From positions 62,001 to 126,000 of the forward strand of contig NZ_JACZEP010000005.1 in the NCBI RefSeq assembly GCF_014863355.1: a stretch of 64,000 bases of DNA, in the 5' to 3' direction. This DNA is from Aminobacter carboxidus. Lineage in GTDB: Bacteria > Pseudomonadota > Alphaproteobacteria > Rhizobiales > Rhizobiaceae. The first letter of the stretch is position 1. Each line of letters opens with the position of its first letter. Positions 1 to 64,000 of this stretch are shown piece by piece. A program made the translations under genes and the position numbers. The notes under the pieces were generated by a model. It saw only the letters and a list, made by a program, of their open reading frames with translations, was not told the origin of the DNA and did no database searches.

Positions 1-216
1 CGTTTAAGCGCCTCCCGTCCCTTCGCCGTCTTCCTCAAGCACCGGCACTTGTTGGTCAGGTCTTTTTTTGAACCTTCGGTTTTGTCTTGAGTGGTTTGAG
101 CGCTGACTTTGCCGGTTTTGGCGACTTGGTGGTCTTTGTCGGCGGATTCTTCGGACCTGGGGTTCTTCCCACCTTCCAAAAAGCGTCTCGGGCGGATCAT
201 CGACCTTTTTCGATGC
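1..216 (-). pseudogene. Lysine/arginine-rich small gene, degraded or partial
   Basis: Read on the minus strand, the stretch starts with codons for SKKVDDPPET, without a convincing start codon. It then runs into a basic, low-complexity tail that stays open in two frames: one ends at about base 4 and the other runs off the window edge. The KKVDDPPET start recurs at 38.6 kb, where 24 bases (38644-38667) are identical to 191-214 here. The shared peptide suggests two members of one small rhizobial family, at least one of them decayed. I do not recognise a function, and the frame is uncertain. Confidence 0.3.
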
Positions 217-294
217 CTTCAGTCGGCAGTACGACGCATAAACGACAACATAACCGCACCGGATACGGCAGTCTCTGGAGTGAGTTACGTTCTA

Positions 295-1500
295 ATGGAC
301 CGGGCGAAAATGGACACGTCTACTCTGCTGATTGCCCACAATGTGCTTAGACAACGCAGCATTCGCGGAACGGCGAGGCTGCTTGGGAAACCAGTCTCCA
401 GCATTGCTGCCGCTATTGACCGATTAGAAGCGCAGATATCCGTGCCCTTGGTTCATAAGGCGGGGACAGGAATCGTCCTGACCCTTGAGGCCGAGAGGCT
501 TTCGCCGTCCATCAGTCAACTTGCCGACCATATCCAAGATGTCATGGCCATTGGAAACCGCACCAGAAGCGATTTGTCATTGAGCCTCAGCGCGCTGTCT
601 CGCTTTGTGCACGTGTCGGAAGCGGGAAGCATCCGTCGGGCGGCGAAGCAGTTGGGGCTCGGTCAGCCCCAACTTGCTCGTCAGATTGCACATGTAGAGA
701 CTACGCTCGGCTGCCGCTTGCTCAATCGCCACGTGGACGGAGCAAAAATGACGGAAGCGGGTAAGCGGCTAGTTAGGTCGACCCGAGCAATCGAAGCCAT
801 TTGGAATGAACTTGCGCACGAAGCTGCTGGGCGGTCGCGCCGAAGTGCTGCAACCATTAGACTTGGTTCGATCATCCCTATGGGGCATGACAGTTTTGTC
901 GCCACCCTACTTGCCTCGCTTGTTTCAACGTGGGTCGACAACAAACCTCGCCAACCGCTTCTGGTTGCGAGCACGACAACTGAAGGTCTCATTGCAGGTC
1001 TGAAGAGCGGCACGTATGACGCCGTGTTCTTGAATAGCGTTAGTGTCCCAACGGATTTCGATGGCTTCCTCGTAGCCAACTCACCGCTGTCGCTCGTCGG
1101 TCAGTCGAGCGCTATGGGGTTCTTGCATGGCCCGGACGACTTGGCCAAGATCGCCCTGAATTCGCTCGTGGCGCTTCCTAGTCCAAAGAGTGGGCTACGC
1201 CAAATCATCAATCGTCTACTGGCCGAAATCCTCACTGAGGACGAGTTGAGGACGTTGAGGGTGATTGAAGTGGATTCGATGCCCGTCATCCTCAACCTGG
1301 TCCTCCGCCACGGGGCCGTTTCAGTGCTGCCTTCGGAATCCGTTACCAGCATCGGAGGAGATCTTTCTCAAATCTCGCTCCCTTCTGAGTACAACCTGCC
1401 ATACTGGCTGGTTTGTGGGAGAAACGACGGCAGCCGCCAGACCGCTCTGGCGGTGCTGCACGTATTAAAGGGGCTGGGTTACGCACAGCACGCGAAATAG
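295..1500 (+). CDS. LysR-like transcriptional regulator with two tandem HTH domains
   Basis: This protein of about 401 aa has two consecutive LysR-type winged-helix segments. The first covers roughly residues 6-70 (RGTARLLGKPVSSIAAAIDR, then a leucine-rich recognition wing). The second, at about residues 93-155, is the better match, with the AAKQLGLGQPQLARQI helix-turn-helix followed by LGCRLLNR and TEAGKRL. A LysR substrate-binding-like effector domain fills the rest. Normal LysR proteins are about 300 aa with one HTH, so the extra ~95 N-terminal residues are unusual. I chose the ATG at 295, which has GTGAG 10 bases upstream; ATG 310 is possible. An open frame extends upstream to 109 but has no LysR-like content. 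The gene converges on the betaine-type ABC operon. Its target and ligand are unknown. Confidence 0.8.
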   Translation: MDRAKMDTSTLLIAHNVLRQRSIRGTARLLGKPVSSIAAAIDRLEAQISVPLVHKAGTGIVLTLEAERLSPSISQLADHIQDVMAIGNRTRSDLSLSLSALSRFVHVSEAGSIRRAAKQLGLGQPQLARQIAHVETTLGCRLLNRHVDGAKMTEAGKRLVRSTRAIEAIWNELAHEAAGRSRRSAATIRLGSIIPMGHDSFVATLLASLVSTWVDNKPRQPLLVASTTTEGLIAGLKSGTYDAVFLNSVSVPTDFDGFLVANSPLSLVGQSSAMGFLHGPDDLAKIALNSLVALPSPKSGLRQIINRLLAEILTEDELRTLRVIEVDSMPVILNLVLRHGAVSVLPSESVTSIGGDLSQISLPSEYNLPYWLVCGRNDGSRQTALAVLHVLKGLGYAQHAK

Positions 1501-1554
1501 CATCCGTTAGCCGGAATGGCTGAACCTACCTACCAGGCCGCGCCAATTGGCTGG

Positions 1555-1588
1555 CAATCGCGCGCCCGGCAAGCCCGGCTCGCGATTG
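1555..1588. terminator. Inverted repeat between convergent genes, possible bidirectional terminator
   Basis: CAATCGCG (1555-1562) pairs with CGCGATTG (1581-1588), and a nested CCGG/CCGG pair can lengthen the stem. The repeat lies in the gap between the convergent lysR-like gene (stop at 1500) and the ABC operon (last stop at 1620). No T-run follows on either side, so intrinsic termination is only a possibility. Confidence 0.35.
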
Positions 1589-1619
1589 CACACCAAAAAG
1601 AGAATCCTTTGGACGCTCG

Positions 1620-2561
1620 TCAACGCGTGTGGCAGGCGAGGACTGCATCCCTGTCGAGATAGCCGATAGCCGTGCCGTCTGGTGCCATGACGTCCATGCC
1701 TTGAAGATTGTCATCGAGAATGCGTGCAAGCGCGACATGCAGGCTCGCATCCGGCGCGATGGACGTGCCTTTGGCTGCCGCCCGGGGTGCTGTCATAACA
1801 CTGGCGACATTGATGAGGCTGAGCCGCTTTATCGTCCTGTCTGGCCCAAGGAAGTTCTTAACGAACTCGTTGGCGGGATTGGCAAGGATTGCCTCCGGAC
1901 TATCGTACTGCAGCAACTGACCGTCGCGCATTATGGCCACCCGGTCGCCCATCTTGATCGCCTCATCGATGTCGTGGGTGACGATGACGACGGTCTTGCT
2001 GACCTTCTTGAGGATCTGCCGGAACTCATCCTGGAGGCGGACGCGAGTAATGGGATCGATCGCGCCAAAAGGCTCGTCCATCAGCATGATGGCCGGATCG
2101 GCGGCCAGGGCTCGCGCGAAGCCGACACGCTGCCGCTGGCCTCCCGACAATTCGTGTGGCAAGCGGTCGCGCATTACCGACGGGTCGAGGCTGACGAGTT
2201 CAAGAAGCTCATCGACCCGGCGGTCGGTGCGCGCCTTATCCCAGCCCAGCAGGCGCGGCACCGTGGCAATGTTGCGGGCTATCGTCATATGCGGGAACAG
2301 ACCAACCTGCTGGATGACGTAGCCGATGGTCCGACGCAGTTGCTTGGGATCGGTATCGGCAACATTGTTGCCGCTGACGAGAACTCGCCCGCTGGTTGGC
2401 GTTTCCAGGCAGTTGATCATCCGCATGGTAGTCGTTTTGCCGCAACCTGAAGGGCCGATCATGGCGACAGTCGTCCCCGCTTCGATGTGAAGGTCGAGGT
2501 CATCTACCGCCGGGTGATTGCTGCCGGCGAAGTTCTTGGTGACATGTTCGAGGCGTATCAT
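1620..2561 (-). CDS. Quaternary-amine (glycine betaine/proline type) ABC transporter ATPase
   Basis: This 313-aa ATPase energises import through the two permeases encoded just upstream. It has a Walker A (GPSGCGKTTT, about residues 37-46), signature LSGGQRQRV, Walker B (IMLMDEPFGAID) and switch histidine (VIVTHD). After the ATPase core, about 60 C-terminal residues resemble a single CBS-type module (MTAPRAAAKGTSIAPDASL ... MAPDGTAIGYLDRD). OpuCA/ProV-type proteins of the quaternary amine uptake family carry CBS repeats there that sense ionic strength. Here only about one unit is visible, so osmotic gating may be reduced. It is the last gene of the minus-strand operon. The family points to betaines or similar trimethylammonium compounds; the exact substrate is inferred. 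Confidence 0.9.
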   Translation of the reverse strand: MIRLEHVTKNFAGSNHPAVDDLDLHIEAGTTVAMIGPSGCGKTTTMRMINCLETPTSGRVLVSGNNVADTDPKQLRRTIGYVIQQVGLFPHMTIARNIATVPRLLGWDKARTDRRVDELLELVSLDPSVMRDRLPHELSGGQRQRVGFARALAADPAIMLMDEPFGAIDPITRVRLQDEFRQILKKVSKTVVIVTHDIDEAIKMGDRVAIMRDGQLLQYDSPEAILANPANEFVKNFLGPDRTIKRLSLINVASVMTAPRAAAKGTSIAPDASLHVALARILDDNLQGMDVMAPDGTAIGYLDRDAVLACHTR

Positions 2562-2582
2562 CTCAGTAATCCGTTTCCCGCT

Positions 2583-3218
2583 TCAGCGTCGGTATGAAAC
2601 ACTGCGTTCGAGCCAGCCGAAGGCCAGTTCCGCAAAGATCGCGAGGAACGCGATCGGAATAGCCCCTACAAGGAGCCGAGGCATGTCCATGATGGCTATG
2701 CCAGCATTGATGAAGTCGCCTAGGCCGCCTCCACCGATGAACGATGCCAGTGCGGCTCCGCCGATCACCTGGATGGCGGCCGTGCGGACGCCGGAGAGGA
2801 TCGAAGGGACAGCCAGCGGCAACTCGATCTGCAAGAGAATCTCGGTCCGGCCCATTCCCATTCCATCGGCGGCGTCGAGAATGGCCGGATCTACTTCGCG
2901 AATGCCGATGATCGTATTGAGCAGCAAGGGCGGGATGGCCAAAACGACAAGCGCAATTACTGATGGCAGCAGACCAATGCCCAAGATGGGCATTGCGGCT
3001 GCAAGGATCGCGAGGCTCGGAATGGAGCGTGCGGCACCCGCAATATTGATTGTGACAAATGCCGCACGAGGCGACCTCGCAACGGCAATGCCCGTGGGAA
3101 GGGCGATTGCAAGCCCGATGCAAAGCGAAACAAGGCTCATCACCATGTGCCGATTGAATGCGCCAGTGAAGCTGCCGAGATTGGCTGCCATCCACTGAAA
3201 AGCTTCGACGACGATCAT
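2583..3218 (-). CDS. OpuC/ProW-type ABC permease (second of pair)
   Basis: A 211-aa inner-membrane protein with about five or six hydrophobic segments and the BPD_transp_1 coupling region (GIREVDPAILDAADGMGMGR, then ELPLAVPSILSGVRTAAIQV). That is the EAA-loop arrangement of glycine betaine/carnitine/choline permeases (OpuCB/OpuCD type). It shares one base with the preceding permease gene and is followed 21 bases later by the ATPase, so translation is probably coupled. It likely forms a heterodimer with the product of 3218-3853. No fused binding domain is present. Confidence 0.88.
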   Translation of the reverse strand: MIVVEAFQWMAANLGSFTGAFNRHMVMSLVSLCIGLAIALPTGIAVARSPRAAFVTINIAGAARSIPSLAILAAAMPILGIGLLPSVIALVVLAIPPLLLNTIIGIREVDPAILDAADGMGMGRTEILLQIELPLAVPSILSGVRTAAIQVIGGAALASFIGGGGLGDFINAGIAIMDMPRLLVGAIPIAFLAIFAELAFGWLERSVSYRR

Positions 3219-3853
3219 CAGGCTTGCCTCCCATTGCGCCGCTGCAGCGACTTTTCCAGTGAGGTCAGGAGAAAATCGGCGGATAGCGCTAGTGCCGAGG
3301 TCAGGAGCCCGCCAGCTATGATCTTTTCGGGGAAGCGCTGATCGATGCCCTGGAATATGATGACGCCGAGTCCGCCGGCGTTGATGTAGGCGGCAACTGT
3401 CGCGATACCGATGACAGTCACTACAGCGATACGGACTCCACCAACGATGTAGGGCATCGCAAGCGGCAACTCGACTTCCCAGATTCTACGAATGGTCCCG
3501 TAACCCATGCCGTGCGCCGCTTCGAGAATTTCGTGCGGGATTGACTGGAACCCGATCCCGATGTTGCGGACTAGGATCATCAACGAATAGGCGGCAAGCC
3601 CGAGGATTGCCGGCGCCGGCCCTATGCCCATCACGGGTATGAGCAGGGCGAACAGAGCGAGGCTGGGGATAGCGAAAAGAATGCTGGTCACAAGAATGAT
3701 GGTGGTGAAAGTCCTTGGACGCCTTGCCGCCCAAATCCCGACGGCAAGCGAGATTATCAAAGCGATTCCCACCGAGGAGAAGACCAAATATAAATGTTCC
3801 ACCATCGCTTCAACGAGCCGGGGGATGTTCTTCGGAACCCAAGTCAAAAACAT
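3218..3853 (-). CDS. OpuC/ProW-type ABC permease (first of pair)
   Basis: A 211-aa multi-pass membrane protein, homologous in layout to the next gene. Its EAA loop includes SIPHEILEAAHGMGYGTIRR and ELPLAMPYIVGGVRIAVVT, followed by conserved glycines (INAGGLGVIIFQGIDQ). Two separate permease subunits of equal length with a separate binding protein and one ATPase match the OpuCABCD/YehWXYZ-type layout. It follows the PhnD-like gene after 55 bases on the same strand. It is likely the inner-membrane channel for the substrate bound by the protein at 5935-6822. Confidence 0.88.
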   Translation of the reverse strand: MFLTWVPKNIPRLVEAMVEHLYLVFSSVGIALIISLAVGIWAARRPRTFTTIILVTSILFAIPSLALFALLIPVMGIGPAPAILGLAAYSLMILVRNIGIGFQSIPHEILEAAHGMGYGTIRRIWEVELPLAMPYIVGGVRIAVVTVIGIATVAAYINAGGLGVIIFQGIDQRFPEKIIAGGLLTSALALSADFLLTSLEKSLQRRNGRQA

Positions 3854-3908
3854 TGCTCCTACTTATTCCGGTGCCGCGTGGATAGATCCCAGTCAATTCC
3901 CTGTGGCT

Positions 3909-4724
3909 TCACCACACCGCAAGCCTCTGATCGACAGCATCTGCACGTTCGGCAAGAATCCTGTAATCGGCCAAATCGGGAAGTGCGAACCGTACCAGAC
4001 CGAGTTGGTGCAGCAACGCGCGCCCATCCTGGCTCTCATGGGTTCGCAACAAAGCCTGTCGCAGCGCGCTAACCATTTCTGCTGGGGCATAGGGAGACGT
4101 GACGAGTGGCGGACAAGGTGTCGGCTTCGTCGTAGCCAGGATTTGCAATCCTGCCACCGCATCCGGCTCGTGTAAGGCCAGCAACTCGTATGCGTAGGCG
4201 TCGATCGCGCCAACATCGATGCGTCCACTGCGCAGTGCCTCCAAGACCCCCGTGGGGTTGAGAAGTGGGCCGACCGGGCTTTGTTCGGGCGCGTTCCCGG
4301 CTAGAAGTTCGTCGAGGTGGCGGCGCGGCGCGTGGTATCCGGATTGGGAATCCCGTACTGTCCATCCCCAGATCGCAGCCGTCAGATCCGAAGCGGACTT
4401 TATCGGGCCATCGGCAGCGACCACTATATGGCTCGCATAATAGGGTCGGCCGCCAGCCCACGACGCTGCCGCCACTGGCGCAGCCAGAATCGTTGGGCGT
4501 CCTGCATCGCACCAGCGCGATAAGGGATAACCGCACATGAAAACGACCCCCATATCGGGCCGTTTCCAGAGTTCGGGCAGAGGCGCGGGCGAGGCGTAGG
4601 CGATAATGTCGAGTGCTACCCCCGCTTGACCGCTCAGCCATGCGAACAGATCGTCCCACCGCGCGCGCGCGCCTGCCGAGACATTGTACATTCGCGAACA
4701 GGCGATGAATTTGGTGACGCTCAT
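3909..4724 (-). CDS. PhnD/SsuA-like periplasmic-binding-fold protein without signal peptide
   Basis: The 271-aa product resembles the phosphonate-binding (PhnD/TAXI-like) fold. It has an N-terminal YNVSAGARARWDDLF segment, a ligand-pocket-like VVFMCGYPLSRW, VAADGPIKSASDL, WTVRDSQSGYHAPRR and a C-terminal VTSPYAPAEMV. Starting at ATG 4724 it has no signal peptide or lipobox, so it should be cytosolic despite a fold normally used outside the membrane. The start lies 7 bases after the stop of the cyclodeaminase-family gene, implying co-translation. Extending the frame upstream would overlap that gene and adds no signal peptide. It might be a sensor, chaperone or enzyme accessory; its role is unknown. 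Confidence 0.7.
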   Translation of the reverse strand: MSVTKFIACSRMYNVSAGARARWDDLFAWLSGQAGVALDIIAYASPAPLPELWKRPDMGVVFMCGYPLSRWCDAGRPTILAAPVAAASWAGGRPYYASHIVVAADGPIKSASDLTAAIWGWTVRDSQSGYHAPRRHLDELLAGNAPEQSPVGPLLNPTGVLEALRSGRIDVGAIDAYAYELLALHEPDAVAGLQILATTKPTPCPPLVTSPYAPAEMVSALRQALLRTHESQDGRALLHQLGLVRFALPDLADYRILAERADAVDQRLAVW

Positions 4725-4731
4725 GATCGGA

Positions 4732-5736
4732 TCAGGCAAAACGAAGCTTCTGGCCGACATTCATGCGCCGTGCCTTTGCAACGATCGCAGCACCAAGTGC
4801 GACATCCGTGCTGCTGAGCCCGCGATGCCAAAACAAGATCGTCTCGTCGTCGCTCTCGCGACCTGGCTTGATGCCACAAACGATCTGACCCATCTCGGCG
4901 TGTAGTGACTCCAAAGTGACCTTGCCTTCGTCGACATGGCGGCGGAGCGCGCCGAAGGGGCGTCCAGGCTGGCACTGCCCCCAATCGTCGACAACGACTT
5001 TGTCCATGATGTCGGTGAGATCGAGTTCCAGCGCGCTCATCGTCCCGTAGGGAACCACGAATGCCCCCTTCTTCACCCAGCTTGTCTTAAATAGCGGAGC
5101 GGGCTCGGGCAGCCGGCTGGCCTCTACCATGATGTCGGCGCCCTTCAGGCAGTCCTCCCAGTTGTCTGTCACTATGATCTTCTTGCCGAGATCCTTGGAT
5201 AGGCGCGCAGCAAAGCCCTCGCGGCTTTCGGGGCGGCGTGAGTGGACGCGAATCTCTTCGAAATCAAATAGATGGTCGAGCAGGCGGATGTTCCAGTAGG
5301 ACGTGCCGCGGGCTCCGATGTGGCCCAGAATCTTACTGTTCTTGCGCGCAAGATGCTTTGCGCCGAGAGCCGTGATCGCACCGGTACGCATATCGGTGAT
5401 GGCTGTAGCATCAATGATGGCCTTGGGCACGCCCGTACGTGGGTCAAACAGGTTCAATACTGCCAGCTCCGAGGGCAGGCCGACCTTGTAGTTTTCGACA
5501 AAATCACCGACTATCTTCACCCCGGCGAAGTCGAGCGGCTTTACGTAGCCCCTGAGTACGTTGAAATGTCCCTTGTCGGAACTTTCCGGAACAAGATGAA
5601 CTCGGGGTTCAATCACCGTTTCACCACGCCCCTGGGCAGCCAGCGCTTCGGACACCGCGTCAAGGATTTCATCATTGGTCAGTTCCAGCGCCTTGGTGTC
5701 GAGGGCGTTGATGTAGTCGATCCAGATTTCCTGCAT
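4732..5736 (-). CDS. Ornithine cyclodeaminase / mu-crystallin family protein
   Basis: A 334-aa Rossmann-fold enzyme of the OCD/mu-crystallin family. Members include ornithine cyclodeaminase, alanine dehydrogenase and ketimine reductases, all using NAD(P). Visible marks are the substrate-side lysine in FAGVKIVGDF (about residue 74), TDMRTGA, the dinucleotide loop GHIGARGTSYW (about 138) and the C-terminal GLSSTDVALGAA. The loop lacks the usual alanine after the third glycine. I chose ATG 5736 because AAGAAG lies just upstream; an in-frame GTG at 5754 would place that Shine-Dalgarno inside the gene. It sits inside the betaine/lyase operon, so it may reduce or cyclise an imine intermediate. The reaction is not known. 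Confidence 0.8.
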   Translation of the reverse strand: MQEIWIDYINALDTKALELTNDEILDAVSEALAAQGRGETVIEPRVHLVPESSDKGHFNVLRGYVKPLDFAGVKIVGDFVENYKVGLPSELAVLNLFDPRTGVPKAIIDATAITDMRTGAITALGAKHLARKNSKILGHIGARGTSYWNIRLLDHLFDFEEIRVHSRRPESREGFAARLSKDLGKKIIVTDNWEDCLKGADIMVEASRLPEPAPLFKTSWVKKGAFVVPYGTMSALELDLTDIMDKVVVDDWGQCQPGRPFGALRRHVDEGKVTLESLHAEMGQIVCGIKPGRESDDETILFWHRGLSSTDVALGAAIVAKARRMNVGQKLRFA

Positions 5737-5895
5737 TTTTTTTGTCTTCTTCACATTTCAACTTGAGTGGAACTTTGAGCATCATTCCGTCCTGGTGGGG
5801 CCAGGCGCAGGACGGCCGCTCGTCCTGCCGTCGACGGCCAACCGGCCCGGCGCTGATATCGCCGGCTTTCGACCGTTTGTGCGGCACGTGCCATT

Positions 5896-5922
5896 GCCGG
5901 CCGGGTGATTGTTCCGGCCGGC
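5896..5922 (-). promoter_or_regulatory. Strong GC hairpin downstream of the binding-protein gene
   Basis: GCCGGCCGG (5896-5904) and CCGGCCGGC (5914-5922) form a perfect 9-bp stem with a 9-nt loop. It lies 12 bases after the binding-protein stop, in the 198-base gap before the cyclodeaminase gene. There is no U-tract. Such hairpins often protect or attenuate binding-protein mRNA so that it outnumbers the transporter mRNA; that role is inferred. Confidence 0.5.
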
Positions 5923-5934
5923 TTGAACTGGGCC

Positions 5935-6822
5935 TCAGTCGAGCAGGCCTTTTTCCTTCAAGAAGGAAATGGCGACATCGCGAGCTTCTTCACGGTCGTT
6001 CTCAACGCGGGCGTTGAGGGTGCGCATGGTGGCGTTATCAAGATGGGTGCCGACAGTTTCGAGCAGGTCGGAGATTTTTGGATTGGCATCGAGCGTCTGC
6101 TGACGCACGACAGGCGCGACGTAGTAGGGCGGGAACAACCCCTTGTCGTCCTCCAATGCCACCAGGTTTTGTGACTCGATCTGCCAATCGGTGGCAGCGC
6201 CGTTCGCTGTATCGATGTCTTTTTGCTGGAGAGCATCGTAACGAAGCCCGAGCTTGGCGAACTGCTTGAATTCCTTGAATTCCGCGCCGTAGACCTTCTT
6301 CAGACCGGGCAGGCCATCCTTGCGCTCGGGGAATTCTGGCCCGCCGCCGAACACCATGGTGCCAGATACTTTGGCAAGGTCGGAAAGGCTCTTGAGATTG
6401 TTCTCCTGCGCGGTCTCCGCGCGTACGACAATGACGTAGCCGTTGTTGATGCCTGTGGGCTTCAGCCAGTTGAGCTTGAACTCCTTGGCATAGAAGTCTT
6501 TGACCTGATCATAGACCTTCTGAGCGTCAGTAGAAACGTCGCCCTTGACAACGGCCGACAGTGCGGTCCCGGTGTATTCCGGGTAGAGATCAATCTGACC
6601 CGTCGTCAAAGCTTGATGGGCGATCAAGGTGCCGCCGAGATTGATCTTGCGTTCCACCTGGAAGCCAGCGTCCTCCAGAACGGCGGCGTACATTTCCGCC
6701 AGGATAAATTGCTCGGTGAAATTCTTACTGCCGATCTTGATGGGTTCTGCGGCAGCTGTATGGAGCGTTGCTGCTGCCGTGATGAGAGTTGCGGCGATAG
6801 CCTTGGTAGTCCACTTTTTCAT
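5935..6822 (-). CDS. Periplasmic substrate-binding protein, OpuC/ProX (betaine) type
   Basis: A 295-aa secreted binding protein. A Sec signal peptide covers about residues 1-25 (MKKW ... TLHTAAA, cut before EPIKIG). The mature part has the OpuAC hallmarks IGSKNFTEQFILAEMY, a TGQIDLYPEYTGTA motif and IDTANGAATDWQI. These are typical of OsmF/YehZ/OpuCC and the related ergothioneine-binding EgtU, which hold trimethylammonium groups in an aromatic cage. GAGGGAA is the ribosome site. The gene directly follows the lyase in the operon (115-base gap). That pairing is why I suspect a betaine-type amino acid as cargo. Other choline-like or carnitine-like ligands remain possible. Confidence 0.9.
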   Translation of the reverse strand: MKKWTTKAIAATLITAAATLHTAAAEPIKIGSKNFTEQFILAEMYAAVLEDAGFQVERKINLGGTLIAHQALTTGQIDLYPEYTGTALSAVVKGDVSTDAQKVYDQVKDFYAKEFKLNWLKPTGINNGYVIVVRAETAQENNLKSLSDLAKVSGTMVFGGGPEFPERKDGLPGLKKVYGAEFKEFKQFAKLGLRYDALQQKDIDTANGAATDWQIESQNLVALEDDKGLFPPYYVAPVVRQQTLDANPKISDLLETVGTHLDNATMRTLNARVENDREEARDVAISFLKEKGLLD

Positions 6823-6937
6823 TGTCGGTTCCCTCTGTTTTCAAGTGGTCGTCTGATTTTCTTGCGGCTTGATGTCTGTGCCGTCCCCCTTCGAGGCGGA
6901 CTTGTTGGTACCTTTGCTTAGTTCGGTGGTGGATGGG

Positions 6938-8458
6938 TCAGCGGCTCCCAACTGCGGACGAATTCGTGATCGCGTCCGCAAGGCGCATGAAATCCGGCCC
7001 TTGGGCCCGATCTTCTCCCAGTGGCTCGACAAGGTCGCGCACGAAGCGATAGGCGGCACCCGATCCCGCCCCGAGCTGGTCGCTGACGCCTCTGAGATCT
7101 GCCGCTTGCGCAGAAGCAGTGAGTTCGATGGCCACCAGGTAGCGGAGCCTCTCCACGATCTCCCGTGTCTTCGCGAGAACGCGAGGCGCCATCGAAGCCT
7201 GATCCTCAACTCCATCGGCGACGGGAATAGGGGTAAGCGAGACCGGATTGGCAAGATGGCGGATTTCTGCCTCGAGGGCGGAAACGGTCTTTTGGACGGT
7301 GGCGAACCCCGCACGGTTCTGGCTCATCGAAGTGAGGAAGCGCGGCAGGTCGGACATGCCCGGCGACATGATCTTCATCGTCCGGTACGCCGTTGCCGCG
7401 GCACAATGCGCCAGCGCTTGACCCAGCCGCTCCCAAGCCAGCACAAAAGCCGTCAGGTCGAAATTGGCATGCGATAGAATGAGGCCTTCCGATGCCAGAA
7501 CTACGGGGTTGTCTCCCGAGCTCTCAAGTTCAATCAAGGTCGCTTCTCTGGCCTCAGCGATTGCATGCGACAGCGCTCCCCATACCTGTGGCGCGCAACG
7601 ATAGCTCAACGGATCCTGCAGGCGCCGCGCCGCGCCTTCTTCCAGTAGTGAGCTCCCCGCAAGGACTTCGCGCAGGCGCTCCGCAACGGCCCGCTGGCCG
7701 AAAGCGGGTCGGGCAGCAAGCGCGCGGTCGTCAAACGCGGTCGTGTTGGCGCGGAAGGCTTCAAAGTTCAATGCTACGGCAAGAAGGGACCAGTCGAAAA
7801 GTCGATCGATATCGTGGACCAGTAGGCAAGCCTGCGAGACCGAAAGGCTGTTTGCGACAACGAGGGCGTGGCCGTCCTTCGGACCCAGGTCTATCGGCTC
7901 CAATCCTGCCCTGTTCAGCGCGTCCAACGCCGGCATCACCTCGCCACCAAACTCAGCCTCGCCATAGCCGAGAAGGGCGCGCGCCATGTGTGCGAGTGGC
8001 GCAAGATCGGCGGCGCCGATCGAGCCGAGCGATGGAACCACAGGATGAAATCCGGCGTTCAGCGCGGCAACCAATGATGTGACGATACCGGGCGAAACGC
8101 CCGCCCCTCCGGCCGCCATTCCAGCCAGTCTGACTGCCATCATCGCTCTGACCATTTCTCGCGGCAGATCCGCTCCAACCCCGACGGCGCGTGCCTGCGG
8201 CACCCTTATCTGGAAGGTCACCAGGTCATCGGCTGCCAGGCGAGTGTCCACTCCGGCACCGAGCCCGGTTGTCAATCCATAGGCAGGCAGGTTCAGCTCT
8301 GCATAGCGATCAACGACGGCTCGCGCGGCAGCGATGCGCTGCTCGACTTCGGGGGAGATTTCGATGCGCGCGTTCTCACGCGCTATTGCAACGATGTCGT
8401 TGATCGTCGCAGGAGGGGTCTTCAACACCACAGTCGCGGGCGCGTCAGTCATGCTCAT
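6938..8458 (-). CDS. Aromatic amino acid lyase (HAL/PAL) family protein lacking the MIO triad
   Basis: The 506-aa product has the full HAL/PAL layout: YGLTTGLG with the active-site tyrosine (Tyr60), QDPLSYRCAPQVWGA, ELESSGDNPVV and VEDQASMAPR. The family's cofactor MIO forms from Ala-Ser-Gly in GSVGASGDLAPLAHM. Here residues 145-158 read GSIGAADLAPLAHM: one residue is missing and the ASG serine and glycine are gone. A MIO-dependent histidine or phenylalanine ammonia-lyase reaction is therefore unlikely. Ergothionase, which eliminates trimethylamine from ergothioneine, is as I recall a MIO-less relative. With a betaine-type transporter in the operon, a trimethylamine-lyase role is attractive but unproven. 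The start at ATG 8458 has GGAAAG upstream. Confidence 0.85.
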   Translation of the reverse strand: MSMTDAPATVVLKTPPATINDIVAIARENARIEISPEVEQRIAAARAVVDRYAELNLPAYGLTTGLGAGVDTRLAADDLVTFQIRVPQARAVGVGADLPREMVRAMMAVRLAGMAAGGAGVSPGIVTSLVAALNAGFHPVVPSLGSIGAADLAPLAHMARALLGYGEAEFGGEVMPALDALNRAGLEPIDLGPKDGHALVVANSLSVSQACLLVHDIDRLFDWSLLAVALNFEAFRANTTAFDDRALAARPAFGQRAVAERLREVLAGSSLLEEGAARRLQDPLSYRCAPQVWGALSHAIAEAREATLIELESSGDNPVVLASEGLILSHANFDLTAFVLAWERLGQALAHCAAATAYRTMKIMSPGMSDLPRFLTSMSQNRAGFATVQKTVSALEAEIRHLANPVSLTPIPVADGVEDQASMAPRVLAKTREIVERLRYLVAIELTASAQAADLRGVSDQLGAGSGAAYRFVRDLVEPLGEDRAQGPDFMRLADAITNSSAVGSR

Positions 8459-8547
8459 ATTACTTTCCGACGGACGCTGCCGTTGTCCGTCATGGTGGAT
8501 TGTAGCTTCGAGGCGATGCTTTTCAGCCGGATAAGGGAATTGTTTGG

Positions 8548-9399
8548 TCAAGCGAGCCTCGCTACACCGTTGTCGAGAATAGTGGTGCCACGCGACGGCG
8601 CGACGCAGCGGAAGCGGATGTCCAGTCCGGTGCGCCACATCTGGAACTGCAGTGTATCTCCTGGGAAAGCTGGCGCGGTGAACCGGGCGGCAATCATGCC
8701 GAGCGCGGCGAGTTCCGACCCTGCCGTCATCCGCGAGATCACGTACCCGGCATGCCCAAAGGTGCACAGACCGTGCAGGATGGGTCGCGTAAAGCCACCA
8801 CTTTTGGCAGCCGACGGATCAACGTGGAGGGGGTTTTGATCGCCATTGAGCCGATATAGGAGCGCCGCATCCTCGGCGATGCGCAGCTGGTGCGACGCGT
8901 CGGGTTGTTTGTTGGGCACAGGCGGTAGCGGTTCGGGCGGCCTGCCGGCGGAGCCACAGCCGCCATCACCCCGGCAAGCGTTGGTCTGTACGATCGTTGC
9001 CACGGGCTCGTCGGTACCCGCGAGGGACACCACACGCTCGAACGCTGCGAACATGCCTTTGCCAACGCCCCGGTCGATGACCGACAGGCTGCGCGCAGAC
9101 GAAACCATGGAGGCGTCGAGAGGCATCGGGCGATGCACGGTGAGGCGGTGCTCTGCGTGGACCACTTGGCTCCAGTCGACACCAACCTGTTTCATCCACG
9201 GGCCCGCATGCGCCACCACATTGGCGAGCGTAGGGGCTGTCAGCAGGTCAGCTTCGTAAACATAGCGCAAGTGCGCTGTGTCCAGTGGCTGGGTTCCATA
9301 CCCAACCGACATTGCGTAGAGGATGGCATCCTTGGCCGAAACGGTCTGGCGGGTTTTGGGAATGGCAAAATCCAGGATCGAGGCGGCAGGGATGCTCAC
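8548..9399 (-). CDS. MaoC / hydratase-2 domain protein (R-specific enoyl-CoA hydratase-like)
   Basis: A 283-aa double-hotdog protein. The C-terminal half has the hydratase-2 signature YRLNGDQNPLHVDPSAA, with the catalytic Asp187 and His192, then GGFTRPILHGLCTFG. The N-terminal half is the non-catalytic hotdog seen in the hydratase 2 of multifunctional enzyme type 2. The family adds water to trans-2-enoyl-CoA to give (R)-3-hydroxyacyl-CoA. The start is GTG 9399, which overlaps the SDR stop in a GTGA junction; an upstream open frame is not needed. Between a CoA-transferase/SDR pair and a lyase that should yield an acrylate-type acid, a role in hydrating an aryl-acrylyl-CoA is plausible. Confidence 0.87.
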   Translation of the reverse strand: MSIPAASILDFAIPKTRQTVSAKDAILYAMSVGYGTQPLDTAHLRYVYEADLLTAPTLANVVAHAGPWMKQVGVDWSQVVHAEHRLTVHRPMPLDASMVSSARSLSVIDRGVGKGMFAAFERVVSLAGTDEPVATIVQTNACRGDGGCGSAGRPPEPLPPVPNKQPDASHQLRIAEDAALLYRLNGDQNPLHVDPSAAKSGGFTRPILHGLCTFGHAGYVISRMTAGSELAALGMIAARFTAPAFPGDTLQFQMWRTGLDIRFRCVAPSRGTTILDNGVARLA

Positions 9400-10202
9400 G
9401 AGCCGTCTCCCGTGCCAGGCGCTTGCATACGCACTCCGCCAGCCAGGCGTACGCCGCCATCGACCGAAAGCAGTTCGCCTGTGACGAAAGCAGCGCCCTC
9501 GATCAGCCAAACCACTGCACCAGCGACGTCTTCGGGCGTGGCTACCCGCCCCAATGGTGCTGTCTCGGAATAGCGCTTCGCGAGCGCTGAGTAGGCGTCG
9601 GTTCCGAGCGTTTGGCGCATCCATCGCGTGTCAATCACGCCAGGACAGACGGCGTTGACCCGGATATCCGGCCCGCAGGTGCGAGCCAACGCCATGGTCA
9701 GCGCATTGAGCGCACCCTTTGACGCGGTATAGGCGAGCGAGCTACCGCCACCAGTGAAAGCAACGTTGGAAGAGACGTTGACAATGGCGCCTCCGCCGCT
9801 GGCGCGCATCGTTGGGATCGCTGCCCGGCACATCTGGTAGGCTCCGATCACGTTGACGGCAAAAACGTCTTGAAAATCGCTGGCGGACAGGCTTTCCAGA
9901 TCGAAGGGGTTCGACTTCACGGTCATGGCGGCGTTGTTGACCAGCGCGTCGAGGCGACCCCAGCGATCGACGACTGCGCTAACCATCCCCCGGCAGGCGC
10001 CGTCGTCGGAGACGTCGCCCTGAACAACGATGACCTCGGCGCCCATCGTCCGGCAGGCATCGGCGGTGTCGTCGGCCTCGGCCTTGCTCCGGTTGTAGTT
10101 GACCGCAACGCGCGCGCCCCGCTCGGCAAACTGGCGCACGCAAGCCGCGCCGACGCCCGTGGCGGAGCCCGTGACGATGATCACTGACTCGCGAATGTTC
10201 AT
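9396..10202 (-). CDS. Short-chain dehydrogenase/reductase (SDR)
   Basis: A 268-aa classical SDR using NAD(P). It has TGSATGVGAA for nucleotide binding (residues 11-20), the LVNNAA motif (88-92), catalytic Ser144/145 in VNVSSN, Tyr158 and Lys162 in YTASK, and a VCPGVIDTRWM C-terminal segment. The Asn-Tyr-Asn-Arg-Ser stretch after strand 2 favours NADP-type binding. Coupled overlaps join it to the CoA-transferase (ATGA at 10199-10202) and to the hydratase. In this setting it most likely oxidises or reduces the 3-hydroxyacyl-CoA made by the hydratase-2 protein. The substrate is inferred from context only. Confidence 0.88.
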   Translation of the reverse strand: MNIRESVIIVTGSATGVGAACVRQFAERGARVAVNYNRSKAEADDTADACRTMGAEVIVVQGDVSDDGACRGMVSAVVDRWGRLDALVNNAAMTVKSNPFDLESLSASDFQDVFAVNVIGAYQMCRAAIPTMRASGGGAIVNVSSNVAFTGGGSSLAYTASKGALNALTMALARTCGPDIRVNAVCPGVIDTRWMRQTLGTDAYSALAKRYSETAPLGRVATPEDVAGAVVWLIEGAAFVTGELLSVDGGVRLAGGVRMQAPGTGDGS

Positions 10203-11749
10203 GCGACGAAATCTTTCATTGCGCCCGGCGCATAAAGGCGGGCATCCATCGTCAGGAGATGATCGGAAACCGCCACGCCTTGCGGCAGCCGCTCGGTGAC
10301 ATGCTTGCGTATGTCGATGCCGGGTGCCACTTCGGTAAGGGTCAGCCGACCGTCCAGCACCCTGAAGACCGCCCGTTCTGTGACGACTGTCTGCTCTTGC
10401 CCCGCAGGCGCATTGGCAGGGTCGGAACTGACCTGAGCGACCTGATCGACGATCTTACATGTCCGTCCGTCGGCGCCTATAGCGAGCCGGCCGTCGCGTA
10501 TTTCGATTTCTGCACCACCTGTCGAGAACGAGCCGACATACACAATCCTGCCGGCAGTCTGCGAAATGTTAGTGAAGCCGCCGACTCCTACGATTGACTT
10601 GCCGAAGCGGCTGACGTTGACAGCGCCTCGAACGTCCACCTCGGCCATCCCAAGGAAGGCTATGTCGATGCCGCCGCCATCGTAAAAATCGAATTGGGAT
10701 GCCTGGGGGATAACAGATGAAGGATTGATCGCGGCACCAAAGGAAAGTTCCTCGGCGGGAACGCCGCCGATGACGCCGGATTCGATCGTGACCGTATAGC
10801 CGCCGTGGTCTTCTTCGCTGGCAATGCGTCCAATCCCGGCAGGGATTCCTATGCCCAGATTGATGACCGGCTGGTCAAGGTGAAGAAGTTCCTGGAAGGC
10901 GCGGCGTTGAATGACCTTATCTACGGAGAGAGGCAGGGGCTCGAGGCTGGAGACGGCGGGGCGTAACTTGCCCGTATACGAGGGGTTGTCGGTCTCACCA
11001 AAGCTGATCCCGTGTTGGGCTGCGTCCTCGCAAACGACCACATAGTCGACCAGGGTGCCCGGAATTCGCACGTCGCTGGGCGCTAGCGAACCTCGCCGGG
11101 CGACCTGCTTGACCTGAACGATGACGACACCACCGGAATTGCGCCCTGCTTGTGCCATCGCCAGGACATCGAGAGGGAAGGCCTCGTCCTCGAGCGTTAT
11201 GTTCCCGTCCTCGTCGGCTGTAGTACCGCGTAACAGCACGCAGTCGAGCGGCATGGACGGATAAAGCAGCCAGTCCCGGCCGCGCAAGGACACGCGCTCG
11301 ACCATCGCCTCAGGTGTCGAGGCATTCATCCGGCCACCGCCATTGACCGGGTCCATAAAAGAACCAAGGCCTATATGCGTGATGACACCGGGCTGGCCGG
11401 CTGCGATCGCCCGGTACAACTGGGCGATGACCCCCTGGGGCCAACAATGGGCTTCGATCTTCTCTTCGAGAGCGAGATTGCCGAGCCGCGGCGTGCCGCG
11501 CCAGCCGCCGGCTATCACGCGCTTGACCAGCCCTTCGTAGCCGAAGTGTCCCATGCCTCGAGTTTTGCGGTCGCCCGTGCTGGCCGCAAAAAGCAGGGTC
11601 AGGGCGCGAGGGGCGGACTCGGCGAGGAACCTGTCTTCGACAGCGGCTGTTATCGCCTCAGGATGGCAGCATCCTCCGAAACCGGAGACAGCAACAGTCA
11701 TCCCATCGCGCAGCTTTTCAGCTGCTTCGCGGGCAGAAATGATTAGCAT
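10199..11749 (-). CDS. Family I CoA-transferase (acetate/propionate CoA-transferase type)
   Basis: A 516-aa fusion of alpha-like and beta-like CoA-transferase domains, of the YdiF/propionate CoA-transferase kind. The N-terminal domain has VSGFGGCCHPE and GGWRGTPRLGNLALE. The C-terminal domain has the catalytic Glu323 in TIESGVIGGVP, plus NLGIGIPAGI and FDFYDGGGIDIAFLG. The enzyme moves CoA between acids through a glutamyl-CoA intermediate. As first gene of the operon it has AGAGGAA before ATG 11749 and a HutC-like operator at 11773-11784. It would activate the unsaturated acid released by the lyase, feeding the hydratase and SDR genes that follow. Confidence 0.9.
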   Translation of the reverse strand: MLIISAREAAEKLRDGMTVAVSGFGGCCHPEAITAAVEDRFLAESAPRALTLLFAASTGDRKTRGMGHFGYEGLVKRVIAGGWRGTPRLGNLALEEKIEAHCWPQGVIAQLYRAIAAGQPGVITHIGLGSFMDPVNGGGRMNASTPEAMVERVSLRGRDWLLYPSMPLDCVLLRGTTADEDGNITLEDEAFPLDVLAMAQAGRNSGGVVIVQVKQVARRGSLAPSDVRIPGTLVDYVVVCEDAAQHGISFGETDNPSYTGKLRPAVSSLEPLPLSVDKVIQRRAFQELLHLDQPVINLGIGIPAGIGRIASEEDHGGYTVTIESGVIGGVPAEELSFGAAINPSSVIPQASQFDFYDGGGIDIAFLGMAEVDVRGAVNVSRFGKSIVGVGGFTNISQTAGRIVYVGSFSTGGAEIEIRDGRLAIGADGRTCKIVDQVAQVSSDPANAPAGQEQTVVTERAVFRVLDGRLTLTEVAPGIDIRKHVTERLPQGVAVSDHLLTMDARLYAPGAMKDFVA

Positions 11750-11772
11750 GAGTTCCTCTGGGGTTTCTTATT

Positions 11773-11784
11773 TTGTATAGACAA
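11773..11784. promoter_or_regulatory. HutC/GntR-type operator upstream of the CoA-transferase operon
   Basis: TTGTATAGACAA lies 24 bases upstream of the CoA-transferase start. It differs by one base from the perfect palindrome TTGTCTAGACAA at 39000-39011. The GT-x-TA-x-AC core fits the HutC subfamily of GntR regulators. Its place next to the start suggests repression of the operon. Confidence 0.6.
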
Positions 11785-11960
11785 ACACAGGTTGCGACCT
11801 TTGCAAAGTCCCTATGACCTAACGTCACGGTGTACATGTTTTGGGATATCCCAAATGCGCAAAAACGGTCTACGATGCCAAAAACTTGCGCATCATCAGA
11901 GATGAAATAGCTATCTCGCTCAGAGACTTAAGTTCGGCGTCCCGCGCCGTTGCTCATGCC

Positions 11961-12881
11961 CTATGACGCCAAGTGGACGGGCCCATTGGAGCGGTCTTTG
12001 CACTCACCGACAACCAATTCGCGAAATGTCTCGCTCGCTCGCGTGCGGTGCCTTTCGCGATGGCGTATGAGGCTGAACCCACGTGAAGGTAGGGCGAGTG
12101 GTAAGGTGATGAGCTTTCCAGTGCTTACAGCTGCCTGCACCACAGTTTCGGATAGGGCCGTGGCAAACTGTCCAGCTTCGACCGCTGCACAGATGGCTTC
12201 GTTGGACGGGAGTTCAATTGCCACCCGTAGATGGTTGGGGTCGAGTCCGTGGGTACGCAATGCATCCTCGAAACTCGATCGCGTGCCTGAACCAGGTTCG
12301 CGCAATACCCATTCAGTTTGATGAAGCTCGTGGATGAGGGCGGGCGGACGACTTGCCCAGGGATGATTGCTGCCGACTACGATAACGAGCCGATCGGTGG
12401 CTACAAGTTCGACAGAGACAGAAGGTTCGTCGATGGTTCCTTCGATGAAGCCAATGTCTGCAGCACCAACCATAACAGCCTTCGTGCACTGTGCAGTGTT
12501 GCCAACCTCGATTTTCAGGTCGACCTGCGGATAGCGGCAGTGGAAGTGCACAAGCAGGCGTGGCAGCCAGTAGCTCGCGATGGTCTGGCTCGCGAAGACT
12601 GATAGTGTGCCGCGTCTGATGCCGCCCAAGTCCGCCATCGCGGTCTCGGCGACCCGAACTCTGGCCAAGATGGCTTTGGCCTCTTCGGCCAGTGCTTTGC
12701 CAGCTTCGGTCAGTTCTATCCGGCGGCCGACCCGGTGGAATAATTTCACGTCGTGTCGCGTCTCGAGCGCATGGATCGCGCCACTCACGGTCGATTGTGT
12801 CAGGTTCAGGGCTTCTGCGGCGCGCGTCACATGCTCCCGTTCAGCAACCGCCAAGAATATTCGAAGCTGCTCGAGCGTCAC
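11961..12881 (-). CDS. LysR-family transcriptional regulator (YeiE/CysL-like)
   Basis: A 306-aa LysR regulator of standard size. The N-terminal HTH covers residues 1-60 (EHVTRAAEALNLTQSTVSGA, LETRHDVKLFHR), followed by a two-lobed effector domain with LRVAIELPSNEAICAAVEAG. It starts at GTG 12881, 80 bases downstream of the yeiH-like gene on the same strand. LysR proteins of this branch (YeiE, CysL) often sit beside yeiH and respond to sulfur or related anions. It probably controls the exporter gene and could act at the palindrome at 14046-14059. The effector is unknown. Confidence 0.87.
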   Translation of the reverse strand: MTLEQLRIFLAVAEREHVTRAAEALNLTQSTVSGAIHALETRHDVKLFHRVGRRIELTEAGKALAEEAKAILARVRVAETAMADLGGIRRGTLSVFASQTIASYWLPRLLVHFHCRYPQVDLKIEVGNTAQCTKAVMVGAADIGFIEGTIDEPSVSVELVATDRLVIVVGSNHPWASRPPALIHELHQTEWVLREPGSGTRSSFEDALRTHGLDPNHLRVAIELPSNEAICAAVEAGQFATALSETVVQAAVSTGKLITLPLALPSRGFSLIRHRERHRTRASETFRELVVGECKDRSNGPVHLAS

Positions 12882-12961
12882 AGTGGCGCGCCTTTTGGAT
12901 TGTGCTGGCTCAGTTGGCCAGCGCCTGTCAGGCTTGCCGCTGACTGGCGTGTTGCCTCGCC

Positions 12962-13990
12962 TTAGCTCATCAGCGAAACGAGGCCTAGTCCGACAGCTGC
13001 AATAAACAACGTTGCAAGACCAGAAAGAAAAAGTGGCCGAAAGCCCCTCTGTCTGAGCTTCGAAAAGTTCGTTCCCAGCCCCAACGCGCCCATCGCCGCA
13101 GTTAGAAGGACCGGGGTGAAGGACAAGATGGGCGCGCGGACCTGTTCGGGCACTAGTCCGGAACTGTTGAGCATCGTCAGCAGCAGGAACCCAACAATGA
13201 ATGTCGGGAACACCTGCATGCCTGTGCGTCGGCGAGACGGGTCGTCGGCAGGACTTGCAGCCAGCACTGCAATGCCGACCACCAGCGGGGCCAGCATCAT
13301 AACTCGTGCCAGTTTGGCTACGACCGCAGTTTGGCCCGCGATTTCGCCGCCTTGAAAGCCTGCGCCCACCACCTGTGCAACCTCATGCACGGAAAGGCCG
13401 ATCCACAATCCATAGTTATGCGGGTCCAGCCCGAGAACGACTTGGAGGAAAGGGTAGAGGAACATCGCAATGGTGCCGAACAGGGTAATGCATGCCACCG
13501 CATAAGCCACGTCCTCGTCATCGGCTTTTGCGACCGCATTGGCACCCGCGATGGCGGATGCCCCGCAAACCGATGTCCCCGCGGCAAGTAGCAGTGTGAG
13601 CTTGCGGTCAATTCCAAGGATCCTGCCCATCCAGACAGTGAAGAAGAAGGTCAATGCCAGGGTCGTGGCCGCAAAGGCCAAACCCGTGACACCGATGCTG
13701 GCCAGTTGTCCGAAGGTCAGTTGCAGGCCAAGCAGGGCGACTGCCAGGCGCAGCAGCCTCTTGCCCGCCATTCCTACGCCAGCATTCGCTTCCGTTGAAA
13801 AGCCCACGGTGTTTGCAAACAGCATTCCCACGAAAATCGCAGAGATCATCGGGCTCAGGGCCGAGAAAAAGGGCAGGTGACGCAATCCATATGCGGAGGC
13901 GGTAATCACCGCAACGAGTACCAGGCCTGGAACGTAGCTGGCGACTCCACTGGCTTTCCGCGGAGCAAGAACTATCGATGGGTGGCTCAA
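12962..13990 (-). CDS. YeiH-family (UPF0324) putative sulfate/sulfite exporter
   Basis: A 342-aa integral membrane protein with about nine or ten hydrophobic helices. It carries YeiH-family signatures: ALLGLQLTFGQL, TSVCGASAIAGANAV, LSVHEVAQVVGAGF and ILSFTPVLLTAAMGALGLGT. Some family members have been proposed to export sulfite or sulfate made during organosulfonate breakdown (TauZ-like role). The start appears to be TTG 13990, with GGA 8 bases upstream; a later start would clip the first helix. It is read first, then the lysR gene. Lying just upstream of the lyase operon, it might dispose of sulfur released from a sulfur-containing substrate; that link is inference. Confidence 0.85.
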   Translation of the reverse strand: MSHPSIVLAPRKASGVASYVPGLVLVAVITASAYGLRHLPFFSALSPMISAIFVGMLFANTVGFSTEANAGVGMAGKRLLRLAVALLGLQLTFGQLASIGVTGLAFAATTLALTFFFTVWMGRILGIDRKLTLLLAAGTSVCGASAIAGANAVAKADDEDVAYAVACITLFGTIAMFLYPFLQVVLGLDPHNYGLWIGLSVHEVAQVVGAGFQGGEIAGQTAVVAKLARVMMLAPLVVGIAVLAASPADDPSRRRTGMQVFPTFIVGFLLLTMLNSSGLVPEQVRAPILSFTPVLLTAAMGALGLGTNFSKLRQRGFRPLFLSGLATLFIAAVGLGLVSLMS

Positions 13991-14045
13991 GTTTGCATTC
14001 CGAGTCGGAGTTGAATGCTGAACCCATAGAAAGATTTTTCCTCAA

Positions 14046-14059
14046 ATTCCAATTGGAAT
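14046..14059. promoter_or_regulatory. Perfect 14-bp palindrome upstream of the yeiH-like gene
   Basis: ATTCCAATTGGAAT is a perfect palindrome 56 bases upstream of the yeiH-like start, with the internal TTCCAATTGGAA compatible with a LysR-type dyad. The region 13991-14265 otherwise holds nothing I can recognise. Confidence 0.5.
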
Positions 14060-14265
14060 GGAAGATCATTCTAATCGTCGTTCCCGAACGATGGGCTACT
14101 GCCACGCATTTATGGCGATTGGGACTATTGCCTAAGTCTACTTCCTAGCAGGGTTGTGAGGCGCTCCTAATTCCGTATCTGTTATCCGACGGTGGCTAGT
14201 CGCAATCCCGCGCAGACCTGCGATTGCCTGATGTAGGTAGCGAGCCGCATGGCTTGTCGGGCAGA

Positions 14266-14640
14266 TTAGATATACGGGCGAAGGAACTCAGGCGCGCCGG
14301 CAATAACCTTGAGCTTTTCCAGTCTCAATCCAAGGAGCGCGATGCTGTGGGGCAAATAGGCCGAGGCGCGCCGGTCAAGGACGAATTGCAAGCCAAGATA
14401 GGCCCGGTTGACAGTGATTGCAGGTGCCGAGCCATCTGGTGTCCGCGCGGAACTGCTCGCTCCACTCGATATGGACGTAGTAGCCTTCCCACTCATCGGC
14501 ACGGTCGCTGTCGCAGACTACGACCAGCCGTTCAACCAGGACTGACACGGCGGCACAAAAACGAGCCCCAAGTCGAGGAAACCCACGGGCGCATCAGCGT
14601 GTACCAGGGGCTGCTCAGCCCCCAAGGCAGGCTGGCGCCG
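14266..14640 (-). pseudogene. LysR-regulator C-terminal remnant, frameshifted
   Basis: Two successive minus-strand frames together match the end of a LysR effector domain. The first reads LGARFCAAVSVLVERLVVVC, then a D-E-W-E-G-Y-Y-V-H-I-E-W stretch. The second, after a frameshift near 14500, reads VNRAYLGLQFVLDRRASAYL and ends IAGAPEFLRPYI before a stop at 14266. No DNA-binding domain is present. This is a truncated and broken regulator gene, and the TetR gene begins just beyond it. Its original target cannot be told. Confidence 0.6.
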
Positions 14641-14659
14641 CGCTCCGTCTAGGCGCGTC

Positions 14660-15250
14660 CTATGGTTTGATAGCGGGGATCAACAAGCAGACGTAACGCC
14701 AACAGATTCTTCGGGCAGATTCCAAATCCCCTTCCTCATAGTCGCGGGCGATCTGCCAGAAGAAGCCGTCTATCAAGGCTACGATGCCGTTGACGGTATC
14801 GTCGACCTGACTCGCGGGAACCAACTGTTTGACGGCGTAGCGGATGTTAGAAACGAAACGCGCGCCCGTCAGCTGATAGAGATGCTTGATGCGCGGCTCG
14901 GTCTGGGAAGCGATCATGAACTGCATCCACGCCGCCGCGCGCTTGGGCGCGCCCAAGTGCTGCGGCGCGAACGAGCCGTCGACGATCGCCCGCAGCCGCT
15001 GCACCGGCGTCGGATTTGCCGGCGCCAGCTTGAGAATATCCTGACGAAACAGGTTCGACAGATTACGCATGGCCAGGGCCATCAGCTCTTCCTTGCTGTC
15101 GAAATAGTGATTGACCAGCCCGGCCGACATTCCAGCGCGCCGAGCGATGGCTGCCATGGTGGCGGCGGACATACCTTCGTCCCCGATGACAGCGACCGCG
15201 GCGTCCATCAATTCTTCCCGGCGCATCGCCTTGATTGATCGTTTCGCCAT
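14660..15250 (-). CDS. TetR-family regulator, BetI-like
   Basis: A 196-aa TetR repressor. The HTH (residues ~20-60) has RREELMDAAVAVIGDEGMSA, MAAIARRAGMSAGLVNHYF and DSKEELMALAMRNL. The C-terminal domain (WMQFMIASQTEPRIKHLYQL, LIDGFFWQIARDYEEGDL) matches the BetI branch, best known for choline-responsive control of betaine synthesis. I chose ATG 15250, with AAAGG 7 bases upstream. It is divergent from the CocE-type hydrolase/Dpp operon (76 bases between starts), with the ATTGA-N8-TCAAT dyad between them. It most likely represses that operon and itself. The ligand could be a choline-like ester or amine; this is a guess. Confidence 0.85.
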   Translation of the reverse strand: MAKRSIKAMRREELMDAAVAVIGDEGMSAATMAAIARRAGMSAGLVNHYFDSKEELMALAMRNLSNLFRQDILKLAPANPTPVQRLRAIVDGSFAPQHLGAPKRAAAWMQFMIASQTEPRIKHLYQLTGARFVSNIRYAVKQLVPASQVDDTVNGIVALIDGFFWQIARDYEEGDLESARRICWRYVCLLIPAIKP

Positions 15251-15272
15251 TGCATTGCCTTTCAGTTCGTGC

Positions 15273-15290
15273 ATTGATTAGCCATTCAAT
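15273..15290. promoter_or_regulatory. BetI-like TetR operator in the divergent promoter region
   Basis: The arms ATTGA and TCAAT flank an 8-base spacer (15273-15290), and a partial copy (CATTCAATCA) follows at about 15302-15311. The site lies between the divergent tetR and hydrolase starts. TetR-family repressors typically bind such dyads. Confidence 0.5.
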
Positions 15291-15326
15291 ATATTAAATC
15301 ATCATTCAATCAAAGCCGGAGTTCGT

Positions 15327-17351
15327 ATGCCCAGCGTCATTATTTCCAGGGTCAGAACTGTCGAAACCCAATGGATTCCGCTTGCCGACGGCCGCCAGCT
15401 GGCCGCACGCCTGTTCCTGCCAGAAGACGCCGAAGACAATCCCGTCCCGCTGATCCTCGAATACATACCGTATCGCCGTCGCGACGGCACGCGCACGGGC
15501 GATGAGGAGATGCATCTTTTCTTCGCCGGCCACGGCTATGCCTGCGCCCGCGTCGACATTGCCGGCACCGGCGATTCCGAAGGCCTGCTCGACGACGAAT
15601 ATGTCAAGCGCGAGCAGGACGACGCGCTGGAGATTCTTGACCATCTTTGCGCGCAGCCCTGGTGCACCGGCGTGGCCGGCATGATCGGCAATAGTTGGGG
15701 CGGGTTTTCCGGCTTGCAGGTCGCAGCGCGCCGTCCGCCGCAATTGAAGGCGATCGTCACGTCCTGCTCGACCGACGATCGTTACGCTTGCGACGCGCAC
15801 TATAATGGTGGTCTGCTGCTCAACGATAATTTCGGCTGGGGCGGGGCGCTGTTTAGCTATTCGGCGCTGCCGCCGGACCCGGCCATCGTCGGCGAGGATC
15901 GCTGGCGGCAGATGTGGAAGGACCGGCTCGACAACCACAAGAGCCATGCCGCTGAATGGCTGAAGCATCAGCGTCGCGACGCGTTCTGGAAGCAGGGTTC
16001 GGTGTGCGAGGATTTTTCCGCCATCGAGTGCGCCGTGCTGGCGGTCGGAGGCTACCTTGATGGCTATACGCAGACCATCTTCAGCCTGGTCGAGAACCTC
16101 AAGGGGTTGGCCAAAGGCCTTTGCGGCCCGTGGGGCCACAAGGAACCGAACTATGGCGTACCCGGCCCTGCAGTCGGTTACCTGCAAGAATGCGTCCGCT
16201 GGTACGATCACTGGCTGAAGGGCATCGACAACGGCGCCGACCGCGAGCCGGACATGCGCCTCTACCTGATGGACTATGCCACGCCGCATTCGCATATCGA
16301 TTTCAGGCCAGGCCGCTGGCTGGGTTTTCCGCAATGGCCGGCAAAGCAGATCGGCGACAAGACCTGGTGGTTGAACGGCGACGGCAAGCTCAGCGAAACG
16401 CAGGATGCCGGTGGGGCGAGGCCGACCATTTCCTCGCCGCTCACCACCGGCGTGCAAGGGCAGGAATGGTGCCCCTATGGCCAGGGCCGAATCTCGTCCG
16501 AGGGCGCGCGCGACCAGCGGGCCGATGATGGCGGCTCGCTGTGCTTCGACAGCTTGGTGATGGATGCTGACCTACCGCTTGCCGGCATAGCGAAAATCAG
16601 GCTGCGCGTCGCCGCCGATAAGCCGCAGGCGCAAATCTGCGTCAGGCTGAACGATGTGGCGCCTGATGGCACCTCCGCCTTTATCACCTTTGCGTTGCTA
16701 AATCTCACGCACCGCGAGAGCCACGAGTTTCCCACGCCCTTGACGCCGGGCCAGTTCGAGGATGTCGAGCTGGACTTCAAGCCGGTGGCACAGATCGTGC
16801 CGAAGGGGCACAGGCTGCGGGTGGCGATTTCATCGTCCTACTGGCCGATGGCCTGGCCGTCGCCGGAGCACACGATGCTGACACTCGACCCGAAGGGCTG
16901 CCGGCTCGATCTGTCGGTCTTGGCCAGCGAAGACGGCCTGGCACCCGTCGCTTTCGAGGATGCGCTGTGGGCGCACCCTGGTCCGGTGACGATCAAGGAG
17001 CCGGCGCGCCAGCTGCGCTCGCTGACGACCGATCTGCCGACCGGACGCACCGAACTGACGGCACTGTCCGACGATGGCCGCTTCGTCTTCGAGGAAACCG
17101 GCACAGAGATCACCTCTTGGCGCCGCAAGGTCTATGGGATCACCGACAACGACCCGGCGAGCTGTGTGACGCAAGTGACCTGCCATGAGGAATTGATCAG
17201 GCCCGATTGGAACGCACGGCTCGATTGCGGAATAACCATCAGCTGCGACCGCGACAATTTCTACGCCCGCGGCTGGGTCAAGGCTTACGAACGGGGAACG
17301 GTCTTCGCCGAGCGGACTTACGACGAGGTCATTCCACGCGATTGCATGTAG
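15327..17351 (+). CDS. CocE/NonD-family (peptidase S15-like) hydrolase
   Basis: A 674-aa alpha/beta hydrolase of the X-Pro dipeptidyl-peptidase/cocaine esterase type. The nucleophile is Ser123 in GNSWGGFSG, the acid Asp245 in GGYLDGYT and the base His271 in GPWGHKEP. A C-terminal jelly-roll X-Pro domain follows (LRVAADKPQAQICVRL, VPKGHRLRVAISSSYWP). No signal peptide is visible, so it probably acts in the cytosol on something imported by the ABC system encoded next (22-base gap). Family members cleave esters, amides or proline-containing peptides. The BetI-like regulator next door hints at an acylated amine. The exact substrate is unknown. Confidence 0.87.
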   Translation: MPSVIISRVRTVETQWIPLADGRQLAARLFLPEDAEDNPVPLILEYIPYRRRDGTRTGDEEMHLFFAGHGYACARVDIAGTGDSEGLLDDEYVKREQDDALEILDHLCAQPWCTGVAGMIGNSWGGFSGLQVAARRPPQLKAIVTSCSTDDRYACDAHYNGGLLLNDNFGWGGALFSYSALPPDPAIVGEDRWRQMWKDRLDNHKSHAAEWLKHQRRDAFWKQGSVCEDFSAIECAVLAVGGYLDGYTQTIFSLVENLKGLAKGLCGPWGHKEPNYGVPGPAVGYLQECVRWYDHWLKGIDNGADREPDMRLYLMDYATPHSHIDFRPGRWLGFPQWPAKQIGDKTWWLNGDGKLSETQDAGGARPTISSPLTTGVQGQEWCPYGQGRISSEGARDQRADDGGSLCFDSLVMDADLPLAGIAKIRLRVAADKPQAQICVRLNDVAPDGTSAFITFALLNLTHRESHEFPTPLTPGQFEDVELDFKPVAQIVPKGHRLRVAISSSYWPMAWPSPEHTMLTLDPKGCRLDLSVLASEDGLAPVAFEDALWAHPGPVTIKEPARQLRSLTTDLPTGRTELTALSDDGRFVFEETGTEITSWRRKVYGITDNDPASCVTQVTCHEELIRPDWNARLDCGITISCDRDNFYARGWVKAYERGTVFAERTYDEVIPRDCM

Positions 17352-17373
17352 CCAACAAAAAAAGGGGAACAAA

Positions 17374-18915
17374 ATGCGCATGAAACTCGACCGCAGAACA
17401 TTCCTGGCCGGCTCGTCCGCACTGGCGATCCTGCCCTATGTCAGCTTCGCGCGGGCGGCTGACAGAACCAACCCGATCATCGCGCTCGATGCCGATATTG
17501 GCAATCTCGATCCGGGCAATCGCGTCGGCACCACCGAAGGCAACATCATTCGTTCGGTTTGCCAGACGCTGGTGCGGTTCGAGCCGGGCAAGACTACCTG
17601 GACCAACGACGCGGCCAAGGAGATCAAGCAGATTTCCGATACCGAGTTCGTCTTCGAACTCAACCCCGGCCAGATGTTCACCGGTGGCTTCGGCGAGATG
17701 ACAGCCGACGACGTCAAATACTCGTTCGACCGCTACATCAATGGCGACAAGAACGGCAAGAAGCTTGCCTATGCCGACGACTTGAAGGCGCTCAAATCCG
17801 TCGAAGTCACCGGCAAATACACTGGCAAGTTGATCCTCAAGCATCCCTCGGCCGCACTTTGGCTGATCGGCATCTGCGACGCGTCAGGTGCGATCCTGTC
17901 CAAGAAGGCCATCGAACAATTGGGCGACAAGATCGCCACCACACTGATCGGTTCCGGACCGATGACTCTTAAGGAATGGCGCCCGAAGGAACAGTTCGTG
18001 CTCGCCGCCAATCCCGACTACAAGGGGCCGTACAAGGCGCATTTCGAGGCGATCACCGGCAAGATCATTCCCGAGCGCAAGACCTCGTTCCTGTCCTATC
18101 AGGCCAAGGAGCTCGACTTCACCGCCTTCGATGCCGACCAGCTCGACACCGCCAAGGGCCTGCCGGACACCAGGGTTATCGACATTCCTGGGATCGACTA
18201 CACCTGGATCGGCATCAATGTGCAAAGGGGCGATCTCGCCGACCTTAAGGTGCGCCAGGCGATCCGTTGGGCGATCGACGTCGATGCGATCATCCAGGGT
18301 GCCTATTCCGGCGCCTCTTCGCGCGCCAAGACGCTGCTGGCGCCCGGCCTGCTCGGCAACTGGGCCGATGCGCCGCTCTACACGAGGGATCTCGCCAAGG
18401 CAAAGGCGCTGCTCGTCGAGACCGGCAAGACGGGGCTGACCTTCACCTTCACGTGTCTCAACGACGCGACATCGCTGGCGGTGGCGCAGATCGCTCAGGC
18501 CAATCTCGCCGAAGTCGGCATCATGCTCACCATCAACGCGATGGATTCAGGCGCCTACTGGGCGCTCGGTGCCGACGATGCTGGCAAGGATCTCGAACTG
18601 ACGCTCATTGCCTACACCTCCAAGTTCGACCCGAGCTTCCAGACGCAGTGGTTCCTCGCCAGCCAGATCGGCCTGTGGAACTGGCAACGCTGGAACAATC
18701 CCGAATTCGACAAGCTCCACCAGGAGGGCCTGGAGACGCTGGACAAGGCCAAGCGCGAGGAGATCTACATAAAGATGCAGAAGCTGCTCGATGAATCGGC
18801 TTCCTGCATCTGGGTCACTCACGGCCGCCATTTCTTCGTCGATGCAGCTTGGCTGAAGCCAATGTTCCTGCCCAATGGCAAGGACTGGCAATTTGAGTTC
18901 TTTGACAAGGCGTGA
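17374..18915 (+). CDS. Peptide/nickel-type ABC substrate-binding protein (SBP_bac_5)
   Basis: A 513-aa periplasmic binding protein of the DppA/OppA cluster. The N-terminus has a twin-arginine-type signal (LDRRTFLAGSSALAILPYVS, cut near ARAAD). Typical segments are IGNLDPGNRVGTTEGNII, MTADDVKYSFDRYINGD, GSGPMTLKEWRP and VRQAIRWAIDVDAI. AGGGGAAC is the ribosome site for ATG 17374. It delivers ligand to the permeases and ATPases that follow in the same operon. Cargo of this family ranges from peptides to glycosides and opines, so I do not assign one. The co-operonic hydrolase is expected to process the cargo. Confidence 0.9.
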   Translation: MRMKLDRRTFLAGSSALAILPYVSFARAADRTNPIIALDADIGNLDPGNRVGTTEGNIIRSVCQTLVRFEPGKTTWTNDAAKEIKQISDTEFVFELNPGQMFTGGFGEMTADDVKYSFDRYINGDKNGKKLAYADDLKALKSVEVTGKYTGKLILKHPSAALWLIGICDASGAILSKKAIEQLGDKIATTLIGSGPMTLKEWRPKEQFVLAANPDYKGPYKAHFEAITGKIIPERKTSFLSYQAKELDFTAFDADQLDTAKGLPDTRVIDIPGIDYTWIGINVQRGDLADLKVRQAIRWAIDVDAIIQGAYSGASSRAKTLLAPGLLGNWADAPLYTRDLAKAKALLVETGKTGLTFTFTCLNDATSLAVAQIAQANLAEVGIMLTINAMDSGAYWALGADDAGKDLELTLIAYTSKFDPSFQTQWFLASQIGLWNWQRWNNPEFDKLHQEGLETLDKAKREEIYIKMQKLLDESASCIWVTHGRHFFVDAAWLKPMFLPNGKDWQFEFFDKA

Positions 18916-18984
18916 GGTCATGAGAGGCGAGATGTCGATGGACCAGATGACCAGTTGGGGCAGACCAGACGCAGAGCCCCGTTT

Positions 18985-19950
18985 ATGAATAGATCGCAAC
19001 GCACCGCCGCTTTCATCGCGAGTCGTCTGGCATCGGTGGCGCTGACCATCGTCGGCGCCACGCTGCTTCTGTTCCTGATGGTGCGTCTCGTGCCGGGAGA
19101 CTTCACCTCGGTGATGCTCGGCCCGCGAGCAACGCCCGAGCTTCGCGCCCAGATAACCCACGATATGGGCCTGGACCGAAACATGATCGAGCAGCTCTGG
19201 CTGTTCGCCAGCCGCGCCGCGACCGGCAATTTCGGCGAGGATGTCGTCTCGCGCCGGCCGATCCTCGACATCGTTCTCGATGTCATTCCCAACACGCTGG
19301 CCCTGGCTTTCAGCGCGCTGGCGTTGGCGCTGATCGTCGGCATTCCGATCGGCGTCATCGCGGCGCTGAAACCGGGGTCGTGGCTCGACAGTGGCTTGGC
19401 CCTGCTTTCGATCTCCTTCATTACGACGCCGACGCTCGTGGTCTCGGTCATCCTCTTCCTGATCTTCGCCATCGGCCTGCACTGGTTGCCGGTGGCCGGT
19501 GCCGGTGAGCCCGGCGACATCGCGGACCGGCTACGGCACCTGATCCTGCCCAGCGTGGCGCTGGCGCTCGGCTGGGTGGGCTACATCTCGCGCCTGGTGC
19601 GCGCGGCGCTGCTTGACACACTGGCTGAGCTGCATGTGCGCACGATGCGCGCCTATGGTGTATCGGAATACCGTATCGTTGGCCTGTACGCACTGAAGCT
19701 CGCTTTGGTGCCGGTCGTGTCTATCCTCGGCATTGGGCTCGGTGACCTGATCGGCAGTTCGGTCGTCGTCGAGATCATCTTCGCCCGCTCCGGCATCGGC
19801 AGCCTGATCTTCAACTCGATCGCGCAACGCAACTACCCCGTGGTCCAGGCCTGCGTCGTCTTTATCGTCGCCTTCTACATCGTCGCCAACCTGGTAGTTG
19901 ATATGATCAACGCGCTGCTCGACCCGCGCATCTCGGGGGCCCGCAGATGA
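18985..19950 (+). CDS. Dpp/Opp-type ABC permease (DppB-like)
   Basis: A 321-aa inner-membrane permease with six expected helices. It shows the usual DppB features: RLASVALTIVGATLLLFLMV at the N-terminus, VRLVPGDFTSVMLGPRATPE before a periplasmic loop, and EAA-region residues ALLDTLAELHVRTMRAYGV. I prefer ATG 18985 over an upstream TTG at 18955 because DppB proteins start right before the first helix. It overlaps the next permease by 4 bases (ATGA). It forms the channel with the 19947-20789 product. Confidence 0.88.
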   Translation: MNRSQRTAAFIASRLASVALTIVGATLLLFLMVRLVPGDFTSVMLGPRATPELRAQITHDMGLDRNMIEQLWLFASRAATGNFGEDVVSRRPILDIVLDVIPNTLALAFSALALALIVGIPIGVIAALKPGSWLDSGLALLSISFITTPTLVVSVILFLIFAIGLHWLPVAGAGEPGDIADRLRHLILPSVALALGWVGYISRLVRAALLDTLAELHVRTMRAYGVSEYRIVGLYALKLALVPVVSILGIGLGDLIGSSVVVEIIFARSGIGSLIFNSIAQRNYPVVQACVVFIVAFYIVANLVVDMINALLDPRISGARR

Positions 19951-20789
19951 GCGGATTGGTCGTGACGCTCAAACGCATCTGCTCTGAACGCGACGGCCGG
20001 CTTGGGCTGGCCTTCACCTTGGCTATCCTCGTGTTCGCGCTGGTCGGCCCGCTTGTCAGTCCCGATCCCAATGCGATCAACATCAAGGCCCGCTTTGCGC
20101 AGCCGGGACTGACGCATCTGCTCGGCACCGACAATCTCGGTCGCGACCTGATGGCGCGCACCTCGGTTGGAACGCGCTATGCGTTGACGCTGGCAGTGAT
20201 GATCGTCGTCATCTCGTCGATCATCGGCTCGCTGATCGGCATTGTCGCCGGCATCGCCGGCGCTTGGATAGATCGGGCAGTGATGGCGGTCTTCGATATC
20301 GTCAACGCGTTCCCACCGCTCATCCTGGCCTTCGCGCTGATCGCGCTTTACGGGAAGGGCTCGGCGACCTTCGTGCTGCTGGTCACCGTCGTCTTCATTC
20401 CCCAATTCGGCCGCATGGCACGGGCCAGGGCGCAGACCTTGCGCAATCTGAGCTTCATCGAAGCTGAGCGCATGCTCGCTGTTCACCCCGTTACCATCGT
20501 GGTCAGGCATTACCTGCCCAATGTCGCCGGTCCGATCATCGTGCTGGCCAGCATGAACCTGCCTGTCGTAATCGCCTTCGAGGCATCACTCTCCTTCCTC
20601 GGCTTTGGCGTACAGCCGCCGAAATCCTCGCTGGGCACGCTGATCAAGGACGGCTTCATGTCGATTAACCAATCCTGGTGGCCGACCGTCGCCGCCGCCC
20701 TGGTGCTGGCCATTGCCACACTCGGCGCAACCTTGCTCGGCGAGGCGCTGCGGCGTGTCATCGACCCCAAAACGGCGAGTGTGAGCTGA
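19947..20789 (+). CDS. Dpp/Opp-type ABC permease (DppC-like)
   Basis: A 280-aa inner-membrane permease of the DppC type, with the diagnostic HLLGTDNLGRDLMARTSVGT near residue 50. The EAA loop reads RNLSFIEAERMLAVHPVTIV, and the tail ASLSFLGFGVQPPKSSLGTL is the family's conserved end. Start and stop overlap both neighbours (4 bases upstream, 1 base TGATG downstream), so it is translated as part of one operon. Partner of the DppB-like permease. Confidence 0.9.
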   Translation: MSGLVVTLKRICSERDGRLGLAFTLAILVFALVGPLVSPDPNAINIKARFAQPGLTHLLGTDNLGRDLMARTSVGTRYALTLAVMIVVISSIIGSLIGIVAGIAGAWIDRAVMAVFDIVNAFPPLILAFALIALYGKGSATFVLLVTVVFIPQFGRMARARAQTLRNLSFIEAERMLAVHPVTIVVRHYLPNVAGPIIVLASMNLPVVIAFEASLSFLGFGVQPPKSSLGTLIKDGFMSINQSWWPTVAAALVLAIATLGATLLGEALRRVIDPKTASVS

Positions 20790-21778
20790 TGGCGATTTCC
20801 GTGCGCAACCTGTCGGTCGACTATAGCCTGCCACATGGCACCGCGCATGCACTGCGCGACGTTTCCCTGGAGATTCAGAAGGGCGAACTGCTCGGGCTGG
20901 TCGGCGAATCCGGCAGCGGAAAATCGACCGTCGCCTTCGCACTGATGGGCCTGCTCGCCAACAACGCCAAGGTTATATCAGGCACAGCGAAGATCGACGG
21001 CAAAAGTTTCGACCTGACCAAGCCCAACGCGACGGCGGCGCTGCGCGGCCGCGGCATGGCGATGATCTTTCAGGATCCGATGCTCTCGCTCAATCCGGTG
21101 TTCACCGTTGGCACGCAGCTCTGCGAAGTGCTGCGCCGGCGCTCTCCCGGCAGCGACCGCAAGACACGCATAGGGATGGCCGAAGACGCGCTCGACAAGG
21201 TCAAGCTGAGCAACCCGCAGCGGCGGATGGGCCAATATCCGCACGAGCTGTCCGGCGGCATGCGCCAGCGCGTAGTGATCGCCATGGCGCTCTTGTCGGA
21301 GCCGGCGCTGCTGATCGCTGACGAGCCGACCACCGCGCTCGACGTGACGGTCGAGGCGCAGATCATGCGCGAAATAATCGGCCTTCGCGACCGCATTGGC
21401 TGCGCCGTGCTTCTGATCACCCACAGCCTCGGCTTGGTCACCGAATATTGCGACAAGCTTTCGGTACTCTATGCCGGCGAAAGACTGGAAAGCGGTACGG
21501 TCAACGAAGTGCAGCAACAGCCCGGCCATCCCTATACCCGCATGCTGTTCGACTGCGAGGTGCAAATCGACCGCGAGCGCCATGCCGATGCCTCTGAGAA
21601 TCGCTTCACGGTGATTGCCGGCGAGCTGCCGGATACACGCCAGCGGCCGCCCGGCTGCATCTTCAACGGACGCTGCGACGTCTCGTTCGCGGATTGCGCT
21701 GTTGTCGATCCCGGCGATTATCCCGTCGGCAACGATACGGAGCACAGCGCCCGCTGTCTTCGGCTGGAGACGCCGTGA
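20789..21778 (+). CDS. Dpp/Opp-type ABC ATPase (DppD-like)
   Basis: A 329-aa ATPase. It has Walker A GESGSGKSTV (about residues 36-45), the Q-loop at MIFQDPMLSLNPV, signature LSGGMRQRV, Walker B LLIADEPTTALDV and the H-loop LLITHSLG. The C-terminal oligopeptide-transporter extension (PPGCIFNGRCDVSFADC) carries cysteines that in related DppD proteins can hold an iron-sulfur cluster. The start at ATG 20789 shares one base with the permease stop (TGATG), so the longer upstream frame is discarded. It works as a heterodimer with the next gene product. Confidence 0.9.
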   Translation: MAISVRNLSVDYSLPHGTAHALRDVSLEIQKGELLGLVGESGSGKSTVAFALMGLLANNAKVISGTAKIDGKSFDLTKPNATAALRGRGMAMIFQDPMLSLNPVFTVGTQLCEVLRRRSPGSDRKTRIGMAEDALDKVKLSNPQRRMGQYPHELSGGMRQRVVIAMALLSEPALLIADEPTTALDVTVEAQIMREIIGLRDRIGCAVLLITHSLGLVTEYCDKLSVLYAGERLESGTVNEVQQQPGHPYTRMLFDCEVQIDRERHADASENRFTVIAGELPDTRQRPPGCIFNGRCDVSFADCAVVDPGDYPVGNDTEHSARCLRLETP

Positions 21779-22581
21779 TGGACGCGATCTCGATCAACAA
21801 TGCGCGGTTGCGCTTTGGCGAAACCGCCGCGCTCGACGGCGTCTCGCTCTCCATTCCACAAAACAAATGTTTCGGCATTGTTGGCGAATCCGGCTCTGGC
21901 AAGACGACGCTAATGCGCGCCATTCTTGGCCTGCAGAAGCTCGATCAGGGCGATATCCGTATACTGGGCAATCCGCTGGTGCATAGCCGCGCGGCACGCA
22001 AGCAACGCGCGAACTTCATCCAGCCGATCTTTCAGGATCCGGCCGCGTCGCTGTCACCGCGCAGCCGCATCAGAACACTGATGAACGAGGTCGCCACAGT
22101 ATTGAAGGAGCCGCTCGCGACGACCGATGAGCGGCTGCGCGTCATCCTGAACCGGCTTGGCCTGTCGCAGAGCGTCGTCGACAAATACCCGCATGAGATC
22201 AGCGGCGGACAGGCGAGGCGGGTGGCTATTGCCCGGGCGCTGCTGATGAGGCCGTCGATCCTTGTCGCCGACGAGCCGACCGCCGGTCTCGATGTCTCCG
22301 TTCAGGGCGATCTACTCAACCTCTTGCAAGACATCAGGCGGTCGGAAAAGATCACGCTTGTCGTCATCAGCCACAATCTGGCGATTGTGCGGCTCATCGC
22401 CGAAAACGCAATCGTCATGCGCGCGGGAAAAGTTGTTGAGGGCGGCGACGTTGGTTCGCTGTTCAGGTCGCCACGGGAAGCCTACACTCGCGAATTGCTG
22501 GCGGCGTGGCCGAGCATCACGCAGGCGGGGCCACCCGCAAGGCTTGTTGACGTTCAGGATCACGGTGAGCTTGGATTGTGA
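21778..22581 (+). CDS. Dpp/Opp-type ABC ATPase (DppF-like)
   Basis: A 267-aa ATPase with Walker A GESGSGKTTL, a Q-loop in FIQPIFQDPAASLSPRSRIR, signature ISGGQARRVAIA, Walker B ILVADEPTAGLDV and VVISHNLA. It ends shortly after the ATPase core and lacks the cysteine-rich tail of its partner. The start ATG 21778 shares one base with the DppD-like stop. It is the last gene of the hydrolase/Dpp operon. After its stop comes an IS5-type fragment, then the lyase unit. Confidence 0.9.
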   Translation: MDAISINNARLRFGETAALDGVSLSIPQNKCFGIVGESGSGKTTLMRAILGLQKLDQGDIRILGNPLVHSRAARKQRANFIQPIFQDPAASLSPRSRIRTLMNEVATVLKEPLATTDERLRVILNRLGLSQSVVDKYPHEISGGQARRVAIARALLMRPSILVADEPTAGLDVSVQGDLLNLLQDIRRSEKITLVVISHNLAIVRLIAENAIVMRAGKVVEGGDVGSLFRSPREAYTRELLAAWPSITQAGPPARLVDVQDHGELGL

Positions 22582-22589
22582 TCAAGCTG

Positions 22590-22680
22590 CGGATGGATTT
22601 ATTTGTGCTGACTGACGCCCAACGGGCGGCGAAGATGGAACCGCATTGCCTCGGCAAGCCGAGCGACCCCGGGCGTGTAA
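22590..22680 (+). pseudogene. IS5-family transposase N-terminal fragment
   Basis: The plus strand encodes MDLFVLTDAQ, a small insertion, then AKMEPHCLGKPSDPGR. This is the characteristic start of IS5-family (IS427-group-like) transposases, which normally continue with a catalytic DDE domain. Here the similarity ends after about 30 codons, and no inverted repeats or downstream transposase are visible. It lies exactly between the ABC operon and the lyase unit, marking an old insertion or recombination joint. Confidence 0.6.
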
Positions 22681-22812
22681 GATCCACGCCATATCACAGC
22701 AGGCACGCGCGCAACTTCTGCAGCTCGTTTGCACTCATGAAACAAGGCTGGCGCAAAGCAGCTACTCGGCCCTGTCTCCCACACACAAACCAAGCCCCTT
22801 CGAGAGCATCCC

Positions 22813-24309
22813 ATGTCAACGATAGACATATTTCCAAGTTGGCGCGACATCGCGCGCGTCAGCGATGGTGATACGCTGGCACTTGCGCCTGCCGCTTGGG
22901 AGCGCATCGAATACGCAAGCCGCATTGTGGCGCGCATAGTCGAAAATGGCATACGCGCCTACGGCGTGAACACCGGGGTTGGCGCGCTATCGAACACAGT
23001 GGTCGAACCTGCTTTGCAGCAGCAACTTTCTCGCAACATTATCTTCAGCCACGCTTGCGGGGTTGGTGATCTGCTGCCGGAGCGCAGCATCCGTGCAATC
23101 ATTGCATCGCAGGTGGCCAATTTTGCGCACGGCCACTCTGGAGTGAGACCAAAGATCGTTCTCAACTTGCTGAGCTTCCTGGAGCGAGGCTGCATCCCGG
23201 AGGTACCGTCGCGTGGGTCGGCGGGATATCTCACGCACAACGCACACATAGCGCTGGTATTGATCGGCGAGGGGAGGGCGCGCGTCGCCGGGCGTCGAAT
23301 GAACGGACGTGACGCATTGGCCGCCATTGGCCTTGAACCTCTGGTGCTCGGCGCCAAGGAAGGCCTCAGCGTCGTCAACGGCACTGCCTGTGCTACCGGA
23401 CTTTTGTGCGTGGCATTGGCTCGCGTCGAACGCCTTTTGCACTGGGCCGATGCAGCGGCAGCTCTAACGCTCGAAGCCGCTGGCGCTCAAATGGCGGCTT
23501 TTGACGAGCGAGTGCTCGCCATGCGACCGTCACCTGGCATCGAGGCGGTCGGCGCAACGCTGCGCGGGTTGCTTGAGGGCAGCGGTCTGATCGACGCGGC
23601 CCGCGGGCAGCGCACACAAGATGCGCTCAGCCTTCGCGCTGTGCCTCATGTTCATGGTGCCGCACTTGAGGTGATGGAACGTTCTGCACAACTGGTCGAC
23701 CGCGAACTAGCTTCCGTCACGGACAATCCTGCCGTTGCGGGTACACTGGAGAACCCGTTGGTCTTTTCGGCGGCGCATGCAGTTGCGCCCGCGTTGGGTC
23801 AGGCTGCCGACAGTCTGACGATCGCTCTGGCTCAGGTGGCGGCTATGAGCGAGCGACGCATCGACCGTCTGGTCAATCCGCTGGTCAACAATCTGCCGGC
23901 GTTTCTCGCCAGCGAAGGCGGCTGCAATTCTGGCTTCATGATTGCGCAGTATACTGCCGCTTCGTTGAGCAACGTGAACCGCCGCCTGGCGGCCCCGGCC
24001 GCTACCGACGGAGGTGTTACCTCTGGCTTGCAGGAAGACTTTCTCGCCCATCCGACTGTCGCCGCAAATAAGCTACTGGCCGTTATCGACAACACCGAAT
24101 ACATCCTTGCAATTGAATTGATGGCGGCGGCTCAGGCGCACGACTTCCTGGCTCGCAAGGAGACGCGCGCCCCTCGAACGGAGGCGATCTATCGCACTGT
24201 TCGAGAGCACGTTGCACACTATGCAGACGACCGCCCGCTATCATGGGATATGGAAACGCTTCGCGATTTCATCCGTGAGATGGATGTGCCCAAAGGCCCG
24301 ACCAAATAG
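22813..24309 (+). CDS. HAL/PAL-family lyase without MIO triad (copy A)
   Basis: A 498-aa member of the aromatic amino acid lyase superfamily. Conserved parts are AYGVNTGVGALSN with Tyr50, GAKEGLSVVNGTACATG, QDALSLRAVPHVHGAALEV, SVTDNPAV, SEGGCNSGFMIAQYTAA and SGLQEDFLAHPT. In HAL the cofactor site reads GSVGASGDLAPLAH. Here residues 135-145 read GSAGYLTHNAH, i.e. exactly the three MIO-forming residues are absent and the flank is altered. Ammonia elimination through MIO is therefore not expected. A different leaving group, such as a trimethylamine as in ergothionase, is one possibility. It is over 90% identical by eye to the copy at 57453-58976, including the leader TCGAGAGCAT before ATG. Confidence 0.83.
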   Translation: MSTIDIFPSWRDIARVSDGDTLALAPAAWERIEYASRIVARIVENGIRAYGVNTGVGALSNTVVEPALQQQLSRNIIFSHACGVGDLLPERSIRAIIASQVANFAHGHSGVRPKIVLNLLSFLERGCIPEVPSRGSAGYLTHNAHIALVLIGEGRARVAGRRMNGRDALAAIGLEPLVLGAKEGLSVVNGTACATGLLCVALARVERLLHWADAAAALTLEAAGAQMAAFDERVLAMRPSPGIEAVGATLRGLLEGSGLIDAARGQRTQDALSLRAVPHVHGAALEVMERSAQLVDRELASVTDNPAVAGTLENPLVFSAAHAVAPALGQAADSLTIALAQVAAMSERRIDRLVNPLVNNLPAFLASEGGCNSGFMIAQYTAASLSNVNRRLAAPAATDGGVTSGLQEDFLAHPTVAANKLLAVIDNTEYILAIELMAAAQAHDFLARKETRAPRTEAIYRTVREHVAHYADDRPLSWDMETLRDFIREMDVPKGPTK

Positions 24310-24624
24310 GCGGAAGCTGGGGAGGCGACAGCTCTTTGGCAAGCAACAAGCCCCGACTGTACGAACTGAACGGATTGGCAAGCTCAGACGGCCCTGCAAT
24401 CGGATGAATGATGCCTGCAAGATCTCCCGCCTGAACCTCGTCTCCCACGGCCACGGCAGGCTCGAAGATCCCCGACCGGCGCGTAGGTGAAGGCTTGCGG
24501 CCATCGACCCGCATGGATCGTGTCGGCCCAGCCGACTCAATGATGGCGTCGGGCAGGATGCCCAGATGGTTCAGCGTACGTAGCGCACTGTCTCGCGCGA
24601 GCGTTTCGCCCGCCCGTGATAGTG
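24310..24624 (-). pseudogene. 3' remnant of the AstE/DoeB-like deacylase gene (copy 1)
   Basis: The minus strand encodes [20 protein letters not shown], then [20 protein letters not shown] and [20 protein letters not shown]. These are the C-terminal third of the intact protein encoded at 58947-59981. Relative to the intact gene it has small compensating indels, and the last ~20 codons are replaced. Similarity stops abruptly at about 24624, at the codons for the LSRAGE motif. No zinc-binding residues remain, so it cannot be active. Its convergent position beside a lyase matches the intact locus. Confidence 0.85.
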
Positions 24625-24813
24625 TTGGCGTCTCCGGTCCATGGGGCAACGTGCTGCGCCGGCGGTTGTTCCGACTGCAGTCGGCAAATCGTGACCGACA
24701 TCGCTGCCGTGAGCCGCAGCCATCGCGGCTGGGAGGGGAGATTGCGGCCGGGCCGGGTCGCCTCGTCCCGGCCGCGCGCGCTGCCCGGAACGACAATGAG
24801 GAACCCGAGGGCA

Positions 24814-24838
24814 GGAACCCGATCGCCCTCACTGCATT
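24814..24838 (+). promoter_or_regulatory. EcfG-like stress promoter candidate before the catalase gene
   Basis: GGAAC at 24814-24818, a 16-base spacer and CATT at 24835-24838 fit the EcfG consensus GGAAC-N16/17-CGTT with one mismatch in the -10. It sits 44 bases before the catalase start. The rest of 24625-24881 shows nothing recognisable. Confidence 0.4.
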
Positions 24839-24881
24839 TGGGAAGGAAGCGACGGCAGACTTTCTCATGAAGGAAACGACA

Positions 24882-26993
24882 ATGGCCAAAACTCCGAGCG
24901 CCTCGGCACGCAAGCTTGTCACGGTTCATGATCAGAAGCTGGAACGCGGCGGAGGCGGGGAACTGCACCAGACGGCAGCGGGCGACACCCCCATCCTCAC
25001 CACGGCGCAGGGCGGGCCCGTTGCGGACGACCAGAATTCGCTGAAGATCGGGTCGAGAGGCCCGACCGCGCTCGAGGATTTCCATTTCCGCGAGAAGATC
25101 TTCCATTTCGACCACGAGCGCATTCCCGAACGAGTGGTGCATGCCCGCGGCTACGGCGCCCATGGCTATTTCGAAACCTACGATTCACTGGCCGCCTACA
25201 CCCGGGCGGACCTGTTTCAGCGGGCGGGGGAGAAGACGCCGGCTTTCGTCAGGTTTTCCACCGTCGCCGGCAGCAAGGGCTCGGCCGATCTTGCGCGCGA
25301 TGTGCGCGGCTTCGCCGTCAAGCTGTACACAAAGCAAGGCAATTGGGATCTGGTCGGCAACAACATTCCCGTGTTCTTCATCCAGGACGCGATCAAGTTC
25401 CCCGACATCATTCATTCGGTGAAGCCCGAGCCCGATCGGGCCTTTCCCCAGGCGCAGTCGGCGCATGACAATTTCTGGGACTTCATCAGCCTGACGCCTG
25501 AATCGATGCACATGATCATGTGGGTGATGTCGGACCGTGCGATCCCGCGATCGTTCCGCTTCATGGAAGGTTTTGGCGTCCATACCTTCCGCTTCGTCAA
25601 CGCCAAGGACGAATCGACCTTCGTCAAGTTCCACTGGAAGCCGAAGCTCGGCCTGCAGTCGGTGGTCTGGAATGAGGCGGTCAAGATCAATGGCGCCGAT
25701 CCCGACTTCCATCGTCGCGATCTCTGGCAGGCCATCCAGTCGGGCAATTTCCCCGAATGGGAAATGCGCGTCCAGCTCTTCGACCAGGACTTCGCCGACA
25801 GCTTCGATTTTGACGTGCTCGATCCGACCAAGATCATTCCCGAAGAAATTCTCGAGCCGGTTCCGGTCGGCCGCCTGGTGCTCGACCGGATGCCCGACAA
25901 CTTCTTCGCCGAGACGGAGCAGGTCGCCTTCATGACCCAGAACGTGCCGCCAGGCATCGATTTCTCCAACGACCCGCTGCTCCAGGGGCGCAACTTCTCC
26001 TATCTCGACACCCAGCTGAAGCGGCTCGGCAGCGCCAACTTCACCCATCTGCCCATCAACGCACCCAAATGCCCGTTCCACCACTTCCAGCAGGACGGCC
26101 ACATGGCGATGCGCAATCCCGTCGGCCGCGTGAACTACCAGCCCAATTCATTCGGCGAGGGGCCCCGGGAATCGCCCCGGCAAGGATTCCGCTCCTTCGC
26201 CGATGCAGAGGAGGGGCAGAAGGTGCGCCTGCGCGCGGAGAGCTTTGCCGATCATTACAGCCAGGCCAGGCAGTTCTTCCACAGCCAGACCGGCCCGGAA
26301 CAGCGCCACATCGCCATGGCCCTGACCTTCGAGCTGAGCAAGGTCGAGACCCCGGTGATCCGCGAACGCATGGTCGCGCACCTTCTGAACATCGATGAAG
26401 GGCTGGCCGAGACCGTCGCCGACAAGCTCGGCATCAAGAAGCTTCCGGCGCCGGCGGCCGCCGCGGTTGCGCCCCGCGACGACCTCCAGCCGTCGCCTGC
26501 GCTCAGCATCATCGAGAATGGGCCCGACAGCTTTGCCGGCCGCAAGGTCGGCGTGCTAGTCAGTCCCGGTGCCGATGCCTCGCTGTTGAAGAAGCTCCAG
26601 ACGGCGATCGAGAAGGAGGGCGCGGTGATGGAGGTCGTGGCGCCGAAGGTCGGCGGTGTCGAAGCAGCCGACGGAAGCTGGATCGAGGCCCGGCACATGA
26701 TCGACGGCGGGCCATCGGTTCTGTTCGATGCGGTCGCTCTGCTTGTTTCGGAACAGGGAGCGGAGCGCCTGACGGGCGAAGCGGCGGCGCGCGACTTCGT
26801 CGCCGATGCGTTCGCCCACTGCAAGTTCATCGCCTTCACCCCGGAAGCGGTGCCGCTGCTCGAGAAGGCCGGGGTCGATGCGGAAGCCGACGAAGGCCTT
26901 GTGCCTCTCGTCGATGCGAAGGCGACAAAGGCATTTGTCGAAACCTGCCGCAAGCTCCGGCTGTGGGGCCGGGAGAAGGCCGTCAAACTCTAG
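24882..26993 (+). CDS. katE: Large-subunit (clade 2, HPII-type) catalase
   Basis: A 703-aa monofunctional haem catalase that dismutates hydrogen peroxide in the cytosol. His87 in [12 protein letters not shown] and Asn161 in [17 protein letters not shown] are the distal-side residues. Tyr374 in [14 protein letters not shown] is the haem ligand. A flavodoxin/GATase-like C-terminal domain (about residues 555-703, [13 protein letters not shown]) marks the large clade 2 form. I chose ATG 24882 because AAGGAAA precedes it by 7 bases; the frame is open further upstream but only crosses the AstE remnant. An EcfG-like promoter (24814) and the stress neighbours suggest stationary-phase or general stress control. 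Confidence 0.95.
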
Positions 26994-27019
26994 GCAATGA
27001 GCCGCCATGGGAGCCGAAC

Positions 27020-27562
27020 ATGCAAGTCACCCGGACGGAAATCGAACAGGACCTCTCGGCTGAGGCCTATCCCATTTTGCGCGTCATGTTCAAGGGAGAG
27101 GGGGGCGAGTGTGTCATTGTCGACATGGCCGACGTTGACGCGCTTGCGGGCGACGAAGAGGCAGCAATCGAACGGGCGAAGGCCGTGCTCGTCCAGACCG
27201 CCACATTCGACACTGCCGTCAACGACTATGACGCCCAAAGCAATGGCAACTTCGATCAGGTCACAAAAACGCAGGTGACGGATCGCGATGGCGGGATCTA
27301 CGTCTTCGAGTATCGCGACGGCGACGGCTCTCGGCGGGTTCCGCCCTCGACGATGCCGAGTTTGGAGGCCGCTCGTGAGGAAGCGCTTCGATGTGCGGTC
27401 GAACTGCTGGCAGACCTCGACCTGAATACCGGGCCCATCCCCGACTGGCTCATCCGGATCTATGACGGCCACGGCAATCTTCTTGCAGTCGTCGACGTAC
27501 ACCAGGCGGATGCGGCTCGCCAGACGACCGATCGGAAGGCGGACAGTGGTGACGGATCGTAG
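27020..27562 (+). CDS. Uncharacterised protein with a DUF6894-like C-terminus
   Basis: A 180-aa acidic, soluble protein starting 26 bases after the catalase stop, with GGGAG ahead of ATG 27020. The C-terminal third (PSLEAAREEALRCAVELLAD, then WLIRIYDGHGNLLAVVDV) resembles the short DUF6894 modules common in rhizobia. The N-terminal part (MQVTRTEIEQDLSAEAY ... CVIVDMADVDALAGDEEAAI) matches nothing I know. Probably co-transcribed with katE and so part of the stress response. Function unknown. Confidence 0.7.
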   Translation: MQVTRTEIEQDLSAEAYPILRVMFKGEGGECVIVDMADVDALAGDEEAAIERAKAVLVQTATFDTAVNDYDAQSNGNFDQVTKTQVTDRDGGIYVFEYRDGDGSRRVPPSTMPSLEAAREEALRCAVELLADLDLNTGPIPDWLIRIYDGHGNLLAVVDVHQADAARQTTDRKADSGDGS

Positions 27563-27619
27563 GGAGAGTTCGGGGCCGGCGCGTGCGGCTCCTTTGGGCG
27601 ATCGGATGCCGGGAACGGG

Positions 27620-28228
27620 ATGATGGCGGCCCAGGGTCTGGCACATGGGCCGTTGGGCCGAAACTGCCTCCATTTGTGCGTCGACATGCAGCGGCTGTTT
27701 GCGCCGGGCGGCCCGTGGTCGGTTCCCTGGGCACAGAAAATACTGCCCGCCATCGAGGAGCTTGCCGGCACCCATGCCCGTGACACCTTGTTCACGCGCT
27801 TCGTTCCCGCCGCCCGTCCGGGCGAGGGGCCCGGCATGTGGGCGCGGTATTACCGCCGCTGGGCGGACGTCACCCTGACACGCATGGACCCGGCTTTTGT
27901 GCGGTTGCTGCCGTCGCTGGAGCGGCTTGTTCCTCCCGCCCGAGTGTTCGACAAGCACGTCTACTCGCCATGGACCGAGGGGCGTCTTGACGCGTTGCTC
28001 GGGTCGGAGTTCGACACGCTCGTCATCACCGGCGGCGAAACCGACGTTTGTGTCCTCGCCACCGTCCTTGGGGCGATCGATCGCGGATATCGGGTCGTGC
28101 TGGCGACGGACGCATTATGCAGTTCTTCCGACGAGACGCATGACGCCCTCATGAAACTGTATCACGCCCGGTTCAGCGAGCAGGTCGAAGCGGTGACGAC
28201 CGAGGATATCCTGCAGAACTGGCGCTGA
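27620..28228 (+). CDS. Isochorismatase-family cysteine hydrolase
   Basis: A 202-aa alpha/beta protein with the family triad Asp in LCVDMQRLF (residue ~22), Lys in FDKHVYSPW and Cys in GGETDVCVLATVLGA. The family includes nicotinamidase, ureidoacrylate and biuret amidohydrolases. The sequence does not pin down a substrate. Its last ~110 bases overlap the convergent KTSC gene tail. It lies in the stress island 57 bases after the DUF6894-like gene and may be in the katE operon. Confidence 0.85.
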   Translation: MMAAQGLAHGPLGRNCLHLCVDMQRLFAPGGPWSVPWAQKILPAIEELAGTHARDTLFTRFVPAARPGEGPGMWARYYRRWADVTLTRMDPAFVRLLPSLERLVPPARVFDKHVYSPWTEGRLDALLGSEFDTLVITGGETDVCVLATVLGAIDRGYRVVLATDALCSSSDETHDALMKLYHARFSEQVEAVTTEDILQNWR

Positions 28229-28522
28229 TCGGGGCTTCGACAACGCCGGCGCACCGGCGCTGCCGTGCCGCCCAGCCATCTTCCGCCCGCCTTCCCGCAA
28301 GATTGTGTTTGCCGCACGCCTGTCGGGCACGAGGCGATTGCGGAAGCGGTCGCGGATATGGGCATTGAAGAAGCGCCCCTTCGACAAGGCCCTGCGGAAT
28401 GCGGCGTAGGTTTCCGGCGGCACGTCCTCATAGTCGTAGCGCTTGCCGCTCACCACGAACCAGACGGACAGAACCCGGGTTTGCGGATCGTAGGCGGCTT
28501 CGCGGATCGAGCTCGAAGGCAT
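28115..28522 (-). CDS. KTSC-domain small protein with basic extension
   Basis: The 135-aa protein has a KTSC domain in its first ~70 residues (SSSIREAAYDPQTRVLSVWF, SGKRYDYEDVPPETYAAFRR, KGRFFNAHIRDRF). A basic region follows and then a tail that overlaps the isochorismatase-like gene on the other strand by 114 bases. KTSC domains are short folds thought to bind nucleic acids or partner proteins; no enzymatic residues are evident. The domain is clear, but the final ~40 residues may owe their sequence to the opposite-strand gene. Confidence 0.7.
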   Translation of the reverse strand: MPSSSIREAAYDPQTRVLSVWFVVSGKRYDYEDVPPETYAAFRRALSKGRFFNAHIRDRFRNRLVPDRRAANTILREGGRKMAGRHGSAGAPALSKPRSAPVLQDILGRHRFDLLAEPGVIQFHEGVMRLVGRTA

Positions 28523-28796
28523 TTCGCTCAGGCTCCCGCCGCATGGCGCAAGGCATCCTGCTCAGGGCACGAGACCGGGGCGCAACGTTATGCATGCCCG
28601 ACGGCGTTCGGCTGGCATAGGCAAGACCTGCGTCAGGCATCATCGCGACTGGTAGCGGACCTCGTCGTCGCGCTCGCTGCCGGCCGCCCAAGGCGCCTGC
28701 GGCACTTGCAATGAGGCGCCGATGGCAAGCGACAGGGCGCTCAGCAATGCAAAGGTGGCGCTCGCCTTGGCGCAAACCGCTAACCACGGCTCTGCT

Positions 28797-28821
28797 CGAA
28801 CCATATCCCCGCCTGGCCGTT
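28797..28821 (+). promoter_or_regulatory. EcfG-like promoter candidate before the DUF6766-like gene
   Basis: CGAAC (28797-28801), a 16-base spacer and CGTT (28818-28821) match the EcfG consensus except for the first base. It ends about 28 bases before ATG 28850. Confidence 0.4.
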
Positions 28822-28849
28822 GAAGGGTCATTCGGCAATGGAGAGTGCA

Positions 28850-29482
28850 ATGAAAAGCTGGCTCAGGGACAACGGCCTCACCCTTACGTTGATGCTTGTC
28901 TTTCTGGTGACGATCCTGGGAATGGCGATCGCGGGTTTCGCCCATGAGAGCCGCCAACTGGTGCTGCACCGGGAACCGCCGCTGAGTTTTCTGGCCTATC
29001 TCGGCTCGGGTTCGTTTCTCTCGGCGGTTTTCGAGAATTGGGAGAGCGAGTTTCTCCAGATGAGCGCCTATGTGATGCTGACCGCGTTTCTGTTCCAGCG
29101 CGGGTCGGCGGAATCGCTCGATCCCGATGATCCTCACAGGCCGGGGGACACGCCGCCGGCCAGGCTGCGCGGCCGCATCAGGAGGTGGCTCTACGCCTAT
29201 GGATTGGGTTTGAGCCTTGCCGGCCTGTTCGTGGTTTCATTCACCATCCACTGGCTGGCAAGTGCGGCTGCCGCCAATGAAGAAGCCGCACGGCATGGCG
29301 GCGAGATCAAATCCGTCGCGAGCTATCTGTTCGACCCGCTGCTGTGGTTCGAATCCTTCCAGAACTGGCAGTCGGAATTTCTTTCGACGGCGATGCTGGT
29401 CGTGCTGTCCATCTTCCTGCGTTTCAAAGGCTCGCCCGAGTCGAAGCCTGTCTCCGCCCCGCACAGTCGGACGGGAACCTGA
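28850..29482 (+). CDS. DUF6766-like membrane protein with internal duplication
   Basis: A 210-aa predicted inner-membrane protein with about four transmembrane helices in two matching halves. Each half ends in a similar motif: FENWESEFLQMSAYVMLTAF in the first and FQNWQSEFLSTAMLVVLSIF in the second. Each is followed by a short basic/charged stretch (FQRGSAES and LRFKGSPES). GGAG lies just before ATG 28850; ATG 28838 is also possible. It sits in the stress island behind an EcfG-like promoter. Function unknown. Confidence 0.75.
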   Translation: MKSWLRDNGLTLTLMLVFLVTILGMAIAGFAHESRQLVLHREPPLSFLAYLGSGSFLSAVFENWESEFLQMSAYVMLTAFLFQRGSAESLDPDDPHRPGDTPPARLRGRIRRWLYAYGLGLSLAGLFVVSFTIHWLASAAAANEEAARHGGEIKSVASYLFDPLLWFESFQNWQSEFLSTAMLVVLSIFLRFKGSPESKPVSAPHSRTGT

Positions 29483-29521
29483 GCGATCGGGGCAAGGTTA
29501 CGCCACAGCGGGCGGAGGAGG

Positions 29522-31342
29522 CTACTTGATGTCCACCCTGGCGCGCGCTTCGGAACCACGGCGGCGCGACAGTGGGCCGGCAAGAACCCGCCTGAGGAAG
29601 GGTTGCGGCGGCGGTGACGGGGCAGGGGCGGCGCCGTTCTCCACCGCGCGGTTGCGCTTGCGCAGCCGCGCGGCATCCTGGAGCAGGGCGCCCGCCCAGC
29701 GATAGACATTGTTGGTGCTGACGACCTCACGCAGCCTGTGCATGCGCTCGCGCTGCTCGTCCTCAGGCATGGTGATCGCATGCTGCATGGCTTCGGCCAT
29801 CGCCGACGGATCGAACGGATTGACGATAAGTGCGTCGAGCAGCTCCCGCGATGCCCCAGCGAAGGTGCTGAGGATCAGCACGCCCTGTTCGTCGTCGCGG
29901 GAGGCGACAAATTCCTTGGCGACCAGGTTCATCCCGTCATGCAGGCTGCTGACCACGCAGGCGTCCGCGGCGCGGTAGGCGGTGTAGATATCGGACTGGT
30001 TGTGGTGTTGGTCGAGCAACAGGATCGGCTGGTAGTCCTTGTCGCCAAAACGCCTGTTGAACGCGTCGACGAAGGCCCGGCATTCGGCGTGCAGTTCGCG
30101 ATAGGCGGGCAAGGTGCCGCGGCTGGGGGCGGCGATCTGCACGAAGACAAGCTTGCCCACCCATTCGGGATAGCGCTCAAACAGCTGCTGGAAGGCGAGG
30201 AAACGATCGAGAATCCCTTTGGTGTAATCTAGTCGCTCGACGCCGACCAGCAGCTTGGTTTGCGGATCGAGACCGTGACGGCTCAACATCCTGTCGCGAC
30301 ATTCCTGCACCGTGGGCTGCGTCGCAAGGGCTGCTGGCGGCCATTCGATCGAGATCGGATAAGGGTGAACCAGTGTCGTCTGGCCGCCATAGGAGATCGA
30401 GGAATGCTCGCGCTCGATGCGGCTTTCGAGGAAGCGGTCGACGCTGTCGGTGAAATTGTTGCAATGGAACTGGATGTGGAAGCCGACGACCGAGCTGCCG
30501 AGCAGGCCATCGAGGATCTGTTCGCGCCAAGGACAGATGCTGAACACTTCGGGGTTCGGCCAGGGAATGTGCCAGAAGGTGACGATCGTTGCGTCCGGCA
30601 GCTTGTCGCGGACCATGCGGGGCACAAGCGCGAAATGGTAGTCCTGGACGAGGACCACGGGATCCGGCGTGCGGGCTTCGGCGACGATGCGGTCCGCAAA
30701 CTTCTGGTTGACGGCGCGATAGGCCTCCCAGTCGGATTCGCGGAAGATCGGGCGGGTGAACACGATGTGGCAGAGCGGCCAGAGCCCGTCATTGGCGAAG
30801 CCGAGATAATATCCCTTCTGCTCCTCCTCGCTCAACCAGACGCGGCTCAGCGTGTAGCGCGGCCCGTCGGGCGGGACTTCGATCCGGTCGTGCCGGTCGA
30901 CGACCATCCTGTCGGCGGTGCCGCCGCCATGGGCAATCCATGTGCCGGCACAGGCGCGCATGACAGGCTCCAGCGCCGACACAAGACCGCTCGCCGGCAC
31001 GATCAGTTCGACCTTGCCGTTTTTCAGATTGTGGATGTAGGGCTCCCTGTTGGAGACGAGTATGATCTCGGCGTCGGGGAGCTCGCTTTCGATGACATGA
31101 CGCATCGTGTCTGCCGTCCATGCGATCATCGGGGTTTCGGCAAGCCGATTGTTCTGTTCGAATTCCGGCAGCAGCTGCCGCGGCGGCTCTTGCGCGGTTC
31201 GCCGCGCCTGGCCGGCGTCGTCGGCTCTCGGCACCGGACGCCGACGCCATGCGGCAATCGATATAGCAATGGCGATCGCCGACATTGCCACCGCCACGAG
31301 AGCCACGCTCGCCAGGTTCAGGAATGCAGGGTCGTATGTCAT
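29522..31342 (-). CDS. otsA: Trehalose-6-phosphate synthase with N-terminal membrane anchor
   Basis: A 606-aa GT20 enzyme making trehalose-6-phosphate from UDP-glucose and glucose-6-phosphate. Core motifs are [50 protein letters not shown] and [18 protein letters not shown]. Standard OtsA proteins are about 460-480 aa. This one has an extra ~90 residues, beginning with a hydrophobic segment at about residues 10-32 ([20 protein letters not shown]) followed by basic residues, so it is probably tethered to the inner membrane. A basic, proline-rich tail is also extra. It is followed on the same strand (upstream side) by the debranching enzyme and glycosyltransferase genes. It likely serves osmotic or desiccation stress tolerance. 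Confidence 0.93.
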
Positions 31343-31437
31343 GCCGCCGCTTGAAATGAATGGAACAGGTTACAGAAGCTGAACTCGTCCGGCGTGGATC
31401 GGTTCCTCCGTTTGGACAGTTTGGCCCTTCGTCCTGG

Positions 31438-33591
31438 TCAGCTCCGCACCACAAGCGGCGCACGGCCTTCGTCACGGGCATCAAGGAACGCGGCAACCCG
31501 GTCGCCGACACGCTGGAAATTGAGGTCGACCTGCGCCCGTCCTACGCGCAGGCGTCTGACCGTCAGCGTGTCGATGCCGATCGGCAGCCTTGGCCGGGTG
31601 ACCCTGATTTCGTTCTCGAACCCGTCTATCTCGAGGCCAAGGCAGGCCTGCATCAGCATGAAGGCCGACCCCGACGACCAGGCTTGCGGCAGGCAGGCGA
31701 CCGGATAGGCCACCGGCGCTTCGCCCGGCGCCCTGGTGAAGCCGCAAAACAGTTCGGGCAGGCGCATGTTGAAATGGACGGCGGATTCGAACGTGCCGCT
31801 CACCAGCCGGACGAGGCTGTCGCGTTCGCCGTAACGCGCCATGCCGGCGCCACATATGGCGGTGTCGTGTGGCCAAATGGAACCGTTGTGATAGGACATC
31901 GGATTGAACGGGATTTCGTCGTCGGCAAGGGTGCGGATGCCCCATCCGGTCTGAAAGCCTGCAGCCAGAAGCTGGTCGACGAGGCGCCGCGCACGTTCCG
32001 GCGACGGCAATCCGACGAAAAGCAGGTGCCCGGCATTGGAGGCGCGAACCTCGCAAGGCCTGCTCTCGCCATCCAGCGCCAGCGCGTAGAATCCCTGGCT
32101 GTCCATCCAGAAATGGCGTTCGACAGCGGCACGCATGCTCTCGGCGCAATCCGCCCACCTTTTCGCCTTCGCCCCGTCGCCCCGGCGGGTCGCGAGGTCG
32201 GCGAGGCCGTGATAGGCGGCAAAGGCGTAGCCCTGGACTTCGACGAGGGCGATCGGGCCTCTGGGAATGCGCCCGTCGGCATGGAAGACGGCGTCGGAGC
32301 TGTCCTTCCAGCCCTGGTTCGACAAGCCTGTGTCGGCGGCGCGCTGGTAGGCGACGAAGCCATGTTCGTGGCTGGCCCGCATCGCATCGATCCAACCGGC
32401 TGCGGCGCACAGCGACGGCCAGAGGTCGTCGATGAAGGCCATGTCGCCGGTGCGTCGGGCGTAGGCGCCGGCGAGATAGACGAAGAGCGGCGTGGTGTCG
32501 ACGCCGCCATAATAGCGGCCGAATGGCAGCTCGCGTAGCGCCGTCATCTCGCCCTTGCGCGTCTCATGCATGATCTTGCCGGGCTGTGAATCGCTGAATG
32601 CAAGCGTCTCGGTGGCCTGGTGCTGCGCCAAGAACGCCAACACACCCTTGGCAAGGCCGGGATTGAGCCACAGCATCTGCAACGCCGAGATCACGCCGTC
32701 GCGCCCGAAGGCCGTCGAGAACCAGGGTATGCCCGCATAGGGATAAGGACCGGTCGGCAGTTCCGTCGTCAGGAGTGCGATGTCGGCGCGTGCGCGCGAC
32801 ATCCAGTCGTTGAAGACCCGACCCGAACTGTGCAGCGTCGCGCCGTGCCGGCGCTTGGCGCGCATGCGCCAGCGGGCGTGGGCGGCGGCCGAACGATGGC
32901 GCTCGCGGCTGGGTGGCGCGACATGGCTTGCGCCAACCTCGACGAACAATGAGCCGCCGCCGCGGCGGGCGAGGGTCATGCGAAAATCGGCGCTTGCAGC
33001 GCTGAGTTGCACCGGCTGCTCGGAAAACGAAATGACGGACTGGCGGACCATCGTGTCGAGGCCTTCGTAGCGGAGGACGACATGATCGGCAGAGGTTTCG
33101 CTGGCAAATGTCTTGCCGCGCTTCTGGCGCGCGGTTCCGCGCACTTCGAACATGTCGCGAAAGTCCGCGTCGAACTCCAGAGACACCGGGACCAGCAGCT
33201 CCCTGTCACTGTAATTGGCAAGCCGGATGCGCTCGAACATCCTGTCTTGCCAGAGCAGCCGCGACCGTTCGACATGAATGATCCCCTGCGGCAACTGCTC
33301 CAGCGGCATATTGGTCATGTTGGCGGTAAAGACGATGTTGTCCTGGCTGAGCGAGGCGCCGAGCAGCGTCGGCTCGCGTCCGCCCACCCGCAACCGCAAC
33401 AGCGACAGCACACGCGTGTCGTCGCGGAACAGGCCGTCGCCTCTGCCCTGTATGTCGCCGCGATCGTTGGCAACGACAAAACAATCGCCGTCCTTGAGGG
33501 CGAACTGCCGATGCGGGGTCCTGGGTGGCGCATCGTCGAGCGCGGCAAGCGCCACGGCGGGGTCGAGCTGGCGTTCGTCGAGTTGTGCCAT
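31438..33591 (-). CDS. Glycogen-debranching-type (amylo-alpha-1,6-glucosidase-like) glycosidase
   Basis: The 717-aa protein has the bacterial/archaeal N-terminal debranching domain (QFALKDGDCFVVANDRGDIQ, GLFRDDTRVLSLLRLRVGG). A six-hairpin (alpha/alpha)6 catalytic domain follows (YPYAGIPWFSTAFGRDGVIS, YYGGVDTTPLFVYLAG, NPMSYHNGSIWPHDTAICGA). The family removes alpha-1,6 branches or related glucosides. GGGAGGG before ATG 33591 fixes the start; an upstream open frame only reads through the next gene. It lies between otsA and a GT4 glycosyltransferase, a common grouping in rhizobial trehalose/glycan stress loci. No signal peptide, so cytosolic. Confidence 0.88.
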   Translation of the reverse strand: MAQLDERQLDPAVALAALDDAPPRTPHRQFALKDGDCFVVANDRGDIQGRGDGLFRDDTRVLSLLRLRVGGREPTLLGASLSQDNIVFTANMTNMPLEQLPQGIIHVERSRLLWQDRMFERIRLANYSDRELLVPVSLEFDADFRDMFEVRGTARQKRGKTFASETSADHVVLRYEGLDTMVRQSVISFSEQPVQLSAASADFRMTLARRGGGSLFVEVGASHVAPPSRERHRSAAAHARWRMRAKRRHGATLHSSGRVFNDWMSRARADIALLTTELPTGPYPYAGIPWFSTAFGRDGVISALQMLWLNPGLAKGVLAFLAQHQATETLAFSDSQPGKIMHETRKGEMTALRELPFGRYYGGVDTTPLFVYLAGAYARRTGDMAFIDDLWPSLCAAAGWIDAMRASHEHGFVAYQRAADTGLSNQGWKDSSDAVFHADGRIPRGPIALVEVQGYAFAAYHGLADLATRRGDGAKAKRWADCAESMRAAVERHFWMDSQGFYALALDGESRPCEVRASNAGHLLFVGLPSPERARRLVDQLLAAGFQTGWGIRTLADDEIPFNPMSYHNGSIWPHDTAICGAGMARYGERDSLVRLVSGTFESAVHFNMRLPELFCGFTRAPGEAPVAYPVACLPQAWSSGSAFMLMQACLGLEIDGFENEIRVTRPRLPIGIDTLTVRRLRVGRAQVDLNFQRVGDRVAAFLDARDEGRAPLVVRS

Positions 33592-33626
33592 GTTCCCTCC
33601 CGTTGGGGTGTGCGTTGTCCAACTGT

Positions 33627-34673
33627 TCAGCCGCCATGCATGCGCACCAGTTGTGCGTAGGCGTCGGCGTATTGCCGGACCATGCGTTCGGCTGAAAAGC
33701 GCCTGTCGAAGACGGCGCGTATCCTGACGCGATCGAGCCGGACCACCTGATGGACCGCTGATATCGCCGCCTCGACCGTGTCGACGACCGCCCCGGTCAC
33801 CCCTTCGTCGATGATCTCGCCCATGGCGCCGTTGTTCCAGGCGACGACGGGTGTGCCCAAGGCCATCGCCTCGATCACCACCAGGCCGAACGGTTCCGGC
33901 CAGTCGATCGGAAACAGCAGCGCGGCGGCGTTGCCGAGAAGTTCCTGCTTGTCGGCATCGCCGACTTCGCCGATGAACTGGACGTTGACGCCGTCGATCA
34001 GGGGCTGGATCCGATCGTGGAAATAGGCGCGGTCGTCGTCGCCGATCTTGGCGGCGATCTTGAGCTTGTAACCGCTCCCGCGCGCGATCCTTATGGCCCT
34101 GTCCGGCCGCTTGTCCCGCGACAGCCGGCCCAGAAACACCAGGTAGTCGCCTGACCCAGTCCACTTCTCGTTCTCTGGTCCGCGCGGCGGCAGGCCATGC
34201 TGGATCGTCGCCAGCCAGTTGGCGTCGGCGAGCGGAAGTCGCTGCCGGTCGGAAATCGAGATCATCGGAAAGCCGGGCCAGCGCTTGTAGGCTCCGGGAA
34301 GGTCGCGGTAGTCCAGGCGGCCATGCGGTGTCGTCACCGTCTTGCCCGCCATCTCCTCGAAGAAGGGGAAATGCACGAAGTGGCTGAGATGGAAATGGAT
34401 GACGTCGAACTCGGTGGCCCGGCTGCGCACCTCATGTAACTGCGCGAGATGGGCCGCGATCGCCGAAACCGGCGGATTTGGGTCGAGGCGCAGCGCACAA
34501 TCCCTCGACGCGACCAGGGTCGCACGTGTGGTGGAGTCGCCGCTGGCAAACAGCGTGACGTCGTGGCCGAGCTCGACAAGTCCGTCGGCCAGATACGAAA
34601 TGATCCGTTCGGTACCACCATAAAGACGCGGCGGCACACTCTCATAGAGCGGCGCAACCTGGGCAATCTTCAT
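33627..34673 (-). CDS. GT4-family glycosyltransferase
   Basis: A 348-aa GT-B glycosyltransferase. The N-terminal Rossmann part has VPPRLYGGTERIISYLADGL, FDVIHFHLSHF and TTPHGRLDYRDL. The C-terminal part carries FLGRLSRDKRPDRAIRIA and the nucleotide-sugar motif PIDWPEPFGLVVIEAMALGT with the EX7E glutamates, followed by GTPVVAWNNGAMGEII. I start it at ATG 34673 because a true GT4 begins MKIAQVAP; the longer frame has no family content. It is 35 bases upstream of the debranching gene, probably one operon with otsA. Sugar donor and acceptor are unknown. Confidence 0.88.
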   Translation of the reverse strand: MKIAQVAPLYESVPPRLYGGTERIISYLADGLVELGHDVTLFASGDSTTRATLVASRDCALRLDPNPPVSAIAAHLAQLHEVRSRATEFDVIHFHLSHFVHFPFFEEMAGKTVTTPHGRLDYRDLPGAYKRWPGFPMISISDRQRLPLADANWLATIQHGLPPRGPENEKWTGSGDYLVFLGRLSRDKRPDRAIRIARGSGYKLKIAAKIGDDDRAYFHDRIQPLIDGVNVQFIGEVGDADKQELLGNAAALLFPIDWPEPFGLVVIEAMALGTPVVAWNNGAMGEIIDEGVTGAVVDTVEAAISAVHQVVRLDRVRIRAVFDRRFSAERMVRQYADAYAQLVRMHGG

Positions 34674-34804
34674 CGTTTTCCGCCGTCCTTCCAAGGCAAA
34701 ACATCTCCCATCCCGTGTTGAAATCGTCCCCGGCGACGATGGTTCCCGTGAAAGTGCCGATTGGCCGGGCGCGCCTCGTCGCTCGGACATCGCGTCCCGG
34801 CTCG

Positions 34805-34829
34805 GGAACGAATGGGGCCCTTGCCGGTT
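34805..34829 (+). promoter_or_regulatory. EcfG-like promoter candidate before the HAD-ATPase gene
   Basis: GGAAC (34805-34809), a 16-base spacer and GGTT (34826-34829) match the EcfG consensus with one mismatch. It sits 32 bases before the HAD-ATPase start, in the divergent gap from the glycosyltransferase gene. Confidence 0.4.
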
Positions 34830-34861
34830 AACTCCCCATCCTCAAACGAGAAGAAGATGCG

Positions 34862-36565
34862 ATGTATGCCTTGGCGCTTGCCACCGATTACGATGAAACC
34901 CTTGCCGACCATGGCACCGTCACGCCGGGTGCGCTGGAGGCGATAAGGAAGCTGAAGGAGTCCGGCCGGAAGCTCATTCTGGTTACCGGACGCGAACTGC
35001 CCGATCTCAAACGGGTCTTTCCCGAACACGACATCTTCGACCGGATCGTCGCCGAAAACGGCGCGCTGCTCTATACGCCCGCGACGCGGACGTCGCGGCA
35101 GCTGGCACCGCCGCCGCCGCCGAAATTTGTCGATCGGCTTCGCAAAAGAGGCGTCGAGCCGCTCTATGTCGGCGAGACGATCGTCGCCACGCTTGTTCCC
35201 AACGAAACCATCGTGCTGGAGGAAATACGCAGCCTCGGGCTCGAACTTGAGATCATCTTCAACAAGGGCGCGGTGATGGTGCTGCCGAGCGGTCTGAACA
35301 AGGCCACAGGCCTTCTAGCGGCCCTGGAAGACCTGGAATTGTCTGCGCACAATGTCATCGGCATCGGTGATGCCGAGAACGACCATGCCCTGTTGCGCAC
35401 AGTCGGTTATGGCGTGGCGGTTGCAAACGCCCTTCCAACGCTCAAGGAGACGGCCGACCGTTCAACGCGGGCGGCGCGCGGTGCCGGTGTGATCGAGTTG
35501 GTCGACCTCATCCTCGACAAGGACGCCAGCCTGATGGACACGGCAAGGCAACGCGTGGAGGTCGGTTCCGACGCTGCAGGCACAGCTTCGGTGATCTCGC
35601 CTTATGGCGGCTGCAGTCTGATCGCCGGCACCTCGGGCATCGGCAAGTCGACGCTTGCCACCCTGTTGACGGAACGCTTCTCCAAGAAGGGCTACCAGTT
35701 CTGCGTTCTGGACCCCGAAGGCGACTACAGCCACCTCGACAACGTCGTGGTGGTCGGCGACGCCGATGCGGCGCCGAACCTGCGCGAAATCCTGGACCTG
35801 CTCGCCAAGCCGACGAACAACGTCGCCGTCAACATGCTGGGCCTGAAGACCGACGAGCGGCCCGATTATTTCGCCAAGCTTCTGCCCGAGCTGGCTTCGC
35901 TGCGGGCGCGCAAGGGCCGGCCGCATTGGCTCGTCATCGACGAGGCCCATCACCTCCTGCCGTCCGCAAGGGTCGGCGACTCCTTCGCCCTGCCCAAGGA
36001 ATTGCCGGCGACCATCCTGGTCACCGTCCATCCCGATCTCGTGTCAAAGGACGTGCTGCAGAAGGTGGAGGTGGTGATGGCGCTTGGGCCGGAGGCCGAC
36101 CAGGTCTTCGACTGCTTTTCCCAGGCGATCGGCGTCGACCGCCCGAAGGGCATCGCTCCTTTGTCGGAGCAGCAGATCCTGTTTTGGGACCGGGCATCGG
36201 GCCGGCCTGCAAAGGCGATCGTGGTCGACAGACCCAGACAGGCGCGCAAGCGCCACAAGCGCAAATATGCGGAGGGCGATCTGGGCGACAGCAGCTTCTA
36301 TTTCCGCGGGCCCGAAGGCGCGATGAGATTGAAGGCGCAGAACCTCATGATGTTCCTCCACATCGCCGAAGGCATCGACGACGCGACCTGGGAGCATCAT
36401 CTCAGGGCCGGCGACTATTCCGCATGGTTCAGCGACAAGGTCAAGGACAAGGAACTGGCCACCGAGGCCCGCGCGATCGAACAAAACAAACGGTTGGCGC
36501 CGGGCCAGAGCCGCGCCGCGATCGCGGATGCCGTGCGCAGCCGTTATACCGGGACCACCGGTTAG
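34862..36565 (+). CDS. HAD-IIB phosphatase fused to a HerA-like P-loop ATPase
   Basis: A 567-aa two-domain protein. Residues 1-225 form a HAD-IIB (Cof-like) phosphatase: DYDETL with Asp9/Asp11, LILVTGREL, a lysine in GLNKATGLL and GIGDAENDHALL. Residues ~240-450 form an ATPase with Walker A GTSGIGKST (256-264), DPEGDYSHL (284-292) as in HerA/DUF87 proteins, and Walker B WLVIDEAHHLLP. A basic linker (RPRQARKRHKRKYAEGDLG) and a helical C-terminal domain follow. The HAD class includes trehalose-6-phosphate phosphatases, and otsA is nearby without a normal otsB. This protein might supply that activity with ATP-driven control, but that is inference. Confidence 0.85.
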   Translation: MYALALATDYDETLADHGTVTPGALEAIRKLKESGRKLILVTGRELPDLKRVFPEHDIFDRIVAENGALLYTPATRTSRQLAPPPPPKFVDRLRKRGVEPLYVGETIVATLVPNETIVLEEIRSLGLELEIIFNKGAVMVLPSGLNKATGLLAALEDLELSAHNVIGIGDAENDHALLRTVGYGVAVANALPTLKETADRSTRAARGAGVIELVDLILDKDASLMDTARQRVEVGSDAAGTASVISPYGGCSLIAGTSGIGKSTLATLLTERFSKKGYQFCVLDPEGDYSHLDNVVVVGDADAAPNLREILDLLAKPTNNVAVNMLGLKTDERPDYFAKLLPELASLRARKGRPHWLVIDEAHHLLPSARVGDSFALPKELPATILVTVHPDLVSKDVLQKVEVVMALGPEADQVFDCFSQAIGVDRPKGIAPLSEQQILFWDRASGRPAKAIVVDRPRQARKRHKRKYAEGDLGDSSFYFRGPEGAMRLKAQNLMMFLHIAEGIDDATWEHHLRAGDYSAWFSDKVKDKELATEARAIEQNKRLAPGQSRAAIADAVRSRYTGTTG

Positions 36566-37065
36566 CCTGATGCGTGACCTGAAGGTTCGCCGAGTTGGCC
36601 GCGACCGATCAGATCGGGCATCCGCCTGACCAGGCTGGCCAGCGCCGGCTCGTCGACCAGGGTCGCCGCATCCTCCGGGCGCAGCCATTTGCGGCCGCGC
36701 TCGTCTTCTTCCTTCCAGCTGTCGAGCACCGTCTCGACCGCCATCGGAAAAACCCGGACGATGACCGGGACGAAGCCGACCGGCAGCCTCTTCCAGTAGC
36801 GAAAGGTTCCGATCGGCACCCTTGCCATCTGCCCGACCACGCCGGCTTCCTGTCGCGCTTCGCATGCCGCTGCGGCCGCCGGACTCTTCTTTTTCATCGG
36901 CCAGCCCTTCGGCACGACGAAGCGCCGGGTTCCGCGCGAGGTGATGAGCATCACCCGCATCGACCCATCCGCAGCCAGCCGATAGGGCAGCGCCGCAACC
37001 TGGCTGGCGGGATCACCCTTGATCGCCGAACGGATGGCGCGTTTTTTCCGCTTGTTCATGATCAC
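36562..37065 (-). CDS. NUDIX hydrolase with degenerate Nudix box
   Basis: The 167-aa protein has the alphaproteobacterial NUDIX layout (VAALPYRLAADGSMRVMLIT, RRFVVPKGWPMKKK, ACEARQEAGVVGQM, GTFRYWKRLP). In the Nudix box the first conserved glutamate is replaced by lysine or serine (GWPMKKKSP), while the E-x-x-x-E-A-G core is kept. Related DipZ/diphosphoinositol-type hydrolases in this clade show the same PKGWPMK pattern. It overlaps the convergent HAD-ATPase stop by 4 bases and is coupled to the small gene upstream (4-base overlap). Likely a house-cleaning or signalling pyrophosphatase. Confidence 0.82.
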   Translation of the reverse strand: MIMNKRKKRAIRSAIKGDPASQVAALPYRLAADGSMRVMLITSRGTRRFVVPKGWPMKKKSPAAAAACEARQEAGVVGQMARVPIGTFRYWKRLPVGFVPVIVRVFPMAVETVLDSWKEEDERGRKWLRPEDAATLVDEPALASLVRRMPDLIGRGQLGEPSGHASG

Positions 37066-37298
37066 AGGCTCGCCGCGCCCTTGCGGACACGACTGGCGCC
37101 GAGTTGCTCAAGCGCCAGGCGAACCAGGCGCAGTTCCGCCTGCCAGCCGTCGTCGGAATTCATAGCACTTTCGGAAGCCGCCCGTTGCAAGGCGCGCGCA
37201 TCGTCTTCGAGGTGGCGGAGGCGCTGTATCTTGATTTCGCGCGAGGACTGCGGATCTTTGAGAATTTTCCGTATCAGTTCTTCGTAAGGCGTATCCAT
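37062..37298 (-). CDS. Small conserved-type hypothetical protein, helical
   Basis: A 78-aa charged, helix-rich protein (MDTPYEELIRKILKDPQSS, IKIQRLRHLEDDARALQRAA). I do not recognise a family. ATG 37298 is preferred over an upstream TTG at 37334: the EcfG-like -10 at 37333-37336 would put the transcript start downstream of that TTG. The stop overlaps the NUDIX start by 4 bases (ATGA), so the two are translated together. Confidence 0.6.
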   Translation of the reverse strand: MDTPYEELIRKILKDPQSSREIKIQRLRHLEDDARALQRAASESAMNSDDGWQAELRLVRLALEQLGASRVRKGAASL

Positions 37299-37332
37299 GA
37301 CGACACCCGAATTGTCCACTGCATCGGAAGAC

Positions 37333-37357
37333 AATGACTGGTGTGCGGCTTGGTTCC
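37333..37357 (-). promoter_or_regulatory. EcfG-like promoter candidate before the hypothetical/NUDIX pair
   Basis: On the minus strand GGAAC (37357-37353), a 16-base spacer and CATT (37336-37333) match the EcfG consensus with one mismatch, 35 bases before ATG 37298. Confidence 0.4.
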
Positions 37358-37481
37358 GTCTTGCCTCCTCAATGAGCGGTTAGCTGGGAGTGGATCAACA
37401 GCCGGCCAGCCAGAAAAGACCGCGGTACCGCAGACCACGGCCGGATGAAACCAGCAGCTCGAGCATTGCGGTGGTTTCCTG

Positions 37482-37559
37482 TCAAAAGCCGTACTGCAGG
37501 ATGATCGAGGCTAGCGCACCGAAGATCACCGCCAAGTATACCTTTTCCTCTGCGGACAT
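37482..37559 (-). CDS. Possible 25-aa single-helix membrane peptide
   Basis: ATG 37559 opens a 25-codon frame (MSAEEKVYLAVIFGALASII, ending LQYGF) with one hydrophobic helix, preceded by AGG at suitable spacing. It looks like a typical small membrane peptide of stress loci but has no recognised family. The surrounding region 37560-37846 holds no other gene I can support. Confidence 0.4.
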   Translation of the reverse strand: MSAEEKVYLAVIFGALASIILQYGF

Positions 37560-37846
37560 ATCGCACCTGCGACGGCTTTCTCCGCCCCCCTCATTGAAGG
37601 ACGCAACCGGACATAGGGCATGAGCCTCCGAAGAAAACCTCGCAAAACCAGATTGGCTTGCGACCGCGCCGCCATCAGGGGGACGAAGCCTGACCGAGGT
37701 GCCGCTCGTCCACCCTCCGTCCACGGGCGGCGCATCGGCGGTTCTGCGCTCGAAGACATGCAGCACAGCCGTCAGGCTGCCTGAATTTTGAAGGGCATCA
37801 CTGCCGCGTTATGCAGGGGGACACGGAACGAGGCGGTAGAAAGTTC

Positions 37847-37871
37847 GGAACCAGCCCGGTCGCGATGCGTT
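37847..37871 (+). promoter_or_regulatory. EcfG promoter (full consensus) before the PRC-barrel gene
   Basis: GGAAC (37847-37851), a 16-base spacer and CGTT (37868-37871) match the EcfG general stress consensus fully. The transcript would start about 30 bases before ATG 37906. Confidence 0.65.
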
Positions 37872-37905
37872 GGCCTTCAGATACCCTGAACCCGAGGAGG
37901 TCTGA

Positions 37906-38244
37906 ATGAACAATCTCATCGAAAGCGACAAGGTAATCGGAACCGAAGTTTACGGACCAGATGGTGCTCATATCGGCGAGGTCGAACGACTGATCCTTGA
38001 GAAGGTCGACGGTCGCGTGGCGCATGCCGTGCTGAGTTTCGGCGGCTTTCTCGGCATGGGGCAGGATCGTTATCCGTTGCCGTGGAACAAGCTGACCTAC
38101 AACGATGACCTGGGCGGCTTCCAGGTCGACATCTCCAAGGAGCAGCTCGAAGGAGCGCCGACTTATACTGAGGACGGCTATGATTGGTCCGAGGAGAACA
38201 ACCGGCGTATTTACCATCATTATGGCGCCCAGCCCTACTGGTAA
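37906..38244 (+). CDS. PRC-barrel domain stress protein
   Basis: A 112-aa protein made almost entirely of one PRC-barrel (LIESDKVIGTEVYGPDGAHI, GEVERLILEKVDGRVAHAVL, FLGMGQDRYPLPWNKLTY) followed by an acidic, tyrosine-rich tail ending YHHYGAQPYW. PRC-barrels of this kind are widespread, often stress-induced, small proteins in Rhizobiales with unknown molecular role. GGAGGT precedes ATG 37906, and a full-consensus EcfG promoter lies upstream. It ends the stress island. Confidence 0.88.
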   Translation: MNNLIESDKVIGTEVYGPDGAHIGEVERLILEKVDGRVAHAVLSFGGFLGMGQDRYPLPWNKLTYNDDLGGFQVDISKEQLEGAPTYTEDGYDWSEENNRRIYHHYGAQPYW

Positions 38245-38429
38245 CTCCACAGGAGAGGGGTAACAATGTGACGACCGACAAGATTCTCGGTCTGGCGCGA
38301 GGCGTGGCAAGCTGTTGCCACGCCTCGTTTTGCGCCGGCAATCGGCTCCCTCGCTGCCCCGCTGCCAAAGGTCCGGTACCAAGGGGTCAATGTGCCAAGG
38401 AGTAATGCGCCTCGCGACGTTTGCGTGTG

Positions 38430-38684
38430 GCTGCGGCCTTCTTTGCCGATGTCGAGCGAGCGTGCCGAAGCCGAACGGCGCGCAGCGGCTTCGCCGCCGG
38501 TCTTTCCGCCCTTCCAGGCTGAGCCGTTGCTTTCGGGTTTGCCGCCGCCCGAACCCTTGATCACCGTCGCCCACGCCCGTCTCTCCGCGTCAACGGCCAG
38601 AGACGCCGCGGTCCTTATAACCCTCCTCGATATGCTCGTCTCAGGCGGATCATCGACCTTTTTCGATTCCTTCCGCCCCACCAC
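38430..38684 (-). pseudogene. Small rhizobial hypothetical gene, probably decayed
   Basis: The minus strand reads KESKKVDDPPETSISRR, then AERRAWATVIKGSGGGKPES and GSAWKGGKTGGEAAARR. The R-A-W-A-T-V-x-K-x-x-G-G-G pattern occurs in small alphaproteobacterial hypotheticals. The frame continues past the conserved part into sequence without family character, and no good ribosome site precedes the start, so I treat it as decayed. Its KKVDDPPET part shares 24 identical bases with 191-214 at the window start. Confidence 0.35.
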
Positions 38685-38966
38685 GACATCCGCTAAACCA
38701 ACGACGTTGGCTTAGCGCTCGACTGCAAGCTTTCGCTCGCGTTCGAAGGTAGTGGTAGCCTTACCGCTGAAACCCGCCTCGACCGAATGCGCCAGGTGAT
38801 GCCACCTATTCGCGATAAAGGTCCTGCGGCAGAGATTGGTTCCCAAGCGTCTTAGCCGCTCTGGCATTCGGCCGGTCAATGCTGCTCTCGCCAGAGTGCG
38901 GTCTGACAACTCAACCACCTTCGCCGTTGAACTCGTATGCGAGCATCAGAAGGCCCAAAAATCCTA

Positions 38967-39011
38967 TTGCATAGACAAAAGAAACAAGTTACGTTTTTAT
39001 TGTCTAGACAA
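38967..39011. promoter_or_regulatory. Pair of HutC/GntR-type operators before the NikA-type operon
   Basis: TTGCATAGACAA (38967-38978) and the perfect palindrome TTGTCTAGACAA (39000-39011) have centres 33 bases apart, about three helical turns. They lie 75-120 bases upstream of the binding-protein start. The GT-x-TA-x-AC core is that of HutC-type GntR regulators, and a HutC-type gene is located at 47020-47781. Spaced paired sites suggest cooperative repression. Confidence 0.65.
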
Positions 39012-39085
39012 AAGAGTGTCTCCTCCTTGCGCTCCGCCGCAAGCCGGGCAGCGACACCACCACAAATGTCACAAGGGGAACTTGG

Positions 39086-40666
39086 ATGACCGCATCAAGA
39101 CGCACTTTTCTCAAGGGCCTGGCGGTTGCGCCGGCTTTATTCGGCGGTCTGTCGTCGACAATTTCAGCCTACGCCCAGAAGGCCAAGGCGCATGGCGATC
39201 TGATCGTTGCGATCGCCAAGCCGGCGGGAAATCTCGATCCGCACAAATATATCGGCCTGTGGGCCGTGCAGGATCTCATGTTCGAGCCGCTCATGCGCTA
39301 CGGCAAAAATGGCCAGATCGAACCGGCACTCGCGACCGAGTGGGCCGTCGAGGACAATGGCAAGCTGCTCCGCGTCAAGCTTCGTCAGAACGTGACCTTC
39401 CAGGACGGCACGTCCTGGGACGCTGAGGCCATGATGTGGAACCTGGATCGCTGGATCGGCAAGCCTGCCAATAACTGGATGAATTCTTCGCGGCTTTATT
39501 CCGGCCACAGGATCGTCGACCCGCACACGGTCGAGCTGCAGTTCAAGGAGCCGGTGCTCGGGCTCCTCTACGAATTCTCCTATGTCCGGCCGTCGCGCTT
39601 TCTCAGCCCAAAGTCGGTCGACAAGGATGGCAACTATCAGGCGCCGGTTGGAACCGGACCTTGGATCCAGGAAAGTGCGTCGAACAGCGAAAGCACCTTC
39701 AAGCGGTTCGATGGCTATTGGGGCGATCTGCCAACCTTCGAACACGTCGAGCTGAAGGTCCTGCCGGATTCACGCAGCCGCATGGCAGCACTTAGGGCAG
39801 GCGAGATCGATCTGGCCGGCGGCGACTACCTGGCTCCCATAAAGGCGACAGAAGCCAAAGCACTGGAAAGTGCTGGCATCCCGGTCACCGTAGAGACCGG
39901 AACGACGACGATCGTACTCGCCTACAACCCTGATCGGAACGAAGCGCTGAAAGACGTGCGTGTACGCAAGGCGATCAACATCGGCTTCGACAGGGCGGCG
40001 ATCGGCCAGGTGCTTTACCAGAGCTTGGCCGAGCCGGCGGGCAGTCTGTTTCCCGCCAATGTTCCGCATGCCGGCAAGCGCTTTGATGTCGCCAAGCGCG
40101 ACGTAGAGGCGGCCAAGGCATTGCTCGAGGTGGCAGGCTGGAGCGGTTCGGGGATCCGCGAAAAGGACGGCAAAAAGCTGTCGCTGGAACTGGTGGTCTC
40201 CGAAGAGCAGATGGCAGGCTCGCGCTCGCTCGGCGAAATCCTGCAGTCGCAGCTTGGCGAGATCGGCATCGAACTGACAATACGATCGGTCGACCATGCG
40301 TCGCGCCACAGTGACATCCCAGCGCGAAAATACGACATGGCGTTGTTCTACACCTTGGGCGCGCCCTACGAGCCGTTCGGAACGCTGGTCGGCCTGTTTC
40401 TGTCGACGTTCAACAATGGCGTCGACGGCAAGCTGTTCCTCGATCCGGCAAACCTCGACCCATTGGTGCTGGCAGCTACATCGGCATCGGAAGCCGACGT
40501 GGCGGGCGCGACACAGGCCATCTATGACTGGCTCTACAACGAGGTCGCGATTTCTCCGCTGTTCTACGCGCCGATCATCTGGGCGCATGCTCCGCGGGTC
40601 CAGGGCTTCACGCCACCGTCGACGGAATACGACCTTCCCTACAAAAACATCACCTTGGGCGCGTAA
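39086..40666 (+). CDS. NikA-like (nickel/peptide/opine class) ABC substrate-binding protein
   Basis: A 526-aa binding protein with a twin-arginine-like signal (SRRTFLKGLAVAPALFGGLS, cut near AYAQ). Its internal order resembles NikA more than DppA: NLDPHKYIGLWAVQDLMFEP, RQNVTFQDGTSWDAEAMMWN, SYVRPSRFLSPKSV, GTGPWIQESASNSES and TLGAPYEPFGTL. NikA-type proteins bind nickel complexed with small chelators; relatives bind opine metallophores or peptides. The metal or ligand cannot be told from sequence. It is first in a five-gene ABC operon behind paired GntR-type operators. Confidence 0.9.
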   Translation: MTASRRTFLKGLAVAPALFGGLSSTISAYAQKAKAHGDLIVAIAKPAGNLDPHKYIGLWAVQDLMFEPLMRYGKNGQIEPALATEWAVEDNGKLLRVKLRQNVTFQDGTSWDAEAMMWNLDRWIGKPANNWMNSSRLYSGHRIVDPHTVELQFKEPVLGLLYEFSYVRPSRFLSPKSVDKDGNYQAPVGTGPWIQESASNSESTFKRFDGYWGDLPTFEHVELKVLPDSRSRMAALRAGEIDLAGGDYLAPIKATEAKALESAGIPVTVETGTTTIVLAYNPDRNEALKDVRVRKAINIGFDRAAIGQVLYQSLAEPAGSLFPANVPHAGKRFDVAKRDVEAAKALLEVAGWSGSGIREKDGKKLSLELVVSEEQMAGSRSLGEILQSQLGEIGIELTIRSVDHASRHSDIPARKYDMALFYTLGAPYEPFGTLVGLFLSTFNNGVDGKLFLDPANLDPLVLAATSASEADVAGATQAIYDWLYNEVAISPLFYAPIIWAHAPRVQGFTPPSTEYDLPYKNITLGA

Positions 40667-40677
40667 GGGCGAATCCG

Positions 40678-41613
40678 ATGCTGACACTAGTTTCGCGCCG
40701 CTTGCGCAACTCGCTTGTCCTGCTGATGCTGGCGACGCTGCTCTGCTTCACTCTGGTAGTATCAGCGCCCGGCAACATCGCGGTCCTGATTGCGGAATTG
40801 CGCACACCCAAAGCTACCTTTGCCGACATCCACAAGATCGAGCTGGAACTCGGGCTAGACCAACCGATCGTCACCCGGTACTCGCACTGGCTCACCGGCG
40901 CCTTGCAGGGAAATCTCGGAATTTCCTACAAGACCGGTGAAGATATCGGGCCGGCCTTGTCCAGCCGCCTTCCGATCACCGCAACGCTTGTTGCCGGCGG
41001 TGCGACCTTTGCGATGCTCTTCAGCTTCGTGCTTGGCTTTGCTGGTGCGCTTTGGCCGGGACGGTTCGCCGATGTCGCCACCCGCACCATCGCCCTGCTT
41101 GGCGCTTCGATGCCATCGTTCTTCGTCGGCGCGCTTCTGATCTACGGATTGGCGGTACAGCTGCGGCTTTTGCCAACCTTCGGCTCGGAGGGACTTTCGA
41201 GCTGGATCCTGCCCTGGATCACGATCGGATTGCTGCCCGCCGCCGTGCTCAGCCGGGTAGTGCGTGTGGGCTTGGAAGAGGCGATGTCGCGGCCCTTTGC
41301 GCTGACCGCGGTTGCCAAGGGCCTGACACGGCGGACCATCCTTGTCCGGCATGCCCTGCCCAACATCGCACCGACCTACATCAATGCGCTGGGTGCCCAG
41401 ACTGGTGCGATGGTGGTTGGCGCGGTTGTCGTGGAGCCGCTGTTTGCCCTCAAGGGCGTGGCCGACCTGTTCCTATCGGGTGTTCTGTTCCGCGACTTCA
41501 TGGTCGTTCAGGCGTGCCTTCTGGTCTTCATATCGTTCTTTGTTGTCCTCAACCTCCTCGTCGACATCGGGATGATGTTCACCGATCCCAAACTTCGGCG
41601 CCAGGGAAGCTGA
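40678..41613 (+). CDS. NikB/DppB-like ABC permease
   Basis: A 311-aa inner-membrane permease with the DppB/NikB layout: an N-terminal helix after SRRLRNSLVLLMLATLLCFT, ELELGLDQPIVTRYSHWLTG, and the EAA region AMSRPFALTAVAKGLTRRTI followed by VRHALPNIAPTYINALGAQ. It starts 11 bases after the binding-protein stop, and the next permease follows after 2 bases. Forms the import channel with that permease. Confidence 0.9.
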   Translation: MLTLVSRRLRNSLVLLMLATLLCFTLVVSAPGNIAVLIAELRTPKATFADIHKIELELGLDQPIVTRYSHWLTGALQGNLGISYKTGEDIGPALSSRLPITATLVAGGATFAMLFSFVLGFAGALWPGRFADVATRTIALLGASMPSFFVGALLIYGLAVQLRLLPTFGSEGLSSWILPWITIGLLPAAVLSRVVRVGLEEAMSRPFALTAVAKGLTRRTILVRHALPNIAPTYINALGAQTGAMVVGAVVVEPLFALKGVADLFLSGVLFRDFMVVQACLLVFISFFVVLNLLVDIGMMFTDPKLRRQGS

Positions 41614-41615
41614 CC

Positions 41616-42500
41616 ATGAAATTTCTTCGCGAGTTCCTGTCTTACACCTCAAGCCTGCCCCGGCTGGCGATCTGGGCTGTCGGCACCTTTCTCTTCCTCG
41701 GCATCTTCGCGCCATGGCTGACACCGCATGATCCGAATGCGCAGAACCTGCTCCAAGCGCATCTGGGCCCGTCCTTCGCCCACTGGTTAGGTACCGACCA
41801 TGTCGGCCGCGATACGCTGAGCCGGCTGATCCTGTCGGCGCGAACCTCGGTTGTCGGCATGACCCTTGTCCTGGTGTTGGCGCTTTCTGTCGGCGTTACC
41901 ATAGGCACGGTTGCGGGCTATCGCCGTGGTTGGGTCGAAGAGGGCCTGATGCGGATCGTCGATGTCGGGCTGGCGATGCCCAGCCTTATCGTGGCGCTGG
42001 CCGTCATCGGGATTTTTGGTACCGGCTACTGGAACATGATCCTCGCGCTGGCACTCGCCTGGTGGCCGGGCAGCGCGCGCATCAGCCGGGCGGTTGCGGT
42101 CAACGTCATGAACAGGCCTCACATCGAGTCCCTGCGGGTGCTCGGGGCAAGTCCGGCCAGGATCTATTTCCATCACCTGCTGCCCGCAACGCTGGGCGCC
42201 GTGCTGGTCTACGCGACGGCAGATGCAGGAGCGGTGGCCCTGGCGATCGCAACGTTGAGTTTCCTTGGGCTGGGCATCCAGCCGCCAACGCCGGAATGGG
42301 GCCAGATGCTGGTAGATGCCTTGCCCTATCTCGAGTCTTCGCCGCGTCAGGTCATCCTCCCAGGACTGGCGCTCACTCTGGCCGTGATCGGCTTCAATCT
42401 GCTTGGCGAATCCATTGCGCTGAACCGGGTGCCTACCCCGCTTTCTCGCAAGATCCTTCGCCAGAGGCGGATCACGGCAGCTGCATGGAAGAAGGCATAA
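41616..42500 (+). CDS. NikC/DppC-like ABC permease
   Basis: A 294-aa inner-membrane permease. The DppC/NikC mark HWLGTDHVGRDTLSRLILSA lies near residue 60. The EAA loop reads RPHIESLRVLGASPARIYFH, and the conserved end is ATLSFLGLGIQPPTPEWGQM. I chose ATG 41616, with GAAG upstream, directly after the NikB-like stop; the longer upstream frame overlaps that gene fully and lacks family content. Partner subunit of the NikB-like permease. Confidence 0.9.
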   Translation: MKFLREFLSYTSSLPRLAIWAVGTFLFLGIFAPWLTPHDPNAQNLLQAHLGPSFAHWLGTDHVGRDTLSRLILSARTSVVGMTLVLVLALSVGVTIGTVAGYRRGWVEEGLMRIVDVGLAMPSLIVALAVIGIFGTGYWNMILALALAWWPGSARISRAVAVNVMNRPHIESLRVLGASPARIYFHHLLPATLGAVLVYATADAGAVALAIATLSFLGLGIQPPTPEWGQMLVDALPYLESSPRQVILPGLALTLAVIGFNLLGESIALNRVPTPLSRKILRQRRITAAAWKKA

Positions 42501-42504
42501 CCGG

Positions 42505-43515
42505 ATGGCTTCGAAGGAAATTCTGAGGGTTTCGGATCTCTGCGTAGATCTGTTCACCCAGCGTTCGGTCATCCGGCCGGTCGACGGGGTCAGCTACTCT
42601 GTCGCTGCTGGCGAAACGCTCGCCATCGTCGGCGAGAGTGGCAGCGGCAAGACGGTGTTGAACTTTGCCCCTCTCGGCCTGATGCCGACGGGCGTCAATG
42701 TCGACCTGAGCGGCTCGATCCTGTTCAACGACACCGAACTGGTCGGCATCGCCGAACCAGCATTGCGAAAGCTGCGCGGCGGATCGATAGGAACGATCTT
42801 CCAGGATCCGATGAGCGCGCTTAACCCTGCTCGCACCATCGGCAGACAGATTGCCGAGGTGAGCGAATTGCATATGGGCCTGAGCTCCAGCCAGGCCGAA
42901 AGCAGGGCACTTGACCTGCTCAAGCTGGTCAGGATGTCCGACCCCGATGCGCGGTTGAAGCAGTATCCGCACGAACTGTCAGGTGGGCTTCGCCAGCGCG
43001 TGATGATCGCCATTGCGGTTGCAGCCGAACCGCAGCTGTTGATCGCCGACGAGCCGACGACCGCTCTCGATGTCACCGTGCAGGCGCAGATCATCGCTTT
43101 GCTGAAGGATCTGCAGAAGCGGCTGAACATGGCCATCGTGCTCATCACGCATGACATGGGCGTGGTGGCCGGCATCGCCTCGCGTGTTGCTGTCATGTAT
43201 GCCGGTCGGGTTGCCGAATACGGGCCCGTCGGCGATGTTCTGGTCGAGCCCCGGCATCCCTACACGATGGGCCTGATCGACGCCATTCCGCGCGCCGACG
43301 ATGCGCCTGGCTCGCTGTTTCGCGGGTTGCCTGGCGCACCGCCGATCCTGGGCGCACCTATCCCGGGATGCGCGTTTGCGCCTCGCTGCCACGCGGCAAT
43401 CGAAAGCTGTCACATCACTCGCCCGGCGCTGGTGTCGACGGTTCAGCCGCTGGTTTCAGCCGCCTGTCCGATCATCAACAAGCACAATCACGGGGGCGCG
43501 TATGTCCAGCACTAA
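42505..43515 (+). CDS. NikD/DppD-like ABC ATPase
   Basis: A 336-aa ATPase with Walker A GESGSGKTVL, Q-loop TIFQDPMSALNPA, signature LSGGLRQRVMIA, Walker B LLIADEPTTALDV and H-loop LITHDMG. The oligopeptide-type C-terminal extension carries PIPGCAFAPRCHAAIESC, with the cysteines typical of this group. It starts 4 bases after the permease stop and overlaps the next ATPase by 14 bases. Pairs with that ATPase to drive the importer. Confidence 0.9.
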   Translation: MASKEILRVSDLCVDLFTQRSVIRPVDGVSYSVAAGETLAIVGESGSGKTVLNFAPLGLMPTGVNVDLSGSILFNDTELVGIAEPALRKLRGGSIGTIFQDPMSALNPARTIGRQIAEVSELHMGLSSSQAESRALDLLKLVRMSDPDARLKQYPHELSGGLRQRVMIAIAVAAEPQLLIADEPTTALDVTVQAQIIALLKDLQKRLNMAIVLITHDMGVVAGIASRVAVMYAGRVAEYGPVGDVLVEPRHPYTMGLIDAIPRADDAPGSLFRGLPGAPPILGAPIPGCAFAPRCHAAIESCHITRPALVSTVQPLVSAACPIINKHNHGGAYVQH

Positions 43516-44533
43516 GTCAGTCCTGCGCGTTGAAAACCTGGTGACGAGGTTCAAGAGCGTCGAACGCGGCAAATGGGTCAAGGCGGTCGACGGTGTGAGC
43601 ATCGAACTCCGTCCCGGAGAAATCGTTGGTCTGGTCGGCGAATCCGGTTGTGGAAAGTCGACGCTGGGGCGCTCGATCGTCGGGCTGGAACGTCCGCAAA
43701 GCGGCCGCATCTTGCTCGATGATATCGATCTGAGCGGCCTTGGCGGACGCAAGCTGCGCGAGACCCGACGAGCGATCCAGTATGTGTTCCAGGATCCTTA
43801 CGCCTCGCTCAACGATCGACAAACGATCGGCGAGGCGATAACCGAAGCCCTGGTGATCATCGGCATTCATGACCGCACCCGGCAGCGCCGGCGGGTTCAC
43901 GAATTGCTCGACCAGGTCGGGCTGCCCGACACGGTGGCGGAACGTTATCCGCGCGAACTGTCCGGCGGTCAGCGCCAGCGCGTGGCAATAGCCCGCTCCC
44001 TTGCGGTGGAGCCGCGCGTTCTGATCTGCGACGAGCCGGTCAGCGCACTCGACTTGTCGATCCGCTCCCAGGTCATGAACCTGTTCCTGACCCTGCAGAA
44101 GGATCTGGGGGTCGCCTGTCTTTTCATCGCCCATGACCTGGCGCTCGTCCGTCAGGCCGCGTCGCGGGTCTATGTGATGTATCTCGGAAAGATCGTCGAG
44201 CAGGGGACCTCGCTCGATGTCTACGAAAGACCTACCCATCCTTATACACGCGCCCTGCTTGCCTCGATCCCGAGTGCCGATCCGCGCATCGAGGCCACGC
44301 GGGAAGTTCCGGCCCTGCTGGGCGACATTCCGAGCCCGACCAATCCGCCATCCGGCTGCCGGTTTCGAACACGGTGCCCGAGCGCGGTGGAGGCATGCGC
44401 CGTAGCCGAGCCACCGACGGTCTGGGTTGGTCCCGGCCACGGCGCGGCATGCATCTTTGCCGCCCAGATCAGGGCAACCGAGGTCGTGCCGCAGCCCGAG
44501 CCGCAACGCCTGCCACAGCAATTGTCAGCCTAG
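43502..44533 (+). CDS. NikE/DppF-like ABC ATPase
   Basis: A 343-aa ATPase with Walker A GESGCGKSTL, Q-loop YVFQDPYASLNDRQ, signature LSGGQRQRVAIA, Walker B ICDEPVSALDLSI and H-loop FIAHDLA. The C-terminus has NPPSGCRFRTRCPSAVEACA, typical of the family. ATG 43502 lies inside the end of the preceding gene; the longer upstream frame is discarded since it only repeats shadow sequence. Last transporter gene; the PLP enzyme follows after 53 bases. Confidence 0.9.
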   Translation: MSSTKSVLRVENLVTRFKSVERGKWVKAVDGVSIELRPGEIVGLVGESGCGKSTLGRSIVGLERPQSGRILLDDIDLSGLGGRKLRETRRAIQYVFQDPYASLNDRQTIGEAITEALVIIGIHDRTRQRRRVHELLDQVGLPDTVAERYPRELSGGQRQRVAIARSLAVEPRVLICDEPVSALDLSIRSQVMNLFLTLQKDLGVACLFIAHDLALVRQAASRVYVMYLGKIVEQGTSLDVYERPTHPYTRALLASIPSADPRIEATREVPALLGDIPSPTNPPSGCRFRTRCPSAVEACAVAEPPTVWVGPGHGAACIFAAQIRATEVVPQPEPQRLPQQLSA

Positions 44534-44586
44534 GCGCCGGCAACAAAACCGACACAGATTCTGTCCGAACCACGGAGGCATCCAGG

Positions 44587-45813
44587 ATGTTTTTGAACAG
44601 TGACACAGCTCATGCGAGCTCGCTGAAGAATGCGCCCGACAACGAAGAGTTCTGGGGCGCGGTGCGCAAGACTATGGAGCCTATGTACACCCACACCCAG
44701 TTGGTCAACACCCGGCGAGGGTCGTCGCCGCTCGAAGTGCGCGACCGGGTCAGGTCGCTCGTCGACCTGTCGCTTTCCTATGAGCTCGATGAATACGAGC
44801 CGTTTCGGGACCTCAAGGAAAGTGGCTCCTCGCTTATGATCAGGCAGATGCTGGCCGACTATTTCGGCGGCGGTGCCGACGAGATCGCGCTGACGCGCAA
44901 TGCCATGGAAGGCATCGCCACCGTCCTGAATGGCGTGACGCTGAAGCCAGGCGATGAAGTCATTGCGACGAAATACTGCTACGATTCAAACCTTGCGATC
45001 TTGCGGCAGCGCGTCGAACGCGACGGCATCGTGCTCAAGCTCGTCGATCTTCCCTTCGGTCGCGGCAGCGACGCCGAGTTCGTCAAAGCCTTTTCGGACG
45101 CCATTACCGAGCGAACGCGGCTGATCACATTTCCCCATGTCGTCGTCCGTACCGGCCAGGTGCTGCCTGTGAAGCCGTTGGCCGAACTGGCGCGCGCCAA
45201 GGGTATTTTCAGCTTCGTAGATGGCGCCCATTCGGCTGGGCATATCTGCTTTCGTCTCGACGAGCTTGGCTGCGATGCTTTCGCGACCTGTCTGCACAAA
45301 TGGATGTACGGGCCGCGCGGTACGGGTTTTCTCTATGTCAGGCGGGACAAGATCGCCGACGTCTGGCCGATGTGGGCAAGCTGGTCGAACAAACCGGCGG
45401 ACTCGATCGAGAAGTTCGAGGAGGTCGGGTCGGTGTTCAAGGCGCTGCCGGCTTCAATTCCCGATGCATTGGCGTTCAACCTTCAGATCGGTCAGGAAGA
45501 GAAGGCCGCGCGGCTGCGTTATATGCGCAACCGCTGGATGATCCCGCTGAGCAGGCATGAGAAGGTCACGATGCTGACCGACATCGACGCCGAGCCGGGC
45601 ACCGGCTTTGGCGCATTCGTGCTCGACGGCATTGATCATGGACAGTTTGCCAAGGCGCTGCTCGACGAATTCAAGATCAACGTCTTGTCGTTTGCAATGG
45701 ATGAAGACCCCTCGTTAAAGGGCATCCATGTGTCGCCGGGCCTGTCGAACAGTCTCGATGAGATCGATCGTTTCGTCGAAGCGGCGCACATCGTTCTTGG
45801 CCGGGGCGGGTAG
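44587..45813 (+). CDS. Class V aminotransferase-fold PLP enzyme (isopenicillin N epimerase/EgtE-like)
   Basis: A 408-aa PLP-dependent fold I, class V protein. Asp212 and His215 in FVDGAHSAGH contact the cofactor, and Lys238 in CLHKWMYGPRGTGFLYVRR forms the Schiff base. The N-terminal RRGSSPLEVRDRVRSL and LTRNAMEGIATVLNGV fit the isopenicillin N epimerase-like branch. That branch includes cysteine desulfurases, C-S lyases such as EgtE, and epimerases. GGAGG precedes ATG 44587. It is probably the last gene of the NikA-type operon and likely acts on the imported amino-acid-like compound. Which reaction (epimerase, lyase or transaminase) cannot be decided. Confidence 0.85.
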   Translation: MFLNSDTAHASSLKNAPDNEEFWGAVRKTMEPMYTHTQLVNTRRGSSPLEVRDRVRSLVDLSLSYELDEYEPFRDLKESGSSLMIRQMLADYFGGGADEIALTRNAMEGIATVLNGVTLKPGDEVIATKYCYDSNLAILRQRVERDGIVLKLVDLPFGRGSDAEFVKAFSDAITERTRLITFPHVVVRTGQVLPVKPLAELARAKGIFSFVDGAHSAGHICFRLDELGCDAFATCLHKWMYGPRGTGFLYVRRDKIADVWPMWASWSNKPADSIEKFEEVGSVFKALPASIPDALAFNLQIGQEEKAARLRYMRNRWMIPLSRHEKVTMLTDIDAEPGTGFGAFVLDGIDHGQFAKALLDEFKINVLSFAMDEDPSLKGIHVSPGLSNSLDEIDRFVEAAHIVLGRGG

Positions 45814-45817
45814 AAAG

Positions 45818-47023
45818 TTACGCAGGTATGACAAACAACTCGCGGTCGAGTCTGGTCAGTGCTTCCACGCCCGTTGTGGTCACCAGGAAGGTGTCCTCGC
45901 TCATCATGCCGCCCCAGCCGGGGCGGTAGTAAGGCGCCTCGATATTGACCACCATGCCTTCCAGCAGCGTGACGGGGTTTGAGGCCGCAATTGTCGGATA
46001 CTCGTGGCTCTCGATCCCGAGGCCATGCCCGACATGGTGACGCTTGTATTGTGGCAGTCCGGCCTGGCGGACGGCTGCCACGGCCTCATGAAAGAGCGCA
46101 TCTGTGGTCATCCCCGGAGCGACCATGTCAGAGGCTTTGCGGTGGCCCATCGACGTCGCCGCAAAGGCTAAGAGTACATCCTTGCCCGGCTCTCCGACGA
46201 AGGCGGTTCGCGCCGTGTCTGACCAATAGCCGCCGAAGGTGGCGCCGACATCGATGCGTACGATGTCGTTGGCGGCGATCCGCCGCCGGGTCGGATAGGC
46301 ATCGGCAAGCGCGCTGCGCTCTCCTGAAGTAACGACCACGAAGCCGGGCGAGCCGCCTTGCGAGATCATCTCGGCGGATATTCTGGCGGCAAGCTCGTAT
46401 TCCGTCATGCCTGCCTTGGCATCGCGCAGGGCGTTGCCCAGAGCGACTTCAGTCAAGTCGGATGCACTGCGCAGAAGGCTTATCTCAAGCGGGTTCTTGA
46501 CCGAGCGGGCATCGCGGAAAAATGCCGCGGTCGCGCGCGCGTCAATCAGTTGCAGCCCTTGTGGCGAAACGAGTGTGTGGGAGGCTCCATCCATGCTGTC
46601 TATGCCGAGCTTATGCCTGTCGCCAGCCAACTGCGCGACGGCAGCGGAAAGAGCCTCATCGAACGTTGCGAACTCAACGACATCAGTGCCTTCGCGTTCG
46701 CGCAGTTCCTGGTCGTCGAAGAAGAAGTTGCCATAGCAAAAGTACCGCAAATCCTTGCCGACGGTCTCGGCGGCGGACCAGAGGTCGGCTTTTGGGCCGA
46801 CGAGGATCCAGTCGTCTGCAACGAAGACCACCGCCATCTTGAGCAGCCAGCTGGTGTCGAAACCCATGCTCTTATAGCCGCTGCAGTAAAATACATGGTG
46901 CGGCTGGGTCGCGACCAACACGACGTTGCTGTCGCCGATTTGATTGAAGATGGCTTGCCGGTTTCTGCGGGCCAGCTCTTTGACGTCCATCGACGCGCCG
47001 TCCATTTGGTCTTTTGTGCTCAC
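45818..47023 (-). CDS. M24-family metallopeptidase (Xaa-Pro dipeptidase/creatinase/DoeA-like)
   Basis: A 401-aa pita-bread-fold protein. An N-terminal creatinase-like domain (residues ~12-175) precedes the catalytic part. The five metal ligands are present: Asp258 in RIDVGA, Asp269 in WSDTAR, His333 in HHVGHGLGIESHEYP, Glu362 in VNIEAPYY and Glu376 in SEDTFLV. Family members cleave Xaa-Pro bonds, or hydrolyse creatine or ectoine (DoeA). The GTG start at 47023 overlaps the gntR stop (GTGA), so it is coupled to the regulator. It converges on the PLP gene with only 4 bases between stops. The substrate may be the NikA-type cargo. Confidence 0.88.
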   Translation of the reverse strand: MSTKDQMDGASMDVKELARRNRQAIFNQIGDSNVVLVATQPHHVFYCSGYKSMGFDTSWLLKMAVVFVADDWILVGPKADLWSAAETVGKDLRYFCYGNFFFDDQELREREGTDVVEFATFDEALSAAVAQLAGDRHKLGIDSMDGASHTLVSPQGLQLIDARATAAFFRDARSVKNPLEISLLRSASDLTEVALGNALRDAKAGMTEYELAARISAEMISQGGSPGFVVVTSGERSALADAYPTRRRIAANDIVRIDVGATFGGYWSDTARTAFVGEPGKDVLLAFAATSMGHRKASDMVAPGMTTDALFHEAVAAVRQAGLPQYKRHHVGHGLGIESHEYPTIAASNPVTLLEGMVVNIEAPYYRPGWGGMMSEDTFLVTTTGVEALTRLDRELFVIPA

Positions 47024-47781
47024 GGTTGAAGCGGGTTGAATTCACCCACAAACTCGTTTCGGTCGGCAGGGTAGATCAATTTTACCCAGGTGACCGGCAT
47101 GGCGTCAGCCCATGTCTGGCGAAGGGACACCAGCAGGGGCGCGTTGGCTGCGACGCCGAGTTGCGCGGCTTGTGCAGCGGTTGCGATCTCGGCGCGGATG
47201 GTGTGTCGAAGCCGCGTGCATGGAAGCCTTGCCAGCAACCAGATGTTCGGCGTTTCGGCCTCAAAATCCGCATCTACCGCATCCGGGGCAGCCTGCAAAC
47301 TGATGAGCCGTTCCTCCAGCACTTCGGGCTTGCCGAAACCGCTATGCACCGCATGAAGGCGCAGCAAGGGCGTGCCCGTTTCTACCTCCGGCCAGACAGA
47401 TGTGTCAGCGCCGGCTGTGATGACTGACGAGGCAACCACCCGGTAGGCATAGGTCCTGCCCTTGGCTTCGATGTCTTGCCTGATATCGAGATAGCCGATC
47501 ACCGCATGCGATTCAGTGGTTTGAGCAACGCGTGTTCCCTGCTTGCGCCGGCGCTCCAGAAGTCCTGCTTCGGTAAGCTTGGACAGCGCCTTGCTGACAG
47601 TTGCCCGGGTCGTCGAGAATTTTTCCAGCAGCGTATGCTCGGAAGGGATGCGGTGACCTGCGGGCCATCGCCCGCTCATGATCTCGGCACGAACCGCGCG
47701 TTCGATCTGCCTGTAGATCGGACCATTGCCGTCCAGCTCGATCGTGTCAGCCAATTCAGTGTTGGTTTCTTGGTCCATCAA
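47020..47781 (-). CDS. GntR-family regulator, HutC subfamily (UTRA domain)
   Basis: A 253-aa repressor. The GntR winged helix covers about residues 17-80 (IYRQIERAVRAEIMSGRWPA, HRIPSEHTLLEKFSTTRATV, LSKLTEAGLLERRRKQGTRV). A UTRA effector domain follows (about 95-250) with PEVLEERLISL and VKLIYPADRNEFVGEFNP. HutC-type members bind GT-x-TA-x-AC sites and respond to small acids such as urocanate. Such a site lies at 47829-47840 in its own leader, and further copies precede the NikA-type operon and the CoA-transferase/lyase operon. It is therefore the best candidate controller of all three. Confidence 0.9.
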   Translation of the reverse strand: MMDQETNTELADTIELDGNGPIYRQIERAVRAEIMSGRWPAGHRIPSEHTLLEKFSTTRATVSKALSKLTEAGLLERRRKQGTRVAQTTESHAVIGYLDIRQDIEAKGRTYAYRVVASSVITAGADTSVWPEVETGTPLLRLHAVHSGFGKPEVLEERLISLQAAPDAVDADFEAETPNIWLLARLPCTRLRHTIRAEIATAAQAAQLGVAANAPLLVSLRQTWADAMPVTWVKLIYPADRNEFVGEFNPLQP

Positions 47782-47828
47782 CGTCCCGGCAGCCCCATTG
47801 AAAATGCTCTTCGAACCACGCGAGCGTA

Positions 47829-47840
47829 TTGTCTACACAT
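47829..47840. promoter_or_regulatory. HutC/GntR-type operator upstream of gntR (autoregulation)
   Basis: TTGTCTACACAT differs at two positions from the palindrome TTGTCTAGACAA and lies 48 bases upstream of the gntR start. It suggests that the regulator controls itself and the M24 gene. Confidence 0.5.
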
Positions 47841-47943
47841 AAGATAACATGCCGATCTCTGCAATAACTCCCAGCCGTTTCGGAAGCGCGGCCGAATCCT
47901 CCTCAGAGAGGCCAGACATAAGACTGAATTTGATCCAGCGGGC

Positions 47944-48286
47944 TTAGGCTACGTCCACCACAAGTTTGAACAGGCAATCTCCGGCTTCAGTTAGAGCCGG
48001 GGCTCTCTGGCAAGCAACCAGCCCCGACTGCGTGAACTGAACCGACCTGGCAGGCTCAGACGGCCCGGCAATCGGATGGATTGTGCCCGCAAGATCTCCA
48101 GCTTGAACCTCGTCTCCCACGGTCACGGCAGGCTCGAAGATTCCCCTGACCGGCATAGGTGAAGGCCTGCCTGTCATCGACTCGCATGGCTCGTGTCTGC
48201 CCCGCCGGCTCAACGATGGCGTCGGGCAGGATGCCCAGATGTTTCAACACACGCAGCACCCCGTCTCGCGCGAGCATTTCGCCCGC
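47944..48286 (-). pseudogene. 3' remnant of the AstE/DoeB-like deacylase gene (copy 2)
   Basis: The minus strand encodes, in two frames, the same C-terminal third as copy 1. [20 protein letters not shown] is followed by a frameshift near 48150, then [19 protein letters not shown] and ALTEAGDCLFKLVVDVA with a proper stop at 47944. Compared with the intact gene at 58947-59981, everything upstream of the LSRAGE motif is gone. The break at about 48286 is almost the same as in copy 1 (24624). Unlike copy 1, no lyase gene lies next to it. The rest of 47782-48496 holds the gntR operator and an EcfG promoter. Confidence 0.85.
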
Positions 48287-48439
48287 CTATGGGCTGCGAG
48301 ACTCTGGAGTCTTAAAAGATCATCTGAAGCGATAGGGCGCATCATCTGCGCCCGTCTCTCCTGTTTCAATGACGTCATGGACGCCTCCATCGCCGATGCC
48401 GCAACGGGAGAGTTAACTGGGGAGGGCTCCAACGGTTCC

Positions 48440-48465
48440 GGAACTTTTGCACTCGGCCGGACGTT
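48440..48465 (+). promoter_or_regulatory. EcfG promoter (full consensus) before the BA14K-like gene
   Basis: GGAAC (48440-48444), a 17-base spacer and CGTT (48462-48465) match the general stress sigma consensus fully, 31 bases before ATG 48497. Confidence 0.6.
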
Positions 48466-48496
48466 GCAAAGCGGATAACCTCATCAGGAGTTGATT

Positions 48497-48985
48497 ATGA
48501 ACACTCTCCTTTCAGGGTTGATGGCAACGGCAATTGCCACCTCCTTTGCGGTAGCGTCCGTAATTCCGGCCGTCGCCGTTCCTTATTCCCCTAAAGCACC
48601 TGCCGCCGAAACCGCGATCCAACAGATCCAGTATGACGGCTATTGGCAGCAGAGACGAATGAATCGTGATGACCGCCGCTACCGGGTCATCCGGCGCGGG
48701 AACGTATTTTACCTCAATGGCCATCGCGGCTATCGGGATTACCGCCCAGGCTATCGTCGCTACAACGACTTCTGGTTCCCGGCGGGTGCCTTCGTTGCCG
48801 GGGCGATTATCGGCGGTGCCCTTAACCAGCCTCGTTACGTTCAGCCGCGTTATGTCCAACGTAGCAGATACGGCGATGCTCATGTGCAGTGGTGCTATGA
48901 CCGCTACCGGTCTTACAGGGCATACGACAACACCTTCCAGCCGTATAGCGGCCCCCGCCGGCCGTGCTATTCGCCCTACAGTTAA
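48497..48985 (+). CDS. BA14K-like secreted or surface protein
   Basis: A 162-aa protein with a Sec signal (residues 1-~28, LMATAIATSFAVASVIPAVA). A tyrosine/arginine-rich middle (RRGNVFYLNGHRGYRDYRPG) and a short hydrophobic glycine-alanine segment (GAFVAGAIIGGAL) follow. The BA14K signature comes at the end (AHVQWCYDRYRSYRAYDNTF, with RRPCYSPY). BA14K proteins were first described in Brucella as immunoreactive, lectin-like envelope proteins. GGAG lies before ATG 48497. A full-consensus EcfG promoter precedes it and an intrinsic terminator follows, so it is a single-gene stress unit. Confidence 0.85.
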   Translation: MNTLLSGLMATAIATSFAVASVIPAVAVPYSPKAPAAETAIQQIQYDGYWQQRRMNRDDRRYRVIRRGNVFYLNGHRGYRDYRPGYRRYNDFWFPAGAFVAGAIIGGALNQPRYVQPRYVQRSRYGDAHVQWCYDRYRSYRAYDNTFQPYSGPRRPCYSPYS

Positions 48986-49015
48986 TGGCTCGTTTGACCA
49001 ACGTAGATCAAAAGG

Positions 49016-49046
49016 AAAGCCCCGCATCAAAGCGGCGGGGCTTTTC
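49016..49046 (+). terminator. Rho-independent terminator of the BA14K-like gene
   Basis: AAAGCCCCGC (49016-49025) pairs with GCGGGGCTTT (49035-49044), followed by a short T-run. It lies 31 bases after the gene stop. Confidence 0.85.
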
Positions 49047-49080
49047 GGGTAAGGGCACAAAGTGCTGTGGAGGCGCCTCG

Positions 49081-49332
49081 CTACCTCGGAGAAACTCTGA
49101 CACCAGTTACCTTGCGGGAGTCCCTGTCATCCAGCGTAATAAAAATCTTTGACCCAGGGACAAGTTCGGATGGCACGGCAACCTCAAACGGCACAGCGTA
49201 ACTGTTGCCGTCTTCTAGCTTAATTATCTTGGTGTGCTTGATATATTCTTTTACCACACCTTCTGTGGAGCTAGCCAAAGCGGCGGCACTCGTGAGGGCG
49301 ATAACGCCCAATGCAATGAGAACTTTCTGCAT
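49081..49332 (-). CDS. DUF1344-like small periplasmic protein
   Basis: An 83-aa exported protein. The signal peptide is residues 1-~20 (MQKVLIALGVIALTSAAALA), and the mature part (STEGVVKEYIKHTKIIKLED, then DGNSYAVPFEVAVP) matches the short DUF1344 rhizobial family. AAGGAGAATGTC before ATG 49332 fixes the start. Function unknown; family members are small OB-fold-like periplasmic proteins. Confidence 0.8.
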   Translation of the reverse strand: MQKVLIALGVIALTSAAALASSTEGVVKEYIKHTKIIKLEDGNSYAVPFEVAVPSELVPGSKIFITLDDRDSRKVTGVRVSPR

Positions 49333-49417
49333 GACATTCTCCTTGGAGAAGCCCCTGTGCACCAACGTAGAGAAGCTCGCATGGTTGCAGGGCGGGGAAA
49401 TGCAGGATGGGATAACG

Positions 49418-49444
49418 AAAAAAACCGCAGGCCGAAGCCTGCGG
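49418..49444 (-). terminator. Strong minus-strand terminator with no obvious upstream gene
   Basis: On the minus strand CCGCAGGC-TTCG-GCCTGCGG (49444-49425, a UUCG-loop hairpin) is followed by seven U (49424-49418). No coding gene ending nearby upstream on this strand can be supported in 49445-49712. It may therefore close a small RNA whose 5' end lies around 49500-49600; I see no convincing promoter. Confidence 0.6.
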
Positions 49445-49712
49445 GCTAATGCGTCTACCCAAATGTTTCAGTTAGCGAATCCTAATCTAACAGAACTCTA
49501 ACAACTCGCAATAGCTCCCTCCGCCTCGGCCGCCGGTGGTGCGTCCTAGTCTTTATCGGCTGGTAAATGTCCGATATAAGCTGCTCCGTCAGCAAAGCGT
49601 ACACACACTTGACGGTACGTAAGCAGGGGATAGAATCGCGTTTAAGCTCCGCCCTTTGCCCCAGCGTCCCCCGCCCCGGCAATCGAGAGAGCCTTGCGTG
49701 GAGGATCTGATC

Positions 49713-49934
49713 ATGGGCGATGCTCGGTACCTCAATCACAAGCTCGAATGCCCATCTTGCGGCACCGTTCGCCTACACATTCCTGACGATGTAGACCCAA
49801 CTACGCCGATCTCGTGTGAGGATTGCGGCAGACATCTCGGTATTTGGGATGAGCTACAATCCGACTTCGCACTACAAGGCGGGATGAACGGTATGTTTCG
49901 ACTGGATGGGGGTCGCATCAGGAAGATCGGATAG
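49713..49934 (+). CDS. Small zinc-ribbon-like protein
   Basis: A 73-aa protein with two C-x-x-C pairs (LECPSCGTVRLHIP and ISCEDCGRHLGIW), the classic zinc-ribbon arrangement. An acidic, aromatic tail ends FRLDGGRIRKIG. GGAGGA stands 7 bases before ATG 49713. No enzymatic domain; perhaps a nucleic-acid or protein adaptor. Family unknown to me. Confidence 0.65.
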   Translation: MGDARYLNHKLECPSCGTVRLHIPDDVDPTTPISCEDCGRHLGIWDELQSDFALQGGMNGMFRLDGGRIRKIG

Positions 49935-49952
49935 AGCCGAGGCGTCCCGGCG

Positions 49953-50120
49953 TTAGCGTTTCTTCGCTAATAACCGGGCTTCCCGTAAAAGCGACGACCA
50001 CTGATAACCGAGATCAGCGACAAGCTTCCGAGCTTGTTGTTCCGTTATGCCGGTCTCTTCCATCAAGCGCCGAACCACAAAGTCATGCATACTCAGCGGC
50101 TCCCTAGGTTCGTCGGTCAT
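49953..50120 (-). CDS. Small hypothetical protein, helical
   Basis: A 55-aa protein (MTDEPREPLSMHDFVVRRLM, EETGITEQQARKLVADLGYQ, SSLLREARLLAKKR) with a helix-turn-helix-like or UBA-like feel but no firm match. ATG 50120 is supported by AGGTAGG just upstream. The frame stays open further upstream, but that part is low-complexity and crosses a terminator. Confidence 0.5.
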   Translation of the reverse strand: MTDEPREPLSMHDFVVRRLMEETGITEQQARKLVADLGYQWSSLLREARLLAKKR

Positions 50121-50263
50121 TTCGCCTACCTTTTCTGACGCAAAGGCCCACCGCTCCCGGTTGGACGCGGAAGCGATAGGCCCGCTGCTGGAGCGAACGT
50201 ACTGAGGGGGTGCGGATCGCTCCGACATCGAAATACCAAACGGCCCTGATGGTTCCCCAAAGC

Positions 50264-50297
50264 AAAAAAGGCCCCGCGACCTTTGTGCCGGCGGGGC
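50264..50297 (-). terminator. Rho-independent terminator, minus strand
   Basis: On the minus strand GCCCCGC (50297-50291) pairs with GCGGGGC (50277-50271), then six U follow (50269-50264). It lies 218 bases beyond the stop of the sorbosone-dehydrogenase-like gene and could end that transcript before the small gene at 49953-50120. Confidence 0.6.
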
Positions 50298-50349
50298 GGC
50301 GCGATATGTTTGGCTGGCAGGGCCCACGCGAGAGGACGGCGCACTATTG

Positions 50350-50484
50350 ATGAACCCAGTGCTGCTTTCCGTTGCCGCGATGGCAAAATCGGCCTTGGCG
50401 ATCTGGCATCGCTCCCTCATCGGTTTGGCTGTTGCGGCCTGCGTCAATGCTGCGGCTTTCTGGCTGATATGGCCAACCCTCTAA
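50350..50484 (+). CDS. Possible 44-aa membrane peptide
   Basis: ATG 50350 opens a 44-codon frame (MNPVLLSVAAMAKSALAIWH ... VAACVNAAAFWLIWPTL) with one clear C-terminal hydrophobic helix. The ribosome site is weak (GAGAGG about 15 bases upstream). Hydrophobic character and clean stop suggest a real small gene, but no family is known. Confidence 0.4.
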   Translation: MNPVLLSVAAMAKSALAIWHRSLIGLAVAACVNAAAFWLIWPTL

Positions 50485-50514
50485 GCGACAGACCACCCTT
50501 CGACAGGGGATGTC

Positions 50515-51864
50515 CTAGTTGAGCGCCGCACTGTCTTGGCCGGGGCGTACTCGCCATATCCTGTTGCCGACGTCATCGGCGACCAGCAACGAACCATCGC
50601 GCGCGATCGCTACGCCGACCGGACGTCCGGCCGCAGTATCGTCAGGGCGCAGAAAGCCAGTCAGAATGTCCTTTGGCGGGCCCGCCGGCTTTCCAGCACT
50701 AAAGGGAACGAAGATCACCTTGTAGCCGCTTCGAGGCATGCGGTTCCAAGACCCATGCTGACCGACGAATGCACCGTTTTTCATTTCCGGTCCGAACAGA
50801 TCGCCGGTGTTGAAGGTCAGGCCTAGCGAGGCCGTATGCGAGCCTAGCGCATAGTCCGGCCTGAGCGCCTTTGCGACCAGGTCCGGCATTTGCGGCTCAA
50901 TACGGTCGTCGACGATCTGGCCGTAATAACTGTAGGGCCAGCCATAGAAGGCGCCGTCCTTGACGGATGTCATATAATCGGGAACCAGGTCGCTGCCTAT
51001 CTCATCACGCTCGTTGACCACAACCCAGAGCTCGCCGCTTTCAGGTTGCCATGACAGGCCATTGGGATTGCGCAGGCCGCTGGCGAACAGACGGCTTTGC
51101 TTCGTCGCCAGATCAATCTCATGCACCGCGGCGCGGCCTTCCTCGATGTCCATGCCGTTCTCGCCGACATTGCTGTTCGAACCGACAGTTGCATAGAGCT
51201 TCGTGCCGTCCCGCGAAGCAATGACATCCTTGGTCCAGTGATGGTTCAGGCCAGCCGGCAGGTCGGCAATCTTTTCGGGCTGGGCGGTAATTTCGGTAGC
51301 GCCCTCTTGATAGGGAAATGCAACGATGCCGTCGGCATTCGCCACATAAAGTTTGCCGTCGAGCAAGGTCATGCCAAACGGCGAGAATAACCCGTTGATG
51401 AATGGCTGTTTCACCTCCGCCTCACCGTCACCGTCGGCATCGCGCAAAATGGAGATGCGGTTTGCGCTCGGCACGTTGGCCCCGGCGCTGCCCATGATCT
51501 TCTGAGCCACCCAGCGACGGATGGAGACACTGCTTTCTTCCTGCGGCGGTTTGTTGCTTTCGGCGACCAGCACATCCCCGTTGGGCAGCACATGCAGCCA
51601 GCGAGGATGATCGAGCCCATCGGCGAACTGGTTAACCCTATAACCTTGCGCAGGCTGCGGCATCTCGCCTTGTTTCCACGGCTCGGCCTCGGCCTGATGA
51701 ACGGTCGGCAGTATTCGGGGATCGGGTTCAGGCAGCTTGGGATCCGGCCCATATTGCTCTTCGATAGCCACCTTGGCCTCCTCTCGCGAAGAGAGGACGA
51801 CCACCCCAACTGCAACTATGCCTATGACCAAGACGGCGAGGAGAGCGAGGATCAGCTTTTTCAT
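50515..51864 (-). CDS. Membrane-anchored PQQ-type sugar (sorbosone) dehydrogenase-like protein
   Basis: A 449-aa beta-propeller protein of the sorbosone/soluble-glucose-dehydrogenase (GSDH) family. An N-terminal membrane anchor (LILALLAVLVIGIVAVGVVV) leaves the propeller in the periplasm. Typical segments are FADGLDHPRWLHVLPNGDVL, SGLRNPNGLSWQPESGELWV, NERDEIGSDLVPDYMTSV, FYGWPYSYYGQ and FVGQHGSWNRMPRSGYKV. The family uses PQQ to oxidise sugars or sugar aldehydes. It follows a cytochrome b561 gene on the same strand and faces the caa3 oxidase operon, so electrons might be passed on to these. Substrate unknown. Confidence 0.85.
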   Translation of the reverse strand: MKKLILALLAVLVIGIVAVGVVVLSSREEAKVAIEEQYGPDPKLPEPDPRILPTVHQAEAEPWKQGEMPQPAQGYRVNQFADGLDHPRWLHVLPNGDVLVAESNKPPQEESSVSIRRWVAQKIMGSAGANVPSANRISILRDADGDGEAEVKQPFINGLFSPFGMTLLDGKLYVANADGIVAFPYQEGATEITAQPEKIADLPAGLNHHWTKDVIASRDGTKLYATVGSNSNVGENGMDIEEGRAAVHEIDLATKQSRLFASGLRNPNGLSWQPESGELWVVVNERDEIGSDLVPDYMTSVKDGAFYGWPYSYYGQIVDDRIEPQMPDLVAKALRPDYALGSHTASLGLTFNTGDLFGPEMKNGAFVGQHGSWNRMPRSGYKVIFVPFSAGKPAGPPKDILTGFLRPDDTAAGRPVGVAIARDGSLLVADDVGNRIWRVRPGQDSAALN

Positions 51865-51939
51865 CGCAGGAGTTCCCTTTTTCGTTCAACGCATCGGGGT
51901 GGCTCCGGTTGCAATTCAATCGAAACGCCGTGCAGAGGC

Positions 51940-52443
51940 TCAGGAGCGCTGCGGCCTGAACATGCGCATCATGACGTCGGAACGGCGAATAAAATGCTGG
52001 AACAGGGCGCCGGCGATGTGCAGCACGATGGCGCCGAGTAATGCGGTCTTGAGCACATTGTGTGCGGCAGCGGCTGCTTCCACACCGGCAAACCAGGCAA
52101 CACCTCCCGACAGGGGCAGCAGAAACAGCGACAGGTAGATCAGGCCGTGCACCGCTTCGGAAAGGATCTGCAGCAAACGCGGCTCATCGGGCGGAGGGGG
52201 CGGGGCGCCGCGCGTGAAGCGCAAATAAACGCGGGCGAGAGCAAGCAGCAATATGGTCACGCCCGCAACCACATGCAGATAGGCCAGCAGGCTTGTATCG
52301 GGTGCGGTCGGTTCGTTCCGCAGGAATGCCCGCCAGGCAGCTTCCATGCCGTCATGGGCCAGATACTGGAACGCCACCAGGACGACGACGCTCCAATGCA
52401 ACGCCACTTGCGCAGTTGAATATCCTGATACCTTCCGTGCCAT
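51940..52443 (-). CDS. Cytochrome b561-family membrane protein
   Basis: A 167-aa four-helix di-haem b cytochrome. Expected haem-ligand histidines occur at QVALHWSVVVLVA (His16), LLAYLHVVAGVTIL (about His61), SEAVHGLIYLSLF (about His98) and GAIVLHIAGALFQHF (about His142-150). GGAGGA precedes ATG 52443, and an in-frame ATG six bases upstream is too close to it. It is first in a two-gene unit with the sorbosone-dehydrogenase-like gene and probably passes its electrons to quinone or from it. It is divergent from the oxidase operon. Confidence 0.85.
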   Translation of the reverse strand: MARKVSGYSTAQVALHWSVVVLVAFQYLAHDGMEAAWRAFLRNEPTAPDTSLLAYLHVVAGVTILLLALARVYLRFTRGAPPPPPDEPRLLQILSEAVHGLIYLSLFLLPLSGGVAWFAGVEAAAAAHNVLKTALLGAIVLHIAGALFQHFIRRSDVMMRMFRPQRS

Positions 52444-52532
52444 TCGCATTCCTCCCTGCGCTGCGCTTTGCGCCTCCGATGATGCTGGCCCCGCGCTTCG
52501 GAACTTTCTCATCATCGCGATGTTTCGTCACA

Positions 52533-53570
52533 ATGGAAACGGAGAGGGCGTTCCGAATAGCTGCAAAAACGGGATCGGCTCGGCAAAGATCCGCCGGACT
52601 GCTGCTGGTGGCGGCGCTGACGCCCGTTTTTTCAGCCTGCAGCGGTGTGCAGTCGGCACTCGATCCCGCAGGCGAAGAATCAGGACAGGTCGCGCGCCTT
52701 TTCTGGCTCATGATTGCAGGCGGCCTGCCAATCTGGGCGTTCGTGGTCGCGCTTTCTCTCTACGCGTCTCGATGGAAGCTCGAACCTCTGCGGGAAGACA
52801 CGGCTGCACGGGTGATCTTCTGGGGTGGCGTGGTACTGCCGGTAACCGTGTTGGCAGCCCTTTTGGCATACGCACTCTGGCTCATGCCGTCGCTGCGCCC
52901 TTTTGCGGGAAGCGACGACGCTACCTTGCGTATCGAGATAACCGGCAGGCAGTTCTGGTGGCACGTCGTCTACAAGCGTCCAAATGGCGTCAGGGTGGTC
53001 TCGGCCAACGAGATACGATTGCCTGTCGGTGAACGGGTCGAATTCGCCCTGACCAGCGACGACATGATCCATTCCTTTTGGATCCCGGCCCTTGGCGGCA
53101 AGATGGACCTGATCCCGGGCCGACAAAACCGCCTGTCCCTGAGGGCTACCAAGGTCGGGACCTATCGAGGCCAGTGCGCCGAATTCTGCGGCACCTCACA
53201 CGCTTTGATGGCCTTTCCAGCGATCGTGATGGAAGGCGCAGCGTTCGAGACATGGCTGAATGCGCGCAGCCGGCCCTCGAGCGGCGTGCACGCGCCAGGA
53301 ACGGGACGCGCCCTGTTTGAACGCAACCGTTGCGGCTCCTGCCACCGTATCGCAGGGACGCAGTGGCAGTCGACAGCCGGGCCGGACCTCTCCCATGTCG
53401 GTTCCCGGCTGACCATCGGCGCAGGCCAGTTGGCCAGCGGTTCAGAAGCCCTTGCCAGCTTTGTTGCTGATGCGGGTGCAGTCAAAGCGGGTGCGCATAT
53501 GCCCGCCAACTCGCATCTCTCCGCCGCTGAACTGACCGAGATCGCAACCTGGCTTAAGGGGCTGCAATGA
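52533..53570 (+). CDS. coxB: Cytochrome c oxidase subunit II with fused cytochrome c (caa3 type)
   Basis: A 345-aa subunit II. After a signal or lipobox-like region ending at Cys36 (VFSACSG) come two transmembrane helices (about 57-78 and 95-118), then the cupredoxin domain. All CuA ligands are present: His180, Cys215, Glu217, Cys219, His223 and Met226 (QCAEFCGTSHALM). A C-terminal cytochrome c domain has CGSCH at 267-271 and a Met ligand near 323 (AHMPANS). This marks a caa3-type enzyme that can take electrons straight from cytochrome c. The start at ATG 52533 lacks a clear ribosome site. Four-base overlap with the next gene. Confidence 0.92.
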   Translation: METERAFRIAAKTGSARQRSAGLLLVAALTPVFSACSGVQSALDPAGEESGQVARLFWLMIAGGLPIWAFVVALSLYASRWKLEPLREDTAARVIFWGGVVLPVTVLAALLAYALWLMPSLRPFAGSDDATLRIEITGRQFWWHVVYKRPNGVRVVSANEIRLPVGERVEFALTSDDMIHSFWIPALGGKMDLIPGRQNRLSLRATKVGTYRGQCAEFCGTSHALMAFPAIVMEGAAFETWLNARSRPSSGVHAPGTGRALFERNRCGSCHRIAGTQWQSTAGPDLSHVGSRLTIGAGQLASGSEALASFVADAGAVKAGAHMPANSHLSAAELTEIATWLKGLQ

Positions 53571-56074
53571 GCGCGCAGCCGGAGCCCACACGCGACAAAG
53601 CCACTGAGGAAGCGCAACTGCGTGCCGTTTGGGCAAAGCCGACCGGGTGGCGCTACTGGACCTCGGTCAACAACGCGCAGGTTGGCCTCTGGTACGGCGC
53701 CACGGCCTTCGCATTCATGCTGTTTGCGGGACTGCTCGGCCTGCTCATCCGCGCCCAACTTGCCGTGCCACAAAACGACCTGCTATCCGCGGAGACCTAC
53801 AATCAGGTCTACACGCTGCACGGCACGGTGATGATGTTCCTGTTCGCCGTACCGATCTTCGAAGCTGTGGCGATTTTCCTGCTGCCGCCCATGCTGGGTG
53901 CGCGCGAACTGCCGTTTCCGCGGCTTGGCGCCTTCGGCTTCTGGAGTTTCCTGATCGGCGGCATCTTTGTCTGCGGGTCGATCTTCTTCGGTGTGGCGCC
54001 CAATTCAGGCTGGTTCATGTATCCGCCGCTGGCGACCAGCGAACAGGCCGGCATCGGCGCCGACATCTGGCTGCTCGGACTGTCCTTCATCGAAGTGGCA
54101 TCGCTTGCCGCGGCAGTCGAACTGATCGTCGGCATCATGAAATGCCGTGCGCCTGGCATGCGGGTAAACCTGATGCCGCTGTTTGCCTGGTATCTGCTCA
54201 TCGTCGCAGGCATGATCCTTTTTGCTTTCCCGCCGCTCATCGCCGGCGATCTGCTGTTTGAACTGCAGCGCATGTTCGACTGGCCGTTCTTCGACCCGGC
54301 GCGTGGAGGCGACCCGCTTCTGTGGCAACACCTGTTCTGGATATTCGGTCACCCCGAAGTCTACATCATCTTCCTGCCGGCAATCGCATTGCTCGCCATG
54401 ATCGTGCCTACCTTCGCAAGGCGCCCGATCGTCGGCTATTCCTGGATCGTGCTGGCGGCGGTCGGCACCGGATTCCTGTCCTTCGGCCTTTGGGTCCACC
54501 ATATGTTTGCAACTGGCTTGCCGCAGATCTCGCTGGCTTTCTTTTCGGCGGCGTCGGAGGCCGTGGCGATTCCGACGGCGGTCCAGATATTCGTATTCAT
54601 CGCCACCATGCTGGCCGGCCGGGTCATTTTCTCGACGCCAATGCTGTTTGCCATGGGCGGCATCGCCATCTTCGTCATGGGGGGACTTACCGGTGTCATG
54701 GTCGCGCTTGTGCCCTTCGACTGGCAGGCGCACGACACCTATTTTGTCGTCGCGCATCTCCACTATGTCCTGATAGGGGGGATGCTGTTCCCTGTTTTCG
54801 CGGGGCTCTATTATTATTACCCGCTGATCGGTGGGAAACACATGTCGGATCGTGTCGGCCGGTTTGCGTTCTGGCTGATGTTCGCCGGTTTCAACATCAC
54901 CTTTTTCCCGATGCATCTCACCGGCCTGCGCGGCATGCCGCGTCGCGTCTACACCTATCCGGCCGATATTGGCTGGGACTGGCTGAACCTGATTTCAACG
55001 ATGGGCGCGGTGGTGCTCGGCATCGGCATGTTTGCCGTGGTGATGGACGTCACCCTGCATCGCCGCGGGAAGCCGCGGGGCGAGGTGAACCCGTGGAATG
55101 CCGGCACGCTGGAATGGATCAGCGAGCCGGAAGAGAATTGGGGCGTCCGCTCCATTCCCCGCATCGAAAGCCGCTATCCGCTCTGGGACCAGGAGGCTCT
55201 GGCGAGACAGGTGAATGCGGGTGACTGGTATCTGCCCGACGCCAAAGAAGGCCGGCGCGAAACGTTGGTGACATCCGTCCTGGACGCCGAGCCCGAACAG
55301 GTGCTGCGGGTCGGCGGGACATCCTATGTCACCATCATTAGCGCTTTGACGCTCGGCACCGTGTTCGTTGCGCTGACGTTCAAATGGTGGATCGTCTCGC
55401 TCATTTCCGGCCTCGCCTTTATGGCGGCCGTCTTGTGGTGGTTGTGGAACGGAACGGGGGACATCCCGGAAAAGGATGGAAAGGACATCGGGCACGGCAT
55501 TTCCCTGCCGCTTTATGCATCCGGGGTGAAATCCGTGGGTTGGTGGGCGATGTTCATCACCATGACCGGCGACGGCACGGCTTTCGCGAGCCTCGTCTTC
55601 GGCTACTTTTTCTTCTGGACCGTTCATGCGGACTTCACCGGCGGCATCGCCGGTCCCGGCATGTTCTGGCCGATGATGGCCTTGGCGCTGTTTGCGCTTT
55701 CCTGGGCCGCAACGCTCGCCGCACGCGAGGCGAACCGGCGCGGCAAACTGGCAGTGGCGTGGATCCTTCTCGGGAGCGGTGCGCTGACGTCCATCGCCGG
55801 CTGCGCCGCAGCGCTCGCGGGGCCGTTGACCACCGGCATGGACCCTACCGCTCACGTCTACGCGGCAATCGTCTGGACCCTGGTCATTTGGGCGGCGTTA
55901 CACGGCGCTATGGGCGGTATCATGCAGCTCTATTGCCTGGCACGCAGCCTAGCCGGACGGCTCACCGCCCGGCATGACATGGAATTGCACAACGTAGCCC
56001 TCTACTGGCACTTCATGCTGGTGACCGCTCTAGTGACCTTCGCCGTCGTCGGCCTGTTTCCGGAGGCGCTGTGA
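53567..56074 (+). CDS. Cytochrome c oxidase subunits I and III fused
   Basis: The 835-aa protein joins CoxA (about residues 25-560) and CoxC (about 600-835) in one chain, as in some caa3 oxidases. Haem/Cu ligands are present: His85 (TLHGTVMMF), His262 and Tyr266 (GHPEVY), His311/312 (WVHHMFATG), and His397/399 (VVAHLHYVL). Proton-channel residues differ from the textbook A1 enzyme. The K-channel lysine is Gln340 (IPTAVQIF), and the D-channel asparagines and aspartate are replaced (ARELPFPRLGAFGFW). It resembles the alternative CoxMNOP-type oxidases of rhizobia, as I recall. Terminal oxidase of the inner membrane. Confidence 0.92.
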   Translation: MSAQPEPTRDKATEEAQLRAVWAKPTGWRYWTSVNNAQVGLWYGATAFAFMLFAGLLGLLIRAQLAVPQNDLLSAETYNQVYTLHGTVMMFLFAVPIFEAVAIFLLPPMLGARELPFPRLGAFGFWSFLIGGIFVCGSIFFGVAPNSGWFMYPPLATSEQAGIGADIWLLGLSFIEVASLAAAVELIVGIMKCRAPGMRVNLMPLFAWYLLIVAGMILFAFPPLIAGDLLFELQRMFDWPFFDPARGGDPLLWQHLFWIFGHPEVYIIFLPAIALLAMIVPTFARRPIVGYSWIVLAAVGTGFLSFGLWVHHMFATGLPQISLAFFSAASEAVAIPTAVQIFVFIATMLAGRVIFSTPMLFAMGGIAIFVMGGLTGVMVALVPFDWQAHDTYFVVAHLHYVLIGGMLFPVFAGLYYYYPLIGGKHMSDRVGRFAFWLMFAGFNITFFPMHLTGLRGMPRRVYTYPADIGWDWLNLISTMGAVVLGIGMFAVVMDVTLHRRGKPRGEVNPWNAGTLEWISEPEENWGVRSIPRIESRYPLWDQEALARQVNAGDWYLPDAKEGRRETLVTSVLDAEPEQVLRVGGTSYVTIISALTLGTVFVALTFKWWIVSLISGLAFMAAVLWWLWNGTGDIPEKDGKDIGHGISLPLYASGVKSVGWWAMFITMTGDGTAFASLVFGYFFFWTVHADFTGGIAGPGMFWPMMALALFALSWAATLAAREANRRGKLAVAWILLGSGALTSIAGCAAALAGPLTTGMDPTAHVYAAIVWTLVIWAALHGAMGGIMQLYCLARSLAGRLTARHDMELHNVALYWHFMLVTALVTFAVVGLFPEAL

Positions 56075-56457
56075 TGCGCCATCCTTTGCCTCCCGAAATC
56101 GAGTCGCTGTGGACGCTTTTCACTGCACCCGTCGTGTGGGCGCTGCACTTTCTGGCTTGCTACGTCACGGCGGCGATCTTCTGCGCAAAGCCCGGTCTTT
56201 TGGGCAACGATTTTTTCGCTCTCCGCACCCTTATCGCCGGCATCACCTTGCTGTCGCTCGCCATGATCGTCGTCGCGGCGCTGCTCGCCTGGCGCCAATG
56301 GGGGTTCGGCACGGGCGATCCGCCGCATGACGACCCCACCCGGCGCGACCGCCTTCTGTTCCAGGGTTACGCAACCCTGCTCCTGTCCGGCCTGAGCTTC
56401 GTGGCGGTAATCTTCACCGCACTTCCGGCCGTGTTCCTGACGGAGTGCCTGCGATGA
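56074..56457 (+). CDS. Small membrane subunit of the oxidase operon (CoxP-like)
   Basis: A 127-aa protein with three hydrophobic helices (APVVWALHFLACYVTAAIFC, IAGITLLSLAMIVVAALLAW, LLLSGLSFVAVIFTALPAVF). It starts at ATG 56074, sharing a base with the fused subunit I/III stop, or at GTG 56071. It ends with a 4-base overlap on the ctaG-like gene. Similar small proteins occupy this place in caa3-type operons of rhizobia; their role is unclear. Confidence 0.7.
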   Translation: MRHPLPPEIESLWTLFTAPVVWALHFLACYVTAAIFCAKPGLLGNDFFALRTLIAGITLLSLAMIVVAALLAWRQWGFGTGDPPHDDPTRRDRLLFQGYATLLLSGLSFVAVIFTALPAVFLTECLR

Positions 56458-57128
56458 GAGGGCTAGCGCTCATAAGCGGCGTGGCAGTGCTTTCGCTGAT
56501 CTGGCTCGGGCCGCTGCTCGGACCCTGGCGCGCCTCCTTCGCCGCGCACATGCTAGCGCATATGGGTGTGATCGCCATTGCCGCGCCTTTGATCGCACTG
56601 GGCTTGCCTCAACACTGGCGCCCCGGACATTCGATGCCGGTCGCATTGCCGATTGTTGCCTCACTTCTCGAGCTCATAGCCGTCTGGGGATGGCACGCCC
56701 CTGTTCTGCGCGCCGCAGCGCAAGCCTCGCCCCTCGTCACGGCTGTGGAACAACTCATCTTTCTCGCCGTCGGCTTGCTTCTCTGGTCGGCAAGTTTCGC
56801 CGCACCGACGGAACGACGCCACGCAGCGGCAGGCACATCAGCCCTCCTGCTCACTTCCATCCACATGACCCTGCTCGGCGCACTTCTGGCGCTCAGTCCG
56901 CGATCGCTCTATGGCAGCGGCGAGGTGACCTGCTTTGGCATCGTGCTGGGTGCGGGCCAGGATCAGCAGATCGGAGGCGTCGTCATGCTTATGGTCGGCG
57001 CGGTCGTCTATCTCACCGGGGGCCTTTTCCTCATGGCTCATCTGGTCAAGCCAACTACCAACACGAAAGATATCCGCCGAAAGCCGTGCAGGCGCAGCGA
57101 GCTGCAGTTTTCCGACCGCCGACGCTGA
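56454..57128 (+). CDS. ctaG: CtaG/Caa3-type cytochrome oxidase assembly protein
   Basis: A 224-aa multi-helix membrane protein of the CtaG_Cox11-unrelated caa3 CtaG family. AHMLAHMGVIAIAAPLIALG holds the conserved histidines, and AVWGWHAPVLRAAAQ, VEQLIFLAVGLLLWSASFAA and DQQIGGVVMLMVGAVVYLTG are typical. The family helps build the caa3 oxidase, probably in copper delivery. The start overlaps the previous stop (ATGA). It closes the oxidase operon. Confidence 0.88.
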   Translation: MRGLALISGVAVLSLIWLGPLLGPWRASFAAHMLAHMGVIAIAAPLIALGLPQHWRPGHSMPVALPIVASLLELIAVWGWHAPVLRAAAQASPLVTAVEQLIFLAVGLLLWSASFAAPTERRHAAAGTSALLLTSIHMTLLGALLALSPRSLYGSGEVTCFGIVLGAGQDQQIGGVVMLMVGAVVYLTGGLFLMAHLVKPTTNTKDIRRKPCRRSELQFSDRRR

Positions 57129-57452
57129 CGGATGACGCTGGCATATCGCTGGCCCGAACCCTCATTTCCAGGCCGCCCTTTCATTGCTGCATAATCGACC
57201 GATGCAAGTCGCTTTTGCCACCTGATTGCCACAGCCTTTCATCTATCAAACAAATCTTGCTGGAGCTCTGTCGCTCCGTCCACTGCAGGAGAATGGAAGA
57301 CCCGACGTCACTGCCTTGCAAGGTGCCTTTTACAAGCGGGTCATGTGTCGCGTCAGGCAATTCTCCGGCTCTATTGGACTCATGAAATATGGCTCGGCAC
57401 AGCAGGGCTCGGCCATCTCGCACATCTATCCAAGCCCTATCGAGAGCATGCC
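57129..57452. other. Intergenic leader of lyase copy B, partly shared with copy A
   Basis: This 324-base gap has no gene I can support. About the last 110 bases resemble the leader of copy A (shared TTGG/C-ACTCATGAAA near 57375 and 22735, and TCGAGAGCAT before the start). The duplicated unit therefore includes upstream sequence and possibly a promoter. Confidence 0.5.
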
Positions 57453-59332
57453 ATGATAACAATCGACGCATCTCCAACTTGGCAGGACATCGCACGGATC
57501 AGCGATGGTGAGACGCTGGCACTTGCGCCTGCCGCTTGGGATCGGGTCGCATTCGCAAACCGGATCGTGGCGCAAATAGTTGAAAACGGCATTCGCGCCT
57601 ATGGTGTGAATACCGGGGTTGGCGCGCTGTCGAACACCGTCGTCGAACCTGCCTTGTTGCAGCGACTTTCTCGCAACATCATTTTCAGCCACGCTTGCGG
57701 GGTGGGGGATTTGCTGCCGGAGCGCAGCATCCGTGCCATCATCGCATCGCAGGTGGCCAATTTTGCGCACGGCCATTCCGGAGTGCGACCAGAAGTCGTT
57801 CTCAACTTGCTGAGCTTCCTGGAGCGCAACTGCATCCCGGAAGTGCCGTCTCGAGGGTCGGCGGGATATCTCACGCACAACGCACACATCGCCCTGGTGT
57901 TGATCGGCGAGGGCAGGGCGTGCGTCGCAGGGCGCCAGATGAACGGACGTGACGCACTTGCCGCCATTGGACTTGAACCGCTGGTACTCGGCGCCAAGGA
58001 AGGCCTCAGCCTGGTCAATGGTACGGCCTGCGCTACCGGACTTCTGTGCGTGGCATTGGCACGCGTCGAACGCCTGTTGCGCTGGGCCAATGCGGCTGCT
58101 GCCCTGACGCTCGAGGCCGCCGGCGGCCAAATGGCGGCCTTTGACGAGCAGGTCCTCGCCATGCGGCCGTCGCCCGGTATCGAGGCGGTCGGCGCAACAC
58201 TGCGCGGGTTGCTCGAGGGCAGCGGCCTGATCGAGGCGGCCCGCGGGCAGCGCACACAAGATGCGCTCAGCCTTCGCGCTGTGCCCCATGTGCATGGTGC
58301 CGCACTTGAGGTCATGGAGCGCTCGGCACAGCTGGTCGACCGCGAATTGGCTTCCGTCACGGATAATCCTGCTGTCTCGGGTACGCTGGAGAACCCGTTG
58401 GTCTTTTCGGAGGCGCATGCAGTTGCGCCCGCCTTGGGCCAGGCTGCCGACAGTCTGACGATCGCACTGGCCCAGGTGGCAGCCATGAGCGAGCGACGCA
58501 TCGACCGCCTGGTCAATCCGCTGGTCAACAATCTGCCGGCGTTTCTTGCCAGTGAAGGCGGCTGCAATTCTGGCTTCATGATCGCGCAGTATACGGCAGC
58601 TTCGCTGAGCAACGTGAACCGCCGCCTGGCGGCCCCGGCTGCAACGGACGGCGGTGTCACCTCCGGCTTGCAGGAAGACTTCCTCGCCCATCCAACCGTT
58701 GCGGCCAACAAGTTGCTCGCGGTCATCGACAACGCCGAGTACATCCTGGCAATTGAACTGATGGCAGCAGCGCAGGCGCATGACTTCCTGGCCGGCAAGA
58801 AAGGGCGCGCTCCTCGAACAGATGCGATCTATCGCACCGTTCGCGAGCACGTGGCACATTATGCAGACGACCGCCCGCTATCATGGGACATGGAAACGCT
58901 CCGCGATTTCATCCGCTCGGCGGATGTGCCCAACGGGCCGGCCAAATTAGCCGGTATGGGCTGCTTGAACCGCTGAAGGCGAGACGTCCACTACAAGCTT
59001 GAACAGGCAATCTCCAGGCTCAGTAAGTGCAGGAGCTCGTTGGCAGGCAACGAGACCAGACTGCACGAAGTGAACTGACTTGGCAGGCTCGGACGGCCCA
59101 GCAATCGGATGGATTGTGCCGGCAAGATCTCCCGCCTCGACCGCATCGCCCAACCTCACCGCTGGCTCGAAGATCCCTCTGACCGGCGCATAGGTGTAGG
59201 CTTGCCTGCCATCGACCCGCATGGATCGTGTCGGCCCAGCCGGCTCGACGATGGCGTCGGGCAGGATGCCCAGATGTTTCAGCACTCGCAGCACCCCGTC
59301 TCGGGCAAGGGCTTCGCCCGCTCGTGACAGTG
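57345..59332 (+). repeat. Duplicated lyase-deacylase unit, copy B
   Basis: This is the copy in which the deacylase gene continues intact. It is a direct repeat of 22700-24624, with about 34.6 kb between corresponding points. A third, partial copy of only the deacylase part lies at 47944-48286 in the same orientation. Confidence 0.8.
57453..58976 (+). CDS. HAL/PAL-family lyase without MIO triad (copy B)
   Basis: A 507-aa close paralogue of the 22813-24309 protein, with about 40 substitutions by eye plus a longer C-terminus. It has the same AYGVNTGVGALSN, QDALSLRAVPHVHG, SEGGCNSGFMIAQ and GLQEDFLAHPT motifs. It also has the same loss of Ala-Ser-Gly at the cofactor site (RGSAGYLTHNAH), so the change predates the duplication and has been kept. 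ATG 57453 is chosen because it matches the start of copy A; the frame is open upstream. Its end overlaps the convergent deacylase gene by 30 bases. Beside the EhuABCD-like importer, it probably acts on that cargo or a product of it. Confidence 0.83.
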   Translation: MITIDASPTWQDIARISDGETLALAPAAWDRVAFANRIVAQIVENGIRAYGVNTGVGALSNTVVEPALLQRLSRNIIFSHACGVGDLLPERSIRAIIASQVANFAHGHSGVRPEVVLNLLSFLERNCIPEVPSRGSAGYLTHNAHIALVLIGEGRACVAGRQMNGRDALAAIGLEPLVLGAKEGLSLVNGTACATGLLCVALARVERLLRWANAAAALTLEAAGGQMAAFDEQVLAMRPSPGIEAVGATLRGLLEGSGLIEAARGQRTQDALSLRAVPHVHGAALEVMERSAQLVDRELASVTDNPAVSGTLENPLVFSEAHAVAPALGQAADSLTIALAQVAAMSERRIDRLVNPLVNNLPAFLASEGGCNSGFMIAQYTAASLSNVNRRLAAPAATDGGVTSGLQEDFLAHPTVAANKLLAVIDNAEYILAIELMAAAQAHDFLAGKKGRAPRTDAIYRTVREHVAHYADDRPLSWDMETLRDFIRSADVPNGPAKLAGMGCLNR

Positions 59333-59981
59333 ACGCCCCGCCGCCGAGCTCGGTCGTCAGGGCAGGAATGCCGAGCGCCTGGGCTGTCGCCGACAGTGTG
59401 GTGGCGCCACCGCCGCCCGAACCGTCGCTGATCGAGCCGATGGGAGCGCCGAAGACATGCATGAGCTCGATGAGTTTTGCCGTCTCGGCTGCGGTCTTGC
59501 CGACGCGGATCAAGCAGCAAGGCAGATAGAACAGCGATGTGCCACCTGAGTGCAGATCAATGACGATGTCGGCGCGCGGCAGCAGCACCTCGGAGACATA
59601 ATGGGCGATCATATCAGTCGGTGAGCCATTGGCGTCGCCGGGAAACATCCGGTTGAGATTGCCCTGATCGAGCGGCGACACCCGCCTGCCTGCGTCGACC
59701 GCGGGATAGTTCAATGCCGGCAGGATGATGATGCGGCCGCGGAGCTCGTTTGCCTCGAGCTGCCGGGCGAGCTTGCTGAGCGCCACCTGGCCCTCATACT
59801 CGTCACCATGATTGCCGGCGATCAGCAATGCGGTTGGCCCGGCACCGTTCCTCATGCAGACGATCGGGATCGGAATGGTGCCATAGGCCGAACGGTTACT
59901 GGAAAACGGCAAACGCAGGCAGGAGATTTGCTTGCCGTCCCTGTCAAAATCAACGTCAGTCCAGATGCGTGTGTCGCTCAC
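58947..59981 (-). CDS. AstE/DoeB-like zinc-dependent deacylase (M14-like)
   Basis: A 344-aa protein of the succinylglutamate desuccinylase/aspartoacylase family. Zinc ligands lie in AGNHGDEYEGQ (His58, Glu61) and IDLHSGG (His144), with a likely catalytic Glu in LTTELGGGASLS. The C-terminal beta-domain (GIFEPAVRLGDAVEAGDLAG, TIHPIAGPSEP) resembles DoeB/EutE. That enzyme removes acetyl from N-alpha-acetyl-diaminobutyrate in ectoine breakdown. Starts are GTG 59984 or GTG 59981, with GGGAGGG upstream favouring the latter. It is last in the EhuABCD-like operon. Two truncated copies exist at 24310-24624 and 47944-48286. Confidence 0.87.
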   Translation of the reverse strand: MSDTRIWTDVDFDRDGKQISCLRLPFSSNRSAYGTIPIPIVCMRNGAGPTALLIAGNHGDEYEGQVALSKLARQLEANELRGRIIILPALNYPAVDAGRRVSPLDQGNLNRMFPGDANGSPTDMIAHYVSEVLLPRADIVIDLHSGGTSLFYLPCCLIRVGKTAAETAKLIELMHVFGAPIGSISDGSGGGGATTLSATAQALGIPALTTELGGGASLSRAGEALARDGVLRVLKHLGILPDAIVEPAGPTRSMRVDGRQAYTYAPVRGIFEPAVRLGDAVEAGDLAGTIHPIAGPSEPAKSVHFVQSGLVACQRAPALTEPGDCLFKLVVDVSPSAVQAAHTG

Positions 59982-60016
59982 CACCGATCCCTCCCTTCTC
60001 GGTCAATCCACACCCC

Positions 60017-60766
60017 TCAATGCAGCAGCGTGTTGAGGAAAGACTGGGCGCGGGGATGACTGGGCGTTGTAAAGAACGTCATCGGAGAGGCCTGCTCGAC
60101 AATGCTGCCCTGATCCATGAACACGACCTGGTCGGCAACCTCGCGGGCAAAGCCCATCTCATGGGTGACGCAGATCATCGTCATGCCTTCGTGGGCCAGC
60201 CCGGTCATGACATCGAGCACCTCCTTGACCATCTCGGGATCGAGCGCGGAGGTTGGCTCGTCGAACAGCATCAGCCGGGGGTTCATGCAAAGTGCACGCG
60301 CAATCGCCACCCGCTGCTGCTGCCCGCCTGACAGTTGCGCGGGGTATTTGTCGGCCTGTTCAGGAATGCGGACCTTTTCCAGGAAATGCCGCGCCAGGCT
60401 CTCAGCCTCCTTGCGCGGCATGGAAAGAACCCGGCGCAGTGCCAGCGTGCAGTTCGACAACACAGTCAGATGCGGAAACAGGTTGAAGCTCTGGAACACC
60501 ATGCCGGTCTGCCGGCGGGCGAGTGCTGTCTCCCTGGCATTGTCGCCCAGCGGGACCGTGCCAAGTGTAACGGTTCCCTGCTGGTAGGCTTCAAGTCCGT
60601 TGAGGCAGCGGATCAGGGTGGATTTGCCCGAACCGGAAGGTCCGCAGATCACGACGCGGGAACCGCTTGGGATGGTGAGGTTGACCTCCTGCAACACATG
60701 GAAGGCGCCATACCATTTGTTGAGCGAGGTGATCTGGACGGCGGGGCTGTCGTCTGAATGTGCCAT
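60017..60766 (-). CDS. Polar amino acid ABC transporter ATPase (EhuA/GlnQ-like)
   Basis: A 249-aa ATPase of the PAAT group. It has Walker [20 protein letters not shown]-loop [16 protein letters not shown], signature [15 protein letters not shown], Walker [16 protein letters not shown] and H-loop [14 protein letters not shown]. It follows the permease genes (86-base gap) and precedes the deacylase gene (35 bases) on the same strand. Drives import through the two permeases. Confidence 0.92.
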
Positions 60767-60852
60767 GAAGTACCTCTGTAATCGCTCGAAGGGATCGATC
60801 TAGCTATTTGACTTGGCTGAGATATCGACGGCCGCTGGTTGCCGCCGTCGAA

Positions 60853-61512
60853 CTACCTGGTCGTCGGCCCCATCAGCCTGACCTCAAGCCGTTTGATGGC
60901 TAACGATATGAGGAGTGCGAGACCGAGGAAGATCAGGCCGGCAACCGTCAGCGGCTCGGCATAGCGGTAGGTCTCGGATGCAATGTCGAAGGCGCGGCCC
61001 AGCATCTCCGGCACCGCAAGCACGGCCAGATAGGGCGTCGCCTTGAGGATCGAGACGAAGTAGTTGCCCATGGGTGCTGCGATGTTGCGCAGCATCTGCG
61101 GGGCGATGACAAAGATGGTCATATCGATCCGGCCGAGGCCAAGCGCTCGTGCGGCTTCACCCTGGCCGTTGGGGATGGCATCGATGCCGGCCTTGAACAC
61201 TTCTGCGAGATAACCGCTGTAATAGAGGCTGAGCCCGATGATGCCTGTGGCAAGCGCACCAAGGCGAATGCCGTAAAACGGCAAGATGAAATACAGGCAG
61301 TAGAGCCAGACCAGCACCGGCGTCGCCCTGATGAAGTCGATCAGGAAGCGAACGAACAGCCCTCCCAGCCCGCCCGAACGGCGGACGACTTCAAGGCCAA
61401 ACCCGACTGCCGAGGCGCCAACGCAGCTGACCGCTGCCACCAGCAGCGTCATGCCGATGGCGCCAAGGATGGTCGGCACCGTAGACAGCGCAAAGGCCAC
61501 ATCAAACTGCAC
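60853..61512 (-). CDS. Polar amino acid ABC permease (EhuD/HisM-like)
   Basis: A 219-aa inner-membrane permease of the His/Glu/Gln/Arg/opine family. The N-terminus runs VAFALSTVPTILGAIGMTLL. The hallmark FLIDFIRATPVLVWLYCLYF and the EAA loop QGEAARALGLGRIDMTIFVI are present. I start it at GTG 61512 (GGGAGG 8 bases upstream), which overlaps the previous gene by 11 bases; the longer frame lies inside that gene. It pairs with the product of 61502-62161. Confidence 0.88.
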   Translation of the reverse strand: MQFDVAFALSTVPTILGAIGMTLLVAAVSCVGASAVGFGLEVVRRSGGLGGLFVRFLIDFIRATPVLVWLYCLYFILPFYGIRLGALATGIIGLSLYYSGYLAEVFKAGIDAIPNGQGEAARALGLGRIDMTIFVIAPQMLRNIAAPMGNYFVSILKATPYLAVLAVPEMLGRAFDIASETYRYAEPLTVAGLIFLGLALLISLAIKRLEVRLMGPTTR

Positions 61513-62161
61513 AACGCGCCTCCCTTGCCGGGTTGATGCGCCGTTCCACCCAACGCCCGAACAGTGCGACCGGATAGCAGACGATGAAGTAGGCGAGCAG
61601 CAGCGAGCTGTAGATCGGCACAGGGTCATACTCGATCTGGGAAATCTCCTTGGCGCGGAAGGTCATGTCGGTCAGCGTGACAAGCGAGACAAGGGATGTC
61701 GCCTTTACCAGCTGGATAAGCTGGTTGATGAAGGTCGGGCTCATCGCCACCAGCGCTTGCGGCAGTTCGATGCGCAACAGGATGGTGGAGCGCGACAGTC
61801 CCAGTGCGTGGCCAGCTTCTTTCTGGCCACGATCGAGTGCCTGCAGGCCGGCTCTCACCGCCTGGCTGGCATAACCGCCAATGTTGAGCCCCAGCACCAT
61901 GGCGCTGACGGTCATCGCCGACAGCGCCAGTCCGGCCAAGGGCAGGGCGTAATAGAACACGAAGAGCAGGATGATGACGGCAGAGCTGCGCCAGAACTCG
62001 ATGATCGACGTCACCACGAACCGCGCCGGGCCCGTGGTCAGATATTGGGCAACGCCGAAGATGAGGCCGAAGGGTATGGCAAAGACCAGGCCATAGAGCG
62101 TCACCAGAGCGGTGACGCGAAAGCCCTGCAGGATGCCGAGCCAGATCTCGAGGATGGTCAT
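61502..62161 (-). CDS. Polar amino acid ABC permease (EhuC/HisQ-like)
   Basis: A 219-aa inner-membrane permease of the same family as its partner. It has LEIWLGILQGFRVTALVTLY, IIEFWRSSAVIILLFVFYYA and EAA loop QKEAGHALGLSRSTILLRIE, then LPQALVAMSPTFINQLIQLV. Start and stop overlap both neighbours (4 bases with the binding-protein gene, 11 with the next permease). Part of the EhuBCDA-like operon. Confidence 0.9.
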   Translation of the reverse strand: MTILEIWLGILQGFRVTALVTLYGLVFAIPFGLIFGVAQYLTTGPARFVVTSIIEFWRSSAVIILLFVFYYALPLAGLALSAMTVSAMVLGLNIGGYASQAVRAGLQALDRGQKEAGHALGLSRSTILLRIELPQALVAMSPTFINQLIQLVKATSLVSLVTLTDMTFRAKEISQIEYDPVPIYSSLLLAYFIVCYPVALFGRWVERRINPAREARCAV

Positions 62162-63045
62162 TTGCCGGCACCAGCCGTGCCACAGAGTTTCTCGACGGTG
62201 ACGGTATCAGGCACGACCTCAGTTTCGCCAAAGCCATATCTGGCCATGACTTTGGTAACCGTGCCGTCTTTTGTCAGGGCCAGAAGCCTTTCATCCCACA
62301 GTGCGCGCAAATCCTGGTCTTCGCTGCGAAACGCGACTGCGGCATAGGTGGCCTGTTCGTCTGTCGTCACGAAGGGTGTCGCACTTTCCAGTCCCTTGAG
62401 CTTGCCGCTGGCAAGCAGCCCGATCACTGTCGGAGACGACAACACCGTCACATCGATGCGGCCGGAGCGCAGGGCCGAGATGTTGGCCTCGATGTCGGGG
62501 AACAGCAGCATGTTGCTTTCCGGCACGCCGGCTATAGTCGCATTCCTGACCGACACACTGCCGCGGCCAGCACCCATGATGATCTTCTTGCTGACGATAT
62601 CGTCGAAGCCATGGATCTGTTTTGGATTACCAGTGAGCACGATGGCAGCGTCATGGACCTTCAGATCGGGTGCACCGAAGGCAACCTGCCGGCAGCGCTC
62701 CGGTGTGATGGACAGACCGGAGGCCACGGCATCGAAGCGGCCGGCCAGCAGACCCGGGATCAGGGCGCCGAACTCGGTGACCCTGATGTCGATCTCCTTG
62801 ACGCCAAGTTCGGCAAAGGCAGCCCTCAACAGATCAGGATGCCATCCCTTTGCCTCGCCGGTGGCTTCATCGCGAAAGCCCCAGGGCGTCCGGTTGTGAA
62901 TGCCGATGACGATCTTGCCCTCGCGCAGGATGCGCTCCTTCGTTGTCTCGGCAAAGGCCGGACCACCTGGCAAGGCAACGATCAGCGCAAGCAAAACGCA
63001 CCACATGAATGCAAGCCGCAGGCGTACAGAACTTCTGAAGGTCAT
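62158..63045 (-). CDS. Amino-acid-type ABC binding protein, EhuB (ectoine)-like
   Basis: A 295-aa periplasmic protein with a Sec signal (residues 1-~28, ending GGPAFAETT). The mature part follows the family-3 binding fold: KIVIGIHNRTPWGFRDEATG, VTEFGALIPGLLAGRFDAVA, SGLSITPERCRQVAFGAPDL and LLFPDIEANISALRSGRIDV. The block VTEFG-L-IPGL-AGRFD-x3-G-x2-TP-RC-QV resembles EhuB, the ectoine/hydroxyectoine receptor. ATG 63045 follows GGGAG; an earlier ATG at 63060 lacks one. First gene of the operon. Ectoine is a good guess for the ligand class, but the lyase next door suggests a different compound. Confidence 0.87.
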   Translation of the reverse strand: MTFRSSVRLRLAFMWCVLLALIVALPGGPAFAETTKERILREGKIVIGIHNRTPWGFRDEATGEAKGWHPDLLRAAFAELGVKEIDIRVTEFGALIPGLLAGRFDAVASGLSITPERCRQVAFGAPDLKVHDAAIVLTGNPKQIHGFDDIVSKKIIMGAGRGSVSVRNATIAGVPESNMLLFPDIEANISALRSGRIDVTVLSSPTVIGLLASGKLKGLESATPFVTTDEQATYAAVAFRSEDQDLRALWDERLLALTKDGTVTKVMARYGFGETEVVPDTVTVEKLCGTAGAGK

Positions 63046-63157
63046 TTCTCTCTCTCCCATTGTTGTAAAAGGTGCCTGCCCGATCGCCGATCCAGGGCAA
63101 GCCTGATGTGTGGCCGCGTGGCATCGCTGCCTCGCCTCCCGCGAGCCTGCTATGTGT

Positions 63158-63865
63158 TCAGCTTCGCCGTGGCTGGCTTTCGCGGGCTATGGTGCCGTCT
63201 GACATGGATGCGCGAAGGCGGTTCGTCTCGCCGTCCAGGCCGCGATCCCCGGCGGGCTGGCGTCGGCTATCGGCCGGCTGCGCGTCCGCGCCGCGGTCGC
63301 CCAATGCCTGGAGATCCGCCAGGACCGACTGAATTTGCGGCCAGGGAAATGCCGATGTGTCGCCCATGTTGTCGCCACCGCCAGCAATGATCTTCAGCTT
63401 GGCGATCACCCCGGCGAGTGATTGAGCGCGAGTGGTGGCAACAGCGTCGAAGATCTCTTCTTCGGCCTCAACAGCCTGCGCCTCGGCGGCACGGGCTCGT
63501 GAGTATCCGACCTCCTGGTCGAGCTCGTTCCAACGTGCCTGCTGATCCGCTGGCTGCGGTGCGCTCTGCTGGTCGTTCCCAGGTCCACCGCTCGGTTCAG
63601 AAGCTCTCAGGGCATTCCTGATCCTTATCTCCAGACGCTGCTGCAGCCGGCACAAAACCACGGCCATGTGGTGTGCCTGTTCCCACTCCTGCAGCAGGAC
63701 AACACACGGGTCGAGCGGCGCAAGCAAACGCGCCGCGAAGCGCTCCGTCAGTCTAGTGGCAACCGCAGCACCGCCACCTCTCGTATCGTCATCCACAGCA
63801 CAGCTCTTCCTTCGCCCCTCTTGGGTGACGAAAGGCAAAGCTGTGGTATTGTCGGAATCAGCCAT
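63158..63865 (-). CDS. Rhizobial hypothetical protein, acidic/helical
   Basis: A 235-aa soluble protein starting at ATG 63865 (MADSDNTTALPFVTQEGRR). The centre reads LDPCVVLLQEWEQAHHMAVV and RWNELDQEVGYSRARAAEAQ, and the end has SLAGVIAKLKIIAGGGDNMG and FPWPQIQSVLADLQALGD. This arrangement (DP-x5-EW near the N-terminus, SLAGV-x-K-L and FPWPQI near the C-terminus) occurs in a family common in Mesorhizobium accessory regions. No known domain and no function. It may belong to the next accessory block beyond the window edge. Confidence 0.65.
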   Translation of the reverse strand: MADSDNTTALPFVTQEGRRKSCAVDDDTRGGGAAVATRLTERFAARLLAPLDPCVVLLQEWEQAHHMAVVLCRLQQRLEIRIRNALRASEPSGGPGNDQQSAPQPADQQARWNELDQEVGYSRARAAEAQAVEAEEEIFDAVATTRAQSLAGVIAKLKIIAGGGDNMGDTSAFPWPQIQSVLADLQALGDRGADAQPADSRRQPAGDRGLDGETNRLRASMSDGTIARESQPRRS

Positions 63866-64000
63866 GATCCGAGCTCCAACCAGCTTGGGTTTGGTCAGGC
63901 CGAAGAAGGTGTTGACGCACCTTGTTCGGCCGTTTGCGACCCTCATCGCATTACTGCGCGGCTATCGGATAATGTCAACCAAAAATGATAAATTTCGACA

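Follow-up and report, generated by a model that had tools for sequence, protein, structure and literature searches.

We find that a ten-gene operon of Aminobacter carboxidus, on the minus strand at 1620-11749 of the stretch analysed (hereafter the window, 64,000 nucleotides), couples an OpuC-type importer to a lyase of the histidine ammonia-lyase (HAL) family that has lost its MIO tripeptide. We favour, at slightly better than even chances, the reading that this operon serves the import and breakdown of a histidine betaine with an S-substituent, for which ergothioneine and its oxidised form, the 2-sulfonate, are the best candidates, by a route that converges on urocanate. Under this proposal, the importer would take up the betaine and the lyase would release trimethylamine to give a 2-substituted urocanate, which an OCD-family protein, probably together with a PhnD-like protein and using NADPH, would convert to urocanate, the sulfur leaving as sulfite or sulfide. 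Urocanate would then enter the normal hut pathway and sulfite could exit through a YeiH-type exporter, and the operon of many relatives would be switched on by a urocanate-like acid acting through a HutC repressor at its first promoter. A CoA-transferase, a hydratase-2 and an SDR would constitute an accessory arm that can take the acrylate side chain through oxidation in the form of a CoA ester. As an antioxidant, ergothioneine is widespread; fungi and some bacteria produce it, and to our knowledge little is known of its recycling by soil and plant bacteria.

The earlier note on this DNA had described ten genes on one strand, and all ten ORFs are indeed present over that span, in the families that it had named (Pfam profiles CoA_trans, SDR, MaoC/hydratase-2, Lyase_aromatic, OpuAC, OCD_Mu_crystall, Phosphonate-bd, BPD_transp_1 twice, and ABC_tran). 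The same gene order, which the note had suggested looking for in other genomes, is complete in 21 of 45 homologous loci, a recurrence that argues against a chance arrangement; genomes other than that of A. carboxidus thus carry the set too, and 34 of the 45 loci are held in records titled Rhizobium. Annotation names such as hutH and hutC are carried by the copy in R. johnstonii 3841. The CoA-transferase and SDR genes overlap by 4 bases, as do the SDR and MaoC genes (the MaoC GTG start overlapping the SDR stop, likewise by 4 bases in the R. johnstonii pair), and the lyase start at 8458 lies 89 bases past MaoC. The YeiE-like LysR gene, the YeiH-family exporter and the operator-like site listed below were absent from the earlier list, as was the HutC gene that in relatives stands immediately before the lyase. 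The features are as follows.

109..1500, plus strand: LysR-type regulator, on the far side of the ATPase gene; in locus L022 a 61% relative stands before the lyase
1620..2561, minus strand: ProV-family ATPase; PF00005; TIGR01186 311.9 bits, below the cutoff of 326.6
2583..3218, minus strand: OpuC-type permease B; PF00528
3218..3853, minus strand: OpuC-type permease A; PF00528
3909..4724 (ORF to 4760), minus strand: PhnD-like protein, probably cytosolic; PF12974
4732..5736 (ORF to GTG 5754), minus strand: OCD-family oxidoreductase with GARGTS and YGTMS; PF02423 and alignments
5935..6822, minus strand: OpuC/ProX-type binding protein, signal peptide by eye; PF04069
6938..8458, minus strand: MIO-less HAL-family lyase, ergothionase-like; PF00221, 464.3 bits; best PDB match 6s7j
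8548..9399, minus strand: two-domain MaoC/hydratase-2 type enoyl-CoA hydratase; PF01575 and PF22622
9396..10202, minus strand: SDR oxidoreductase; PF13561; in order in the same 21 loci as the CoA-transferase
10199..11749, minus strand: CoA-transferase (acetate/3-oxoacid type), first operon gene; PF01144; in order in 21 of 45 loci
11774..11783, no strand assigned: HutC-operator-like site TGTATAGACA, 24 bases before the CoA-transferase start
11961..12881, minus strand: YeiE-like LysR regulator; NF040889 202.9 bits, cutoff 480
12962..13990, minus strand: YeiH-family putative sulfate exporter; TIGR00698 205.4 bits, cutoff 232.6

The lyase has the HAL-superfamily fold by PF00221 yet lacks the Ala-Ser-Gly tripeptide that defines a histidine ammonia-lyase, reading SIGA-ADLAP against SVGASGDLAP, such that one residue is deleted, A149-A150 occupy the site, and neither Ser nor Gly is found there; this combination of fold and loss is that of an ergothionase. 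With the HAL model TIGR01225 it scores 376.7 bits, under the cutoff of 539.15, and its best PDB match is the ergothionase 6s7j (283.7 bits, against 229.9 bits for the best HAL). Moreover, its Y60, K390 and E418 align with the Tyr, Lys and Glu of the Treponema denticola ergothionase, residues said to have been found essential by Maurer et al. in 2019, the Lys being missing from the lyases of 3 of 18 lyase genomes (G398, G094, G321). In a tree of the HAL family, a 100/99 branch places the one-residue-deleted lyases together with ergothionase, itself a long branch, apart from the MIO-bearing HALs and a second MIO-less family, the GYLTH lyases. Identity over aligned columns is 33% to both ergothionase and HAL. 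The predicted structure (pLDDT 74, several active-site loops below 50) was used for fold alone, with no ligand placement, and its top Foldseek match is 6s7j, although TM-scores fail to separate ergothionase (0.83) from HAL (0.83-0.85). Match, tree and residues thus support the prediction of an ergothionase-like, MIO-less lyase, in agreement with the HAL-like lyase of the earlier note. Arg90 stands where HAL and ergothionase have His. As a marker of a sulfonate substrate we have demoted it to a hint, because His is found in one OCD-adjacent lyase (G411; L069, L124) and in the 58% lyases (five genomes), and Arg is present in the lyases of L115-L118, beside which no OCD was seen.

The binding protein possesses the aromatic cage (Y83, Y129, Y195, Y233) and the carboxylate-binding Lys, Thr and Arg (K33, T86, R167) of OpuC/ProX-type quaternary-amine binders, and the betaine importer proposed from the start is, at sequence level, upheld. 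In EgtU proteins, as described, a Gly next to the carboxylate Lys is invariant and the cage includes a Phe, positions occupied here by Phe35 and Tyr83; by those markers the protein is not an EgtU-type ergothioneine binder, and EgtU membership was rejected on these two residues, a point against the favoured reading.

Regulatory features of the operon's relatives point to histidine utilisation. Of the 45 loci, 26 carry a gene for a HutC repressor within the operon (the L035 copy scores 279.2 bits with TIGR02018, cutoff 220), and the exact operator word TGTATATACA occurs in 25 of these 26 loci, being missing in L044, and in none of the 19 HutC-less loci. In all 21 full loci the word precedes the CoA-transferase match by 32-47 bases and, taken as CTGTATATACAG, it has no other exact match in the R. 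johnstonii genome or in that of R. lusitanum P1-7; when one mismatch is tolerated, CTGTATATACAG is not more frequent than its reversed control across eight genomes (0-5 against 1-10 per strand), with 0 against 6 in the genome of A. carboxidus. It fits the consensus TGTA-N2-TACA, which is given as the footprinted Pseudomonas HutC site (PMC12977541), and hence these 25 operons bear at their promoter the mark of a HutC regulon. No HutC gene is found in the window's own operon, where the site at 11774-11783 has one mismatch to the consensus and is the only site within one mismatch in the 64 kb (TTGTATATACAA, one mismatch allowed: 1 match, 0 in 100 shuffles). In a distant genome (L108), the run hutU-BCCT-HAL-hutI-hutG is followed by lyase-SBP-OCD-PhnD-importer, and the same operator word stands twice before the hut part and twice before the lyase part; a GYLTH lyase lies within this hut run, adjoining the BCCT betaine transporter. 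HutU is present in the A. carboxidus genome. Among the imported betaines first suggested (ergothioneine, hercynine or hypaphorine), the HutC genes, operator words and hut-linked relative consequently favour a histidine betaine and disfavour hypaphorine.

An alternative that draws on the same observations is that the substrate is hercynine, the sulfur-free histidine betaine, from which the lyase would produce urocanate and trimethylamine directly, the OCD and PhnD-like proteins doing something else. The HutC genes, the operator words and the connection with hut would suit urocanate itself, and the binding protein is without the EgtU-specific Gly. However, the lyase keeps the ergothionase-type Lys390, the GYLTH family, sitting in the L108 hut run beside BCCT, is a better candidate for hercynine, and direct formation of urocanate leaves unexplained both the YeiH neighbour and the OCD in 18 of 18 lyase genomes; we therefore regard hercynine as an unlikely substrate.

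An S-substituted betaine, by comparison, would give the OCD-family protein, the most constant operon partner (45 of 45 loci), a task. Its conserved start is ATG 5736 (alignment A1), not GTG 5754, and all 19 clade rows of the alignment share an altered Rossmann motif, GARGT[SA], and an altered catalytic loop, YGTMS. Ornithine cyclodeaminase/alanine dehydrogenase has a GxGxQA-type nucleotide motif and an Asp-bearing catalytic loop, both of them important; the clade departs from both, though PF02423 scores 176.1 bits. All 18 sampled genomes with a detected deleted-MIO lyase contain the clade (10/10 in the class sample, 8/8 in the phylum sample), against 16 of 374 and 2 of 389, respectively, among genomes in which no lyase was detected at E<=1e-72 with three scored candidates each, a threshold that bears on the latter counts; Fisher tests of this co-occurrence ignore genome relatedness. 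An AlphaFold2 model on alignment A1 was unusable (pLDDT 46) and was discarded. In 20 further regions the neighbours of OCD are mixed (SBP_bac_5 proteins, TctA, a class-IV aminotransferase and other HAL-family proteins), and we detected no single theme there save hut in L148, which reads hutC-hutH-hutU-OCD-PhnD. A literature search for ergothioneine together with ornithine cyclodeaminase found nothing relevant. The PhnD-like protein probably starts at ATG 4724, and among solved chains it comes closest to the binding proteins Aio and ArrX, with no score above 61.7 bits. No signal peptide is evident by eye, and a role as a periplasmic importer part seems unlikely. Neither protein was assigned a role in the earlier note. 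We suggest tentatively, as an idea that may well prove wrong, that the OCD clade is a new enzyme type which with NADPH removes the sulfur group at C2 of thiourocanate or urocanate-2-sulfonate and passes urocanate to hut, assisted in some lineages by a cytosolic, oxyanion-binding PhnD-like partner, and that this would be the obligate second step of ergothioneine use in these Proteobacteria.

YeiE/YeiH-like genes, associated with the sulfite response, are neighbours of the window operon and of 15 of the 45 loci, and a YeiH relative was not seen near the other 30. Both score below the curated cutoffs listed above and are related, not certified, members, the YeiE-like LysR scoring slightly higher with a selenium-metabolism LysR model (207.1 against 202.9 bits). 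In Salmonella, YeiH is reported to confer sulfite resistance (PMC12880088).

The earlier note had instead read a complete pathway with the CoA arm at its core, in which an aryl betaine yields an aryl acrylate, and CoA-transferase, hydratase-2 and SDR degrade this acid by way of its CoA ester as the main path. The chemistry is self-consistent, and the three genes stand first behind the operator word, in an order kept in 21 of 45 loci. Yet the full set is missing from 24 loci, with MaoC alone in 4 and none at the locus in 20 (one of which, L021, begins at a contig end, its upstream side not visible), and where the locus has no CoA-transferase, the rest of the genome yielded no match of at least 45% in any of the 18 genomes tested (best 38-39% in 4; the positive control, R. 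johnstonii, gave 78%). Additionally, no thiolase is found among the operon genes, and L108 couples the lyase set to hut genes instead. A CoA-ester main path consequently appears improbable, and from its distribution the arm looks dispensable. Aromatic betaines of plants, among them hypaphorine and tyrosine betaine, are very unlikely substrates: the plant partners of Rhizobium may offer such compounds, 34 loci lie in Rhizobium-titled records and a ProX-type cage could hold any of them, but the relatives' HutC and operator word indicate an imidazole acrylate, the lyase retains Lys and Glu, and no paper linking hypaphorine to a lyase and trimethylamine came up in a literature search.

The occurrence of the operon in many Rhizobium genomes, including the well-studied R. 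johnstonii 3841, where the lyase (WP_011649502.1) bears the name histidine ammonia-lyase and the regulator (WP_011649501.1) the name HutC, makes the identity of the betaine, the role of OCD and any rhizobial gain of nitrogen, carbon or sulfur directly testable. It also shows that a MIO-less lyase can carry a histidine ammonia-lyase annotation despite the loss of the MIO residues.

Among known systems, HutC-regulated hut operons share with the relatives of this operon the HutC gene and the TGTA-N2-TACA word, whereas the operon has a MIO-less lyase, betaine importer, OCD and CoA arm instead of hutHUIG. The EgtU importer likewise uses a binding protein of the OpuC/ProX type, whose cage and carboxylate positions coincide with those here, but Phe35 and Tyr83 here match glycine-betaine ProX, and the binding protein and two permeases are encoded separately. 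Ergothionases (T. denticola 6s7j, Burkholderia sp. HME13) resemble the window lyase in the MIO-less HAL fold, the one-residue deletion and the aligned Tyr, Lys and Glu; the T. denticola enzyme differs in its 33% identity and in having His at Arg90. A five-step ergothioneine catabolism, reportedly described by Beliaeva, Leisinger and Seebeck in 2021, is said to start with ergothionase, as the operon's route would, and to continue through thiourocanate hydratase and later hydrolases, whereas the ten genes include no urocanase-like or hydrolase gene. Literature searches for ergothioneine degradation by trimethylamine lyase in Rhizobium found nothing, and those for urocanate-2-sulfonate and pRL12 locus-tag stems found nothing beyond a citation of the title of a paper on a catabolic pathway for ergothioneine sulfonate (Yan, Huang, Zhang, ACS Catal 2022, doi 10.1021/acscatal.2c00169), which PMC13405746 cites with regard to Agrobacterium radiobacter. 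Compared by that title and the citing sentence, it resembles the proposed route in having a lyase that frees trimethylamine from an ergothioneine compound, and its host is related; this Agrobacterium pathway may already cover the core of the route proposed here.

The ten genes are well supported as a histidine-betaine operon, for which we favour ergothioneine or its sulfonate as the substrate, though this is unproven. Four features of the window are listed with their coordinates:

11749 down to 1620, minus strand: ten-ORF operon, from ORFs and Pfam families
22813-24309, plus strand: HAL-family lyase without the MIO tripeptide (SAGYLTH)
57345-58976, plus strand: HAL-family lyase without the MIO tripeptide (SAGYLTH)
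47020-47781: separate HutC gene (TIGR02018, 236.1 bits, cutoff 220)

In transcription order the operon encodes a CoA-transferase, an SDR, a two-domain MaoC hydratase, the lyase, an OpuAC binding protein, an OCD-family protein, a PhnD-like protein, two permeases and a ProV-family ATPase, and Pfam assignment bears out the family that the earlier note had named for every ORF. We scanned the species-genome collection by pattern, a method whose reach is limited to close relatives, and recovered 45 distinct homologous loci (lyase identity 73-84%); record titles name Rhizobium for 34, the remainder being Mesorhizobium, Inquilinus, Ancylobacter, unnamed Rhizobiales and one labelled Mycobacterium. All ten genes lie on one strand in identical order in 21 of the 45, while OCD is retained in all and PhnD in 43. 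Among the loci examined here, the ten-gene operon is found only in Alphaproteobacteria apart from L052 (NZ_VCCH02000021.1), which carries the full operon (75% lyase identity) under the name Mycobacterium sp. KBS0706; that name may be wrong.

The closest solved relative of the lyase is the ergothionase of T. denticola (283.7 bits vs 229.9 for the best HAL), and a one-residue-shorter stretch, SIGA-ADL, stands at the position of the MIO tripeptide. Y60, K390 and E418 align with the ergothionase Tyr, Lys and Glu, and Arg90 occupies the position of HAL His83, which we take, from HAL and TAL work, to serve in ring recognition. Identity over aligned columns is 33% to ergothionase and 33% to HAL, and so is by itself indecisive; likewise, ergothionase is the top fold match of the lyase model (pLDDT 74), yet its TM-score of 0.83 does not differ from the 0.83-0.85 of HALs. 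In a 35-row tree, a branch with 100/99 support separates MIO-HALs and a second family without MIO (motif GYLTH) from the one-residue-deleted lyases and ergothionase, with support of just 77/84 for the deleted group itself and ergothionase on a long branch.

Co-occurrence ties this lyase to an unusual OCD clade, in which GARGT[SA] replaces the GxGxQA-type motif and YGTMS the Asp-bearing loop (19/19 aligned clade rows). Deleted-MIO lyases were called at E<=1e-72 with MIO state read from the sequences, leaving out matches that were GYLTH lyases or MIO-HALs (including those of genomes G061, G123, G146, G238 and G334). The class sample comprised 385 genomes, the window's own among them; here the clade occurs in 10/10 other genomes with the lyase vs 16/374 remaining (Fisher p 3e-13, ignoring relatedness), and in the phylum sample (398, including its own) in 8/8 vs 2/389 (p 3e-15, again ignoring relatedness). 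Lyase and OCD are neighbours in regions L110, L112, L113, L120, L124 and L126, are separated by the binding protein in L114, and lie apart in genomes G131, G147, G337, G352, G398, G094 and G321. The last three also account for the 3/10 class-sample lyases that lack the Lys, and the lyase group may thus act on more than one substrate. The AlphaFold model of the OCD protein was unusable; HSRR[PEK]ESR past the second strand of the clade suggests NADPH as cofactor.

Regulation points towards histidine catabolism. In 26/45 loci the lyase is immediately preceded by a HutC gene, placed after MaoC wherever MaoC is retained. These genes share 67-100% identity with the copy in locus L035, for which the model score is 279.2 bits (cutoff 220). 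The word TGTATATACA stands 32-47 bases upstream of the CoA-transferase match start in 21/21 full loci, and occurs in every HutC-bearing locus except L044 (25/26) and in none of the 19 without HutC, totalling 27 copies across 951,707 bases; related strains among the loci mean that these counts are not independent. It agrees with the footprinted Pseudomonas HutC site, given as TGTA-N2-TACA in PMC12977541. The form CTGTATATACAG has a sole exact match in the genome of R. johnstonii 3841, and likewise in that of R. lusitanum P1-7; with one mismatch it was no commoner than a reversed control across eight genomes, and we therefore place weight on exact matches only. The window's operon contains no HutC gene, but TGTATAGACA (11774-11783), 24 bases ahead of its first start codon, is the only site within one mismatch of TGTA-N2-TACA in the 64-kb window. 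The separate HutC gene adjoins, within 39086-47781, an Xaa-Pro-peptidase-like gene, a PLP class-V enzyme (PvdN/SufS-like, under cutoffs) and a Nik/Opp-type importer.

Gene neighbourhoods in two further genomes suggest convergence on urocanate. In G721 (region L108), a genome of the same phylum and a different family, one strand holds a hut part (hutU, BCCT transporter, GYLTH lyase, hutI, hutG) and, after it, a part made up of the lyase (61%), the binding protein, OCD, PhnD, the permeases and the ATPase; each part has two TGTATATACA words ahead of it. In G626 (L148), OCD and PhnD come after hutC, hutH and hutU, and hutI and hutG lie farther along; the deleted-MIO lyase was not found in this stretch. 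HutU is encoded on another contig of the window's own genome.

The earlier note routed the pathway through a CoA ester. The three genes concerned, where kept, come first behind the operator word and so belong to the operon, and their chemistry is possible; however, they look accessory rather than core, judging by gene content. All three are present in 21/45 loci, MaoC alone in four (L027, L037, L044, L046) and none in 20, one of which (L021) begins at a contig end with its upstream side outside view. A genome-wide CoA-transferase search covered 19 of the 24 incomplete loci: none of the 18 genomes without the gene at the locus held a match of at least 45% (four had 38-39%), and in the L022 genome the match was at 38%. 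The positive control, R. johnstonii, returned its orthologue at 78%.

The two SAGYLTH lyases (93% mutual identity) are candidates for acting on hercynine or another histidine derivative: their R. johnstonii pRL11 orthologue comes after hutC and an ABC transporter and is annotated hutH, and the L108 relative sits between the BCCT transporter and hutI. Within 15327-24309, a presumably CocE-like ORF and an SBP_bac_5-type importer (17374-22581) precede the first; in Mesorhizobium hawassense (L021), counterparts of this hydrolase and importer at 82-93% identity lie past a TetR gene, downstream of lyase-OCD-PhnD. SBP_bac_5 proteins also adjoin OCD in regions L136 and L138. Other HAL-family proteins near the OCD clade (L135, 11442-14506; L145, 4777-6342) carry the non-MIO stretches GMGMDGETIP and GNGGAGEVLP, which suggests further MIO-less lyase types.

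A YeiE-related LysR gene and a YeiH-family exporter gene, both under curated cutoffs, adjoin the operon, and in 15/45 loci a YeiH relative, sharing 29-32% identity with that of the window, occurs together with a related LysR; the R. johnstonii relative of YeiH carries the annotation putative sulfate exporter. In Salmonella, according to PMC12880088, YeiH is under YeiE control and serves sulfite resistance. In G415 (L114), a luciferase-family monooxygenase (best model SfnG, 239.5 bits vs cutoff 382.95) lies directly upstream of OCD and lyase. These genes hint at release of a sulfur oxyanion.

The binding protein has a cage of four Tyr and the Lys, Thr and Arg for the betaine carboxylate, and differs from EgtU in having Phe35 and Tyr83 where the EgtU marker residues are Gly and Phe. 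Within the collection of papers covered, searches pairing ergothioneine with ornithine cyclodeaminase, or with Rhizobium and related words, found nothing relevant. A bacterial ergothioneine sulfonate pathway has been published and is cited for Agrobacterium radiobacter, and part of the pathway described here may consequently be known already.
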